From Peronospora farinosa (taxonomy: Eukaryota; Oomycota; Peronosporomycetes; Peronosporales; Peronosporaceae), in contig CANTFK010000979.1 of assembly GCA_947646735.1 (NCBI GenBank), positions 62,001 to 126,000 on the forward strand: a stretch of DNA of 64,000 nucleotides, given 5' to 3'. This document shows, one piece after another, positions 1-64,000 of the stretch (the stretch's first letter is position 1; each line of letters starts with the position of its first letter). Under the pieces are notes generated by a model, which was given only the letters and a program-made list of their open reading frames with translations, had not been told where the DNA came from and did no database searches. The translations under genes were made by a program, and so were the position numbers.

Positions 1-74
1 TTCGGAGGACCCCAGCAGATCGAGTCTGCACGCTTTCGGGCAGGACTTGGTCCCAGTCGTCGTCAACGTCGTCG

Positions 75-1388
75 TCAAGGGATGTCGGATTTCGAGCCGG
101 CACAGAAGAAGCGGGAAAGATTCGAAGGGAGATCCGCCGGTAGGTAAGCCTTGAGGCGCCCGACGTAGAACGTTGGGTGCAAACGCATAGATGTAGGTAT
201 GTCTAGCGTGTAAGCGTAACCATGCACCTTGACAGCCCGAAATTGGCCAATATATCTTGGCGCTAACTTGTTAGCGCCCAAAATTCGTCACTGAGGTGTT
301 CGGTAATTCACTTGTTGATAAAAATACTCTGTCACCTTCTCGAAATATGGACATATTCTTTCGACCTCTTCTGTCTGCATTTTCCTTTTGCTTATAGACT
401 ACCTCCTGTAATGCATCACGCACAAAACGCGTAATTCCTTGTCGTAATAGAAGAAATTCGGTTACTGCAGCCGAACTTACAGGCGACGTATTCTCTTTTG
501 GCGTAAAATTAGCAACGGGAGACGCGATGGAAAGCATCGCGTCAGGAGTCGATATGCCGTTGGCCACAAAATTACCAGCATTAGGTGCATCGGCAGCAAC
601 CTCATTCGCATCGTCAATCAGCAATAGTTGTGGCGCAATTCCATCAGTAGATACTCCCCCATCAAGCTTAGAGACTAGGTGCTCTGAAGCTGAGAGAGCA
701 AGTAGCTCCGGAACGCGAGGATGCCTCGCGTTGTGAGCGAAAAAGGGCGTCAATCCGGTCGACGCATGGACAGCATTGTTGATTGCAAACTCTGCAAGTG
801 GAAGGAGCGAACTCCATGACGAGAACGATGTTGCATCACTGCGCAGGACATCTTCGAGCACTCTGTTCACACGCTCCGTTTGCCCATCCGTCTCGGGATG
901 GGCCGCCGTAGACATAAGCAACCGCGTGCCTAATAGCTGGAATAACTCGGCCCAGAAAGCCGAAGTGAAGCGTGGATCACGGTCCAAAACAATAGATTCT
1001 GGCAAGCCGTGATGCTTAAAGATAAGATCAATGAAGATCTTCGCTGTCGTATCCGCCGTAATGTTGGCGGAGACCGGAGCAAAATGCACCATTTTGCTGA
1101 ATCGATCCACTAGAACCAATAAGCCCGTGCGTTTCTGTTCATCCGGTGGAAGACCAAAGATAAATCCATACTGACCGAACGCAAGGCTTTCGTAGCAATC
1201 AAAAGCGGACGCAACGGGGCTTGTGAAGACGGCGCGGGCTTCACATGCTGACAGGTTTCACAGGAGCGCACCCATTTCTGGATGTACTTATACATTTGCG
1301 GCCAAAAAAATACGCGAGAAATAGCCGCAAACGTCTTCTCGCGACCCAGGTGTCCGCCAGCTGGGCTGTCGTAAAATTCATTAATCAA
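75..1388 (-). pseudogene. Element A integrase (zinc-binding, DDE core, C-terminal part)
   Basis: The reading runs over three minus-strand segments (1388-1110, 1119-271, 281-75) that need frame changes to join. The first has an HHCC-type zinc-binding region, with GGHLG followed by CETCQHV. The second holds the DDE core: the first Asp in VDRFSKMVHFAP, the second in LDRDPRFTSAFW, and the Glu in ETDGQTERVNR, the classic gypsy form. The third has the integrase C-terminal pattern with LHPTFYVGRLK. The enzyme would insert element cDNA into the host chromosome. The frame breaks make this copy inactive. Confidence 0.85.
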
Positions 1389-1420
1389 AGACGTCCATCA
1401 TGTACGTCAGCAACGGACCG

Positions 1421-2329
1421 TCAAGCGCGAGACGCTCGAAGTTGTCGCGTGTTGGTTTCGTCAACTTCGCGAGTAATTTTTCGCTCGGTCCCTGAGATAC
1501 TGATGATTCCTGCATATAAGGAATCATTCGCGTAGGATTCAGCGATATGAGTTCGGATCGGCAGCAGAAGGGTCGAAATCATCGCATTAAGCCCCAGTTC
1601 AATACAACACGCACAGATATCTTCGTCGTCATCAACATACTCCGTTTGATGACCCATATCGCGCCGAGGATCGTAATCAGGACGACGAGAAAGCGCGTCA
1701 GCGAGAATTTTATTCTTGCCAGACTTGTAATGCACTACAAAATTATACTCGGCGAAAAATGACAACCACCTTTCCAAACGCTGAGACAAGTGAGGACTCT
1801 TGACGGCGGTACGCAATGATGCGTGATCTGTGTAGATAGAAAACATCTTTTCGCCGAGCAAATATACTCTAAACTTGATTAGAGCGTAAAGCATAGCCAA
1901 AAGTTCCTTGTCGTGTACCGGATAATTTTTCTCGGCAGTTTCATCTGTCGTGATTGAAAACTCACGACGCGCTCTCGACCTTCGTCATCAAATTGCACGA
2001 GGGCACATCCTATAGCGAAATTGCTCGCGTCACATACGACGTGGAATGGCTTAGAGTCATCCAGTAACATCAGCACCGGTGCCTCGGACAAGATCACCTT
2101 CACGAAGTCGAAGGCAGATTGATGTTCTGTCTTCCATAATCATACTGCATCTTTCTTGAGCAAAGTCGATAATGGCTGAATTAGCTCAGCATAGTTCTTC
2201 GTATACTTATGCAAGTAATTCGCAAGACCGAGCCATTGACGTAATTCAGTTTGGTTCCTGGGCGTTGGCCAGGAACAGATCGATGAGATCTTTTCAGTAT
2301 CAGCGCGGACACCTTCCTTGCTGTCGTAG
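1421..2329 (-). pseudogene. Element A RNase H and end of RT
   Basis: The segment 2103-1879 contains VVCDASNFAIGCALVQ, the first catalytic Asp block of the gypsy-type RNase H. The segment 1900-1421 contains IYTDHASLRT with the later catalytic Asp, then the linker into integrase. Both key acidic residues are kept, unlike in elements C and D. Frames change around 1890-1900 and again near 2105-2330, where the RT thumb region is decayed. The RT sequence stops at the solo LTR and resumes at 3711. Confidence 0.8.
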
Positions 2330-3710
2330 TGTGGTGAAGTGCTTTTCTAAATTGTGAAGAACCCAGGGGCCAGTTGGATTGAAGGGACAAGGGGCCGTGG
2401 ACTAGGGAGAAAGGACCACGCACCAGAGAGAAGGGACCGGAGATCAAGGGAACCTCGGAGTGAAGCGACCGCTGGATAAGAATGTGAAATACAAACAAAG
2501 GAGAGGTCATTACCAGGGTACTGTTTAACCGGTACCGAAGGGAGTCGACCATGGCCCTCGTCAGTAGACCGGTCCATCATCGGTCGACCCGGTCCACATC
2601 GGTAGACCTGGGTCCCTCGTCGGTCGACCCGGTCCCTCATCGGTCGACCCGGTCCCTCATCGGTCGACCCGGTCCCTCATTGGTCGACCCGGTCCCTCAT
2701 CGGTAGACCTGGGTCCCTCGTCGGTCGACCCGGTCACTCATCGTTCGACCCGGTCCCTGTTGGTAGACCTGGGTCCCTCATTGGTCGACCCGGTCCCTCA
2801 TCGTTCGACCCGGTCCCTCGTTGGTAGACCTGGTTCCCTCATTGGTCGACCTCGGCCCCTCGCTGGTAGACATGGGTCCCTCGGGGTTCAGCTACTCCGG
2901 ACCAACTAATACAAGGATCAGACCAGTCGACGCAAGGAATCAGAGCTTCAGGCAAGGATAGAGTAAAGGAGTCAAATGGATAGGACTATATTAAATACTA
3001 CTCAATTTGCGATCTACTTGGCAAGTCTTCGTCGCGCTGTAAAGGAACTCTATTCTGGCCACACGCCTGTTCCGGGGAAGGGATATATTTGCCCCCCCCC
3101 CGTTGAAGACAGGCGTGTGGTCAGACACAAGTGCGATCTACGTGGCACGACTCCGTCACCCAAGAAGAACTTGCTCTAAGCTACTCACTGTTCCGGGAAG
3201 GGATATATTTTGGCCCCCCGTCGAAGACAGTTGTGTAGCGAAGTTCAAGGGCGAATAGAGCTCCAGGATATATTTGGCCTGTGAGCTCGTTCGAGTAGCA
3301 ACACCCCCCAAGACCCGCTATCGGAAGCGGTCTCCCTCACCTCAAGGTCCGGGAGCAACGTAAAGGTCAGGTGGTTAATACCCCTGAAACAGAAGGAAAA
3401 GGCCAGGGACGACAAGCGCCCCTGAAGAATTTGGCTCTAAGTCCACTCTCGACAAGGTCGATCGAGTGGCCACCTACCGGCCCACCGAGTGAAGCATATC
3501 CACTCGAGGCCCCCCAGGTCTACCTCCCTCAAGGCAGACATCTACATCGTCACCAAGTCCTCCGAAGAGTGCAACCCGCCAGCCGACGGGTACACAAGGT
3601 GAGAGAAGGTCCATACGCGGCATCGGGGTACCCCCTCCGACAGTCGGCAGTCCGGCACAGTGAGTGGTTTGGATTCTCATCATACAATTTTGAGAACCCA
3701 CTCCACCACA
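2330..3710 (+). mobile_element. Solo LTR of element D inside element A RT
   Basis: The segment begins TGTGGTGAAGTG and ends CACTCCACCACA, so the termini are inverted repeats TGTGGTG/CACCACA. GTAG flanks it on both sides (2326-2329 and 3711-3714), a 4-bp target duplication. It aligns over its length with the LTRs at 9520-10598, 19569-20748 (reversed) and 34986-36167. It is the longest copy (1381 bp) because its internal minisatellite is expanded. No internal element sequence accompanies it, so it is a solo LTR left by LTR-LTR recombination. Orientation is by comparison with element D. Confidence 0.9.
2566..2890 (+). repeat. GTCGAC-rich minisatellite in the element D LTR
   Basis: About 14 imperfect units of roughly 20-25 bp carry the core GGTCGACCCGGTCCCTCAT, alternating with GGTAGACCTGGGTCCCTC. 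The same array is shorter in the other LTR copies (about 3 units at 9730-9780, 7-8 at 20400-20540 and 35190-35340). Array length explains most of the LTR length differences. Confidence 0.9.
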
Positions 3711-4565
3711 GTAGCAACCGAGTACTGGAATCTCGGGAGCGCAGAAGACACATTTCTTCAAATTCGCGTACAATTTATTTTCGCGCATAACTTGAAACAC
3801 CTGCTTCAAGTGTCGAAGGTGTACCTCCGTAGCGCTGAGCTACGAGAGAAGATCAAAAGCGCTGAGCTTTTTATCAACGCGGCTGTGAACAAAGATGTCG
3901 TCAAAGTAGCTCGGTGCAAAGTCGAGAAGCGGACGAAGTACTTGTGTCACCATCCGATTAAAGGTAGCTGGAGCGTTCTTACGACCTTGTGGCATGACTA
4001 ACCACTCTCAAAGTATCCCTCCTGGGGTGCTGAACGCAGTGAAAGGAATGTCGCTGTCCCTCATGAGGATCTGATAGAAACCGTCTGTCAGATCTATGGC
4101 GCTGTAGATCTCGCTCCCGGACATGGTATCCAATACCATGTCTTTTCGAGGGATGGGCGTTTGAGCCAGGATCGTGGCGTCCTTCAGCTTGTTGAAAGCG
4201 TGCACAGTGCGGCGAGATACTTCGCGGACATGGCCAGCCTTGCGGCGACCCTCTAAAAATTCATTAATAGCGATGACTTGATCACGCGGTAACGGCCACT
4301 GCCGTGTCACGCGATATTTCGATCCTGGCACGAGATCTATCTCGTGCCGCACACCACGATCCGCCAAAAGCTCAGCTGGAATGTTCTCCGGGAAAATATC
4401 TGCGTACTCAGGGGCGATATTGTATACAGGGTTGCCCGAAGCACGAAGAGCATCCCAAGACTGTGCCGTGAAGCGTTCTTCGCGCGCTGATTTAGGATTG
4501 GCGCTCTTTGGGCGAGCCTCCAGAGCTTCTTCACTGGCTGTTTCGGAGACTGAAACGATGCGCAC
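3711..4565 (-). pseudogene. Element A reverse transcriptase
   Basis: The N-terminal half (4565-4008) has AIDLTDGFYQILMRDSD, the gypsy RT palm block with the first catalytic Asp. Further on, near 3880-3910, the reading gives YFDDIFVHS, the RT active-site box in the FDD form. The segment 3809-3714 continues with NKLYANLKKCVFC, a conserved RT stretch, and is cut by the solo LTR. Frame breaks occur near 4005 and 3850. The enzyme would copy element RNA into DNA in virus-like particles. Confidence 0.85.
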
Positions 4566-4746
4566 TTGCTCGATGTCGCCGGCCTTGAGATCGTGAAAGA
4601 AATCTTTCCATTAAAGGTCTGGCAGAGATGTGATGTCTGCAGCAGTGCACGGTGGGCTCGCTACCTCGATGTAGCGGCCACGATGTGGAGATCTCTCCAT
4701 ATGTTCAAGCGCGCATACGGATTCCGTCACTACGGAATCAAATGCA

Positions 4747-5651
4747 TCAGCATGTTGACGTGAATTTCGTCGTCTCGGTGATCGACGTGCTCCTTTCTTG
4801 CGTTTCTCTTGCGTCTCGAGCCCCTGCTATATACTGGCACGTCGCTATCACATGAGGAGGATGCACCCCCTCTAGGCGTGGAAGCTCTGTCTCCACCACG
4901 TCGGTCTCAAGCGGATCCATAGTCCGTCCATTCTCGTCAATTAAAGGTGGGAGCTCGTCTTCGACCGCCTCACATGTTTGCGGGATCCCCTGCTCGACCG
5001 CCTCGATATTGATCGGGAGCCTCTGCTCGTCCGATGTGCTTGTACGCGGGAGACCCTGCTCGACCGCCTCGACATGGATCGGGAAACCCTGTTCGACCGA
5101 TGTCTGTGTGTGCGGGAACCGCTGTTCGACCGCCTCGTTGAGAATCGGGAACCCCTGTTCGACCGATGTCTGTGTGTGCGGGAACCGCTGTTCGACCGCT
5201 TCATTCTGTGGCTCCGTCAGTGTAACGGAACATACTGCGCACAGAGGGCCATAGCTCTCTCTCTGTTGACTACTAGTCGTGGCGAGTTCGTTCACGACCC
5301 TGACGTGAGGCCAATCGGATGAAGCGACCAACAAACGAGTAAACACTTCACTGACGTCATAACCGCTTCGTCGTTTGATGGACCGAGATAGCCAATCTAT
5401 TCTTGTCTGATACCGTGACAGCCACGGTATCCCAAGTATGCAATCAAATGCATAGTTCATCTCGTACACCAAAAATTCGTCGTTGCTCTGGAAACCGTCA
5501 AAATTGTACGGTAAACCACTGTTTTACGCGGGACGCCTTTTGGTTGTCCATCGGCAAGTTTGAAAACGATGTCACCTGGAACTTCTCGAACCGTGACAGT
5601 GGACGGGAGAAGGGAAAAAGGATGCACGAAGGAAGCTCCAGAATCCAACAA
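4747..5651 (-). pseudogene. Element A aspartic protease and linker with 17-residue repeats
   Basis: The upstream piece (5651-5457) has MLDSGASFVHPF, the Asp-Ser-Gly catalytic triad of a retroelement protease. The second piece (5472-4747) carries the ILGIPWL block that follows in gypsy proteases, then a linker with tandem repeats of the type EAVEQRFPHTQTSVEQGFP. The repeat DNA lies at about 4950-5215 in units near 51 bp. The pieces are in different frames. The protease would cut the Gag-Pol polyprotein. The repeats are an expansion in the spacer before RT. Confidence 0.75.
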
Positions 5652-5818
5652 CGCTCGAAGTGGTCACTTCACTCGAGCGACGATGAGACTGATAATAATC
5701 AGTCTCGAATCATCGATGGTGGTGTCTTTGAAGTGAGTATGAATCACTTTGGGGCTAGGAGCCCGAGCTGCCACCTGAGTACTCGGGGCTCCATTTCTGC
5801 CAGTAGTGAGCCCCACGC

Positions 5819-6857
5819 CTATTGGAACCGCTCGTTTTTTGGCGGGACCACCGACGACACAGCGTCTCCTCGTGATACAGCTGCGTTCATAGTCACCGGC
5901 GCAGGTGCACGACAGACAGCCGCACGATGGCCTGTTTTACCACAGCAAAAACACTTCATCGTGTTAGGATTGCGAATGTCGCGGCCTAATGATTTGCCGC
6001 GACCACGAGAGGACTCAATTGCATCAATTTCCATTGGCTCTGGGCCAGACGTCCGGGGATGTTGTGACGCTGCGTGCAGGTACGACGACGCGACAGTGTA
6101 ATCCTCACGAAGCGCGAGGGCAAATGCCTCCTCGAGGGACTTTGGCTCAGCACGTGTAAGGCAGTAACGCGTCATGCCCTCTTGCATACCAAAAATAAAG
6201 ACATGGACTTGTGAAGCCATGTCAATTGGCTGCGTGGTAATGCACGAAGCAAGATGACGTGTCCTCTGTACGTAGTCACGCATCGACATCTTGCCCTGTC
6301 GGAGTGAGAAGAAATCTGCACGCAAGCGAGATTCATCTTGAGGAGGCTCGAAAGCCAGTCGTAAGTCACGCTGGATATCGTCCAGCGTAGGAAACGCCGA
6401 CTCATCTACGACGAGCTTTCCGAGAGCCATTCCTTGGCTTGCCGGCAAGGCGAGACAACAGGAAATTGACCTTGGCCGTCGGAGCGTCAATTAATCTTGA
6501 CGCTATTTCAATATCCACCTCGCGAAACTAGCGATTGAGGGGGATACGATAAGGAACATCACCAGAGTATGTTGACGTCTCCATCTTGATAGCGTCATGG
6601 TGCGAAGTACGCGAGGGAGTCAATACTCGCCGATTCGCCTCGGCGAGCTCGTGCAACATAAAATCTTGAACGGCGGTACGTTGAGCATCGGGCGTCGCTG
6701 TGCTCAGCAGCGACGTAGCGATAGTTTCACCAGACACCGCCGCGAGGCGATGTAGTGCCTGCCACTCCACCGAGGTGAGATGCGGAAAATAAGAATGCTC
6801 CAGCGAGACCGCTAGAGCCAACAAATACTCTTTCATGTTCATCTCGAATCTGGTCAT
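5819..6857 (-). pseudogene. Element A Gag
   Basis: Two minus-strand pieces, 6857-6528 and 6490-5819, make up Gag. The second has a retrotransposon-gag core ([20 protein letters not shown]), then a CCHC zinc knuckle [14 protein letters not shown] near its C-terminus, which binds element RNA. The start at 6857 lies 26 bp inside the 5' LTR edge. The break between the pieces (6490-6528) is a frameshift or small indel. Confidence 0.8.
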
Positions 6858-6863
6858 TGGAAG

Positions 6864-6881
6864 GACTATGAAGTGCTACCA
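6864..6881 (-). promoter_or_regulatory. Candidate tRNA primer-binding site of element A
   Basis: Two bases beyond the LTR edge the minus strand reads TGGTAGCACTTCATAG. It begins with TGG as expected for pairing with a tRNA CCA end. The primer tRNA is not identified. Confidence 0.6.
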
Positions 6882-6883
6882 GC

Positions 6884-7190
6884 TGTAACGAGCTAAGGAC
6901 CCGTTACCGTCTTACACTAAAAGGGCGTTGAGGAAGCGCTCTTAATGAAATATGACTCTGTTTTATTTTTGTTTTAGTTTTTATTCACATTAAGTGCGAA
7001 TATGTTCCCTAGCTCATGGGAACTACTCAATATCAATTTATTATTGGCTAATTATTGGGTCTGGCACCCCAATAATAAACGAATAATAAAAATGACGCGC
7101 AGTATCCGCCAATAGGATACTGCTCTATGCCTACTTATGTAATAATGGATAATCCCTATAACTACTTATGTAATAGGTTGCCCCATTACA
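6884..7190 (-). mobile_element. 5' LTR of element A
   Basis: This is 307 bp with termini TGTAA and TTACA. It is about 95% identical by eye, in inverted orientation, to the LTR at 7886-8194. It sits directly upstream (minus strand) of a primer-binding site and Gag, so it is the 5' LTR. Confidence 0.9.
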
Positions 7191-7243
7191 GAAGCGCTTT
7201 CACTCGCCGTAGCTCGGACATCTGGAGCTTAGAAAGGCTTCTC

Positions 7244-7774
7244 TCATAACGGGCAATCCATGGACGAAATATTCTGGCATGCCTCGCCACACACCAAGTC
7301 GTCCCATTCCTGCTGGACCGGTTGCGATCTGCCCACGTTGCACGTTGGACATTCCTCAAGAATGTGGACGTAACAAAGGTGATACTCGTCACAAGTCATA
7401 CGACAAATGCGCCGGCGCAGGTCGCCAATAGCGTGTCTATCACGCGTTTCCTCGCGACCGTCTAACCAGGACGTGAAGGACGTTCCTTCACGTCGACTCG
7501 CGTTCCAGCGTCTGATGAAGGCACACCAAGACCTCTGCAACGCATCGTCGGTATATGCGTTTTTCGTCGCCTTGCCTCTCACTGTACGGTATCGCGTGAA
7601 AAGGTCCTTCATGACCTCCAGTGACTCGGGTTCGACAGCACCTTCAAGACCATACAAGCGCCACGGTTTCAAGTCCCCATCCATGACCTGCGGCGCCTGC
7701 TCTCTACGGATTGTCGCTTGGTGTTCCCAGTTCTGGTTGTCAGAGACATTGTTTCGTGGACGCCTAGGGTCCAT
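7244..7774 (-). CDS. Antisense ORF beside the 3' LTR of the A-type element, unknown function
   Basis: A 176-codon ORF runs opposite to the element it lies in and starts 112 bp from the LTR. I do not recognise a family. It is rich in Arg, Asp and Glu and has a Cys/His cluster near the C-terminus (CRMTCDEYHLCYVH, then ECPTC) that could bind zinc. After codon 165 a second frame (down to 7186) continues a plausible Arg-rich tail, so the true protein may have a frameshift. A candidate intron (7853-7776) ends one base before the ATG. The layout resembles the antisense ORF of element D, but I see no sequence similarity. Confidence 0.5.
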   Translation of the reverse strand: MDPRRPRNNVSDNQNWEHQATIRREQAPQVMDGDLKPWRLYGLEGAVEPESLEVMKDLFTRYRTVRGKATKNAYTDDALQRSWCAFIRRWNASRREGTSFTSWLDGREETRDRHAIGDLRRRICRMTCDEYHLCYVHILEECPTCNVGRSQPVQQEWDDLVCGEACQNISSMDCPL

Positions 7775-7775
7775 G

Positions 7776-7853
7776 CTGCTCAGTTACGTCTAACTGAGCA
7801 GGTTCTGAGTTACGCCGTTGGTCGAGAAGAAACTTTCTGCGATTCACACTTAC
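7776..7853 (-). other. Candidate intron just upstream of the antisense ORF
   Basis: On the minus strand a GTAAGT donor follows CCTCAAC, and an acceptor GAGCAG lies one base before the ATG at 7774. The length of 78 bp is normal for oomycetes. No transcript evidence is available. Confidence 0.4.
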
Positions 7854-7870
7854 GTTGAGGTAAGTGCCAC

Positions 7871-7885
7871 TAAAGAGGGGAGTGA
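7871..7885 (+). promoter_or_regulatory. Polypurine tract of the plus-oriented A-type element
   Basis: The sequence TAAAGAGGGGAGTGA directly abuts the LTR start TGTAATGGGG. This is the expected position and composition for the plus-strand DNA primer. Confidence 0.7.
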
Positions 7886-8194
7886 TGTAATGGGGCAACC
7901 TATTACATAAGTGATTATAGGGGATCAATACATAATTACATAAGTAGGCATAGGGCAGTATCCGATTAGCGGATACTACGCGTCATTTTTATTATTCGTT
8001 TATTATTGGGGTGCCAGACCCAATAATTAGCCAATAATAAATTGATATTGAGTGGTTCCCATGAGCTAGGGAACATATTCGCACTTACTGTGAATTAAAA
8101 CTAAAACAAAAATAAAACAGAGTCATATTTCATTAAGAGCGCTTCCTCAACGCCCTTTTAGTGTAAGACGGTAACGGGTCCTTAGCCCGTTACA
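7886..8194 (+). mobile_element. 3' LTR of the plus-oriented A-type element
   Basis: This is 309 bp with termini TGTAA/TTACA. It is the inverted partner of 6884-7190 and differs by scattered substitutions, so the two are separate insertions of the same family and not two ends of one element. Confidence 0.85.
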
Positions 8195-9519
8195 AGCTAA
8201 TACCTTTTTTTTCAAGCATCCCCTAATTAACCTCATAAGGCTTCAACGTCCGACTAGTGAAAGTGACCGACCAAAACACTCTATCATGCTCTTGCAGTAA
8301 CGCAGCCGACATCGCCCACTTGCTGGCGTACACCACAATTACGGGTGATCGATCCGGAGCAGAATGCTTTAATATTGGTGCTGTTCCTATTTTAGCCTTC
8401 AACAGACTGAATTCAATCATAGTCTTCTTTCAATGATTTCTTCCTTTGGTATCGTGACCGTCCCCAGTAATGAGTTCCTGATCAATTTTGTATTCATCTC
8501 CGGAGGGATCAATTTGTAGCCATCTCTGGAGGAATTGCGATCGCACTCTGGTCTGGCATCGGCTATAGACATCTGAATGTCACTAGTGCGGCGGATTTCA
8601 TGGGAATCAGCTTCCCGTAGCCATATAGCACAGATGCATACATTGCAAAGTCTTCAATGAACCGACTGTAATAATTCAGGCTCCCCGTATATGATTGCAT
8701 CGTTCGCAGCGTTTGAGGGTACGGAATATTCACAAGCGATCCCAAATCCTTGGGGTGAGCTTCCAATCCTGCAAACGAAATCTGATGACCCAGATAATCC
8801 ACTCTACGACGTCCCCAGAAACTCTCGGCCACAATGATCGACAAACTTCACTTATCGCACGCCTCCATCAATCGTTCCACCTTCTCATACAAGGAGGTCC
8901 ACAATGTGGCGGGTATCAATATATGAGCGCCGAACTAGCACTGAAGGTCTTAAATCAGTATTCGGTTCACCGTCGGTAAACACGTTAATCACGTTTGATG
9001 AGTCAGTAGTGATGGGATCAGAGCTGGTACCGATTTTCAGAAATCCATACATGAAATTGCCAATCAATCGTTGGTAAATCTGAGGAGCATTCTTTGAGCC
9101 AAAAGGCATACGTAACCATTCAAATAATCCAGACGGCGTAATAATTCAGAATTTGTTTTTGCCCGTTCCGTACCCAAGATCCATTCGCCATATCTAGGGA
9201 GCAATACCACATCGCCTTATCCATATCTTGCAGTAAATCACTGATCAGTGGCATAGGATACACCATCAATCGAATCTACTGGTTCACCCTACGATAATCG
9301 ATACATAATCGATTGTCTTCGCCATTGTTTTTAATAATTACTACAATTGGTGAGGCCCACGGCGATGTAGATGGCCGAATGATCTTGGCAGATAATAATC
9401 CCTTAATCAAATCAGCTAATTTCTCTCGAGCTTTTGGCGCCACAGGTCGCACTCTTTGTGCAATGGGGTTAGCTCCTCCAAAATCAATGTCACAAACTGC
9501 TACGTGCTGCGGGGGGTAG
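8195..9519 (-). mobile_element. Element C: decayed Ty3/gypsy RT/RNase H fragment
   Basis: Minus-strand fragments read, from 9500 down: NNGEDNRLCIDYR (RT block), MPFGSKNAPQIYQRLIG (RT palm), RRSYIDTRHIV (a mutated YIDD box), DYLGHQISFAGLEAHP, TMQSYTGSLNYYSRFIEDFA, and GTAPILKHSAPDR leading into VVYASKWAMSAALLQ. The last is a gypsy-type RNase H start in which the catalytic Asp is Tyr, as in element D. Element C is therefore a diverged relative of D. It is cut by element D at 9520 and by the A-type LTR at 8194. Confidence 0.8.
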
Positions 9520-10598
9520 AGTGATGAAGTGCTGTTTTTTCGATATGGATACCCCAGAATCCAGTTGGATTAGGAGTATAGACCGTGTGTCAGGGACAGG
9601 AGACCAGAGAGACAGGGGCCTCGAAGGGGAGCGACCGTTGGTGGAGAATAATCTGCAGGACCCACAGAAGAAAAATCAGTATCAGGGTACCGGCTAACCG
9701 GTACCGAAGAAAGTTGACCATGGTCCTTCATTGGTCTACCCGGTCCCTCGTCGGTCGACCTCGGCCCCTCGGGGTTCAGCCACTCCTGACCAGTTAATAC
9801 AAGGTCAGACCAGTCGAAGCAAGGAATCAGAGCTTCAGGCAAGGATAGAGTAAAGGAGTTAAATGGATAGGACTATATTAAATACTACTCAATTTGCGAT
9901 CTACTTGGCAAGTCTTCGTCGCGCTGTAAAGGAACTCTATTCTGGCCACACGCCTGTTCCGGGGAAGGGATATATTTGGCCCCCCCGTTGAAGACAGGCG
10001 TGTGGTCAGACACAAGAGCGATCTACGTGGCACGACTCCGTCACCCAAGAAGGACTTGTTCTAAGTTACTCACTGTTCCGGGAAGGGATATATTTTGGCC
10101 CCCCGTCGAAGACAGTTGCGTAGCGAAGTTCAAGGGCGAATAGAGCTCCAGGATATATTTGGACGGTGAGCTCGTTCGAGTAGCAACACCACCCAAGACC
10201 CGCTATCGGAAGCGGTCTCCCTCACCTCAAGGTCCGGGAGCAACGTAAAGGTCAGGTGGTTAATACCCCTGAAACAGAAGGAAAAGGTCAGGGACGACAA
10301 GCGCCCCTGAAGAATTTGGCTCTAAGTTCACTCTCGACAAGGTCGATCGAGTGGCCACCTACCGGCCCACCGAGTGAAGCATATCCACTCGAGCCCCCCC
10401 AGGTCTAACTCCCTCAAAGCAGACGTCCATATAAACTCACTAAGTCCTCCGAAGAGTGCAACCCGCCAGCCGACGGGTACACAAGGTGAGAAGAAGGTTC
10501 ATACGCGGCATCGGGGTACCCCCTCCGACAGTCGGCAGTCCGGCACAGTGAGTGGTTTGGGGTCTCATCATACAATTTTGAGAACCCACTCCATCACA
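9520..10598 (+). mobile_element. 5' LTR of outer element D
   Basis: It starts AGTGATGAAGTG (the consensus is TGTGGTGAAGTG) and ends CCATCACA. It is about 100 bp shorter than the 3' LTR through loss of minisatellite units. The mutated first base would block normal end processing. The Gag ATG follows at once. Confidence 0.9.
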
Positions 10599-13117
10599 AT
10601 GGTGCGCGTGCCCGGATCTTCGGAAGAAGCGGGATTTCACCGCGAGTCCCAAGACGATAAAGATGTTCATGTCAAGAAGGAGCACAAGACCGAAGAGCCG
10701 CTGGAAGACCGATCGCCAGTGACTCAAGAAGAAAAAAACAAAGGATCGAAGGACCGACCGAACCTTGGGAGGGGCCCGGGCAACATGGTCGAGGTTGAAC
10801 TTATTGAATATAAACCTAAATACCCTCCCTATGTCCTCGTAGAGGACACCTTGGGTCATGACGCCTATCATGATCCAGAAGACCATCAGCCGACGGTGAA
10901 AACCGAGAGGCTAAGGTCCCCAAAAAACAAAAAAAACAAGATCGCGCAATCCAAGCCGACAAAGTTCCGGATGAAGGCGCCAGGAAACACCAAGTCGATA
11001 GGCCCCGAGAAGTCAGGACTGGCGTCATGGACAGACGCTGATGTCACGAGGGCCTACCACCAACGCAAGCTGAACGCGTTCCTGGAGAGCGACCCCGTCG
11101 CAAAGATCCTGGAGATCCGGCAGCTGGGTCAACTCACTGGGCCGGTGTCGACCCTGCCACGGCTGCACTCCGTCACGGACGCGATCACAGCGCTGGTCAC
11201 CATGCTTCGTGAAGCGAACATGGTCGCAGGTCGGTTCGACCGGACGATCTGCTATCCCTGGGATTCGACAGAATCACAACAACGTTAGAGCATATGCACA
11301 AGCGTCTGTCGATCCTGGTGGGTACCACACCAGCAACGGAGCACCCACCTCTGGTGACACCTACACACATGCGGTCCAACGACAGCCAGATGACGCTTCA
11401 AGACATCACGGTGGGTCCCCACATGTACGGAGCCGCCGGCCACCCAGGGGCGAATCAAGATCCATCCCAACACCTGACGTCAAGCGGCCAAATAGCAGCA
11501 ACCCCATGGTCTCCAGGATCGTCCTCGACTGGATCGGTCACTAGGATGCCCCTAGGAGCAACTGGGGCGGCGCTGCTCCAGGACCGAGCGCGCAGCGCGG
11601 GCCACGTAGTCTCGAAACGGCGACGCGTGGCAAGAATGAAAATCATTCCGATTTTCAGCCAATGGAAAATCAACAAGAGAAAAAATTGGAGTTTGCTCTG
11701 CCCCGTGACGAAGATGCTGGGGGGGGGGGGAAAGACCTACCTACCCGGTAGGTGATCTGCAGACCCTCTTCGACGCGGCGATGGCAAGATTTTTGAATGA
11801 ACGCCAAGTACCGCGGGCACACCCTAACGGGAGTGTAGCAGGAGGAAGACCAGAGGCGCAAAGGACGACCGCTAACCACGACCAGCATCCAGGCATACAA
11901 ATGCCAAGAGGCCACACGATGACCGACGTCGATATGGAATCCGTCGGTTCCTGTGAGTTCGACCCTGACAACATGGATTTGAGGGGACCTCAGTCGATGA
12001 TGGCGAACGCAGCGTTGGGACAGATACCAAATATGGTCCCTCGTATCAAACACTCGGCGACCTCGAAAGAAGAGACCAATACGAAGACAGAGCGCGCATC
12101 TGGGTATCAACGGTCAAGACAGCATTTATAAGAGACCAAGCACCAGATGACGAACGATGTCTCGTTGTGGAAGGTTTCTGACTGGACCGGCACAGAATTG
12201 GTACCGTCAATTGGGTCGCTCAGTCCGAGGAAAATGGAAGGACCTAATGCAAGAATTCATGATTCGGTTCTGTGGCACGGGGGTACCGGTCGCCCGTCAG
12301 TACTACCATGCGAAGAAAAGATCGGAAGAGACCCCGCTGGATTATCTGTACCGCCTGAATGTGCTTGTACTCAGGGCGAATGTGAAGATTAAGGATGGGT
12401 CGCCCAAGATTCAGAAGGATCATGTCGATCACTACATTTTGACGGTGGACGACCCGGAGCTAGCAGACAAGTTGACTATGTTGCGTCTGGCGGATGTAGA
12501 AGAATTGGAGGAAGTATTGACAGCATGTCAGCGGACGAAGGCACGACGAGGCAAGATGTTGTTTGGATCAAACAAGTTTCGTCAGAAGGCACCGGCACTA
12601 CCAGACAGGCCGAGAGATATGAACCGCCGCTCCATACATGCAGTGCGGACGCCTGGAAGACTCGAGCTCTGAAGATTCCAGCCCAGACTCTTCAGAGAAC
12701 GAAGGAGATCTAACGCGTGTCTACCTTATGGAGAAAGAAGCAGGGAGGGACCCAAGTATGAGGTTCTCAAAGAATCTACCGACCAGGGAGGACGACCAAC
12801 ATCACCAGGCAGTGGACCAGCGACCCGGCCCGTCATCAGCGACCCCAAATACGAGATGTGCTTATTGCGGGTCCAAGAAACATGGAGATCTGAATTGTTG
12901 GAAAAGATTGACCTGCGACCGCTGTGGAAGGAAGGGTCACTAGTCTGATCGCTGCCTGTTTGTATGCCGCATTTGTGGAGAGATTCATGAGATTGGGAAG
13001 TGCCAGATGGAGGGCTTTTGCAATTTGTTCCGTCAATGGTACAACCCAGCCAAGCATGCAGGGATGTTCCCGGAGAAACTCGAGAAGATGGCAAATGAGG
13101 ACGCTTTCCAGGCTTGA
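10599..13117 (+). pseudogene. Outer element D Gag, frameshifted
   Basis: Gag starts at the first base after the LTR. The N-terminal part (10599-11288) is charged and Lys/Pro-rich, then stops after STESQQR. The reading continues in other frames through 11,209-12,130. A retrotransposon-gag core follows in 12157-12640 (NWYRQLGRSVRGKWKDLM, RCGRK further on). Three zinc-knuckle-like motifs lie at 12,855-13,010: CAYCGSKKHGDLNC, CDRCGRKGH broken by a stop, and CRICGEIHEIGKC. The ORF ends at the TGA of 13115-13117. The stop near 11288 is shared with the inner copy. Confidence 0.85.
10600..10617 (+). promoter_or_regulatory. Candidate primer-binding site overlapping the Gag start codon
   Basis: The sequence TGGTGCGCGTGCCCGGAT begins one base after the LTR and starts with TGG. 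Its complement ends in CCA and would fit a tRNA acceptor and T-stem. The Gag ATG at 10599 shares its TG with the site. The inner copy has the same layout at 19568. Confidence 0.55.
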
Positions 13118-13256
13118 ATCTGTACGAGCCGAACATTCTAATTGTTGTATCTTTTCATATGTGGAAAACAGCCCAAGGGGTAGATGGGTATTCCAGTTAA
13201 GATTGAAAATATATCGAAGATTGTAAATTACCCTGTGGTCCATGTTGCTTCTTTGA

Positions 13257-13457
13257 ATGAGCCTAATAATTTTTTTTCGAGAAAATGCAGTAATGGAGTT
13301 GGACTTATTGCCAGGCGAGTCTAGGGGGTACTGGAAATACCACGCCCCTACTAAATGGTTCAGGAAAGCGAAAGCCTCTGGAAAGGTCAACAATAACCAT
13401 GCAAATTTGTTGTTCGATACTGGTGCCGAGATATCCATCCTGGATATCGTCTTTGCT
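13257..13457 (+). pseudogene. Outer element D protease, N-terminal part, cut at 13457
   Basis: The reading has LLFDTGAEISILDI, the retropepsin active-site Asp-Thr-Gly box. It is cut six residues later by the inserted block. The missing remainder resumes at 27967 on the same strand. Confidence 0.85.
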
Positions 13458-14148
13458 TGGACCACAGGGTAATTTACAATCTTCGATATATATCCAATCT
13501 TAACTGGAATACCCATCTATCCCTTGGGCTGTTTTCCACATATGAAAAGATACAACAATTAGAATGCTCGGCTCGTACAGATTCAAGCCTGGAAAGCGTC
13601 CTCATTTGCCATCTTCTCGAGTTTCTCCGGGAACATCCCTGCATGCTTGGCTGGGTTGTACCATTGACGGAACAAATTGCAAAAGCCCTCCATCTGGCAC
13701 TTCCCAATCTCATGAATCTCTCCACAAATTCGGCATACAAACAGGCAGCGATCAGACGAGTGACCCTTCCATCCACAGCGGTCGCAGGTCAATCTTTTCC
13801 AACAATTCAGATCTCCATGTTTCTTGGACCCGCAATAAGCACATCTCGTATTTGGGGTCGCTGATGACGGGCCGGGTCGCTGGTCCACTGCCTGGTGATG
13901 TTGGTCGTCCTCCCTGGTCGGTAGATTCTTTGAGAACCTCATACTTGGGTCCCTCCCTGCTTCTTTCTCCATAAGGTAGACTCGCGTTAGATCTCCTTCG
14001 TTCTCTGAAGAGTCTGGGCTGGAATCTTCAGAGCTCGAGTCTTCCAGGCGTCCGCACTGCATGTATGGAGCGGCGGTTCATATCTCTCGGCCTGTCTGGT
14101 AGTGCCGGTGCCTTCTGACGAAACTTGTTTGATCCAAACAACATCTTG

Positions 14149-14212
14149 CAATACTTTAGGTCATCCAGATAATTATATGTCAATATAATTATCTGGATGA
14201 CCTAAAGTATTG
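14149..14212. repeat. Perfect 30-bp-arm palindrome made of cob sequence
   Basis: The arms are 14149-14178 and 14183-14212 with a 4-base loop. The right arm is the cob codons for [10 protein letters not shown] on the minus strand. The left arm is its inverted copy and touches the gag junction. Confidence 0.9.
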
Positions 14213-14372
14213 GGATAATAAAAAATAAAAATAAAAAATATTAAAAATAATATAATTAAACCAAATAAATCTTTTGTATAAAAATATGGATAAAAGGGTA
14301 TATTTTCTGTTTTTAAAGTAATACCTAGAGGATTGTTAGAACCAACTTCATGTAATAAAATTAAATGTATAA
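14183..14372 (-). pseudogene. cob: Mitochondrial cytochrome b fragment
   Basis: The minus strand reads [16 protein letters not shown], then [14 protein letters not shown] and [10 protein letters not shown]. These are conserved internal blocks of cytochrome b, the quinol-oxidising core of complex III. About 60 codons are present. Both ends are cut: the right one by a join into rps3, the left one in the palindrome. Confidence 0.9.
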
Positions 14373-14378
14373 CATAAT

Positions 14379-14712
14379 TTAAATTTTTTTAATTTTTTTT
14401 ATAACCTTTTTTTTAAAAAATTTTGAATTTAATGAGATATTTAATGGTTTAAAAAAAATCCATAATTTTATACTGCAAATTCCAGAAGGTGTTTTAAATT
14501 CATTAAAATGGTATTTTATATCATATTCCAATGTATTTAATGGTATTTTACCTTTTTGAAAAACCATTTTTTTTTCCTTTTGGATTTATTTAAACGACCT
14601 TTAAATTGTAAACGATATCCAATAAAATTTGAAAACATTTTAAAAAATTCTTGAAGCATATTATCTATATTATTTATAAATTTTTTATGTGTTTTTTTTC
14701 TTTCTAATGTTT
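14379..14712 (-). pseudogene. rps3: Mitochondrial rps3 C-terminal fragment
   Basis: The minus strand reads FKGRLNKSKRKK, then KGKIPLNTLEYDIKYHF and GICSIKLWIFF. These match the C-terminal domain pattern of ribosomal protein uS3 (GRLNGA, GRVPLHTLRA, GVKVWIF). The N-terminal half is missing. Confidence 0.85.
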
Positions 14713-14719
14713 GTTTATT

Positions 14720-14895
14720 TATGTAGGTGTTCGAGGTTTCTTAGATAAAATTTCTGTAGATAAAATTTCAATATTTGAAACAAATTGGTTAAATTTTATA
14801 AAAAATAATCATGTTACTATTTTAGAAGAAGCTTTCTTTAGGAGCCATATCAAAAAACAGTTTTTTAGAAGCTTCATCTTCAAGAGGGTTGAATA
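14720..14895 (+). pseudogene. atp1: Mitochondrial atp1 C-terminal fragment
   Basis: The plus strand reads YVGVRGFLDKISVDKI, then NWLNFIKNNHVTILEEAF, the C-terminal helices of the ATP synthase alpha subunit. The reading then passes into unrelated sequence (about 14840 on) that shifts to another source before its stop at 14896. Confidence 0.8.
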
Positions 14896-14928
14896 AAATA
14901 CCGTTCAGTTCAGCCATTTCATGAAATA
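14829..14928 (-). pseudogene. Unidentified coding-like fragment within the mitochondrial mosaic
   Basis: The minus strand is open for about 34 codons and reads like protein (MAELNGILFNPLEDE, then SKKLFFDMAPKESFF, then a stop). I do not recognise it. It is less AT-rich than its neighbours. Confidence 0.35.
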
Positions 14929-14930
14929 GT

Positions 14931-15283
<353 letters not shown>

Positions 15284-15509
15284 GAATTCTTGAAATTTTA
15301 AATAAACGATAAATACTTTTAGAACGTCCAGTTAAAACACATAAATTTTTAATTCTAGTAATTGATGAATTTTGATCAAAAAAAAACCATTTTTGTTGCA
15401 ATTTCCATCGTAAATTTTTTTTAATATTTAAATTTTTTGAAATAATTTTTAATGTTAATCTATTTTTTTCTAAATTTTTAAATAAATAACGTTGTTTAAT
15501 GCAAGACAA
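15284..15509 (-). pseudogene. rps14: Mitochondrial rps14, C-terminus replaced
   Basis: From 15509 the minus strand reads MSCIKQRYLFKNLEKNRL, then [20 protein letters not shown], the zinc-free mitochondrial form of uS14. The usual ending is gone. The frame runs on into antisense cox1 (to 15120), which explains the strange tail. The start overlaps the neighbouring unknown ORF, so the 5' joint is also a fusion. Confidence 0.85.
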
Positions 15510-15772
15510 GATGCTATAATTAAATACTTGTATAAATTGTTATTATTTTGTGTTTTTTCTGGATTTAAATTTTCTTTTTCTTCAAAATTTAAGTCTTCTT
15601 TTTCTTCTAATAATTCTGTTTTTAAGTCTATAATGTCCTGTTTATTCAAAAAATTTAAATTAAAAAGATCTAAATAAAAGATAATATAATTTAAACTTAT
15701 AATTAAAATAATACTTATAATGATTTTTATATTTTTTTGTAATAATATTTGTAATTTTTTTGTTAATTTCAT
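15470..15772 (-). CDS. Unknown mitochondrial ORF, shorter paralogue
   Basis: A 100-codon ORF has an N-terminal amphipathic or hydrophobic segment (about residues 12-38) followed by a Glu/Lys-rich stretch. It resembles the N-terminal half of the ORF at 15839 (KKLQI, then DLFNLNFLNKQDIIDLK against DPFDLNFFNKRDILDLK). Oomycete mitochondrial genomes carry such lineage-specific ORFs. It is fused into rps14 at its 3' end. Confidence 0.5.
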   Translation of the reverse strand: MKLTKKLQILLQKNIKIIISIILIISLNYIIFYLDLFNLNFLNKQDIIDLKTELLEEKEDLNFEEKENLNPEKTQNNNNLYKYLIIASCLALNNVIYLKI

Positions 15773-15838
15773 AATTTTTAATTGTTTTTAAATTATTAAA
15801 TATTATAAGAGTTAATATTCAAAAAAAATTAAAAAATT

Positions 15839-16390
15839 ATGGAATTAATAAAAAAATTACAAATAAAATTACAAACAAAATTAGCAGAAAATTTAAAAAT
15901 TATTACAAGCATTCTAATAACTTTAAGTTTGAGTTCTATTATCCTTTATTTAGATCCTTTTGATTTAAATTTTTTTAACAAAAGAGATATTCTAGACTTA
16001 AAAGAAAATTTAGAAGAAAAAGAGGATTTAAAAAAAGAGGATTTAAACTTAGAAAAAAAAGAAGAAAAGACTAATAATAATATCTATTATTATTTATTAG
16101 CAGCCAGTGTTGTAGTGGTAGGTGGTATAGTTTTATATTGTTACTTTAATGATGGTTCAAATAACCCTGATTTAATAAAAGAGGGTTTTGAGGATATATT
16201 AAAAACATTAAATGCAAGATATCATGAATATTTTCTTGATCCAGACACGGGGCGTACAGGAACACTTTTCAGAAAAGTCATTTATCGTGGTATGCCAAAC
16301 GAGTATAATATTTATCCACCATCATCCATTTCAGCAACAGATCACTTTAAACCATTTGTTCATAGACAAATAGATCATAGACAAGCGATA
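15839..16390 (+). CDS. Unknown mitochondrial ORF, longer paralogue
   Basis: The reading has two predicted membrane segments (about residues 20-42 and 85-102) separated by a Glu/Lys-rich linker, then a soluble part with DPDTGRTGTLFRKVIYRG. It ends by running into rps8 sequence in another frame, so the native C-terminus is missing. It lies head to head with its paralogue across 66 bp. Function unknown. Confidence 0.5.
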
Positions 16391-16755
16391 CTCTTTCAAA
16401 TTTATTTTCAAAAATAAAAAACGGTTACTTAGCAAAAAAATCAAAAATAGTTCAACAAAAGTCAAAACAAAGTATAAATATTTTAAATATTTTAGTTAAA
16501 GAAGGTTTTATAAAAAGTTATAAAATAAATTCAAAAAATCAATTAGATATTTATTTAAAATATAGAAAAAATAAAGCAGTTATTATTGAAATAAAACGTT
16601 TATCAAAACCTGGAAAACGTTTATATATAACTAATAAAGATTTATATAAGAATAAAAAAGGATTTTATATTATTTCGACATCAGTAGGTATTTTAACAGA
16701 TTTACAAGCTAAAAAATTAAATGTAGGTGGCGAATTAATTTGTAAAATTTTTTAA
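16387..16755 (+). pseudogene. rps8: Mitochondrial rps8, nearly complete, start missing
   Basis: The frame opens with DTLSNLFSKIKNGYLAKKSK, typical of uS8 after the initiator. It continues through RLSKPGKRLYI to GFYIISTSVGILTDLQAKKL and GGELICKIF, the conserved C-terminus, then a stop. The first residues are replaced by the unknown ORF. Confidence 0.9.
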
Positions 16756-16764
16756 AATAAGATT

Positions 16765-17111
16765 ATGTTTAAAATATTAAAAAAAATACCAAAATAAAAA
16801 ATAAAATTTTTTTAAAAAGTCCTTTAGGAAATATTAAACTTTTTTTTATCGATAAAATTTTTATTTTTCCTCAAAAAATAAAAATTTTTAGTAAAAAGAA
16901 AACAATTTTTTTTGAAACATCTTTAGGTTTATTATCTTTAAAATTTATTAATAATATTTATTTTTTTATCAAAAAAAATAAATTATTAATAAATTTTAAT
17001 ATAAAAAATAAAAAAAATATTTTAAATTTATATAATAAGTTAATTAAAATAAAAATAAAAGGTGTTTTACAAGGTTTTAAAATTAGTTTACTTTTTATAT
17101 TAATTATTTAA
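16765..17111 (+). pseudogene. rpl6: Mitochondrial rpl6, frameshifted and cut
   Basis: It begins MFKILKKIPK and stops at once. After a one-base shift in an A/T run it continues SPLGNIKLFF, then TSLGLLSLKFINN and KGVLQGFK, the pattern of uL6 N-terminal half. The C-terminal half is missing. The gene lies 9 bp after rps8; rps14-rps8-rpl6 is a natural ribosomal cluster, which suggests this piece of the mosaic is collinear with mtDNA. Confidence 0.75.
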
Positions 17112-17206
17112 TAGTAATTTTTAAAATAACAAAATTTTATAATATACTATAACATTCTTATATTAATGTTTATTTTATCTTAAAGGATATAATTTTTTTA
17201 TTGTTT

Positions 17207-17289
17207 GGAGAAAGTAGGATTTGAACCTACGTAGAACTTAATTCAACAAATTTACAGTCTGCCGCTTTTAACCACTCAGCCATTTCTCC
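17207..17289 (-). tRNA. trnY: Mitochondrial tRNA-Tyr (GUA)
   Basis: This is 83 bases. The acceptor GGAGAAA pairs with TTTCTCC, the anticodon loop is CTGTAAA with GTA, a long variable arm is present as in class II tRNA-Tyr, and the T-arm is GGTTCAAAT. Confidence 0.9.
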
Positions 17290-17309
17290 TTTAAATAATA
17301 AATTATTAT

Positions 17310-17380
17310 GTGATTAGTGGGACTCGAACCCACAAAGTTTACTTGGAAGATAAAAGATTTACCAATTAATCTATAATCAC
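17310..17380 (-). tRNA. trnG: Mitochondrial tRNA-Gly (UCC)
   Basis: This is 71 bases. The acceptor GTGATTA pairs with TAATCAC, the anticodon loop is CTTCCAA with TCC, the stem TTTAT/GTAAA pairs, and the T-arm is GGGTTCGAGTCCC. Confidence 0.88.
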
Positions 17381-17459
17381 AGAGAAAAATGTCGATTCTA
17401 TTATTATCCCCATTAATTTAACAATGGAAATACCAAATACTGCCTTTGGGTCCATTAAA

Positions 17460-17528
17460 GCAAAAAAAGGGACTCGAACCCTCAACATTAGAATGGTAAT
17501 ATTGTTTTAAAATATTCAAACCAAAAAT
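17460..17528 (-). tRNA. tRNA remnant, identity unclear
   Basis: A T-arm (GGGTTCGAGTCCC) and a possible D-arm are visible. The anticodon stem closes on an 8-base loop (ACCATTCT) and the 5' acceptor strand has no partner. It is likely a broken tRNA gene. Confidence 0.45.
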
Positions 17529-17547
17529 AAAATTTATTGTTTTTTGT

Positions 17548-17606
17548 AAATTAAAATTAACTTTATTTATATATCCTTTTTATATAAATAAAGTTAATTT
17601 TAATTT
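17548..17606. repeat. Perfect 26-bp-arm AT-rich palindrome near the numt right end
   Basis: The arms are 17548-17573 and 17581-17606 with a 7-base loop. It lies 36 bp from the right junction. It has no coding content, so it may be a native mitochondrial hairpin. Confidence 0.85.
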
Positions 17607-19568
17607 AAACATTCTTAAATTAATTTAAAAATTTTAGGAAAATCGTCGTGCCTTCGTCCGCTGACATGCTGTCAATACTTCCTCCAATTCTTCTACATCC
17701 GCCAGACGCAACATAGTCAACTTGTCTGCTAGCTCCGGGTCGTCCACCGTCAAAATGTAGTGATCGACATGATCCTTCTGAATCTTGGGCGACCCATCCT
17801 TAATCTTCACATTCGCCCTGAGTACAAGCACATTCAGGCGGTACAGATAATCCAGCGGGGTCTCTTCCGATCTTTTCTTCGCATGGTAGTACTGACGGGC
17901 GACCGGTACCCCCGTGCCACAGAACCGAATCATGAATTCTTGCATTAGGTCCTTCCATTTTCCTCGGACTGAGCGACCCAATTGACGGTACCAATTCTGT
18001 GCCGGTCCAGTCAGAAACCTTCCACAACGAGACATCGTTCGTCATCTGGTGCTTGGTCTCTTATAAATGCTGTCTTGACCGTTGATACCCAGCTGCGCGC
18101 CGAGAGTTTGATACGAGGGACCATATTTGGTATCTGTCCCAACGCTGCGTTCGCCATCATCGACTGAGGTCCCCTCAAATCCATGTTGTCAGGGTCGAAC
18201 TCACAGGAACCGACGTATTCCATGTCGACGTCGGTCATCGTGTGACCTCTTGTCATTTGTATGTCTGGATTCTGGTCATGGTGAGCGGTCGTCCTTTGCG
18301 CCCCTGGTCTTCCTCCTGCTACACTCCCGTTAGGATGTGCCCGCGGTACTTGACGTTCATTCAAAAATCTTGCCATCGCCGGGTCGAAGAGAGGTCTGCA
18401 GATCACCTACCGGGTAGGTAGGTCTTTCCCCCCCCCCAGCATCTTCGTCACGGGGCAGAGCAAACTCCAATTTCTTCTCTTGCTGATTTTCCATTGGCTG
18501 AAAATCGGAATGATTTTCATTCTTGCCACGCGTCGCCGTTCCGAGACCCCGTGGTTCCTGCTCCGCGCTGCGCTGCGCGCTCGGGTTTAGAGCAGCGCCG
18601 CCCCAGTAGGGCCGAAAGGCATCCTAGTGACCGATCCAGTCGAGGACGATCCTGGGGACCATGGGGTTGCTGCTATTTGTCCGCTTGGCATCAGGTGCTG
18701 AGATGGGCCTTGCTTCGCCCCTGGTGGCCGGCGGCTCCGTACATGTGGGGACCCACCGTGATGTCTTGAAGCGTCATCTGGCTGTCGTTGGACCGCATGT
18801 GTGTAGGTGTCACCAGAGGTGGGTGCTCCGTTGCTGGTGTGGTACCCACCAGGATCGACAGACGCTTGTGCATATGCTCTAACGTTGTTGTGATTCTGTC
18901 GAATCCCAGGGATAGCAGATCGTCCGGTCGAACCGACCTGCGACCATGTTCGCTTCACGAAGCATGGTGACCAGCGCTGTGATCGCGTCCGTGACGGAGT
19001 GCAGCCGTGGCAGGGTCGACACCGGCCCAGTGAGTTGACCCAGCTGCCGGATCTCCAGGATCTTTGCGACGGGGTCGCTCTCCAGGAACGCGTTCAGCTT
19101 GCGTTGGTGGTAGGCCCTCGTGACATCAGCGTCTGTCCATGACGCCAGTCCTGACTTCTTGGGGCCTATCGACTTGGTGTTTCCTGGCGCCTTCATCCGG
19201 AACTTTGTCGGCTTGGATTGCGCGATCTTGTTTTTTTTGTTTTTTGGGGACCTTAGCCTCTCGGTTTTCACCGTCGGCTGATGGTCTTCTGGATCATGAT
19301 AGGCGTCATGACCCAAGGTGTCCTCTACGAGGACATAGGGAGGGTATTTAGGTTTATATTCAATAAGTTCAACCTCGACCATGTTGCCCGGGCCCCTCCC
19401 AAGGTTCGGTCGGTCCTTCGATCCTTTGTTTTTTTCTTCTTGAGTCACTGGCGATCGGTCTTCCAGCGGCTCTTCGGTCTTGTGCTCCTTCTTGACATGA
19501 ACATCTTTATCGTCTTGGGACTCGCGGTGAAATCCCGCTTCTTCCGAAGATCCGGGCACGCGCACCAT

Positions 19569-20748
19569 TGTGATGGAGTGGGTTCTCAAAATTGTATGAT
19601 GAGACCCCAAACCACTCACTGTGCCGGACTGCCGACTGTCGGAGGGGGTACCCCGATGCCGCGTATGAACCTTCTTCTCACCTTGTGTACCCGTCGGCTG
19701 GCGGGTTGCACTCTTCGGAGGACTTAGTGAGTTTATATGGACGTCTGCTTTGAGGGAGTTAGACCTGGGGGGGCTCGAGTGGATATGCTTCACTCGGTGG
19801 GCCGGTAGGTGGCCACTCGATCGACCTTGTCGAGAGTGAACTTAGAGCCAAATTCTTCAGGGGCGCTTGTCGTCCCTGACCTTTTCCTTCTGTTTCAGGG
19901 GTATTAACCACCTGACCTTTACGTTGCTCCCGGACCTTGAGGTGAGGGAGACCGCTTCCGATAGCGGGTCTTGGGTGGTGTTGCTACTCGAACGAGCTCA
20001 CCGTCCAAATATATCCTGGAGCTCTATTCGCCCTTGAACTTCGCTACGCAACTGTCTTCGACGGGGGGCCAAAATATATCCCTTCCCGGAACAGTGAGTA
20101 ACTTAGAACAAGTCCTTCTTGGGTGACGGAGTCGTGCCACGTAGATCGCTCTTGTGTCTGACCACACGCCTGTCTTCAACGGGGGGGCCAAATATATCCC
20201 TTCCCCGGAACAGGCGTGTGGCCAGAATAGAGTTCCTTTACAGCGCGACGAAGACTTGCCAAGTAGATCGCAAATTGAGTAGTATTTAATATAGTCCTAT
20301 CCATTTAACTCCTTTACTCTATCCTTGCCTGAAGCTCTGATTCCTTGCTTCGACTGGTCTGACCTTGTATTAACTGGTCAGGAGTGGCTGAACCCCGAGG
20401 GGCCGAGGTCGACCGACGAGGGACCGGGTCGACCAATGAGGGACCCAGGTCTACCAATGAGGGACCGGGTCGACCAATGAGGGACCCAGGTCGACCGATG
20501 AGGGACCGGATCTACCAACGAGGGGCCAGGTCGATCAATGAGGGGCCATGATCAACTCCCTTTGGTACCGGTTAACCGGTATCCTGATACTGATTTTTTT
20601 CTGTGGGTCCTGCGGATTGTTCTCCACCAACGGTCGCTCCCCATCGAGGCCCCTGTCTCTCTGGTCTCCTGTCCCTGACCCACGGTCTATGCTCCGAATC
20701 CAACTGGATTATGGGGTCCCCAAATCGCAAAAACAGCACTTCACCACA
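19569..20748 (-). mobile_element. Single LTR of the inner circular copy
   Basis: It reads TGTGGTG to CATCACA on the minus strand, 1180 bp. It is shared by the antisense-ORF side and the gag side, as in a one-LTR circle. The gag-proximal part matches the outer 5' LTR (CCATCACA; CATATAAACTCACTAAGTCC). The ORF-proximal part matches the outer 3' LTR (TTTTTGCGATTTGGGGACCC). Confidence 0.9.
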
Positions 20749-20794
20749 GCCGCCCCCTGCACTTGCTCAGCCGTACAACGGATTGAGCACGCGC

Positions 20795-22674
20795 ATGTCT
20801 TCAATTCCTTCGTCACGTGAGTCCCTTACTGTGACCTTTGTTGATCGTCCATCTCTAACTCGTGCGTTCCAGCCATGTCTTCCCCCGGTTCTGACCCACC
20901 GTCTGCTGACCCACCGTCCGCTGACCCACCGTCTGAAGAGCCGACTTCGATCGTCGTCGCGCCTTCGGTTGACTCTCCATGTAGAGAGGCGTCCTTGGCC
21001 GACCTTCCCGTGACGGTGTCTTCGCCGTTGAGTGCTGCCGAAACTGTTTTCGTTCAGAGCTCTCCTGTTTCCTCCGCTTTGCCTCCTGCCGAGACGGCAG
21101 ATCCTCCTGTCGCGCCGGTCTCCATGGTTGACAACCCGTCTTCCGCGCCAGTCGACCTGTGTGTAGCTCTGCATGAACAGCAAGCTCTCGTGGACGCGCA
21201 ATCTCGCCGCATAGAGGACTTCGAGGGTCGGCTAGGTGTCGTTCCCCCTTCGGTCACCTTATTGGCCACCCATTGTGAGCGTTTGGAAGAGACGTTACGC
21301 GACAATTCCCGGCTGGTGGTCCAACTCCGCGAAGCTCTTCAGCGCGAGAAGACACTAGTGGATCGCCTGCGATGGAAGATCGACCACATTCGAAGCCGTT
21401 ACTCGCTTCTTGCTGCAGATCTCGATCACGTCGACTTCTCCGATGGGCCACCTCCGGGACCAGCTCCTCCTTCGGCAGCTTCGCCCCCGGCCGTATGTTC
21501 CCCTTCGAGGCCGGCGAAAGCTCTTGGCAAACGTTCCAGGCGTCCGTCCCCCCGTGTGCCTGCCAAAGTTTCCAAGCCTCCGAGGCCCGACACATCCGCG
21601 ATACCGCTGTCGGAAGTCTCTGGTGGCCGCTCTCCTGTCATGCTGGAGTCTTCGGACGACGACCTCAGCGACGACAGCGAGACAATTCGGGCGGCCCTGG
21701 TCAAGTATCGTTCTTCCGGTCTTCGCCCCACCAGTTCAAGTTCTTCACGTCTTCTGCCGACGTCCGCTCCCCCATTTAGGACCACCTCGGCTTCCGGCCT
21801 CTCGCTGAAACGGGCGATGTTCGGGACGTCGGACTCGGACACTGAGTCGTCTGCGGAAAAAGAAAAGAGCGCGCCCACTGTTGTGGACAACAATTCGCCC
21901 CTTTCGACCGACTCTTGCTTGCTCCCCAAGGATGTCATCATCCCAGGGTACATGCAGTCGAAGACCTTCTCTGCCGCGGAAGTGGCGTCTTGGCCGGTCG
22001 ACCTGGTCAATTTTTGGTGCATGGTAACAATGTCTTCCACAGACTTGGTCGACCAGCTGGATCTACCTTGGGGTTGGTTCGGTCCTCCGGACGGAAACCT
22101 CGACCGCCCTCCCAAATGGAAGAAGTCGTTGGTGAACCCTCTGATGATCCAGAGATTTCTGGATGCTGAACTTTGGGTAGAAGCTCGTGTTCCCATTCAA
22201 CCCGCTTCCTTTCGACCTGTTGGCTGGTTCACCCAGTTGGCAGCGGCCTACATCCAGTTTGACGAAGAGCATAGTCAAGCACTTTGGGAGGCGACCCACT
22301 GCCTGTGGATCTCCAAGGACCAAGCGCGAGCGAACTCTTTCCTCGCGTCCTACTACAACGCGCGGAAGAAGCGTCGGAGTCGGGCGAATCGAGCGTGGCG
22401 GGAGGTGGTCGACTTTATCTTCGTTGAGATGAGTAAGGGCCGCTGCGATCTCGACATTTTCCTGGACCCCTTCTTCCGACATCTTCCTCGAACCCGCCGT
22501 GTAGTTTACTGGTATCCTGGTCGTGAGGAGGGATCAGATCCAGTCGACCTACTTGAGGCCCTTCGGGTGTCGGATTCCGCGTGGCCGTGGCTCACCCAGT
22601 ATCGGTTGTCTTCTGTGCTCCATCCTGGCGCGCTAGTTCCACGCCTCAAAGGCAAGTTTGAGCCATCCGTTTAG
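20795..22674 (+). CDS. Antisense ORF of inner element D, intact, unknown function
   Basis: The main frame 20875-22674 is 599 codons. It runs opposite to gag-pol and starts 127 bp from the LTR. If the candidate intron 20817-20872 is spliced, an upstream ATG at 20795 joins in frame and adds eight residues. The protein has a Ser/Pro-rich N-terminus, a probable coiled coil (about residues 90-170), a basic Pro-rich stretch with GKRSRRPSPR, an acidic patch SSDDDLSDDSET, and a Trp-rich C-terminal domain (about 375-599; PWGWFGPPDG, KKRRSRANRAWREVVDF). I recognise no family. The outer copy is equally intact, while gag and pol are broken. Antisense ORFs in this position are known in plant Tat-lineage elements. 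Confidence 0.7.
20817..20872 (+). other. Candidate intron before the main antisense-ORF start
   Basis: Donor GTGAGT, branch-like CTAAC at 20855-20859 and acceptor TTCCAG give a 56-bp intron. Splicing joins ATG at 20795 in frame with the long ORF. It is identical in the outer copy. Confidence 0.5.
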
Positions 22675-22927
22675 GTCTTCCCTTGAACATGAATCTTCTT
22701 TTCCCTTCGATCCTATTTTGTGTGCTTGTCCATCTTCCATCTCCTCTGCCATACTTTCCTCTGTTCCAGGTAATCTTGGCAATCTTCCTCCTTTGTTTTC
22801 CATTCTCCTATACTCCTAACTCGTGGAAGTTCGAAATCGCCCCGCAGGCGACCCAAGTCTTCCAACGAGGGGCTGGGCCGACCATTGAGGGACTCGGTCC
22901 AGCTTCTAAAAAACTTGCTACCGTCTG

Positions 22928-24345
22928 CTAGTTTTCATGGCTTTGCATTACTTCGAAGCGTTTATGGCTTGTCTTCTTGCGCCCGAAGTCCCGGAGTAAG
23001 GCTTCGCAATTCAGATCCACTTCGTCCACCCACGAGGGGTCAGGGTGTTCCTTCCATTGCAAGAGGAATTCTCGTTGTTGCCTTCCATACCGACTTTTTT
23101 ACCTGTGCGGCTCTCTATATTTCTTTGACTTCATACTCGCCTTCTTCCAATTCCCACACCCTGCTGTCTTCTGGTAACAGACATTCGTCGAAGTCGACTC
23201 GATCTGTTCTATCCACTTCCAGCTCGCTGTTAGGTCGATCGGGGAACTCTCTGACGGGCTTGAGCATGAAGATGTGCATGATTGGGAATAGTCTATATTC
23301 TGTGCCTCGTAATTCCAAACGTACTGCATGATCTCCGACTAGTTCTCGAACTCGGAACGGTCCGTGCCAGAGGTGGGCCAATTTCTTGGCATACCCCTCC
23401 TTCAACCGGTCTAAGTATAGCCATACCCGGGACCCTAGCTGAATTTCGTGGCCGACTGCCCCTTCATTTTGTGCTTGCACCCGAGCCTGACTAGCCGCCC
23501 GTAAATTCTCGTTGACTTGGTCCCTTGCTCGCTGATAGTGACTCTGAATCCGATATCTCCATCTCCGAGGTCCTGATTCTTGACGTCGAGTGTTCACCAC
23601 CGGTAACATAGTCTCAAGAGTGGTCCTAGCATCCCATCCATGTACCAGATAGAACGGTGTTTCCTCCCGCACTCTGTCTTGAGCCGTGTTTAACGCGAAC
23701 GTTAAACGTTCCGCGTACTCATCCCAGTCTCGCTTTCCCACGTCGGCTACGTACATCTTGAGCGATCTTGTTAGAGTCTGGACCATTCTCTCCGCAGTGC
23801 CGTTCGCTTGAGGTCGGTAGGCCATGGTCGCTCTCTGCCGTTGACCCACCATGCGACTGAAAGCTCGGAAGAACTCCAACATAAACCCCGGTTCCCGATC
23901 GTGACGGATCGTCTCACTGGCGCCAAAATGGCGAAAAAAACATTCTTCATATCCCTCAGCTACTGTATGGGCCGTACGTGACGCACTAGCCTTAGCCATC
24001 ACATAACCTGTGAACAGGTCGACCCAGATCAGTAGTTCCGTATTTCCTTTATACGACTTGGGGAGAGATGGTATGTGTGTGGTCCATCGCGATAATTTTT
24101 GGGAAAGGTACGTCACCTCAAATTCCCCGGAGACTACCCTTGTAAAGTGGGCCTCCCTTTTCCAGTCTCACAATCCATGCACTGACCCACATATTTCTGG
24201 ACGCTCCGGAAAAGACCCCTTCAATGACAATATCGTCGGATCTGATGATAAGTACGCCCGATTCCCTGATGGCCGCCTTCCAAACTCGTATGATAGCGAT
24301 GGAGGACGTCGGCTTGGAGACTCTCAGGTATCACCAATCTGGCAG
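22928..24345 (-). pseudogene. Inner element D integrase with chromodomain
   Basis: The zinc-binding part (24345-24117) has VLHRYHTSLEGGHQG and CMDCETGKG with an in-frame TGA between them. The core (24116-23115) carries the DDE residues in WVDLFTGYV, IRHDREPGFM and ANGTAERMVQ, and a C-terminal domain with LWHGPFRVREL. After a frame change, 23089-22928 reads REFLLQWKEHPDPSWV, a chromodomain, which in chromoviruses targets insertion to marked chromatin. The TGA and the frame change are shared with the outer copy. Confidence 0.85.
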
Positions 24346-25169
24346 TTATGTCTCGGTCGTCTCCCTCGATTCTCTGCCGGGGAAGTACATTCTTCACTTA
24401 TCTCGTAATCCTCCGACATTTTGCTGCAGGTTCTGGCCGCTTCCACTGACAAGTCCTTCCAGTCTCCATAAAAGTATGCCTTCAACTCGCGTACCCAGCT
24501 CTCTTCTTCTTGCGCATCTCGGATACTATCCATCCGGAGTTGTTGTACCACATCTTCTTGCATGACCTCTCCCGATATTTTGACGGGGAACCGTGATCTC
24601 GTCACCGCAGATACCCTGATCGACGGACCCCGGTCTCTAGGGACCAACACCTCTGGCAGCCGATTGATTGTTTCTAGACCTGACCACTCTCCTCTTGTTA
24701 TCGACTCGACCCCTTGCTGCTGATGTAAAGCCGCACTGGCCAACTGGTCTGCGCTCTGATTCCAGTCTCGTTCCACATGTAAGACTGCGTGGGTGGGCCA
24801 CGACTGGAGCTTACTCAACGCCTTGGCCCGCAACGGGGATAAACCTGAAGCTTTGCATTCAATCTCTTCACGCATCTGCCTTATAACCAAATTGGAGTCT
24901 CCACAGATAATCAAACGCCGTCGCTCCATTGGCTCCAGCAGGTCAAAACCCAGCAACATGCCCTCATATTCTGCCTCATTCACTGTAGAATTGTCGAGAT
25001 ATTTCGATGCAGATGCGACTATAGTCCAAGCAGGAAGTATCCACACAATAGCGCTGCAGGCGCCTCCCCCTTGTTTCACCCGGGCCGACCCATCGAAACT
25101 CATCACATACAGTTCTTCGTTCGGTTCCACTGTGGGCGTTGGTAGGTTGACCACTTGCCTGGCTTGCAT
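24324..25169 (-). CDS. Inner element D second RNase H
   Basis: The reading has SFDGSARVKQGGGACSAIVW, NEAEYEGMLLGF, IICGDSNLVI and DWNQSADQLAS. These give the four acidic positions (Asp, Glu, Asp, Asp) of an RNase H1/archaeal-type RNase H. This domain follows the decayed gypsy RNase H. Dual RNase H of this kind has been described in plant Tat elements and in some oomycete Ty3/gypsy elements. Near its end this copy differs from the outer one and runs into another frame (about 24,400). Confidence 0.8.
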   Translation of the reverse strand: MQARQVVNLPTPTVEPNEELYVMSFDGSARVKQGGGACSAIVWILPAWTIVASASKYLDNSTVNEAEYEGMLLGFDLLEPMERRRLIICGDSNLVIRQMREEIECKASGLSPLRAKALSKLQSWPTHAVLHVERDWNQSADQLASAALHQQQGVESITRGEWSGLETINRLPEVLVPRDRGPSIRVSAVTRSRFPVKISGEVMQEDVVQQLRMDSIRDAQEEESWVRELKAYFYGDWKDLSVEAARTCSKMSEDYEISEECTSPAENRGRRPRHNCQIGDT

Positions 25170-25272
25170 CTTGGGAGCAATTGACGACAGAATGGAGTCT
25201 ACATTTTCTCGAGGCGTAATACTGGCAGCTAACGCCCCCAGTACCTGGTCTTCGCCTTTCTTGCATCACAAT

Positions 25273-27457
25273 CTACAAAGTCCACTGGGACAAGAGAGCG
25301 GCCCAATTTCCCAAGCGGCCTTGCAACCCCGAAGACTTCACTAGCCAGGCTAGTGTAGAATGTCTCGTCAGAACCTTGAAAAGTCGGGTGACCAACATCG
25401 TGAAGCAAGTCTCCAATATTCGTAAAAAAACCAACACTTCCTTTTCCACTGTACTATAGTTCAACTCGTTTAACTTGAGAGTTCGGCTCGTAAACATTAC
25501 TGGCATGTACAGGCCGTCGTAATTCCGCACCAACGACGCCGAGATGGCCCAATCACTTGCGTAGACAATAATAACTGCCTCTCTATCCGGGTCAAAATGT
25601 CGTAGGATGGGCGCCGTAGCAATCTTGTTCTTGAGCATGGCAAACGCTACTTGTACCTTCGACCATTTTTCTTCGTCGTCTTCTTGGGCCGCCACGTCAT
25701 CGTTAGCCTTCAATTTGCACCTCCAAGCGTGAAAATCCACCTCTCTCAGTTTATAAGAGATTGACGCGTATATGGCATAATCTTCGATGTACCTGCTGTA
25801 GTAATTTAGGCTTCCTAGAAAGGATTGCATAGCCTTCAGCGTTGTCAGTAGAGGTAGGTCGACCAAAGACTGAAGATCCTTTGGGTGGGCCTCTAGTCCC
25901 CCTTTGGAAAATCGATGTCCAAGATACTCGACCTTCCGACATCCCCACGTACTCTTGACTGCACTGACCGACAAATTTCTATAGTCACACACGCCTAGCA
26001 GCCGCTCTACGTTCTGGCATAATACGTCCCACGATTCGGCCGGAACAAGTATGTCGTCAATGTATGATCGTCGACCCAATACAGAGAGGCCCGATTTTGC
26101 ATCGGGTTCCCCTGTTGCGAACAAATCCTCTGTTTCCTCTGTGGCCGCCCCTGGCAAAATCCGTAAGAATCCATATAACGCATTATCCAACAACCTTTGA
26201 TATATCTGAGGCGCATTCTTAAGCCCAAAAGGCATCCGAAGCCATTCAAATAATCCCAGTGGAGTAACGAAAGCTGAGATTAGTCTCGCCCTTTCGGTCA
26301 TACTGACGACCCAAAAACCACTCGCCATATCAAGAGAACAGTACCATAAAGCTCCGTCCAGGTCCTCCAGTAATTCATTAATCAACGGCATCGGGTATAC
26401 CATGAGCTGAGTGAGATCATTCACCAACCGATAGTCGATACACAATCGAATATCGACCCCATTCTTCTTTACGGCTGGCCCATGGTGGGGTGGAAGGCTG
26501 AATGATCTTTGCCGATAACAGTTCTTTGATCAGGTCGGCTAGCTTCTCTCTGAATTGAGGGGCCACCTTCCGTATGCGTTGCGCAATCGGTCTTGCATTC
26601 CCCATATCGATATCGCATATCGCTCCTCGGGCGGCCGGGGGTAAAGCGTTACCTTTGCCCATCAGCAGATGTCGTTTCTTCCATATTATTTGTCGCAACC
26701 GGTCCACCTCTTCGGGAGTGTTCCCATCTGGATCAGGAATCTGTATATCTTCTAACGCAATGCCTTCGGATGAGGGGTCCACTTCCGGTACGACCGCCCA
26801 CCCTGGCCTTATGTCCTCGGCCCAAAGTTCCCCACTCTCGAAAGAACACACCTGGTCATCTGCCTGTAACAAGTCTACCAGTTTGGATTCCTTCTCCTTG
26901 GTGGTGGTCACTGCATGTAGGTCTTCTTCAAATACACTCCGCTTTTTGGCGGTCCCCTCCTGCCAATTCGCCCTCTCTTCGCACGGTTGTTCTTCTCTGT
27001 CGGGTACCGGTTGGTGCGTTATATTCATCATTGGAGCTGGGGCCTCTGGTCGCTGTAAGATGTGTGACGGAGTCTTATACTCTGGTCTCTCCACTAGTGG
27101 CCCCTCTTCCTCTTCCGTTGGGTCGACCTGATGGTCGACTTGGTCGGTGGTAAATTCATAAGCCAGATTTAGCCATTCCGCATATCTTCGAGAGCCTACC
27201 GAGACAAACCCTGGCGTTCTAGGAACTTGCTCCCTAGTCAACCACATACCTACCTTGGTATCTTCATGCAATGTTAAGGGGCGAGGGCTGACATTGGTTA
27301 TCTTCAAAATCGGTCGACGCCCTATCCCTTGTATCATGGTGGTCACCCATCGTTCGCCTCTCGTGACCCACAATTTCCACTGTTCCGAGGTCGACCTTTT
27401 GAGAGGCACTTCCGTACATCCTCCAACGAATATCTGTACATACCGACCCAATTTCAC
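25273..27457 (-). pseudogene. Inner element D protease tail, RT and decayed gypsy RNase H
   Basis: Two frames overlap at 26417-26445. The RT has LCIDYRLVNDLTQ, MPFGLKNAPQIYQRLLD and the active-site box SYIDDILV. A 14-bp deletion at about 26472 (against the outer copy) shifts the frame before the first RT block. The following gypsy RNase H reads IIVYASDWAISASLV and TRHSTLAWL: Tyr replaces the usual first Asp and Arg the usual late Asp, so it is probably not catalytic. The same Tyr occurs in element C. Confidence 0.85.
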
Positions 27458-27473
27458 ATCCGATACTCGAGTA

Positions 27474-27966
27474 TTAAACAGTCCTTCGCCCGGTAAACTG
27501 TACCCTGACTTTATCGGGGAGACAGAGAGTTCCGTCGGCCAAGTCTAACCGGATACCGGCTGGGACCATGAAGTCCATTCCCAAAATTGCATCTTGGCCT
27601 ACCATAGGGCCTACCCACACCTTAAAGATGTACACCAAGTTCCCATTCAGAGTGACCTTGATGCGAGTGCGCCCCTCCGTGGTATATACGGCTTCCCCAA
27701 TACCAATACATTTTTGTCGTTCACTTTCATCAATTTGGCAGCCTACCTTACGAGCAAAGGCGATATCCAGAATGGATATCTCGGCACCAGTATCGAACAA
27801 CAAATTTGCATGGTTATTGTTGACTTTTCCAGAGGCTTTCGCTTGTCTGAACCATTTAGTAGGGGCGTGGTATTTCCAGTACCCCCTAGACTCGCCTGGC
27901 AATAAGTCCAACTCCATTACTGAACTTTCTCGAACAAAATTATTAGGCTCATTCAAAGAAGCAACA
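27474..27966 (-). pseudogene. Inner element D protease
   Basis: It starts next to the circle break and reads LLFDTGAEISILDIAFARK, then GQDAILGMDFM: a retropepsin with its DTG box and the later Gly-rich flap region. It is the only uninterrupted protease copy in the window and serves as the reference for the break in the outer copy. Confidence 0.85.
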
Positions 27967-30451
27967 CATAAAGTAGCTATCCAAATTAAATAAAAGTGAG
28001 CGACAAGAATGTGTTGGTATTGGGGAATCCGTATATATCACGGAGGGACGCACTCGCATCAAGGTCACTCTGAATGGGAACTTGGTGTACATCTTTAAGG
28101 TCCTATGGTAGGACAAGATGCAATTTTGGGAATGGACTTCATGGTCCCCGCCGGTATCCGGTTAGACTTGGCCGACGGAACTCTCTGTCTCCCCGATAAA
28201 GTCAGGGTACAGTTGACCGGGCGAAGGACTGTTTAATACTCGAGTATCGGATGTGAAATTGGGTCGGTATGTACAGATATCCGTTGGAGGATGTACGGAA
28301 GTGCCTCTCAAAAGGTCGACCTCGGAACAGTGGAAATTGTGGGTCACGAGAGGCGAACGATGGGTGACCACCATGATACAAGGGATAGGGCGTCGACCGA
28401 TTTTGAAGATAACCAATGTCAGCCCTCGCCCCTTAACATTGCATGAAGATACCAAGGTAGGTATGTGGTTGACTAGGGAGCAAGTTCCTAGAACGCCAGG
28501 GTTTGTCTCGGTAGGCTCTCGAAGATATGCGGAATGGCTAAATCTGGCTTATGAATTTACCACCGACCAAGTCGACCATCAGGTCGACCCAACGGAAGAG
28601 GAAGAGGGGCCACTAGTGGAGAGACCAGAGTATAAGACTCCGTCACACATCTTACAGCGACCAGAGGCCCCAGCTCCAATGATGAATATAACGCACCAAC
28701 CGGTACCCGACAGAGAAGAACAACCGTGCGAAGAGAGGGCGAATTGGCAGGAGGGGACCGCCAAAAAGCGGAGTGTATTTGAAGAAGACCTACATGCAGT
28801 GACCACCACCAAGGAGAAGGAATCCAAACTGGTAGACTTGTTACAGGCAGATGACCAGGTGTGTTCTTTCGAGAGTGGGGAACTTTGGGCCGAGGACATA
28901 AGGCCAGGGTGGGCGGTCGTACCGGAAGTGGACCCCTCATCCGAAGGCATTGCGTTAGAAGATATACAGATTCCTGATCCAGATGGGAACACTCCCGAAG
29001 AGGTGGACCGGTTGCGACAAATAATATGGAAGAAACGACATCTGCTGATGGGCAAAGGTAACGCTTTACCCCTGGCCGCCCGAGGAGCGATATGCGATAT
29101 CGATATGGGGAATGCAAGACCGATTGCGCAACGCATACGGAAGGTGGCCCCTCAATTCAGAGAGAAGCTAGCCGACCTGATCAAGGGACTGTTATCAGCA
29201 AAGATCATTCAGCTCTCCGCCTCGCCATGGGCCAGCCCAATTGTAATTATCGTGAAGAAGAATGGGGTCGATATTCGATTGTGTATCGACTATCGGTTGG
29301 TGAATGATCTCACTCAGCTCATGGTATACCCGATGCCGTTGATTAATGAATTACTGGAGGACCTGGACGGAGCTTTATGGTACTGTTCTCTTGATATGGC
29401 GAGTGGTTTTTGGGTCGTCAGTATGACCGAAAGGGCGAGACTAATCTCAGCTTTCGTTACTCCACTGGGATTATTTGAATGGCTTCGGATGCCTTTTGGG
29501 CTTAAGAATGCGCCTCAGATATATCAAAGGTTGTTGGATAATGCGTTATATGGATTCTTACGGATTTTGCCAGGGGCGGCCCCAGAGGAAACAGAGGATT
29601 TGTTCGCAACAGGGGAACCCGATGCAAAATCGGGCCTCTCTGTATTGGGTCGACGATCATACATTGACGACATACTTGTTCCGGCCGAATCGTGGGACGT
29701 ATTATGCCAGAACGTAGAGCGGCTGCTAGGCGTGTGTGACTATAAAAATTTGTCGGTCAGTGCAGTCAAGGGTACGTGGGGATGTCGGAAGGTCGAGTAT
29801 CTTGGACATCGAGTTTCCAAAGGGAGACTAGAGGCCCACCCAAAGGATCTTCAGTCTTTGGTCGACCTACCTCTACTGACAACGCTGAAGGCTATGCAAT
29901 CCTTTCTAGGAAGCCTAAATTACTACAGCAGGTACATCGAAGATTATGCCATATACGCGTCAATCTCTTATAAACTGAGAGAGGTGGATTTTCACGCTTG
30001 GAGGTGCAAATTGAAGGCTAACGATGACGTGGCGGCCCAAGAAGACGACGAAGAAAAATGGTCGAAGGTACAAGTAGCGTTTGCCATGCTCAAGAACAAG
30101 ATTGCTACGGCGCCCATCCTACGACATTTTGACCCGGATAGAGAGGCAGTTATTATTGTCTACGCAAGTGATTGGGCCATCTCGGCGTCGTTGGTGCGGA
30201 ATTACGACGGCCTGTACATGCCAGTAATGTTTACGAGCCGAACTCTCAAGTTAAACGAGTTGAACTATAGTACAGTGGAAAAGGAAGTGTTGGTTTTTTT
30301 ACGAATATTGGAGACTTGCTTCACGATGTTGGTCACCCGACTTTTCAAGGTTCTGACGAGACATTCTACACTAGCCTGGCTAGTGAAGTCTTCGGGGTTG
30401 CAAGGCCGCTTGGGAAATTGGGCCGCTCTCTTGTCCCAGTGGACTTTGTAG
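27967..30451 (+). CDS. Outer element D protease tail, RT and decayed gypsy RNase H
   Basis: The protease resumes at 27967 at exactly the codon where the other half stops. A 732-codon frame (28253-30451) then runs through a hydrophilic spacer, the RT (WASPIVIIVKKNGVDIRLCI, SLDMASGFWVVSMT, NAPQIYQRLLD, SYIDDILV) and the decayed RNase H (VYASDWAISASLV). The RT is complete here, unlike in the inner copy. The RNase H lacks two catalytic Asp residues. Confidence 0.85.
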
Positions 30452-30554
30452 ATTGTGATGCAAGAAAGGCGAAGACCAGGTACTGGGGGCGTTAGCTGCC
30501 AGTATTACGCCTCGAGAAAATGTAGACTCCATTCTGTCGTCAATTGCTCCCAAG

Positions 30555-31388
30555 ATGCAAGCCAGGCAAGTGGTCAACCTACCAACGCCCACAGTGGAAC
30601 CGAACGAAGAACTGTATGTGATGAGTTTCGATGGGTCGGCCCGGGTGAAACAAGGGGGAGGCGCCTGCAGCGCTATTGTGTGGATACTTCCTGCTTGGAC
30701 TATAGTCGCATCTGCATCGAAATATCTCGACAATTCTACAGTGAATGAGGCAGAATATGAGGGCATGTTGCTGGGTTTTGACCTGCTGGAGCCAATGGAG
30801 CGACGGCGCTTGATTATCTGTGGAGACTCCAATTTGGTTATAAGGCAGATGCGTGAAGAGATTGAATGCAAAGCTTCAGGTTTATCCCCGTTGCGGGCCA
30901 AGGCGTTGAGTAAGCTCCAGTCGTGGCCCACCCACGCAGTCTTACATGTGGAACGAGACTGGAATCAGAGCGCAGACCAGTTGGCCAGTGCGGCTTTACA
31001 TCAGCAGCAAGGGGTCGAGTCGATAACAAGAGGAGAGTGGTCAGGTCTAGAAACAATCAATCGGCTGCCAGAGGTGTTGGTCCCTAGAGACCGGGGTCCG
31101 TCGATCAGGGTATCTGCGGTGACGAGATCACGGTTCCCCGTCAAAATATCGGGAGAGGTCATGCAAGAAGATGTGGTACAACAACTCCGGATGGATAGTA
31201 TCCGAGATGCGCAAGAAGAAGAGAGCTGGGTACGCGAGTTGAAGGCATACTTTTATGGAGACTGGAAGGACTTGTCAGTGGAAGCGGCCAGAACCTGCAG
31301 CAAAATGTCGGAGGATTACGAGATAAGTGAAGAAGGACTGTTGGTGTACTGCTCTGGCCAGAGATCGAGGGAGACGACCGAGACATAA
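30555..31388 (+). CDS. Outer element D second RNase H
   Basis: It is near-identical to the inner copy and keeps the FDGSA, AEYEG, GDSNL and DWNQSAD blocks. It would supply the RNA-removal activity that the first RNase H seems to have lost. The ATG at 30555 is only the first Met of the open frame; in the native element it is part of Pol. Confidence 0.8.
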   Translation: MQARQVVNLPTPTVEPNEELYVMSFDGSARVKQGGGACSAIVWILPAWTIVASASKYLDNSTVNEAEYEGMLLGFDLLEPMERRRLIICGDSNLVIRQMREEIECKASGLSPLRAKALSKLQSWPTHAVLHVERDWNQSADQLASAALHQQQGVESITRGEWSGLETINRLPEVLVPRDRGPSIRVSAVTRSRFPVKISGEVMQEDVVQQLRMDSIRDAQEEESWVRELKAYFYGDWKDLSVEAARTCSKMSEDYEISEEGLLVYCSGQRSRETTET

Positions 31389-32806
31389 CTGCCAGATTGG
31401 TGATACCTGAGAGTCTCCAAGCCGACGTCCTCCATCGCTATCATACGAGTTTGGAAGGCGGCCATCAGGGAATCGGGCGTACTTATCATCAGATCCGACG
31501 ATATTGTCATTGAAGGGGTCTGTTCCGGAGCGTCCAGAAATATGTGGGTCAGTGCATGGATTGTGAGACTGGAAAAGGGAGGCCCACTTTACAAGGGTAG
31601 TCTCCGGGGAATTTGAGGTGACGTACCTTTCCCAAAAATTATCGCGATGGACCACACACATACCATCTCTCCCCAAGTCGTATAAAGGAAATACGGAACT
31701 ACTGATCTGGGTCGACCTGTTCACAGGTTATGTGATGGCTAAGGCTAGTGCGTCACGTACGGCCCATACAGTAGCTGAGGGATATGAAGAATGTTTTTTT
31801 CGCCATTTTGGCGCCAGTGAGACGATCCGTCACGATCGGGAACCGGGGTTTATGTTGGAGTTCTTCCGAGCTTTCAGTCGCATGGTGGGTCAACGGCAGA
31901 GAGCGACCATGGCCTACCGACCTCAAGCGAACGGCACTGCGGAGAGAATGGTCCAGACTCTAACAAGATCGCTCAAGATGTACGTAGCCGACGTGGGAAA
32001 GCGAGACTGGGATGAGTACGCGGAACGTTTAACGTTCGCGTTAAACACGGCTCAAGACAGAGTGCGGGAGGAAACACCGTTCTATCTGGTACATGGATGG
32101 GATGCTAGGACCACTCTTGAGACTATGTTACCGGTGGTGAACACTCGACGTCAAGAATCAGGACCTCGGAGATGGAGATATCGGATTCAGAGTCACTATC
32201 AGCGAGCAAGGGACCAAGTCAACGAGAATTTACGGGCGGCTAGTCAGGCTCGGGTGCAAGCACAAAATGAAGGGGCAGTCGGCCACGAAATTCAGCTAGG
32301 GTCCCGGGTATGGCTATACTTAGACCGGTTGAAGGAGGGGTATGCCAAGAAATTGGCCCACCTCTGGCACGGACCGTTCCGAGTTCGAGAACTAGTCGGA
32401 GATCATGCAGTACGTTTGGAATTACGAGGCACAGAATATAGACTATTCCCAATCATGCACATCTTCATGCTCAAGCCCGTCAGAGAGTTCCCCGATCGAC
32501 CTAACAGCGAGCTGGAAGTGGATAGAACAGATCGAGTCGACTTCGACGAATGTCTGTTACCAGAAGACAGCAGGGTGTGGGAATTGGAAGAAGGCGAGTA
32601 TGAAGTCAAAGAAATATAGAGAGCCGCACAGGTAAAAAAGTAGGTATGGAAGGCAACAACGAGAATTCCTCTTGCAATGGAAGGAACACCCTGACCCCTC
32701 GTGGGTGGACGAAGTGGATCTGAATTGCGAAGCCTTACTCCGGGACTTCGGGCGCAAGAAGACAAGCCATAAACGCTTCGAAGTAATGCAAAGCCATGAA
32801 AACTAG
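31389..32806 (+). pseudogene. Outer element D integrase with chromodomain
   Basis: The zinc-binding part has an in-frame TGA at about 31511. The core frame 31618-32619 (333 codons) has the DDE residues. It stops after YEVKEI, and the chromodomain (REFLLQWKEHPDPSWVDEVD) continues in another frame at 32645-32806. The same lesions are in the inner copy. Confidence 0.85.
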
Positions 32807-33059
32807 CAGACGGTAGCAAGTTTTTTAGAAGCTGGACCGAGTCCCTCAATGGTCGGCCCAGCCCCTCGTTGGAAGACTTGGGTCGCCTGCGGGGCGATTT
32901 CGAACTTCCACGAGTTAGGAGTATAGGAGAATGGAAAACAAAGGAGGAAGATTGCCAAGATTACCTGGAACAGAGGAAAGTATGGCAGAGGAGATGGAAG
33001 ATGGACAAGCACACAAAATAGGATCGAAGGGAAAAGAAGATTCATGTTCAAGGGAAGAC

Positions 33060-34939
33060 CTAAACGGATGGCTCAAACTTGCCTTTGAGGCGTGGAACTA
33101 GCGCGCCAGGATGGAGCACAGAAGACAACCGATACTGGGTGAGCCACGGCCACGCGGAATCCGACACCCGAAGGGCCTCAAGTAGGTCGACTGGATCTGA
33201 TCCCTCCTCACGACCAGGATACCAGTAAACTACACGGCGGGTTCGAGGAAGATGTCGGAAGAAGGGGTCCAGGAAAATGTCGAGATCGCAGCGGCCCTTA
33301 CTCATCTCAACGAAGATAAAGTCGACCACCTCCCGCCACGCTCGATTCGCCCGACTCCGACGCTTCTTCCGCGCGTTGTAGTAGGACGCGAGGAAAGAGT
33401 TCGCTCGCGCTTGGTCCTTGGAGATCCACAGGCAGTGGTTCGCCTCCCAAAGTGCTTGACTATGCTCTTCGTCAAACTGGATGTAGGCCGCTGCCAACTG
33501 GGTGAACCAGCCAACAGGTCGAAAGGAAGCGGGTTGAATGGGAACACGAGCTTCTGCCCAAAGTTCAGCATCCAGAAATCTCTGGATCATCAGAGGGTTC
33601 ACCAACGACTTCTTCCATATGGGAGGGCGGTCGAGGTTTCCGTCCGGAGGACCGAACCAACCCCAAGGTAGATCCAGCTGGTCGACCAAGTCTGTGGAAG
33701 ACATTGTTACCATGCACCAAAAATTGACCAGGTCGACCGGCCAAGACGCCACTTCCGCGGCAGAGAAGGTCTTCGACTGCATGTACCCTGGGATGATGAC
33801 ATCCTTGGGGAGCAAGCAAGAGTCGTTCGAAAGGGGCGAATTGTTGTCCACAACAGTGGGCGCGCTCTTTTCTATTTCCGCAGACGACTCAGTGTCCGAG
33901 TCCGACGTCCCGAACATCGCCCGTTTCAGCGAGAGGCCGGAAGCCGAGGTGGTCCTCAATGGGGGAGCGGACGTCGGCAGAAGACGTGAAGAACTTGAAC
34001 TGGTGGGGTGAAGACCGGAAGAACGATACTTGGTCAGGGCCGCCCGAATTGTCTCGCTGTCGTCGCTGAGGTCGTCGTCCGAAGACTCCAGCATGACAGG
34101 AGAGCGGCCACCAGAGACTTCCGACAGCGGTATCGCGGATGTGTCGGGCCTCGGAGGCTTGGAAACTTTGGCAGGCACACGGGGGGACGGACGCCTGGAA
34201 CGTTTGCCAAGAGCTTTCGCCGGCCTCGAAGGGGAACATACGGCCGGGGGCGAAGCTGCCGAAGGAGGAGCTGGTCCCGGAGGTGGCCCATCGGAGAAGT
34301 CGACGTGATCGAGATCTGCAGCAAGAAGCGAGTAACGGCTTCGAATGTGGTCGATCTTCCATCGCAGGCGATCCACCAGTGTCTTCTCGCGCTGAAGAGC
34401 TTCGCGGAGTTGGACCACCAGCCGGGAATTGTCGCGTAACGTCTCTTCCAAACGCTCACAATGGGTGGCCAATAAGGTGACCGAAGGGGGAACGACACCT
34501 AGCCGACCCTCGAAGTCCTCTATGCGGCGAGATTGCGCGTCCACGAGAGCTTGCTGTTCATGCAGAGCTACACACAGGTCGACTGGCGCGGAAGACGGGT
34601 TGTCAACCATGGAGACCGGCGCGACAGGAGGATCTGCCGTCTCGGCAGGAGGCAAAGCGGAGGAAACAGGAGAGCTCTGAACGAAAACAGTTTCGGCAGC
34701 ACTCAACGGCGAAGACACCGTCACGGGAAGGTCGGCCAAGGACGCCTCTCTACATGGAGAGTCAACCGAAGGCGCGACGACGATCGAAGTCGGCTCTTCA
34801 GACGGTGGGTCAGCGGACGGTGGGTCAGCAGACGGTGGGTCAGAACCGGGGGAAGACATGGCTGGAACGCACGAGTTAGAGATGGACGATCAACAAAGGT
34901 CACAGTAAGGGACTCACGTGACGAAGGAATTGAAGACAT
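33060..34939 (-). CDS. Antisense ORF of outer element D, intact, unknown function
   Basis: The 599-codon frame starts at 34859, or at 34939 if the candidate intron 34917-34862 is spliced. It differs from the inner copy by a handful of residues (such as Val/Thr and Arg/His near residue 280) with no stop or frameshift. It is encoded opposite to gag-pol and ends about 250 bp from the chromodomain. See the inner copy for domains. Function unknown. Confidence 0.7.
34862..34917 (-). other. Candidate intron of the outer antisense ORF
   Basis: The sequence is identical to 20817-20872: donor GTGAGT, branch-like CTAAC, acceptor CAG two bases before the main ATG. Confidence 0.5.
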
Positions 34940-34970
34940 GCGCGTGCTCAATCCGTTGTACGGCTGAGCA

Positions 34971-34985
34971 AGTGCAGGGGGCGGC
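34971..34985 (+). promoter_or_regulatory. Candidate polypurine tract of element D
   Basis: The sequence AGTGCAGGGGGCGGC directly precedes the 3' LTR. It is purine-rich but not purely purine, so the call is moderate. Confidence 0.5.
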
Positions 34986-36167
34986 TGTGGTGAAGTGCTG
35001 TTTTTGCGATTTGGGGACCCCATAATCCAGTTGGATTCGGAGCATAGACCGTGGGTCAGGGACAGGAGACCAGAGAGACAGGGGCCTCGATGGGGAGCGA
35101 CCGTTGGTGGAGAACAATCCGCAGGACCCACAGAAAAAAATCAGTATCAGGATACCGGTTAACCGGTACCAAAGGGAGTTGATCATGGCCCCTCATTGAT
35201 CGACCTGGCCCCTCGTTGGTAGATCCGGTCCCTCATCGGTCGACCTGGGTCCCTCATTGGTCGACCCGGTCCCTCATTGGTAGACCTGGGTCCCTTATTG
35301 GTCGACCCGGCCCCTCGTTGGTCGACCTCGGCCCCTCGGGGTTCAGCCACTCCTGACCAGTTAATACAAGGTCAGACCAGTCGACGCAAGGAATCAGAGC
35401 TTCAGGCAAGGATAGAGTAAAGGAGTTAAATGGATAGGACTATATTAAATACTACTCAATTTGCGATCTACTTGGCAAGTCTTCGTCGCGCTGTAAAGGA
35501 ACTCTATTCTGGCCACACGCCTGTTCCGGGGAAGGGATATATTTGCCCCCCCCCCCGTTGAAGACAGGCGTGTGGTCAGACACAAGAGCGATCTACGTGG
35601 CACGACTCCGTCACCCAAGAAGGACTTGTTCTAAGTTACTCACTGTTCCGGGAAGGGATATATTTTGGCCCCCCGTCGAAGACAGTTGCGTAGCGAAGTT
35701 CAAGGGCGAATAGAGCTCCAGGATATATTTGGACGGTGAGCTCGTTCGAGTAGCAACACCACCCAAGACCCGCTATCGGAAGCGGTCTCCCTCACCTCAA
35801 GGTCCGGGAGCAACGTAAAGGTCAGATGGTTAATACCCCTGAAACAGAAGGAAAAGGTCAGGGACGACAAGCGCCCCTGAAGAATTTGGCTCTAAGTTCA
35901 CTCTCGACAAGGTCGATCGAGTGGCCACCTACCGGCCCACCGAGTGAAGCATATCCACTCGAGCCCCCCCAGGTGTAACTCCCTCAAAGCAGACGTCCAT
36001 ATACTCACTAAGTCTTCCGAAGAGTGTAACTCGCCAGCCGACGGGTACACAAGGTGAGAAGAAGGTTCATACGCGGCATCGGGGTACCCCCTCCGACAGT
36101 CGGCAGTTCCGGCACAGTGAGTGGTTTGGGGTCTCATCATACAATTTTGAGAACCCACTCCACCACA
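34986..36167 (+). mobile_element. 3' LTR of outer element D
   Basis: It starts TGTGGTGAAGTG and ends CTCCACCACA, 1182 bp, with about eight minisatellite units. It is close to the inner LTR over its first part. Private changes (CATATACTC, GTCTTCCG) lie in its last 200 bp. Confidence 0.92.
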
Positions 36168-36629
36168 CTGTTGAGCCGCGGCTGTTTCTTTCGGAGCAGC
36201 GCGCTCAGTTGTGGACGCTGCGCTCGTTGGCACAGACGACGTGGCACGACCCTCGCTGTCAGAAAGCATGAAAGCTTCCTGAAGGTTGGGTGTCTCAAAC
36301 AATGGACAAATGTCCCATCCGAGCACTGTGCTCATCACCACTTTGGGGTGATGGCAATGGTGTACTCTCATTGTAGTCAACAATGAGATACAAGTCTCTA
36401 TCCGCACGATAGTGGGATGGAACAGTGTTCTCTGCTACAAGCTGAAATTAGATGCTGGCGTTGTCACAGAGAGACTTAGCGACGGCTGCGAGATACCACG
36501 GCGCGTGCGCTTTGTGTTAGCCTGCATGGCCGCCTTTGCAGGCAGCCATCAGCCTTACCACGTTTCGGTGGTATCTTCTTGCTTTCGATGTTTTACAAAA
36601 TGTAAAAATCGTCTTAAAGAGGGGGATGA
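36168..36629 (+). mobile_element. 3' internal remnant of element E with an antisense open frame
   Basis: This stretch lies between the element D 3' LTR and a polypurine tract plus LTR, so it is the 3' end of another plus-strand element. No pol motif is visible. On the minus strand a frame from 36407 reads FETPNLQEAFMLSDSEGR, then a Ser/Thr/Ala-rich segment, and is cut by the D LTR. I do not recognise it. Confidence 0.4.
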
Positions 36630-36903
36630 TGTAACAGGTCGATAGTAACACGAGTCCGTTAAGTATATGATAGGTCTAAAAGGATACGTGGTACCTTAGA
36701 TCTCCCACTTGAGCAAGGCACATCGATGTGACCCACCCTCGTGAATGTGATATCCATGGATGGATCACATTTGGCGGGGATGACGCCCAGTTGGGACTAA
36801 GCGTCATGATGGCGTCACAGACGGAAGTCATCTGCGAGCTTAAATATATTTACGCTCGCACGTAGGGATACGCTTCTAAAGAGACGCGTATCTGATCTTT
36901 ACA
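36630..36903 (+). mobile_element. Probable 3' LTR of element E
   Basis: The tract AAAGAGGGGGATGA precedes TGTAACAGG. The segment ends GATCTTTACA, giving TGTAA/TTACA termini like the element A LTR. A TATA-like TAAATATATTTA lies at 36841-36852. No second copy is in the window, so the right edge is uncertain. Confidence 0.5.
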
Positions 36904-37853
36904 TTTTACCAATCAGTAGTTCGATTTATGTTTAATTATTTTCATTTAATATAAGTCAGTCTTGAATTTGCTAAACATAGCTCACTGAGCACGAGAAGCT
37001 GAATAAGCTTCTGCGTGTCATAAGTGAAGCACTTGTTAAAAGTTCGTTGCGCTGTTCGCGTAGGCGACCGGTAACGGTTGGTACAGCGCATAGCGTCAAC
37101 CAAAGCCACTACCACCGCCCGCGGAAGTAAGACGGTCTAACCGCTTCCTCACGCTGCTCGAAGATGTGTGCCCGCGAAGCACGTGGCAGCTTCTTTGAAG
37201 TGTACGTCTACACATGACCAATCTTTGGCGAACGGCGCTATGTCACATCTGAGACGACACGGACTGGACGTCATAGCAGTACTTCAGATCCAGCTACCAG
37301 TTGTTTCCATCTCAGGTCAATCTTTAAAATTACGGGAGCGCTAGCGCGGCCGTTTTGGGTGACTCTTGTATAAGTATGACAATGTTTCTAGTTGAGGAGT
37401 GTTCATGACAAAATCGTGTTGAGTAACGACAAAATAATCGTCAGCCCCACATTATGTTTCTTCACGTTTGACCGCTCTAGAACAAATAGTTCCCTTTTTC
37501 ACAGAGGCTCATATCTCAATTAGCTCGTGTGATTATTTCATCCGAAAACTTTGCTTTATAAATTCTTTGGAAATTGTTTTCGCGTTTCTAAACGTTTCAT
37601 GAGAGTGTTTGTTTGCGTAAAAAAACCGTCGCACCAGGTTACAGTATCGCCAAAACGTTTTGGCAGAGCAGATTAAATTGTCTGCACTTTTCGTCGAATT
37701 CTCGTGGGGGCTACATATGCTAAGTTCGGTTCATCCTATTTGATCCCTACCCCCAACAAGAGGTCGTTTTTTTCTTTCAGTCAAAAGTCTTATCAATAGT
37801 CGTAGTAAATAATAAAGTCAGCGAATAACAATTAGTTAAGAATAAGAAGAAAA
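36904..37853. other. Intergenic, transition from repeats to genes
   Basis: I see no convincing ORF, tRNA or repeat. It includes the promoter of the OTU-like gene at its right end. Confidence 0.6.
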
Positions 37854-39286
37854 ATGCAAGCCGAGAAGGAAGAGAAAGAGTACGTGTTTGTAGTAAAGCA
37901 AAAACTAAGTGACTCGAGCATATCACATGAGCTTGTGGCGTCTCCTACGGAAGTGACATCCGTCACGACGTCGTTTACAAGCGAAAGCACGACGTTTGGC
38001 GACTCTGACGGCGAATCAGAGCAAGAAAAAAGAAAAGAAGAGGACGCAGAGTCGGAGGAATCAGTGGAAATGGACTCGATACCGGTAGCGATACCGTTTC
38101 TACCGGCATTAGACGCTTCGACACAGATCATGGTCCATGATGGATACAGTGAAGCCATCATGGACGCACAGCACGCGTTAGACTCGCGTCTGTTGGCGTA
38201 CTCACAGTACCAACAAATGGTAAACAATTGGCAAACGAAGCGTGAGGAAGAGGTATAAACTGATGGAGTTTTTGTATGTAATTGTGACTGTTTTAGGCTC
38301 GACCGAAGCAGGCGCTGCTGACACCAAGACGTTCGAAGGCAGAGCAATTTGTCATGACAGCGAGACCTGATGTAGTAGACCGCCCAGTGACGGTTTGTAT
38401 GGGGTGGCAACGTGTGTCTAATATTGACTCAAGCAGTCTTGATTTACTGCGTGTGTTGGAAGAGGACGGCGTGTCGTACGAGCCACATGACACGACCTAT
38501 AGCGTCAAGTATTTGGCGCCTGTGCTGCCTTTTGGAGACTGTCTTTTCTTGTCAATGGAACAACTTCTTTTGTACACGGAGGAGTGCGAACCTCTCTCAC
38601 CGGAAGGAATTCGTAATGTGGCTACCAAATTCTTTCTCGCTCACTATAATTCGAGCACGCCGGAGGAACAGCAGAAGATTGATAAAGCCATTCAGAATTT
38701 ATACTGTCCAACGTTGAAGGGTGGATGGGGAGTAAGTCCGGTGCAGACGCGGCGGTTTGTAGCGCGTCGGAGTGACAAGAAGATGCTGCTGGACAAATGT
38801 GCTGAACTCCAGAAGAAGGGCTATTCATGGGGAATAGCTGCAGAAGCTGTCTACACAGAGTATGCACAGCCAGTGTTGGACGCGCACTCTTACTGTGACT
38901 ACATGACGGTAGGCCGAGGTGAAAACACTCACTTCCTTATCGGCCTTAATTACAGTAGCCGTGGGCTCATTTCGGTCGATAATGACCCTGATAATTCGCG
39001 TGTGGCATGGGGAGATGACTTTGTGCTGGAAGCACTGGCGACAGCGTATCAGCGTGACATTTTTGTGGTTTTGGTAGGGTGCGGGAAAATGTTTTTCTTG
39101 CCCCATCGACCCCGTGGTGAAGTCGGCTTGGAACAAAGCACGATCTGCCACTCGAAGGGTCATGCACCGTGGTTTTTGCTCATGCGACTAACTGGCAGCG
39201 ACCGTGGTGGTGATCACTACGAGCCGATGCTGTGTGAGCGGCTGCGCGGTGACGGGTCACCGGAGTTTGGCTCCATTGGAGACTAA
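37854..39286 (+). CDS. OTU-like cysteine protease family protein
   Basis: Two exons, 37854-38252 and 38297-39286, join in frame across a 44-bp intron (donor GTATAA, acceptor TTTTAG) to give 462 residues. The N-terminal third is acidic and low-complexity. The C-terminal part resembles an OTU deubiquitinase fold: LPFGDCLFLSMEQLLLY would hold the catalytic Cys after Gly-Asp, and GDHYEPMLC near the end the catalytic His. The usual motif is Asp-Gly-Asn-Cys; here it is Phe-Gly-Asp-Cys, so activity is not certain. The start follows an A-rich leader with no upstream ATG nearby. Its likely role is ubiquitin removal in the cytosol. Confidence 0.7.
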
Positions 39287-39741
39287 TCGTATCGACCAGA
39301 AGAAGTACTTTTACGTCTTGCGCCAAGGTTTTCATTCTTACGTAGGTAGCACCTTCGAAGAAATTTCACTATATATCAACCATCGTGTATTATTTGTGCT
39401 TGTATAAGATACGAACCATATTGAAGCTGTTATTAACCTACCCTACAGGAGGCTGAATGCCCATTACTGCAAACTTGCCACTTCATTCATGACGTAAGAA
39501 ACATCTGAGCATACCACCACATTACGGATATAAACTTGGAACACAGCACATGACGACACAAATTCACTTTGGCAGGCTGTTTTCGCCAGGACGTTTTTAT
39601 TTATTTTTCCAATGTCCCATTGGCCTTCTCGGCAATAGAAACGAGAGAGAGAGAGAGACAGAAAGCTCTAACCTCTCCTAATCAAGCAGGAGTAAACCTA
39701 TCTTCCGTCCTCCTCCCACCTAGTGTCGTCCAAGCAGCAAC
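39287..39741. other. Intergenic between convergent genes
   Basis: It contains 3' flanks of the OTU-like gene and of the small minus-strand gene. A short GA run lies at 39641-39660. Nothing else is visible. Confidence 0.6.
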
Positions 39742-40253
39742 TTAGTTGCCAAGAGTTTCCAAACTCTTCTCCCACTTGTCCATGTTGCCCGGTAGCTTGG
39801 ACCACTCGTCAAATTCGTCGTCAAAAAGCGATGGAATCGATGTTAACGTCGAGTTCGAGTTGGAGCTGGAGGCTGCATACGACATGCAACACGACAAAAG
39901 GTCAGTGACGTGTTGAAATTGATATCTGTCAATACTCAATAGACGTACGAGTAGCAACAATCTCCTCTGCTTTTTTCTTCGATGGCTTGAGCTTAAACAA
40001 CATAATAATTGTCGCATAAGCACCCAAAGTAGCCAGTACAATCTACTCAGAATACAAAAAACCTGTTAGTGAAAAAAGAATCATCATAAGCTACGATAAA
40101 ATTGAGACGTACGTGGTAATCCTTGGGCAGATAATGGCGAACTTTGGCCTCTAGACTTCCCTCAGGAGCTGCTGGACCGTGGCTCATCAGACGTGACTGC
40201 ATGGGGTTACGACGACCAGAAACAGTCGTCACTTTCTTCACGAGACTCAGCAT
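39742..40253 (-). CDS. Small single-span mitochondrial membrane protein, possibly an ATP synthase accessory subunit
   Basis: Three exons (40253-40113, 40042-39949, 39872-39742) join in frame to 121 residues; both introns start GTACGT. The N-terminus is Arg/Lys/Ser-rich without acidic residues up to about residue 25, like a mitochondrial presequence. A single hydrophobic span IVLATLGAYATIIMLF is followed by KLKPSKKK. The tail has FDEWSKLPGNMDKWEKSLE. The single span followed by a basic patch recalls small F0 subunits, but I cannot assign a family. It is convergent with the OTU-like gene. Confidence 0.6.
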
Positions 40254-40465
40254 CTTGTTCCTTTTAGTGTCAAATTATAATAATTAGGGGGAGGGGCCTC
40301 AAATGAGAGGTCGAGATGATAGGATATATAATTGGTTGAAATTAATTCAGTACTTATAAGAGATAACACAGTACAATCGTGTTCATCGCTCGGTTTGGCT
40401 CATTTAGCCTACCTATGGGCTACTAAATGCTGTCGATGGCTATAGAAATGTCTGCATCTGCTCCT

Positions 40466-43124
40466 TCATTCGAAAGAGAGTGCAGACTTCAATAGCAATT
40501 GTTTACGCTTGATTTCATCTTGCCAGTGAGACAAATTAGCATCCAATTGTGCCATACAATGACCTAATCGTGCACTGGGCAAGAGACTCAGTGACAGGAA
40601 GAGCGGTCGAACAATGCCAATGATAAAACCCGCTTGCATCTTTTCCAGTGGAATGGGCTGCTCACGATCGTAGCCAATACTTACAGGAAGTAATAGCTCA
40701 CGCTCTTTGTCACCTTGTTGGTAAAACTCTTGCTTAATGCGTTCGGTCCAAGCGAGGTAGATACGCAGTGATTTCGTCGGATTCGATACGTCTGCAGTGT
40801 GCAATGCCATCTGCAGCACGAGTCGCTCATCATCTACGTCTGCATTTTTCCAGCCTTCGTCTCTCGACCTGTGGCGAAATGAAATGCAAGAGATTGTCAG
40901 AGTCGTTAGTCACGTAGCAGAGCAGGCCAACGTACCTCCTTACGAGGTTGTCCAGCTTGCCCAGGTATGCGGAATGCACACTGTTATCGGTTGCCAAGAC
41001 CATGTCAGTAATCAAGCTGCGGACCTATGAGCGGGACATGTTGTACCACAAAAGTTACTTGGTCATTTAAGGTTCGTGGTGCGGGTCAAGAACTTGGTGT
41101 ACGTACCTCTTGCTGCTCAATTCTTGTCAAATCCTGGAGAATATTGCACTGAGGGTCCTTAATCAATTGAAAGGCCAATGCACAGTGCATATGCTCGAGT
41201 GGAGAGCGGTACACGTGTTGAATGGCTAACTCGTCGTTGACAGTAATATGGAAATTATTGCTGTAACTTGTATGGCCCTGGAAATGGCAGTCGGGCGAGT
41301 ACACGAATATGTTAAAGAAATGTAAAACGCCGCTAAGCGAACTCAAAGTACGCTACGTACGACATCATGGATCATGGCGGCCAAAAGTGCCGTGCACTTT
41401 GTACGTTCGGTGAATAAGCTGCCCAGGTTTCCGACAGATAAAAAGTGGTGCAGAGTTTGTGTAACGTCTGCTGCATGCTCGGCTGCAAGTGAAACAAGAG
41501 TGTAAAAAAGAAATGGAGGTTTGTCAGCACAGGGACTTCGATATTTTTGAGCACAGAGCAGAGCTTCAACGGTATTCATACCGTTGTGATAGGGGTGATC
41601 ATGATACCTGCGCTGGACACTGAAGTTTGGTATCATGTAAATAGTCAGATGTGAGCGATATCAGTAAGGAACATGGGGCTTGAAAACTTACTGCCGCAAC
41701 AACGATTGAACACGTGCCTTGGTCGTCTGAAAATGATGACACAAATTGTACTGCTCAAATAGTGCATTACCGACGATGCACAATGTTTGACCTGGAACAG
41801 CCTCCGCGATCTAGTCAAACAAAATGACTAGCAAAATCAGCATGGAAGCACGTCACTTGTCGACAGGAGCACAACAGCACCGTACCGCAAAGACATCAAA
41901 GTTCCAGGAGTTGATGTTGGCGATCTCATTCTTGACAGCAAGCACTATGGATGGATTCGTGATTTCTGGACATACTTCAATCGAGATCTGCCGGCGTTTG
42001 TCTTCCTTCTCCTTCATGATCCGTGCCACTGCTTCGCTCCAGCGGCGGGTAGCAATTCCTTTGTCGCCACCCATGTTATTGCTGCGCTTTACGCCGTTGC
42101 TGTGCTTGGGCTGATACATGGCTAGCAAACAGCGTCGTAGCACGCTTGTCCTTCGCAGTGCTGTGCGAAATGTTTTGGCGCTCCCCGATTCATGCAGAAA
42201 ATTCTGAATGATGTAGTTTTGCATGCTTTCGTCAAACACGTTCGAGTGCGTGTCAAATAGCTCTTGCACCGTGTTTTCAACGCTCCGTTCATCCCAAGTC
42301 GAGGTCACACTTTCGAGTGCGTGAGAGAAGCCGCTAAGAATCTGATCAAGCTCCTTACGTTGCACCGCGGCCTCGCCACTTTCATTGGCATAAGCGTGCT
42401 GCTGAAGTTTGCGGAGCAGTGCAACAGCGTATACGATAGACTCGTGGCTCGTATGGTCGCTTGAAGTTACTAAGAGGCTTGTGGCGCGTTTAGGGGGCAC
42501 GCGAATGCTATTGCTGGGGTGCTCTTGTGAGTAGCTTCCTTCTTCGCTGGAATCATCATCGTCTGCGATTTCAATGATATTATCGACAGCTACTACATCC
42601 GTAGCTTCTTGATCGAGCATCGAGGGGCCTAAAAGTCGTGGAGAAGACTGTGATAACCTTAGCCCTGACATACGCAGCGGAGTTATGCGGGGTCGACAAG
42701 CTGTAGGAAGGATACAAGGTCCGGCTAGTGGCTCTTTACGCAATGCAGACTCGTCATGCTGCGCAGGACGCGGCAACGATATTGTCGACAAGCTAGCAGA
42801 ATGGACGGCAGCATCATCCAAACTGTCAGTTACTGTGGCTTGTGCACTTGAATTACTGTTGGGACAAGTCGTATTCGCCATTGTACGTCGAGCAAGCGCT
42901 GCCATCGAATGCAGCAGTAGTCGGCGCTTATGCTCTTTTGCCTCGACTCCCATGGCAGAGATCCAAGAGATTGACTGATCTTCGAAGCTTGTGGTCTGCT
43001 GATCCGTCAGTTCAGGTTCGTTTCTTGTCGGTGTTGTACACTCCTCTGGTGCTAGGACTAAACTACACCCTGGCTCAAGCTGTCGAGATACCTTTGTCTC
43101 GTTTTTGCTATTAAGTCGCTCCAC
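40466..43124 (-). CDS. 3',5'-cyclic-nucleotide phosphodiesterase, multi-exon
   Basis: Exon 1 (43124-41886, 413 codons) is a long regulatory region, Ser-rich then helical. Later small exons rebuild the class I PDE core: RYHDHPYHN joins AEHAADVTQTLHHFL across an intron, then AAMIHDV joins GHTSYSNNFHITVNDELA, giving the metal-binding pattern HDX2HX4N with His-Asp kept. The last exon has MALHTADVSNPTKSL, whose Asp is the fourth metal ligand, and AGFIIGIVRPLF. The enzyme hydrolyses cAMP and/or cGMP; specificity cannot be read. The last exon ends at 40466. At least six introns are needed; only exon 1 limits are firm. Confidence 0.85.
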
Positions 43125-43884
43125 TGCCGTGATGGGAGGCAGGGCTCGCGTTGCGCTCAGATTCCACTCCCCCTCCTCCCCGCTCGGCGCTAGGCGCGGC
43201 GACAGACTCGTTCTGATTACTGCCTATTTATAAGTAAAGCCCGTGCGTAGTGGTGGGGGGCGACACAAATGGAGAGATGGAGACAGTGCTGCCAAAAAAA
43301 CGGCTTCAGGACCAAGTCAGAACCGTCGCAGTCAGAACAGTCGCAGTCAGAACCGTCGCATGCCTCCGCCATATTCAGCAGCAACGACTTCTATTTTTTT
43401 GGCGCTTTCTAGCAACTAGCAAGTCAACACCTGCCAACCCGATTTACTGTCGTTACAGCGACGACGAGTAATTACAATTGGGTCCTCGATTGAATAGCTA
43501 CAACATCTCAGTGATCCGACCCCCCGGTATTTTGCATCCAGTCCATGTTTTCATACACTTCAACAGTCGTAGATCCAAGTTGAAGTGCCTGTTACCACTC
43601 ATATCTCAATGTACAATCAAACGACATGAAAGACACAGAAAAAAGACATTGGACACGCACAGCGCGTCAAAGGCTGAAGCAGTGATTGGCGATCCTTTAT
43701 TTTCAATATAATGAAGCGACGAAGATCAAGCAGCCAAGGCCAGCGACCACGTACAATGCTAGAGCTCAGCAACCACACAAGTGGACATCACGCCACTATC
43801 GAGAATATGTCCGTGTCCGTCCCAACCCACTGACAAGTTGGTCTTGTTCATCTTCGCAATCCTGAAACTGTCCGTTTCTCGGTC
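43125..43884. other. Intergenic between the phosphodiesterase and eL36 genes
   Basis: It holds the phosphodiesterase promoter and the eL36 3' flank. A short tandem repeat GTCGCAGTCAGAACC (about three units) lies at 43325-43360. No gene is seen. Confidence 0.6.
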
Positions 43885-44518
43885 CTAAGCGTGATGCACG
43901 GCTTTCGCACGAAGAGCAGCGTAGTACGCCTTCATCTCTTCACGTTTCTGCAAAGCACGACGGTGCGTTCCCAACTGTATCATACAAACGTGACAATCAT
44001 AATGACCAATTGTTAGCCACCATGATCTCTTTTGCTAATGACTCTTATAGTTGCTATAAGATCTGCTGCTGTTGGATACGTACGCGTTTCTTAGAAAACT
44101 TGTAGATACGCTTCTCAGCCGATGAACCACCACTCTTGATCATATCAAGAATGCGCTTCTCATACGGCATAAGGCCAACCACTTCACGCACGATTTCACG
44201 CACGAGTTTCGTCTTCTTGCCAGCACGCTGCGCACATTAAATATCAACCAATCACATGAGTAAAAAGCCTCGTGTTAAATCACCGCTTTCTATATCATTG
44301 TCTTTCTCCTGGTATTAACTGTATGCTAGCGCCTGACAGCCTCTGCATTGTTGTAACGCGGCCTGATCTGTAGAGGCTGCCAGCTTCTCTTGCTCATACG
44401 TTCAATGAGTATACATTTGGGCACGTACTCCTTTACGGGAAGCGGGGCGAGGAGCCACCTGCTTTTTGTTAACAGGGAAACCCTTGTTCAGACCCACGGC
44501 GATTCCAGTGGAGGACAT
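43885..44518 (-). CDS. RPL36: 60S ribosomal protein eL36
   Basis: Three exons (44518-44429, 44227-44084, 43974-43885) join in frame to 107 residues, the normal length. The N-terminus reads STGIAVGLNKGFPVNKK. Then follow GLMPYEKRILDMIKSG and KRIYKFSKKRLGTHRRA, the eL36 signature, and a basic C-terminus ending AVHHA. The first donor is GTACGT and the first intron about 200 bp, longer than others here, as is common near the start of ribosomal protein genes. It is part of the large ribosomal subunit in the cytosol. Confidence 0.95.
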
Positions 44519-46496
44519 GGTGATGTTTTGCTTCCGAAAGACTTAAAGAACCGAACTAAGTGGCGTCTCTGCCAACGAGCGACATTCGCTGGACCATTGG
44601 TTGGTCGCCGCGCTGAACGTGAGGCTAAGTACGAATGAGACGGTTCAAATATGACCGGTCCGGTTCAATAGACGGTTTGGTTTTGTAGGTGATACGGGTG
44701 TGCCACCATTTAACAAAACCGTTTTAACATTAAAACAAGCATGGTGGATTCTGGACACAAAACGTAGGTTTTAGTCTCTAATTCCTAGTCGATTATTATG
44801 CGAAAGAAAATTGTGTTCTTTGTTGTGTGGTAACGGTAACTTAGATGCCAGCAAACAAAGCCCTTATTAAAATGAAGACTACCGTAGTACGAGCAGGTAG
44901 CATCATATTCACGTATGTAGTCCTGAGGTAGACAGCATTAGTACACAATGAAGCTCGAATGCCTGGAGGTGATCAGGTGGACGATAAGGGAGGAATGGGT
45001 GATGGAGTTCTCTCGATCACTTTGTCACTCGCTCCGGGCAATGACACCAGAGGAGGAAGCATTCTGGCTTGCGTACATTTGGGCCGAAAACTCATGGATT
45101 GTGGACCTTCAGCCCTGCAATTGCATCGGATTGGGGATCGTACGTATTCCTTCGTCATTCCGACGGTAGGTGTAACCATGCATCAACAAGCCAAGCTGCG
45201 ACAATGGGGCCTTGCGATTTTGTTGAGCGCACCAAGCGCAGCTGTGGGAGGAGGAATTCAAGTACAAAAGGACATACTTCTGCGCCACCCCCTGTACTGA
45301 AATCTAATAAAATACTCTACGACGGGCTGCGTCATTGGCTTCATGGTGGACTCAGACCCAGGTCAGCGGAGCGTCATCGTCCTGGAGCAAAACAGTATAT
45401 GGGGTTTATTGGAGAAATGCCGTGAACAACATTGAGAATCAGTGAACGGTTGCCGAAGCTCTCTGAGGGTCAGGATGCAGGGGGTATCGTATTCTATGCG
45501 AATCCACTCGTTTACAGGGTTCTCATAGAGCGTACCCTACATTACGCAAACGAATACGTACTATTGGGCCTGAAGAAACCGTTTCATCGGTACCAAGGTT
45601 CGTAAAGTAGGCTGACAAGATCTCTGGAGACACTCTAGGAATCAGCGCGTGGCAGACAGCAGCTTTACAGCAGACGCCAACCAACTCTCTGGGCTCATGT
45701 AAACGAGCTCACTGCGTACCAAGTTTGGGTCGTATATAGCGTGTCAGTGAGGCAACTAAATCTCTTCCATCCAGACCGAGGGCAAGATAACAGTTGCCGC
45801 AAGCTCCAAAACCGCGTGACGTCTCAGCAAGCGGACGGGACCATCGTTGGTAGCATTCCTGAATTTTTGGAAACCACCATGAGGCAACCCTAACCCCTAA
45901 AAAAAAAAAACCCCCAAAAAAAAAAAAAAAAAAAAAAAAAAAACACCCCATTCAAACTCCCCCAACCCAGCCAGACAATTGCAGCTGACAAACCCCGTAC
46001 AACCACTAGACTTGACTAAGGAACCAGCATTGCTAACCAGCCTAGGATCTACTAGACATTTTGCAACCCTTAAAGATTAAATAGCCTCGTCTGAGCCAGT
46101 AGCTAATTATCGTAACAAACAATACAGAACAATCTAAACAGATGCAAATAACGATATTAAAACTAGCAATCCCATCAATATGTACACGTCATCCCGCCAT
46201 ATGTACTCATCTACCACTAATTCGCGATGCAAAAGCAATAGCTGCAATATCGTGTCAAACATAAAGACGTTTGTGTCAAGTACATACATTCTCGGGCATT
46301 TCTTTCTCATGAACTCATGTCTTCACCTCAGTGATTGGGCTAAAAAATGGACAGCTTTTCTGATATCAAATTCCAAATGACATCATGACGCGTCGTATCT
46401 GACGTAAACACTGCAGCCTACAAACCACTCACTAGTTTAATCCATGGCGTCTTTATCCACCGCCTGTTCGCACATTTCCTTGTCCTGCGTGATCTC
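44519..46496. other. Intergenic, about 2 kb, with short open frames and a poly-A/C tract
   Basis: An open frame at 44959-45300 (113 codons, Gly-rich start, no recognised domain) may be a remnant but I cannot support it as a gene. A run of A with short C blocks lies at 45899-45943, preceded by CCCTAACCCCTAAA, which is loosely telomere-like. Otherwise I see nothing. Confidence 0.5.
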
Positions 46497-46512
46497 TCTC
46501 ATTTGCAGATTC
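46497..46512 (+). promoter_or_regulatory. Oomycete-type initiator before the desaturase gene
   Basis: The sequence CTCTCATTTGCAGATTC fits the oomycete initiator core TCATTYYNCAWTTT with one mismatch. It lies about 45 bp upstream of the ATG, as is typical. Confidence 0.55.
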
Positions 46513-46552
46513 TTCGCCTCCATAAACCATTAAAAGGCCGTCTTTATCAGCC

Positions 46553-47749
46553 ATGGCGATTCTAAACCCAGAGGCTGAATCAGCGACCAAACAAGCCACA
46601 GAGAGCGAAGCCAAGCAACGTCAGCTCGCTAAGGCAGGCTACAAGCACGTCGAGGGTGCTCCAGCGCCACTGCCACTGGAATTACCGCACTTTTCACTGC
46701 GTGAACTACGAGCGGCTATTCCCAAGCACTGCTTTGAACGCTCCTTTGTCACTTCCACATACTACATGATGAAGAACTTGATCACGTGTGTCGCACTCTT
46801 TTACGCGGCAACTTTTATTGATCAGATGGGCGTTGCTGCTTACCTGCTCTGGCCTTTGTACTGGTTTTTCCAAGGTACTTACCTGACGGGTATTTGGGTC
46901 GTTGCGCACGAGTGTGGCCATCAATCTTACTGCTCTAGCGAGACAGTCAACAACATGATTGGTCTCGTACTACACTCGGCGCTGCTTGTGCCGTACCACA
47001 GCTGGCGCATTTCGCATCGTCAACACCATTCGAACACGGGCAGCTGTGAAAATGACGAGGTATTTGTACCTGTTACCCGCTCTGCGATCTCCAGCTCGTG
47101 GGATGAGACTTTGGAGGACTCACCGCTGTATCAGCTCTACCGCATTGTGAACATGTTGGTTATTGGTTGGAACCCCGGCTACCTGTTTTTCAATGCCACA
47201 GGCCCGACCAAGTACTCGGGCAAGGCGTGCAGCCATTTTAACCCGTACTCGGCCATTTACTCGGATCGCGAGCGCTGGATGATCGTACTAAGTGACATCT
47301 TCCTCGTGTTAATGCTCGCTGTGCTCGCTGTGTTGGTGCACACCTTTTCATTCTACACCATGGTCAAGTTTTACGTCGTACCCTACTTCATCGTGAACGC
47401 CTATTTGGTGCTAATTACATTCCTGCAGCACACGGACACGTACATTCCACACTTTCGAGAGGGTGAGTGGAACTGGTTGCGTGGTGCATTGTGCACGGTG
47501 GATCGTTCGTTCGGGTCGTACTTGGATTCGGTGGTGCATCACATTGTGGACACGCACGTGTGCCACCACATCTTTTCCAAGATGCCATTTTACCATTGTG
47601 AGGAGGCCACGAAAGCCATGAAACCACTGCTGGGCAAGTTCTACCTTAAAGACACTACGCCCGTCCCATTGGCGGTGTGGAGATCATACACACACTGCAA
47701 ATTTGTCGAGGACGATGGCAAGATTGTCTTTTACAAGAACAAGCTGTAA
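46553..47749 (+). CDS. FAD2: Delta-12 fatty acid desaturase (oleate to linoleate)
   Basis: A single exon of 398 residues, the usual FAD2 length. Three histidine boxes are present: HECGH (about residue 121), HRQHH (about 157) and HVCHH (about 337), which bind the di-iron centre. Hydrophobic spans lie at about 73-115 and 244-293. The C-terminus KNKL could act as an ER-retrieval signal. The enzyme would introduce the 12,13 double bond in oleoyl lipids in the ER. FAD2 and omega-3 types share the boxes; the HECGH form and length favour delta-12. An initiator lies 45 bp upstream. Confidence 0.93.
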   Translation: MAILNPEAESATKQATESEAKQRQLAKAGYKHVEGAPAPLPLELPHFSLRELRAAIPKHCFERSFVTSTYYMMKNLITCVALFYAATFIDQMGVAAYLLWPLYWFFQGTYLTGIWVVAHECGHQSYCSSETVNNMIGLVLHSALLVPYHSWRISHRQHHSNTGSCENDEVFVPVTRSAISSSWDETLEDSPLYQLYRIVNMLVIGWNPGYLFFNATGPTKYSGKACSHFNPYSAIYSDRERWMIVLSDIFLVLMLAVLAVLVHTFSFYTMVKFYVVPYFIVNAYLVLITFLQHTDTYIPHFREGEWNWLRGALCTVDRSFGSYLDSVVHHIVDTHVCHHIFSKMPFYHCEEATKAMKPLLGKFYLKDTTPVPLAVWRSYTHCKFVEDDGKIVFYKNKL

Positions 47750-48208
47750 TAAAATGGGTGAGGCGTATTGTGTCGGTGGTGTTGCAACTGGCACCACGTG
47801 AACACTTTGTCGCTAAACTCCATTTAACTTTAATTCATCCTACCGTAAATCTAGCCACCGAAACAGCGTGATCACGACTGGTCTCCAATAATCTCTCACC
47901 AATAGAGACTAAAGTCTTTCTCGTTACTTCGCTTTGTTTCCGAATCATGACAGGACAGCCAACAACATTTCGTGCCTAGGTCGATGAGGAAGACTGCACC
48001 TCAGTTTTCGGAGCCACGAGACGAAGAAAAGGCCAAGCTGCAAATGCAAGACATTACAATCGTCACGTACTTACGCATAATAATATTTTGCTAGACGGAG
48101 GTGCATCAAAGGAGAGAACGTCAAGAAATAGTCATGCAAGCAGTCTATATGTCCGTTCATACATACACGTATAAGCCATGGTCTTCTTTTGTAACGACGG
48201 GCTCCAAA
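47750..48208. other. Intergenic between convergent desaturase and Nop4-like genes
   Basis: It contains the 3' flanks of both genes. No further feature is seen. Confidence 0.6.
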
Positions 48209-51200
48209 TCAGTCAAACCAGCGATTTGCGCCCTTCATGCTTTCATCTTCCTTGAACATACCTTTCGCCACAGGCTTCTCACCAAAAATCTCCTTCTTGT
48301 AACTTTGCACCATCTCCTCAAACGACTTCTCCTTCTCGGTCTCCTTCGTGTTCTTTCGCTGGCTGCGAGACAGCGCCTTGCTCTTCTTCACGATATGGGC
48401 CGTCTCCAGAGAGGCCAGCGCATCATCGTCGGCATCATTATTCAAAATTTCAGCGCGTTTCCGCTTCTTCGGCTGCTGCTGCTTTATTTCCTTGACCACC
48501 TTACTTGTCTTCTTAGCCTTCGTCTTTCCACCCTCCGTTTCAGCCGTACTTTCGACCTTAGCCAGAGCACGTAGTTTCTTGTTCTCACGCTGACGCTGAC
48601 CACGACTTTTCTTCGCCGTTTCCACGTCTTTGCCGTCCTCACCCTGTGCTTCCTTTAGTGCACGCTCTTCTTCACGCTTCTTGGCAGAATCAGCAGCACG
48701 CTTCTCACGCAACTTTAGCTTGCCATGATTTTCTAGCGCAAATTCCACGATAAGACGTGATTTTGAGCTATCAGGGGCACCAGAAGTAGCAACTCGGCCA
48801 GCAGCGTACGACGTGTACTTAGGGTTGTTGTTCAAAACACGCAGAGCAGCCAACGCGTGCGTGTGCTCTGAAAACTCGACAAAACCGTAGCCGCGCGACC
48901 GCGGATCCTTACCAGTCTTCGCTGACTCCATGTCACGCACCACCTTGGCCATGCGAACCTTCACCGAAGGGTTCCCACCTTTGGACAGCAGCTCTGGCTT
49001 TACTTCTGAGCGATCCACAATACCGGAAAGCACACCAGTACTCGCTGCATCATGGAAGAGCTTCTTCAATTTGCGATCATCCAACGTTGTGGACAGATTA
49101 CGTACTGAAAGACGCACGGGTGACACAAAATACATTGGGTTCTGCAGCTTCAGCTTCTTCTCGCGGATGGCGCGTCGGCGTTTGTCAATGTCCATCTTCG
49201 GCAACTCCAGCTCGGCATCCGCCGTCTTGTTCACGTTGAGTGTGCCTTCGTATGCCAGGTACAAGTTACGCTTATCCAGACGGCGACGCTCACGAGCGTT
49301 GGAATCAGCTAGACACTCAGCATCAGTCTTTGACACAGCTCGTGACAGGATAAGCTGACGTCCGTCCAGCATCAGGGCGTCGTCACCACCGTTAGCCAGA
49401 GCAGACAATGTAAAAAGACTTTCCTTCTTATTGTCCTTCCTGTTGTCCTTCTTGTGTTTCTTTTTGTCGTCAACTTGCGGTTGTTCACCGCGTTTCAAGA
49501 CTTTCGCAGCCACATCAGCCGATTTCAAGCGAACAAATCCAACTCCTTTCGACAGACCTGACCCTTTTTCATAAACGATGCGAGCATACTCAATAGCCCC
49601 AAAAGTTTCAAAGAACTCGCGCAGTCCGTCCTCTGTCGTTTGGAAAGACAGGTTACGGATAAAGAGCGTGCGCTCACGTTGTGCCTCTGTGTCCTCTCTA
49701 GGAGGCGAGCTAGCAGCTTTCTCATGCTCTTCTTTATCATCCCCCGAACCATCCGATTTAGCATCCGCCTCGTCATCGGTGACCATTTCGAGCTGATCTT
49801 CATCTTCGTCACCGCTGTTAGCCTCCTTCTCATCGTCATCATCATTTTCCAAAACTGTGGAAGGTACTATCTCTTCCTCCTGTTTCTTTTGCTGTTCGAT
49901 ATACTTCGTCTTAGATAGCGCAAAATCCACAATCATTTCACGGCCTTTTAGCTTCGTTCCATTCAGCTTCTCCACAGCACCACGCGCATCAGCCACGTCG
50001 CGGTACTGAACAAAGCCAAATCCGCGGCTACGTCCAAGAACTGGTTCACAAGTAGCCTCTTTATCTGTCTCGTCACTGTTCTGCTCAATCTTTTCTACTG
50101 GCATACGCACGATGCGAGCCTCGAACAGCGGACCATGCACCTCAAAAAGTTTCTCTAAATCCTCTTCCGTAGTCTGGAAAGCCAAGTTACGCACAATAAG
50201 GCGCAACCCTTCTGCCTCCGATGCAAGTTTCGGATGACCCGGTTTCCCTGCTGTTTCCTTATCACCGGCTACGGTAGCTCTAGCTGCACTCTTCACTTGC
50301 AGCATTAAACCCTTGAAAATGTGGTGGTCCAGCTTAGCCACAGCCAGCGCCGCGTCCTTTGTGATTTTAAACTGCACCAAGGCGTAAGTTTTGCCAGTGC
50401 GAGCCTCCTCTTTAAGTTCAACCTTCTCCACAGCGCCAATCTTTTTTACTTTCTTATGCACATGCTTCTGGGTAACACCAGCACCCAAACCAAAAATGAG
50501 CACAGATTTTTCCTCAACGCTTGCTTGCTCCTCTTTACGGCGTTCTACGTCGCGCAAGAACTCACGATGCTGCCGACGGCGCGCATTGCGCTCGCTCTGT
50601 GCATTTGTCATCGTCTGAGTGCTCGATTGAGTCAGAGCTTTAGCCACCGTCGTAGGTGTGGCCTTGACCTTGACTTCCTCTTCAACCTTGGCTGGTTTGG
50701 TCTTCTCTTGTATCTCATCCTCAGCAGACTTTTCGTCCGCCTCCTCTTTCACTTTGGACTCCGTCTTCGCTGTCTTTTCGGCAGCTTTAGTTACACGACG
50801 TTCTTCCCTTATCGCTTTTTCAGCAGCTTTGGCTGCACGACGTTCTTCCTTTGACAACTTTTGTTCCAATTTCGTCTTCTCCTGCTCTGTTTGCTCTATT
50901 TCCTCCATCTGCACGTTTTCTGGCTCCTGCTTTACTTCCTGCTTTTGCTTCTCATCAGCAACAAACTTGTCTAATCCAGCAGCTCCTCGACGTTTTCCTT
51001 TCTCCATTGCATAGTCTATCAAAAAGTAATCAGCTCAATCTCTCTCTATAGCAGTCAAACTAATCGTACCGATGAGCATTTTGCGGCCCTGGAAATCCGT
51101 CTTGTTGAGTTTCTCGACAGCCACAGCTGCGTCACTCTCCACAGCACTACAGCAACAGTAAATAAAAGAATATTAACCATTATATATGCTACTAGCATCC

Positions 51201-51392
51201 AATCTATTGCTCTCCATAGACTGCACATTACAATTTGACAAAGGCGAAACCGCGTGTGAGGCTCTCGTTCTTGCGTTTTCCCTTGTCTTTAATAACATCA
51301 ATCTTCTTGACAGGTCCAATGTTACCAAACACATGCTCAAGCTCTTCTTGCGTCACACCAAACGGCAGATTCCGTACAAAAACGCTCGCCAT
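48209..51392 (-). CDS. Nop4/RBM28-type RNA-binding protein of ribosome biogenesis
   Basis: Three exons (51392-51232, 51146-51070, 51015-48209) join in frame to 1014 residues. Five RRM domains can be seen by their RNP1/RNP2 blocks: SVFVRNLPFG with RGFAFVKF, SVLIFGLGAG with YALVQF, LIVRNLAFQ with RGFGFVQY, LFIRNLSFQ with KGVGFVRL, and LSVRNLSTT with RGYGFVEF. The linkers are Glu/Lys-rich and the tail basic, as in nucleolar proteins. Yeast Nop4 and human RBM28 act in 60S assembly. The length exceeds both (about 685 and 759) through the charged linkers. The start is set by RRM1 beginning two residues after the Met. Confidence 0.88.
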
Positions 51393-51656
51393 GTTCACTG
51401 CTGGCCAATGATAACGTAATGAGCTCTTCACAACCAGTAAGTCAATTTAATCGGATTTAACAGGTATTTCAAAAGAAAGGTTATGGGATTATACAATTAT
51501 TATGTAAGATACCAGAAAAAAAGGTATGGGTATTACTTAGTAAAAATAGGAGCCATGTATTCTTTGGCCCAAAGGCTCGTAAATAGTCATAAACATATGG
51601 AGACGCTAATGAAACTCGTAGGTGGTCGCTAATGGCGACGCTAACGAAAAGTATGT

Positions 51657-52220
51657 TTACCCACTCTGTTTGTAGGATAATGATGCAACGCCTAAAATGG
51701 CTGCCATCTCAACAGCTCCATAATTCTTGGCGTCCTTGTTTATCTGTCGTTTGCGGTAATGCAGCCGTCGCGAGACTGTAGGCTTCTCGACTTTTTTGCT
51801 CTTCTTCTTGCTCTTCTTGCTCTTCTTATCCTTCTTGGTCTTTCTATTCTTGCTACTGGAGCTCTCGCTGGCACTATCACCGTCTGAATTGGCCTTACTA
51901 CCATACGATTCGTTGAGTGTCTTGAGCACATCTGCGAATCCTCCGGCCGTCTCCGACCAGCCCTGCATCTCCGCTTGCTTGAGACTGCAGCCCAAGCCCA
52001 AATTCTGTGACCGCCGCGCAATCTTTACGTGTGTAGCTTGACCCTGCAGGTCTTTACCCACGCCTTTTCCAGCCGACCAGCCCATCTTGACTAACATTTT
52101 AAAGCCAAACTTGGACGTGTCCGAGGCCCATGCCATGTTCTGCATACCACCTACAGCCACCATCTTTTTCCCAGCATCGTCCATCTCAACAGAAGAGGAA
52201 GTAACGTCAATAGCTGACAT
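51657..52220 (-). CDS. G-patch protein, PinX1-like
   Basis: A single exon of 187 residues. A G-patch lies at about residues 28-75 (SKFGFKMLVKMGWSAGKGVG with the spaced Gly pattern and NLGLG), preceded by WASDTSKFG, the PinX1 style. A Ser-rich then Lys/Ser-rich stretch follows (KKDKKSKKSKKKSKK, a likely nucleolar signal), then SRRLHYRKRQINKD. PinX1 relatives act with DEAH helicases in rRNA processing and, in some species, on telomerase. It lies 265 bp downstream of the Nop4-like start, same strand. Confidence 0.8.
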   Translation of the reverse strand: MSAIDVTSSSVEMDDAGKKMVAVGGMQNMAWASDTSKFGFKMLVKMGWSAGKGVGKDLQGQATHVKIARRSQNLGLGCSLKQAEMQGWSETAGGFADVLKTLNESYGSKANSDGDSASESSSSKNRKTKKDKKSKKSKKKSKKVEKPTVSRRLHYRKRQINKDAKNYGAVEMAAILGVASLSYKQSG

Positions 52221-52413
52221 TCTCTAAAAAAAAGACAAACGTAGGTTGGTTCAGTATAGGAGGAAGATGGCTGCAATGTCCGGAGCGCTTGTCGAGCTAT
52301 GCTCGCCATTGAAACTGGTGTGCCATCATTGTGGTACCATCATAAGACCGGTATACCGGTAACTCACTTTTGATGACTTCAACATTGAGCTGACTCAATC
52401 CCTTGTATTAGTA

Positions 52414-53667
52414 TTAAAACGTGTGGTAATCCTGTACGAATGACGCTAATTGGGCAGCAAGAGCCTTGCGGAACGGCGATGACGACGAGTTGAGTGCTGC
52501 ATGCAGCGCCTTCCCACCTTCCGACTGATAACGAGAAGGAACAATAGCCTCTACATCGTAATCACCACCGCAATCCGAGCTCAAGTCCAGAAATTTCAAA
52601 TCACCCGTCACCAGATCGTCTCCTTGTTTCAACGTACACGCCAATGTGAATGCAAAGTCAAAGATGTAACGCTTTGCACCACGCACTACCGCAATTGACG
52701 CATCCCCCTCGAGGTTTGACACTTCCAGTGAGGTCACGACACCTTCGCCTGTGCCTAAAGGAGCCGAGATCCCCGAGACAATCTTCTCCAACTTGTTCTT
52801 GGCCCATGCCGTCATGTCCTTTTCTTCAAAAGTGTTGCCCTGATTCCAGGCCGATCCACCATTTACACTCTTAATTTGCACCTTGTTAGGATCCTCCACT
52901 TTCTTGGGGGCAATGTCGCCAATGAGCTGCTTTGCTTCCTCTGTGAGCTCATTGTTAAAGAACGTGGTAACGCGTCCATCTGCCAACGTCTTATAGCCAC
53001 GGACGTGACCGGCAATTTCAGCGTCATCATCCACGACTGTAGAACTAGCAGCTGTTGAAGTGGTCGTCTCTGGGGTAGTAGTAGAAGAGCTGGACGGTAC
53101 TACTTCCATGCGCGTCACCACCTTCTTAGGAGCTGACATGATCGGTGCTTCCTTTTGGTTCTTGGCCAGTTCCTGCACCTTTGTGTACAGCGTCATTACC
53201 GACTTGTTGCTGGGCTCCAGAGTCTTGGCGTTGTCAAGGGCGACCAGCGCCTCTTTAAAGCGTCTCAACTTGACAAGCGCTTGTGCCTTCCGGAAAAATC
53301 CCTTTGCGTGCGTGGCATTCAGTGCCACACAAGCTTCCGCATCCTCCAGCGCCTGGTCCGCCTTGCCCATGGAGCAACGTGCGGCCGAGCGGTTGGCAAA
53401 GAAAATATGCTGCTGGTGCAGCGGATCGCTCTCGTTGATAGTGATGGCTCGCGTGTAGAGAACTTCGGCCTCCTCCAACGCGTTCTGCTGGAAAGCGGCG
53501 TTGCCTCGGCGTTTGAGCTCCGCTACAAGATTCTCCAACTCCTTGGGGTCCGTTGGCACGGCCCCATGCAATACGTCAGAGTGGCGAGAAAAAGGAAGGG
53601 CAGAATCTCCTCCAAACATCATCAACTGCGTCTTCGATGGCAAATTAAAAAGTGAGGTCACTTGCAC
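52414..53667 (-). CDS. TPR protein fused to an Aha1 N-terminal-type domain, Hsp90 co-chaperone candidate
   Basis: A single exon of 417 residues. Residues about 45-160 form three TPR motifs: LKRRGNAAFQ, FFANRSAARCS and GFFRKAQALVKLRRF carry the Lys, Asn and Lys/Arg positions of a carboxylate clamp that binds the EEVD tail of Hsp70/Hsp90. After a Ser/Thr-rich linker, residues about 270-400 read SAWNQGNTFEEKDMTAWAKN, GEGVVTSLEVSN and KRYIFDFAFTL, the Aha1 N-terminal domain that stimulates Hsp90 ATPase. Canonical Aha1 lacks TPRs. The start could also be the Met at about 53622. Role inferred from domains. Confidence 0.8.
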   Translation of the reverse strand: MQVTSLFNLPSKTQLMMFGGDSALPFSRHSDVLHGAVPTDPKELENLVAELKRRGNAAFQQNALEEAEVLYTRAITINESDPLHQQHIFFANRSAARCSMGKADQALEDAEACVALNATHAKGFFRKAQALVKLRRFKEALVALDNAKTLEPSNKSVMTLYTKVQELAKNQKEAPIMSAPKKVVTRMEVVPSSSSTTTPETTTSTAASSTVVDDDAEIAGHVRGYKTLADGRVTTFFNNELTEEAKQLIGDIAPKKVEDPNKVQIKSVNGGSAWNQGNTFEEKDMTAWAKNKLEKIVSGISAPLGTGEGVVTSLEVSNLEGDASIAVVRGAKRYIFDFAFTLACTLKQGDDLVTGDLKFLDLSSDCGGDYDVEAIVPSRYQSEGGKALHAALNSSSSPFRKALAAQLASFVQDYHTF

Positions 53668-53778
53668 CGAGTTACGAACCTATTCGAGAACTTTCGATGA
53701 TCAACCGACATGTGACAGGACAATGGAGTGTAGTTGTAGCTACTGGAATAATATGAAATACACACAAACTCCCGTGTT

Positions 53779-55053
53779 CTACTTATCCAAATTGGTAGCT
53801 AGACGCTTTCGCTTCATCGGCCGCTCACTCACTACCGCGTTGTCATCTTTTTCCTTGGCAGCTTCGAGTCTCTTCCTCTTTGCCATTTGAATGCGAGCTT
53901 CCCGACGTTCATTCTCTTCCTCTTCCTTTTTCTTCATTGCGGCCTCGTGCTTTTTCCAACTAGACAACAGCTTCTGATACTTGGGAGCGGTCATGTGGTC
54001 TTGCACACGCTTTTCATCACGGGCAATGGTCGATTCCGTCACATTGCACCATAGCATGTCTGTCTTTGACTCGTCAGGGTGATCCACAAACATTGGCGCG
54101 TACTTTGCAAAGGAGAGCTTGAGGTTGCGTGCCTTCTGGTAGCGCTTGCCGTGAAGGTACATATTGATAATGTTCACGTCTGCCAGCATCTCGTGTCCCG
54201 TAGTGGAACAGCGCACACGCGACTCTCCAACAAATGTCAAATCAGCTACAGATTTGACAAGAGCTTCCACAGCCTTACGTGCCTTTTTACTTTCCACCTT
54301 CTTGCTGATCGATGCCGACTTTGAAGTAGCCGTAGTATCCTTTTTACTTTCCACCTTCTTGCTGATCGATGCCGACTTTGTAGTAGCCGTAGTACCCTTC
54401 TTCCTACCATCAACCTTCTTGTTCTCGACAGACGTTGGCTGAGTTTTAACTGTAGTAGTAGATGACTTCTTAGGCAAAGATGACGCAGTCACATTAGGCT
54501 TCGAGCTCTTAGCAGACGGCGCTGCGATAGGAGGGGACGTGATAGTGGCTGTATCAAACGGAACGTGCTTACTCTTTGACTTGTCCTTGTCCATAGGCAT
54601 CACCCGATTAGTCGCAGCGCTTGCGCTCTTGGTCTCTGGTTCGTCCTCTGGCTGCTTGTCACTCTGGTCCTCTATCTGCTTGTCACTCTTTTCGTCTGGC
54701 TGCTTTTCACTCTGATCCTCTGTCTGCTTGTCACTCTCGTCCTCTGGCTGCTTGTCACTTTCGTCCTCTGGCTGCTTATCACTCTCATCCTCTGGCTGTT
54801 TACGACTCTCAGCTTCCTTCTTCGTGTTCAATTTTGTGGTCACAGGTGACGTTACTGACACTGTGGTCCCACTGCCGCCCAAGGCGTCTAGCACCTGCTG
54901 CTCGCCGTCCTTTGGGTGGTTGTCCATGAACTGCATCGCATGGCTCACGATTACATTCGACTTGGCATTGGCTCGGCACAATTGCAGTTTTTTAGCTAGT
55001 GCTTGCAATTCCCGACGCGAGGCGTTTTCCAATGCGTTTAAAGCTTCGCCCAT
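53779..55053 (-). CDS. SURF2-like protein with tandem acidic repeats
   Basis: A single exon of 424 residues. The C-terminal half (about 275-375) has RVRCSTTGHEMLADVN, HGKRYQKARN and HMTAPKYQKLL, the surfeit-locus-2 pattern with its Cys/His and repeated Lys-Tyr-Gln-Lys. The middle carries at least six repeats of eight residues of the type SDKQPEDE (DNA about 54640-54800) and a 19-residue duplication around KSASISKKVESKK. The tail is a Lys/Arg/Glu helix, likely nucleolar. The function of SURF2 is poorly known; in animals it is linked to ribosome assembly. Confidence 0.7.
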   Translation of the reverse strand: MGEALNALENASRRELQALAKKLQLCRANAKSNVIVSHAMQFMDNHPKDGEQQVLDALGGSGTTVSVTSPVTTKLNTKKEAESRKQPEDESDKQPEDESDKQPEDESDKQTEDQSEKQPDEKSDKQIEDQSDKQPEDEPETKSASAATNRVMPMDKDKSKSKHVPFDTATITSPPIAAPSAKSSKPNVTASSLPKKSSTTTVKTQPTSVENKKVDGRKKGTTATTKSASISKKVESKKDTTATSKSASISKKVESKKARKAVEALVKSVADLTFVGESRVRCSTTGHEMLADVNIINMYLHGKRYQKARNLKLSFAKYAPMFVDHPDESKTDMLWCNVTESTIARDEKRVQDHMTAPKYQKLLSSWKKHEAAMKKKEEEENERREARIQMAKRKRLEAAKEKDDNAVVSERPMKRKRLATNLDK

Positions 55054-55059
55054 GCTGAC

Positions 55060-55108
55060 GAATCGATCAAAATGCGGGACGAATCGATCAAAATGCGGGA
55101 CGAATCGT
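55060..55108. repeat. 21-bp tandem repeat upstream of the SURF2-like gene
   Basis: The unit GACGAATCGATCAAAATGCGG occurs about 2.3 times just upstream of the SURF2-like start, within the spacer shared with the divergent inositol dehydrogenase gene. Confidence 0.85.
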
Positions 55109-55311
55109 CACTATTGCGTCCTTCGCCCTGTGCCAGTCGAAGAAGTGACAAATTAATCCCATCAAATTGACTAAATGCTCCAGCTAGTGTCTTATACACC
55201 AAATATGACCACGAAGGATGGGTTGACAGCTTCAACTTCCGGCTTGGACATGACGGTATCCGCTAAGCGTTGTTCAGTAATCACAATCTGATTCCTCGTC
55301 TCAGACTACGA

Positions 55312-56581
55312 ATGTCGTCGCTGCTCCATCAAGCTCACAGTCTGGCTCTACGTTGTTCCTCTGTTCGTTCCATGACGACGTCCTCAGTCGTCTCCAATCG
55401 TCCTCTTCGTGTGGGAATCGTAGGTGCCGGACGCATCGGACAAGTCCACGCCCAGTGCATCCAACGTACGAGCGCTGTGGTCCACTTTATTCAACTGCCA
55501 ACCCGTGTACAATATGCTGCTCTAATTTTCAAGTGTCGTAATGAAGGACTAACGTTGCCCTATTCTTGCCATCGCTAGGAATCAGAACCTTATCGCGCCG
55601 AGAAGATCGCCAAGAAATACGGTATCCCCAATTGGACCAACGACGCGTCCCAAGTTCTTAGTCATCCAGCGATTGATGCCGTAGTCATCTGCTCACCCAC
55701 AGATAAACATGCAGAGCAGATCATCGAAGCTGCAAAGAATAAAAAGCACATTTTCTGTGAAAAGCCCGTGGATCTTGAGCTGGATGCTGTCAATAAGGCC
55801 ATCAAAGCGGTGTGTACTCCTCTTTGTCTACTATTTTTCGCTACTACTGGAACAAACTGTTGCCTGTAACACTCGACGCTGTCTGTTGATGATTGTGTAG
55901 ACGGACGATGCTGGTGTGAAGCTTATGATTGGATTCAATCGTCGTTTCGATGCCAACTTTGTACGTATCAAGCAGGTTCTTGACCATGATGAGATCGGCA
56001 AAGTTAATATGCTGCGTATCACAAGTCGTGATCCTGGTCCACCATCTATAAGCTACATCAAAAGCTCTGGGGGGTTGTTTTGTGACATGACTATCCACGA
56101 TTTTGACATGGCGAGATTCCTTATTGGTGACGAGGTAGATGAGGTCTACGCCATGGCGCAGAGCGTGAATGCCGACATTGCAGCAGCGGGCGACATCGAC
56201 ACGGCCGTGGTGCTGCTCAAATTTCGTAACGGTGTCATCTGCTACATCGAGAACAATCGAGAGGCCGCGTATGGCTACGATCAGCGCGTGGAGGTTCTGG
56301 GCTCAAAGGGCTCCGTTGCATGTGACAACAAGCATTCGAACCAGGTGGTCGTGTCTACGAAAGAGAACGTGCGTCGTGACTTACCGCTTCATTTCTTCTT
56401 GGAGCGCTATATGGACGCGTATGTGGCAGAGATGGAGGCTTTCATTCGAGTGTGTACTACAAATGGTGCTTCAGTTCCTGTAAGTGGCGCTGATGGTCGT
56501 GAGGCTTTGTTGCTGGCTCTGGCAGCGAACAAGTCACTTGCGGAGAACCGACCTGTTAAGGTTGATGAACTTCGTGTCTGA
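55312..56581 (+). CDS. Inositol 2-dehydrogenase-like oxidoreductase, copy 1 (Gfo/Idh/MocA family)
   Basis: Three exons (55312-55479, 55579-55809, 55901-56581) join in frame to 359 residues. Exon 1 holds the NAD-binding Rossmann motif RVGIVGAGRIGQVHAQ after a Ser/Arg-rich leader that may target mitochondria. Exon 2 has AVVICSPTDKHAEQII and FCEKPVDL, whose EKP box holds the catalytic Lys. Exon 3 has MIGFNRRFDANF and FCDMTIHDFDMARFL with the substrate-binding Asp/His. The first donor would be GTCCAC, non-consensus but at the same position as in copy 2. The reaction would be myo-inositol to scyllo-inosose with NAD. Confidence 0.82.
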
Positions 56582-58361
56582 TATTGCTCGACTTTCTTTC
56601 TGACGAAGACGCCGAATCCAAGAATGCTATAATAGAGGAGATGTCGACTTTCATTGCTGGGAATACTACTACACTTTCACTGGGTTGCCTAACTTCGTAG
56701 GAAGTGCTTATTGATCACTTTACAAGACGTTAAATATCAATCGTAGGACCCCCCTACCGCTGCCCATTCATATTCGGAGTATGTGCAGTCGCTGTCGAGC
56801 GAATCGATCCGAGACTACAAGTCCAGGTCAGCTCCTGGCAAGATACAGAAGCTGTCTCGTCGAAAAATAATCGGAACATCACTCGGCGAACAGGCTGCTC
56901 CTTGTATCTGTCGCTCGACATTAACAACGTGCAAGAACCTCGGCCAAGTATGAGGTCAGCTAGAGCGCGTAACGAAGAATTGAGAGTCGCTGTCGATTTT
57001 TGCGCTGTAGAACCAAAAGCGGCGCACAGACGAGTATAGACTTCTTATCACTCGAGGCGTCCTGAACACTTTGAAAGCAATATGAGTCTCGAACAAATGG
57101 AAATAGACAACACGAGCCATAGCAGCTTCTTAGTCCAAGCAAAGCATTTCCGGTGTCACCTGTAGCTGCAGAACAGGCGAAGTAGCTGCAGAACAGGCGA
57201 ATCTCATACCACAATTTCGACATTGTCCCAATTACTCTTACCGCCTTCCTCAAAAGTCTTATGATACTTTCATGACTTCTGCATGGTCATATTACCTCCC
57301 CACCGTCGTAAAAATATATGTGGCAGTCTTCGTTGCCTTTGCTACTGACAAAACTTGATGCCTGCAGTCATGCAAGTCCATACGGAGGTACTTTGCGATC
57401 AGATAGAAGGCAACTTTCCCCTAGAACACCTGCCACTCTTACTCTTTCATTATAGCCCTTTGCGCGTGACTTGCTAATAACACAGTGAGTAGCAACACAC
57501 GATTAGCTACAGCCTCGGACCTCATTCATTTCGCTCTTGCTGTCACCGTTGCCATTACTGTCGCTATCTATCATGTTGAACCCCTGTTGCTGTTGGCTGC
57601 CCCTTTCCTCTGGCTGTTATTGGAGTCAACATCACCAACTTCATTTTTCATCAAGATTGTCATCGGTAGTTGTGTTCTTGTTCCCATGTTCTGCCATTAC
57701 CGTTTCGATCCAATTTTGTAGTCAATCACTCCCACATAGCCAGTTCTTCAGTAAATATGTGATTTTTGCGTCCTCATAATCACGATGAAGCGAATTATGC
57801 TGCCTCTCCAGCTGCGTCGCCTCAATTCTTTCACGGCACGGACACTATCCATTAATTAGACCACGATCTATTAACAGCGAGTGACTTATACACTCAGGAA
57901 ACCCTCATATGGCACATAATCTCTTGATCCAGATCCAATTCGTCAAAGCCAAAGCTACAATAGGTCAGACAAAAAAGTAGTTTTCACATAAAGCCAGCTT
58001 CATTTCTAACAGACACGCACAAATGCAGTCTCCAAGAAGCAAAGATGATTGTAGATCTTTTATATCTTGTCGATGTCACTATGCCGTGATGAGAATCCAC
58101 ACTTGAACGTACACAGACAGACATCTGCTATTACTATTTATTGCTTTATGGTATACCATACTCAATAGCCTAAACTCGTCGAGTATGTAACTAATCATCA
58201 TTCATTGGCTAAAAATCAGTATTTGATGTAATGGTTACAATACGACGGTCACGTACTTGTCTCTACGTGTTTAAATTCATTTTGTAACTCGTTACGTATA
58301 TCAAGTCTATAGAGTAATAGAGAGATTTATCTATATACATTACACATACACATACCCTATT
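56582..58361. other. Intergenic between the two inositol dehydrogenase-like genes
   Basis: A 20-bp tandem repeat (GTAGCTGCAGAACAGGCGA, two units) lies at about 57161-57200. A 78-codon open frame at 57485-57721 is strongly hydrophobic but unsupported. No further feature is visible. Confidence 0.55.
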
Positions 58362-59565
58362 ATGCTCAATTCCCATTTCTCCAAGCCTCTATGCGTGGGT
58401 CTCGTGGGTGCTGGACGGATTGGAAAAGTACATGCGCAGAGTCTACAACGTGCTGGAGCTACGATCGCTATGGTTTATACAAATACCGACTGACGTGGCC
58501 CATTGTCATGTCACTAACAAAACGAATGGCGTTGTCTGTTGTTCTTGTAGATTGCCGACCCCTTTGATAATGTGGCAGAGACGGTGGCTGCACAATTTGG
58601 TATTCCACGCTGGACCAAAGACACGTCCGAGCTCTTTCGTGATCCGGAGATCGATGCCGTTGTCATTTGCTCCCCCACGGCCTTGCACGCGTCTCAGATT
58701 GTTGAAGCAGCAAAGAATAAGAAGCAGATCTTTTGTGAAAAGCCCGTGGATCTTGAGCTGGTTGCCGTCAATAAGGCCATCAAAGCGGTGTGTACTCCTC
58801 TTTGTCGACTATTTTTCGATACTACTGGAACAAACTGTTGCCTGTAACACTCAACGCTGTATGTTGATGATTGTGTAGACGGACGATGCTGGTGTGAAGC
58901 TTATGATTGGATTTAATCGTCGTTTTGATGCCAATTTTGTACGTATCAAGCAGGTTCTTGACCATGATGAGATCGGCAAAGTTAATATGCTGCGTATCAC
59001 AAGTCGTGATCCTGGTCCACCATCAATAAGCTACATCAAAAGCTCTGGGGGGTTGTTTTGTGACATGACTATCCACGATTTTGACATGGCGAGATTCCTT
59101 ATCGGTGACGAGGTAGATGAGGTCTACGCCATGGCGCAGAGCGTGAATGCCGACATTGCAGCAGCGGGCGACATCGACACGGCCGTGGTGCTGCTCAAAT
59201 TTCGTAACGGTGTCATCTGCTACATCGAGAACAATCGAGAGGCCGCGTATGGCTACGATCAGCGCGTGGAGGTTCTGGGCTCAAAGGGCTCCGTTGCATG
59301 TGACAACAAGCATTCGAACCAGGTGGTCGTGTCTACGAAAGAGAACGTGCGTCGTGACTTACCGCTTCACTTCTTCTTGGAGCGCTATATGGACGCGTAT
59401 GTGGCAGAGATGGAGGCTTTCATTCGAGTATGCACTACAAATGGTGCTTCAGTTCCTGTAAGTGGTGCTGATGGTCGTGAGGCTTTGTTGCTGGCTCTGG
59501 CAGCAAACAAGTCACTTGCGGAGAACCGACCTGTTAAGGTTGATGAGCTGCGGGAGCTATCATAA
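58362..59565 (+). CDS. Inositol 2-dehydrogenase-like oxidoreductase, copy 2
   Basis: Three exons (58362-58472, 58551-58787, 58879-59565) join in frame to 344 residues. The Rossmann motif is CVGLVGAGRIGKVHAQ, without the long leader of copy 1, so this form is probably cytosolic. Exon 2 differs at many residues (WTKDTSELFRDPEIDAVVI). Intron 2 and exon 3 are nearly identical in DNA to copy 1 up to the last codons, where VDELRELS replaces VDELRV. EKP and the Asp/His sites are kept. The first donor GTTTAT is weak. Confidence 0.82.
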
Positions 59566-59727
59566 TTATGGCTCCTGCATGTATAGTGGTAGATCCTTGC
59601 ATTTCTATTCTAGAGTTTTGAAGACTAAATGAATGAACTAAACAAGAAAATGACGCATAGAGCAGACAGGATGTATTACGTGCCTACTACAGTCGCTTTC
59701 TCTTCGTCTGACGCCCGTCGCTGTATT

Positions 59728-60812
59728 CTAAAACACGATTGTGTCAAGCATTGCGCCGAGGCACTGGACTGTATTGAGAGCCATGAGATCGTACACGTCG
59801 TTTTCCAGGTGCTTCTTGGGGTCCAATTTGCCAACATTTAGCACCTCGAGTTCCTCGGGCGTCTTTTCTTCCTCCTCCTGCACCCGTTTATTGTACTGCT
59901 CCGTAAGAGCTAACATCGTCTACAGTTGCCAAATACAACAACACCAGCAATAAACGTCAACAAAGACAGACGCATTGCAGCACACGTTTAAGCACACACG
60001 CACCTCAACAGTTGTCTCGTTCTCCTTCGAATGATCTTCGAACTTGGTGAGCATAAGCCCATCACTCCACGTTTTCTTGTGTAAATTCATAAGCATTTGC
60101 TCTTCTAGTTCATTCTTGCGGTAATCAATAGCGATCGAATAGTAATGACGATTAAGTCCATGAATCAGTGCCTGGATCGATGGTTTGTTCAAATGGCCGA
60201 TATTCGAGGTCGTTTGTCGAGGTTCTTGGCCCATCATCATGAGCTGTGGATTAATAAGACGGAAGGCATCAATCACCACTTTGCCTTTCACACTCTGAAT
60301 CGGATCCACAACCACCGCTACAGCACGTGGATTGAGGGCCTCAAAACTTTGTTGTGTATTGATATCAACACCTGAAAGCCAGCAGCCAAAACCAGGATGG
60401 GAATGATACCAGCCTACGACCATTTCAGCTCTTCCTGTTTGCTTGAGCATCTCCAACATTTTCATCTGGAACACCGGGTCCACAGCCTCCACACTCACGC
60501 CCGTTCCACTCTGTGGCATGGCAAATACGTCAATGCAATTGACCGTATAGTCATCCACAAACTCGCCCAGCATTAACCCCATTACTTCCATCGGTACACC
60601 AGCACGTCCTAACAAAATTGTCAAAATTAATATTATTTTTACAAGATAATAAACTGACAGGCAAGTTTTTTACCATGTTTGAGCATTTTCAGCAACGCAA
60701 GAGATGAAATATGCACCTTCTCAGCCGTATCAACCAGTGGACCATCAGCACCAGGTCCACCTTGTCCTGGAAGTCCCGGTAAATTGCCAAAAAGACGCTG
60801 GAGTCGCTCCAT
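59728..60812 (-). CDS. RPN11: 26S proteasome lid deubiquitinase Rpn11 (PSMD14)
   Basis: Three exons (60812-60674, 60608-60004, 59919-59728) join in frame to 311 residues, the normal length. The JAMM zinc site reads [17 protein letters not shown] with both His and the Asp, and the upstream Glu lies in [12 protein letters not shown]. The C-terminal helix region ([15 protein letters not shown]) is typical. Rpn11 removes ubiquitin chains from substrates as they enter the proteasome. The ATG is 33 bp from the ATG of a divergent ORF, so the two share a very short promoter. Confidence 0.95.
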
Positions 60813-60844
60813 TGCGACGGTATCGATAAAAGATTTGGGAGAAA

Positions 60845-61123
60845 ATGACGAGTCGAAGCGAATGGTGTGGTGCACATAATGTCAGCAAAGATTTTAGCCA
60901 ATTGAATGCATTATTACAAAACATGGAGACGCCACCGAAGGAATCGAGAATGCCGAGCTCGTTGCAGTCCAAGCAGTTACACGCGCGACTGAAGCGACAG
61001 ATGGAAAGCGAAATGAACGTAGAGGGAAACCCTGAGATGGAGCGTATGAGTGACGAAGTGCCGGTGCATGCAGCATCTATGAAGCCGCTAGTCGACGACT
61101 ATGACGACGATGACCTTGATTGA
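60845..61123 (+). CDS. Small acidic-tailed protein, unknown, divergent from RPN11
   Basis: A 92-codon ORF with the longest frame from 60845. It is hydrophilic, has a helical Lys/Arg/Met-rich middle ([17 protein letters not shown]) and ends in [10 protein letters not shown]. No family recognised. The true start may be the Met at 60923, which would leave more promoter room. The short acidic tail recalls small proteins that dock on larger complexes, but that is only a resemblance. Confidence 0.5.
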
Positions 61124-61268
61124 AATGTTTTGGAGCTACTATTTAAAAAAGAATGGAAGAGGAAAGGAAGGCCATAGGAAGGAAAATATCTACTTACGCT
61201 TCAAGTAGTCGACAGCATCAGATATAAAGAGTTTCGTCTTTTTTTTCTTGTCTTATTCTCTTGTCACT

Positions 61269-62695
61269 CTAGACGTGTCCAGTTTCCTTGACGGCAGTAA
61301 AGAAGGCGCAATTATAGACTGTCTTCATCATACTCTTGACATTGTTTGTGTACAAACACTCGCGCTGTGATTCCTTCTGAATACGGAAATTGTACGTGTT
61401 CATGACGTGCTTAATCTCCTCGTACGAGAGCTCCACTGACTGCTCGTAGCGCTCATCGTCACCATCGCTACTGTTTTGCCAGTGGTAGAGCAGAGGACCT
61501 AGATTGATCCAGTAGCCACCAGGTTTTAGTAGACGCTCGAACGCTGCAATGTACTCGATCACGTTCGGTGCCGCGTCAATGAAAAAGCACGTTACAATAC
61601 AGTCCCAACACTCTATACGACAAGATAGAAGCATTAGTCTCGAAATCGCTGCATTTGTAGATATAGAAGCCTGTCCTACCTTTGTCGTTTGCGTATGCCT
61701 CTAGGAACTCGCCAGCGCACATAGAGAAGTCGGGAGGAGTAGCAGTGCCACCATTATTGAGACCCAGAAGCTCAGCTGGTGCTACATCCGGGATCGCCAC
61801 GGGACGCAATAAGTCCGTGATTGTCAACGCATTAGATGGATTATGGATCCAAGGATGAATCTCGAACTGCAACGGCTGCGTTACCCTATTAGTATGAGAT
61901 GACACAGCATACGTCAAGCCAGAGGATAGGTAATTGTACACTCGAAAAGCCTACCAGTTGAGAATGAAGTTGCTTGCAAACAGCATTTGATACGAAAACT
62001 CATTGCCCTGGGCCGAGTAGCCCTTGGAGGCGATTTCCAACGCAAGTCGTCCCAGTCCTGCTCCAGGAAGTAGAACTCGAGGGCGATCCGTTCTGTCCGA
62101 ATAATATAAAAAGTCTCAGCAATTAATTGAGTTACAGATGAAAGAAACAGAGTCAGCCATCGCCATTTACGTGTTGTCTGGATTCAAAGGCAGGACACGA
62201 CGCAGTTCTTTAATGATGGGGGTATAGCACATTTCACGCTCTTTCTTGCCCTACAAAAACACACCAAATATCCCCATAACCAGTCAGAATAGTCAGAATA
62301 CAGCGAACACTGCAGTGGGTCTCTAGATATTGACGCACCTCATCAGACCAATCGCGGACAAACTGATGCAGTGTGCTCTTAAGCTTGGAAAAGTGACGAG
62401 GAGGACTTTGCAGTGACGTCTTGGGTGTTACCACCGGCAATTCATAGTCTGGTCCAGTCTTTAGTTGAGCCTGTACAACACGTTCAAAGAAAACCTGGTT
62501 GTGGTGTGCTGCATTGACAAAATGGTGGAGATTTCGGATCGTGGAGGACTGGGGAAGACGTCGCTGCATATCAATAGGCATCGACTGCAAGTGTTTCTTA
62601 CGCCGATATATCTCACGCATCATAAAAGGTTCATACTCGCGAAATGACAAGAGTACTGACTTGTAATGCTCTTGTTCCTCTTGATCCTGCTCCAT
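61269..62695 (-). CDS. Carnosine N-methyltransferase-like (N2227 family)
   Basis: The gene reads through several exons from 62695. Exon 1 has [19 protein letters not shown] and [19 protein letters not shown]. The middle (about 62110-61960) gives [17 protein letters not shown], the SAM-binding loop, then GNEFSYQM. Next follow [23 protein letters not shown] and [13 protein letters not shown]. The last exons have [20 protein letters not shown] and [18 protein letters not shown]. This order matches CARNMT1/N2227, which methylates a histidine ring in carnosine-type dipeptides with SAM. Exon limits are approximate. The physiological substrate in oomycetes is unknown. Confidence 0.85.
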
Positions 62696-62796
62696 CCTGT
62701 ATAGCCCATGTACGTTATCAATACATGAATTAGTGTATGCTACATCACATTGGTGTATTGCACATTATGAAAAGTCAAAAACGCAACCAGTAAATC

Positions 62797-63419
62797 ATGT
62801 CCCAAGGCCGCATCTTACCGCTCGGTAGGTGACCGATTCATGGGTTTTGTATTGTTTAATATATTGAAATACTAATGAGATATAATGCATTGATGTATGT
62901 ATGATACCCTTGTCTTGTCGGTAGAGTTAATTGACAAATGCATTGGCTCGAAGCTTTGGATCATCATGAAGGGTGACAAGGAATTTCTCGGTACACTCCG
63001 AGGTTTTGACGATTACGTTAGTAAGTGACGTGTGTGCTGTCAATTGATACGAGAAATGCTGAACCTTGAGTTCGTATGCTCTGTTGCTCTTGTTTTCGAT
63101 GATAGACATGGTGCTGGACGACGTTACCGAGTAGTACGTTGCTAAAAGAGAGACAGCAGTGGTGCAATTTTGTCACTGATCTTGATTGTTGATGACTCTT
63201 TACGTCTGGTGTTTCTCTTGTCAATAGCGAGATTACTCCGGAGGGAAAGCGTGAGGTGAAGTTGGACCAAGTTCTGCTCAACGGCAACAACGTCTGTCTG
63301 GTACGCAGCCTGTTCTTTTGTTGAGGCACCGTATCCGCTATACTTGTGTAGATACATGACGCAATTGCTTTCTCTGCATTCTACAGCTCGTGCCAGGAGG
63401 ATTTCCGACCACTTCCTAA
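62797..63419 (+). CDS. LSM5: U6 snRNA-associated Sm-like protein LSm5
   Basis: Five short exons (62797-62824, 62925-63020, 63106-63133, 63228-63300, 63387-63419) join in frame to 85 residues. The protein reads [55 protein letters not shown] and [14 protein letters not shown], which are Sm1 and Sm2 motifs in the LSm5 form. It is part of the LSm2-8 ring on U6 snRNA in the nucleus and the LSm1-7 ring in mRNA decay. Exons of 28 bp made this gene invisible as an ORF. All splice sites are GT-AG. Confidence 0.95.
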
Positions 63420-63686
63420 GAGACATTTTATTGTTGGCATTTCAAAGAATAATCTCATGTCAGACAAGAGGTGAGGACTTGTCACCAGCTGTAGTACCTG
63501 ATTCAGAGCAAGCCACAGCGGTAGCAACAAGCTAAAAGTCTAGACATCAGCGACTCTCATGACAATCCTTTTCACGTGCAAAATGCTGACACATACTCGT
63601 CTCCATTGTTCATCTCCTGTTTTCCATCTGTGTGTCTTTATGTCCTACACTGTCATCTCTGTGTCGGTCGTCGTCTATAGTCTGCT

Positions 63687-63998
63687 TTACTTCTTGGCCT
63701 TATCAGCATTGCTCGTCTTGATCAACTGCCGATTGAGCAGCACAAGGTAGCGACGTTGGTCCTCCAGCTCTAGATTATCAAAGCCAGCTCGTCCCAATTC
63801 ACCCAGTGTAGGCTTGGGATCCAGCAACGTGAAGAGCCATTCGGGGTATTCAGACTTGTCTTTAAGCTCCGGGTGCGTGCCATCCTTGAAAATGTTTGTG
63901 GGCACCACCTTCATTAGATCCACAGCTTCTTCCACCACAGCAGCACCACCTTTTCCTTTCCCTGCAAATGAACGCGCACCTGCCGTCAACGGCTTCAT
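63687..63998 (-). CDS. MRPL54: Mitochondrial ribosomal protein mL54, possibly partial
   Basis: The reading is 103 residues from a Met two bases inside the window end, so a longer N-terminus or upstream exon cannot be excluded. The N-terminus (LTAGARSFAGKGKGG) looks like a targeting peptide. TNIFKDGTHPELKDKSEYP and EWLFTLLDPKPTLGEL are the mL54 signature, followed by a basic C-terminus. It belongs to the large mitoribosomal subunit. It is convergent with LSM5. Confidence 0.88.
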   Translation of the reverse strand: MKPLTAGARSFAGKGKGGAAVVEEAVDLMKVVPTNIFKDGTHPELKDKSEYPEWLFTLLDPKPTLGELGRAGFDNLELEDQRRYLVLLNRQLIKTSNADKAKK

Positions 63999-64000
63999 AC

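What the first reader, a model, noticed from the sequence alone, without database searches (positions are those of the whole stretch)
13458..27966. Element D appears interrupted by a one-LTR circular form of itself, inserted inverted and without loss
The block has the order protease-RT-RNase H-integrase-antisense ORF-LTR-gag on the minus strand, a circular permutation of element D. The two ends of the block are adjacent in the intact sequence (GTGGTCCA next to TGTTGCTTC), and the two broken ends of the host element are also adjacent (TTTGCT next to CGTAAGG, seen as mutated CATAAAG at 27967). So neither circle nor target lost a base, and there is no target duplication. One-LTR circles are known by-products of retroelements, but a fossil re-insertion with both junctions readable is unusual.
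Basis: partly seen in the sequence, partly recalled or inferred. Interest (0 to 1): 0.9.

Follow-up and report, generated by a model that had tools for sequence, protein, structure and literature searches.

The report
Retrotransposon folded into double palindrome
A retrotransposon in an oomycete-like genome is interrupted by a second, inverted and circularly permuted copy of itself, joined without losing a base; an inversion inside a tandem pair explains this about as well as a re-inserted DNA circle does.

Summary
Block 13458-27966 is an inverted, circularly permuted, one-LTR copy of the Gypsy-type element around it. Both junctions are exact: nothing lost, nothing duplicated, no microhomology. 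The circle reading is only partly supported. The same two breaks in a tandem dimer that shares one LTR give the same novel adjacencies by plain inversion. The products differ only in the orientation of one 215-bp spacer between 8-kb inverted arms, which arm recombination can flip. The patchy identity suggests such arm recombination, and an LTR-sharing direct dimer of this family exists elsewhere in the genome. The block's single LTR matches the host 3' LTR on one side and the host 5' LTR on the other, which points to DNA-level LTR recombination rather than a reverse-transcription by-product. I put dimer inversion at about 0.5, a re-inserted DNA circle at about 0.3, an assembly error at about 0.1. 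It is an unusual rearrangement made of known processes.

The parts
9521..10598 (+). host 5' LTR (start approximate); its first ~217 bp differ from the block's LTR at 20 sites (about 9%)
10599..13457 (+). left half of host element (gag region), ends at break y
   Evidence: (Retrotrans_gag just below its curated cut-off)
13243..13457 (+). 215-bp spacer S, host copy; host-private changes enriched here
13458..27966 (-). inverted, circularly permuted one-LTR copy of the element
13458..14149 (-). inverted copy of 12551-13242 (up to break x)
   Evidence: 98.8% to host, 35 derived sites shared
14150..17642 (.). mitochondrial insert (NUMT), probably composite, inside the block; 1 bp of target lost, no target duplication
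17643..19568 (-). inverted copy of 10599-12549 with ~35 bp missing at 12057-12091
19569..20747 (-). the block's single LTR; matches host 3' LTR on its 5' side and host 5' LTR on its 3' side
   Evidence: polarity
20748..27752 (-). inverted copy of 27967-34986 (RT, RNase H, integrase and antisense-ORF regions)
27753..27966 (-). spacer S, inverted copy; centre of the right palindrome
27967..34986 (+). right half of host element: RT-RNase H ORF 28253-30451, RNase H-like ORF 30555-31388, integrase ORF 31618-32619
33060..34859 (-). 599-aa antisense ORF between integrase and 3' LTR
34987..36167 (+). host 3' LTR (start approximate)

Best explanation
An LTR-sharing tandem dimer of a Gypsy-type element (LTR-internal-LTR-internal-LTR), made by DNA-level recombination between LTRs, suffered two breaks at nearly homologous places, y in one unit and x in the other, 215 bp apart in element coordinates. 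The segment between them was rejoined the other way round without loss. That made two palindromes with a 215-bp spacer. Later crossover between the arms of one palindrome flipped its spacer, and gene conversion between arms kept long stretches nearly identical. A mitochondrial fragment was captured at another break in the inverted copy. Shown: anatomy, exact balanced junctions, the two-sided match of the single LTR, patchy identity, an LTR-sharing dimer elsewhere in the genome. Inferred: that a dimer stood here first, the inversion, the flip, the conversion, the order of events.
For: Novel adjacencies y-x and (x+1)-(y+1) are those of a balanced inversion. A direct dimer sharing one LTR, units 99.3% identical over 3,980 bp and 11,126-11,127 bp apart, lies on contig C235; a four-unit direct array of another repeat family lies on C239 at 10.43-kb spacing. 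Over most tested stretches host and block are closest relatives: at 30300-31300 the block scores 1801 of 1806 bits and the next scored copy 1541; in 12551-13242 98.8% against at most 93% for 19 other loci over 12551-13457; 35 derived sites shared in 12551-13242 and 35 in 27967-29467, gap columns included, or 37 and 27 without gap columns. The block LTR switches once from host-3'-LTR-like to host-5'-LTR-like; 6 columns, about 4 events, right of the switch are derived and shared by block and 5' LTR only (5 outgroup LTRs). Differences are clustered: variance/mean 5.3 against 0.98 in simulation, longest identical run 1,267 bp, 0 of 2,000 simulations as extreme, as expected if inverted arms convert each other; minimum tract lengths averaging 2,068 bp and rarer inversions by crossover are reported for a human palindrome (PMC3723533, passages).
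Against: Needs one step more than the circle model (the spacer flip), and in the cited palindrome inversions are much rarer than conversions (3 against 56). Breaks only 215 bp from homologous positions are a coincidence of about 4% under either model (2 x 215 in ~11 kb). Patchy divergence could have other causes; two patches carry both shared-unique and many private changes (11441-11620: 12 shared, 8 of them in no other copy, 22 private; 29061-29260: 5 shared, 4 unique, 10 private), a third (11801-11960) shares none. In S the block is closer to other copies (up to 98.1%) than to the host (95.8%), and in the gag patch no closer to the host (90%) than to a C235 copy (92%). The outer flanks look like different repeats, so at least one more rearrangement is needed, or the dimer arose by exchange between two separate elements and conversion made them alike. 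The C235 dimer lacks the start of its outer LTR, so its own origin is unclear.
Confidence: 0.5

Rival explanations
1. A one-LTR DNA circle, popped out of the genomic element (or its sister copy) by LTR-LTR recombination, was cut at x and joined end to end, inverted, into a break at y of the same element.
For: Gives the observed order in one step including both spacer orientations. The block LTR looks like a recombinant of the two host LTRs. Host-private changes crowd on both sides of y (20 of 407 sites against 22 of 3,883 elsewhere, p = 1.6e-10, stretch chosen after seeing the data) and block-private ones do not (4 of 407 against 35 of 3,883), as if one molecule was broken and damaged at y. 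Circles consistent with genomic LTR-LTR recombination are reported in yeast (PMC4751563, abstract and passages).
Against: A random target would rarely be the circle's own source, with 234 and 208 first-look candidates of the family in 46.85 Mb, whereas a dimer has the partner next door. No circle is observed. Gene conversion could also give the LTR pattern. Other clusters of differences exist away from y.
Confidence: 0.3
2. A one-LTR circle made as a by-product of reverse transcription of a family RNA was captured at the break.
For: Such circles are described for LTR elements (PMC9694575, passages).
Against: A new cDNA would not carry host-3'-LTR states on one side and host-5'-LTR derived states on the other, unless later gene conversion put them there; host and block share changes not seen in the other sampled copies.
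Confidence: 0.06
3. Assembly error: a wrong inverted walk through a repeat.
For: Palindromic repeats are hard to assemble; reads were not available; long stretches are identical.
Against: The copies differ by 122 substitutions in 11,850 aligned columns, in patches; the block alone carries the mitochondrial insert and a ~35-bp deletion; the host stretch right of y has no better match than 89% among the 39 other scored places.
Confidence: 0.1

Closest known systems
Complex LTR elements, LTR-internal-LTR-internal-LTR (pear; other plants named there; PMC4668562, two passages seen)
   Same: Three LTRs, two internal regions, middle LTR shared; no outer target-site duplication, as that paper says has been suggested for inter-element unequal recombination.
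   Different: The middle stretch is inverted and holds a mitochondrial insert.
Ty circles consistent with genomic LTR-LTR recombination in yeast (PMC4751563, abstract and passages seen)
   Same: One LTR plus internal region; breakpoint readable because the two LTRs had diverged.
   Different: Here no free circle is seen; the copy sits inverted in the element itself.
Large palindromes with arm-to-arm gene conversion and rare inversion (human Y P6; PMC3723533, passages seen)
   Same: Inverted arms around a spacer, long near-identical stretches.
   Different: Arms are retrotransposon halves of about 3.7 and 8.2 kb; conversion is inferred from one genome only.
Autointegration products of LTR elements (mechanism recalled; named in PMC4751563)
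   Same: An element inserted in itself.
   Different: No LTR end lies at either junction and there is no target duplication.

Membership tests
Ty3/Gypsy-type LTR retrotransposon | RT, RNase H and integrase domains, integrase after RT | tested here: met
   RVT_1, RT_RNaseH, RVT_3 above cut-off; rve and SH3_Tf2-1 have low E-values but lie below the curated cut-off; protease not tested
Ty3/Gypsy-type LTR retrotransposon | pair of LTRs in direct orientation | tested here: met
Ty3/Gypsy-type LTR retrotransposon | target-site duplication at the outer ends | tested here: not met
   flanks read; the two flanks match different sets of places (40 of 312 and 40 of 1,263 candidates scored)
LTR-sharing tandem dimer (complex element) | three LTRs and two internal regions with one shared LTR | tested here: met
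LTR-sharing tandem dimer (complex element) | both units in the same orientation | tested here: not met
   13458-27966 is inverted; the C235 pair does meet it
Re-inserted one-LTR circle | permuted copy, ends adjacent in the element, one LTR | tested here: met
Re-inserted one-LTR circle | an extrachromosomal circle existed | not testable with these tools
   no reads or circle data
One-LTR circle from reverse transcription | its LTR does not sort into host-3'-LTR-like and host-5'-LTR-like parts | tested here: not met
   gene conversion is the caveat
Integrase-made autointegration | LTR end at a junction with short target duplication | tested here: not met
   both junctions lie inside the internal region, no duplication
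Palindrome with converting arms | long identical tracts broken by divergent patches | tested here: met
Palindrome with converting arms | spacer found in both orientations in a population | not testable with these tools
   one assembly only
Nuclear mitochondrial insert (NUMT) | mitochondrial genes in nuclear DNA | tested here: met
   flanked on both sides by element sequence

The most novel reading that the evidence does not exclude
A genomic retrotransposon left its chromosome as a DNA circle by LTR-LTR recombination and was put back, inverted and without losing a base, into a break in its own source copy: a fossil of retrotransposon movement without an RNA step, with damage scars on both sides of the receiving break.
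Probability: 0.3. Interest if true: 0.65.

Novelty: new variant of a known kind. Interest (0 to 1): 0.4.

Why it matters
If the circle reading holds, it would be a readable case of the RNA-free mobility that the yeast circle study (PMC4751563, abstract) raises as a possibility. If the dimer reading holds, it shows how LTR-sharing dimers can turn into long palindromes that then keep recombining, and that a permuted, inverted, loss-free copy is not by itself evidence for a circle: one 215-bp spacer orientation is all that separates the two.

Tried and rejected
Gene conversion from another assembled copy as the source of the host-private cluster at 27967-28160: best other match 89% (40 of 208 candidates scored). 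A donor for the divergent gag patch of the block: best other match 92%, the host itself 90% (40 of 216 scored). Family hypervariability as cause of the patches: minor-allele means there are like elsewhere. A simple inversion without spacer flip: gives the wrong spacer orientation at the right junction. Replicative template switching: possible, but the junction set is balanced, which favours cutting and rejoining. Ordinary nesting: in the inverted pair on C230 a complete LTR of the second copy lies between the two, unlike here; this is 1 of 5 inverted pairs within 30 kb in the lists (tallied), and the other 4 were not looked at, so similar palindromes may exist. Target duplication of the C235 dimer: not decidable, start of outer LTR missing.

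Limits: search lists are capped at 40 scored candidates (one search did not list the block itself, though it must match); loci for the 30-31 kb search could not be cut out, so polarity was tested only on 10599-13457 and 27967-29467 (and, with 5 outgroups, on part of the LTR). For two LTR sites (9744, 9752) the solo LTR and the outgroups suggest different ancestral states. Part of the clustering comes from a short run near 31351-31363 beside an indel, where the alignment may be shifted; one search leaves out 9521-9739. The p-value near y is post hoc. Three paper searches failed by time-out, so nothing can be said about what is absent from print.
Full report
WHAT IS THERE. The window is G000:C259:62001-126000 of a 46.85-Mb, 274-contig genome. 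The one host gene that I searched (a fatty acid desaturase, 46553-47749) is closest among named hits to Phytophthora palmivora (89%) and Peronospora belbahrii (84%), and an element ORF is 82% identical to a Peronospora effusa protein. The AT-rich stretch carries a mitochondrial-type tmRNA, which fits oomycetes (recalled). The element has LTRs at about 9521-10598 and 34987-36167 and gag, RT, RNase H and integrase regions (the gag match and the two integrase-ORF matches are below the curated cut-offs; a protease was not looked for).

THE BLOCK. Self-comparison and base-level reading confirm the finding. Call the element parts L (LTR), A (start to 13242), S (13243-13457), B (27967 to the 3' LTR); small letters mean inverted. 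The locus reads L A S | a l b s | B L. The block's two ends are neighbours in the element (x = 13242|13243) and the host's broken ends are neighbours (y = 13457|27967). Nothing is lost, duplicated or shared as microhomology. In 19 of 19 other loci (L002-L020) the matches on both sides of x and of y are next to each other.

(1) 14150-17642 (2-kb bins here have 24-26% GC) is mitochondrial: tRNA-Tyr, tRNA-Gly, mt-tmRNA, a piece of large-subunit rRNA, and pieces of S3, S14 and ATP synthase alpha genes (all below the curated cut-offs, E 8e-8, 1e-11 and 4e-5). The S14 match stops at profile position 83 of 101 and its ORF runs on into the rRNA piece, so the insert looks composite. It lost 1 bp of target and made no duplication. 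(2) Each junction is the centre of a long palindrome, with S as the spacer, + at the left and inverted at the right. (3) The outer flanks 8700-9519 and 36168-37000 match different sets of places; apart from this locus no scored match of one lies within 70 kb of a scored match of the other (40 of 312 and 40 of 1,263 candidates scored), and no target duplication is seen. The first ~217 bp of the 5' LTR differ from the block's LTR at 20 sites.

WHO IS RELATED TO WHOM. At 30300-31300 host and block are almost identical and the next scored copy is at 94%. In 12551-13242 they share 35 derived columns and in 27967-29467 another 35 (18 and 17 outgroup copies; gap columns included), or 37 and 27 sites without gap columns. 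Against this, in S the block is up to 98.1% like other loci and 95.8% like the host. So the block derives from this element or from its immediate sister, or most of it has been made like it by conversion. The three LTRs tell more: inside the LTR, up to 9727, all differences (19 substitutions, 2 indels) group the block LTR with the host 3' LTR; from 9744 on all (10 substitutions, 3 indels) group it with the host 5' LTR; the two sites between (9729, 9737) point opposite ways. With 5 outgroup LTRs, 6 columns, about 4 events, right of the switch are derived and shared by block and 5' LTR only; 9 columns are changes of the 3' LTR alone; 6 are undecided. For 9744 and 9752 the solo LTR gives the other polarity. 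This is what recombination between two already diverged genomic LTRs predicts. The yeast circle paper uses the same logic (PMC4751563, passages). Caveat: the left part of the 5' LTR has diverged, so the left half of the argument is weak, and conversion along the arms would give the same picture.

PATCHY DIVERGENCE. Leaving out 9521-9739, host and block differ at 122 of 11,850 aligned sites, but in clusters: variance/mean per 100 bp 5.3 (simulation mean 0.98), longest run without a difference 1,267 bp; 0 of 2,000 simulations reached either. A short run near 31351-31363 may be an alignment shift and adds a little to this. In the gag patch the block is 90% like the host and 92% like a copy on C235. 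The patches are not more variable in the family. Two patches hold sites shared by host and block and seen in no other sampled copy (8 and 4) next to many private ones (22 and 10), so they are not simply two unrelated copies laid side by side. Long identical tracts between inverted arms point to gene conversion, described for a human palindrome with tracts of kilobases and rarer inversions (PMC3723533, passages). One cluster is special: host-private changes fill S and the first ~180 bp right of y (20 of 407 sites, elsewhere 22 of 3,883, p = 1.6e-10, stretch chosen after seeing the data), while block-private changes do not (4 of 407 against 35 of 3,883). No other scored place matches the right-hand part better than 89%. 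This may be a scar of the break at y, but that is inference, and other clusters (gag, 29185-29254) have no such reason.

MECHANISM. A circle opened at x and joined inverted into y gives L A S a l b s B L directly. A tandem dimer L A S B L A S B L broken at y in unit 1 and at x in unit 2, with the middle turned round, gives L A S a l b S B L: the same two novel adjacencies, with only S at the right turned. That S lies between b and B, 8.2-kb inverted arms, so one crossover flips it without scar. (Breaks at x in unit 1 and y in unit 2, with a flip of the left spacer, do as well, and put both flanks of the y break in one unit, which fits the scar.) Both models need LTR-LTR recombination and two blunt, loss-free joins at places within 215 bp of homology. 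The dimer model needs a flip; the circle model needs the circle to find its own source among the family's copies. LTR-sharing dimers occur here: on C235 two units, 99.3% identical over 3,980 bp and 11,126-11,127 bp apart, share one LTR. I therefore prefer the dimer (0.5) to the circle (0.3), and give a reverse-transcription circle 0.06 and an assembly error 0.1. These odds are judgements.

NOVELTY. The steps are known singly: LTR-sharing complex elements and elements without target duplication (PMC4668562, passages), circles consistent with genomic LTR recombination (PMC4751563), converting palindromes (PMC3723533), mitochondrial DNA captured at breaks (recalled). The combination, an element folded into two palindromes with exact balanced junctions, did not show in the titles and abstract starts listed; three further searches failed, so I make no claim about print.

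Noticed in passing
14150-17642: Mitochondrial insert, probably composite, with pieces of S3, S14, ATP synthase alpha and rRNA genes, two similar ORFs facing opposite ways (15470-15772 -, 15839-16417 +), tRNA-Tyr, tRNA-Gly and mt-tmRNA; parts match other contigs of the assembly at 99-100% and no contig matches all of it.
   Followed up: partly
33060-34859 (copy at 20875-22674): 599-aa antisense ORF between integrase and 3' LTR, 82% identical to a Peronospora effusa protein, no Pfam match. Against the C235 copy differences fall 37/33/73 on codon positions 1/2/3 with no gap or stop in 1,131 bp, and 17/18/41 against the C230 copy, so it seems a selected gene; but host against block gives 1 synonymous and 8 non-synonymous codons.
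   Followed up: partly
G000:C239:3678-37300 (positions only): Four direct units of another repeat family at 10.43-kb spacing, each with a ~150-bp piece that matches the mitochondrial insert (82%), as if a repeat with a captured mitochondrial piece was amplified in tandem.
   Followed up: no
L077, L048, L049 (G000:C235:48254-63498): Direct LTR-sharing dimer of the same element family; the start of its outer 5' LTR is missing.
   Followed up: partly
G000: C36, C183, C194, C248 (positions): Four more pairs of inverted copies of this family 17-24 kb apart, not looked at; they may be ordinary nesting, as on C230, or further palindromes.
   Followed up: no
2544-2882 and 35187-35338: Arrays of a ~20-bp repeat inside the LTRs that vary in length between LTRs.
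   Followed up: no
27967-28149: Dense host-only changes right of the break y, with no better match than 89% among scored places; looks like a mutation shower at a repaired break.
   Followed up: partly
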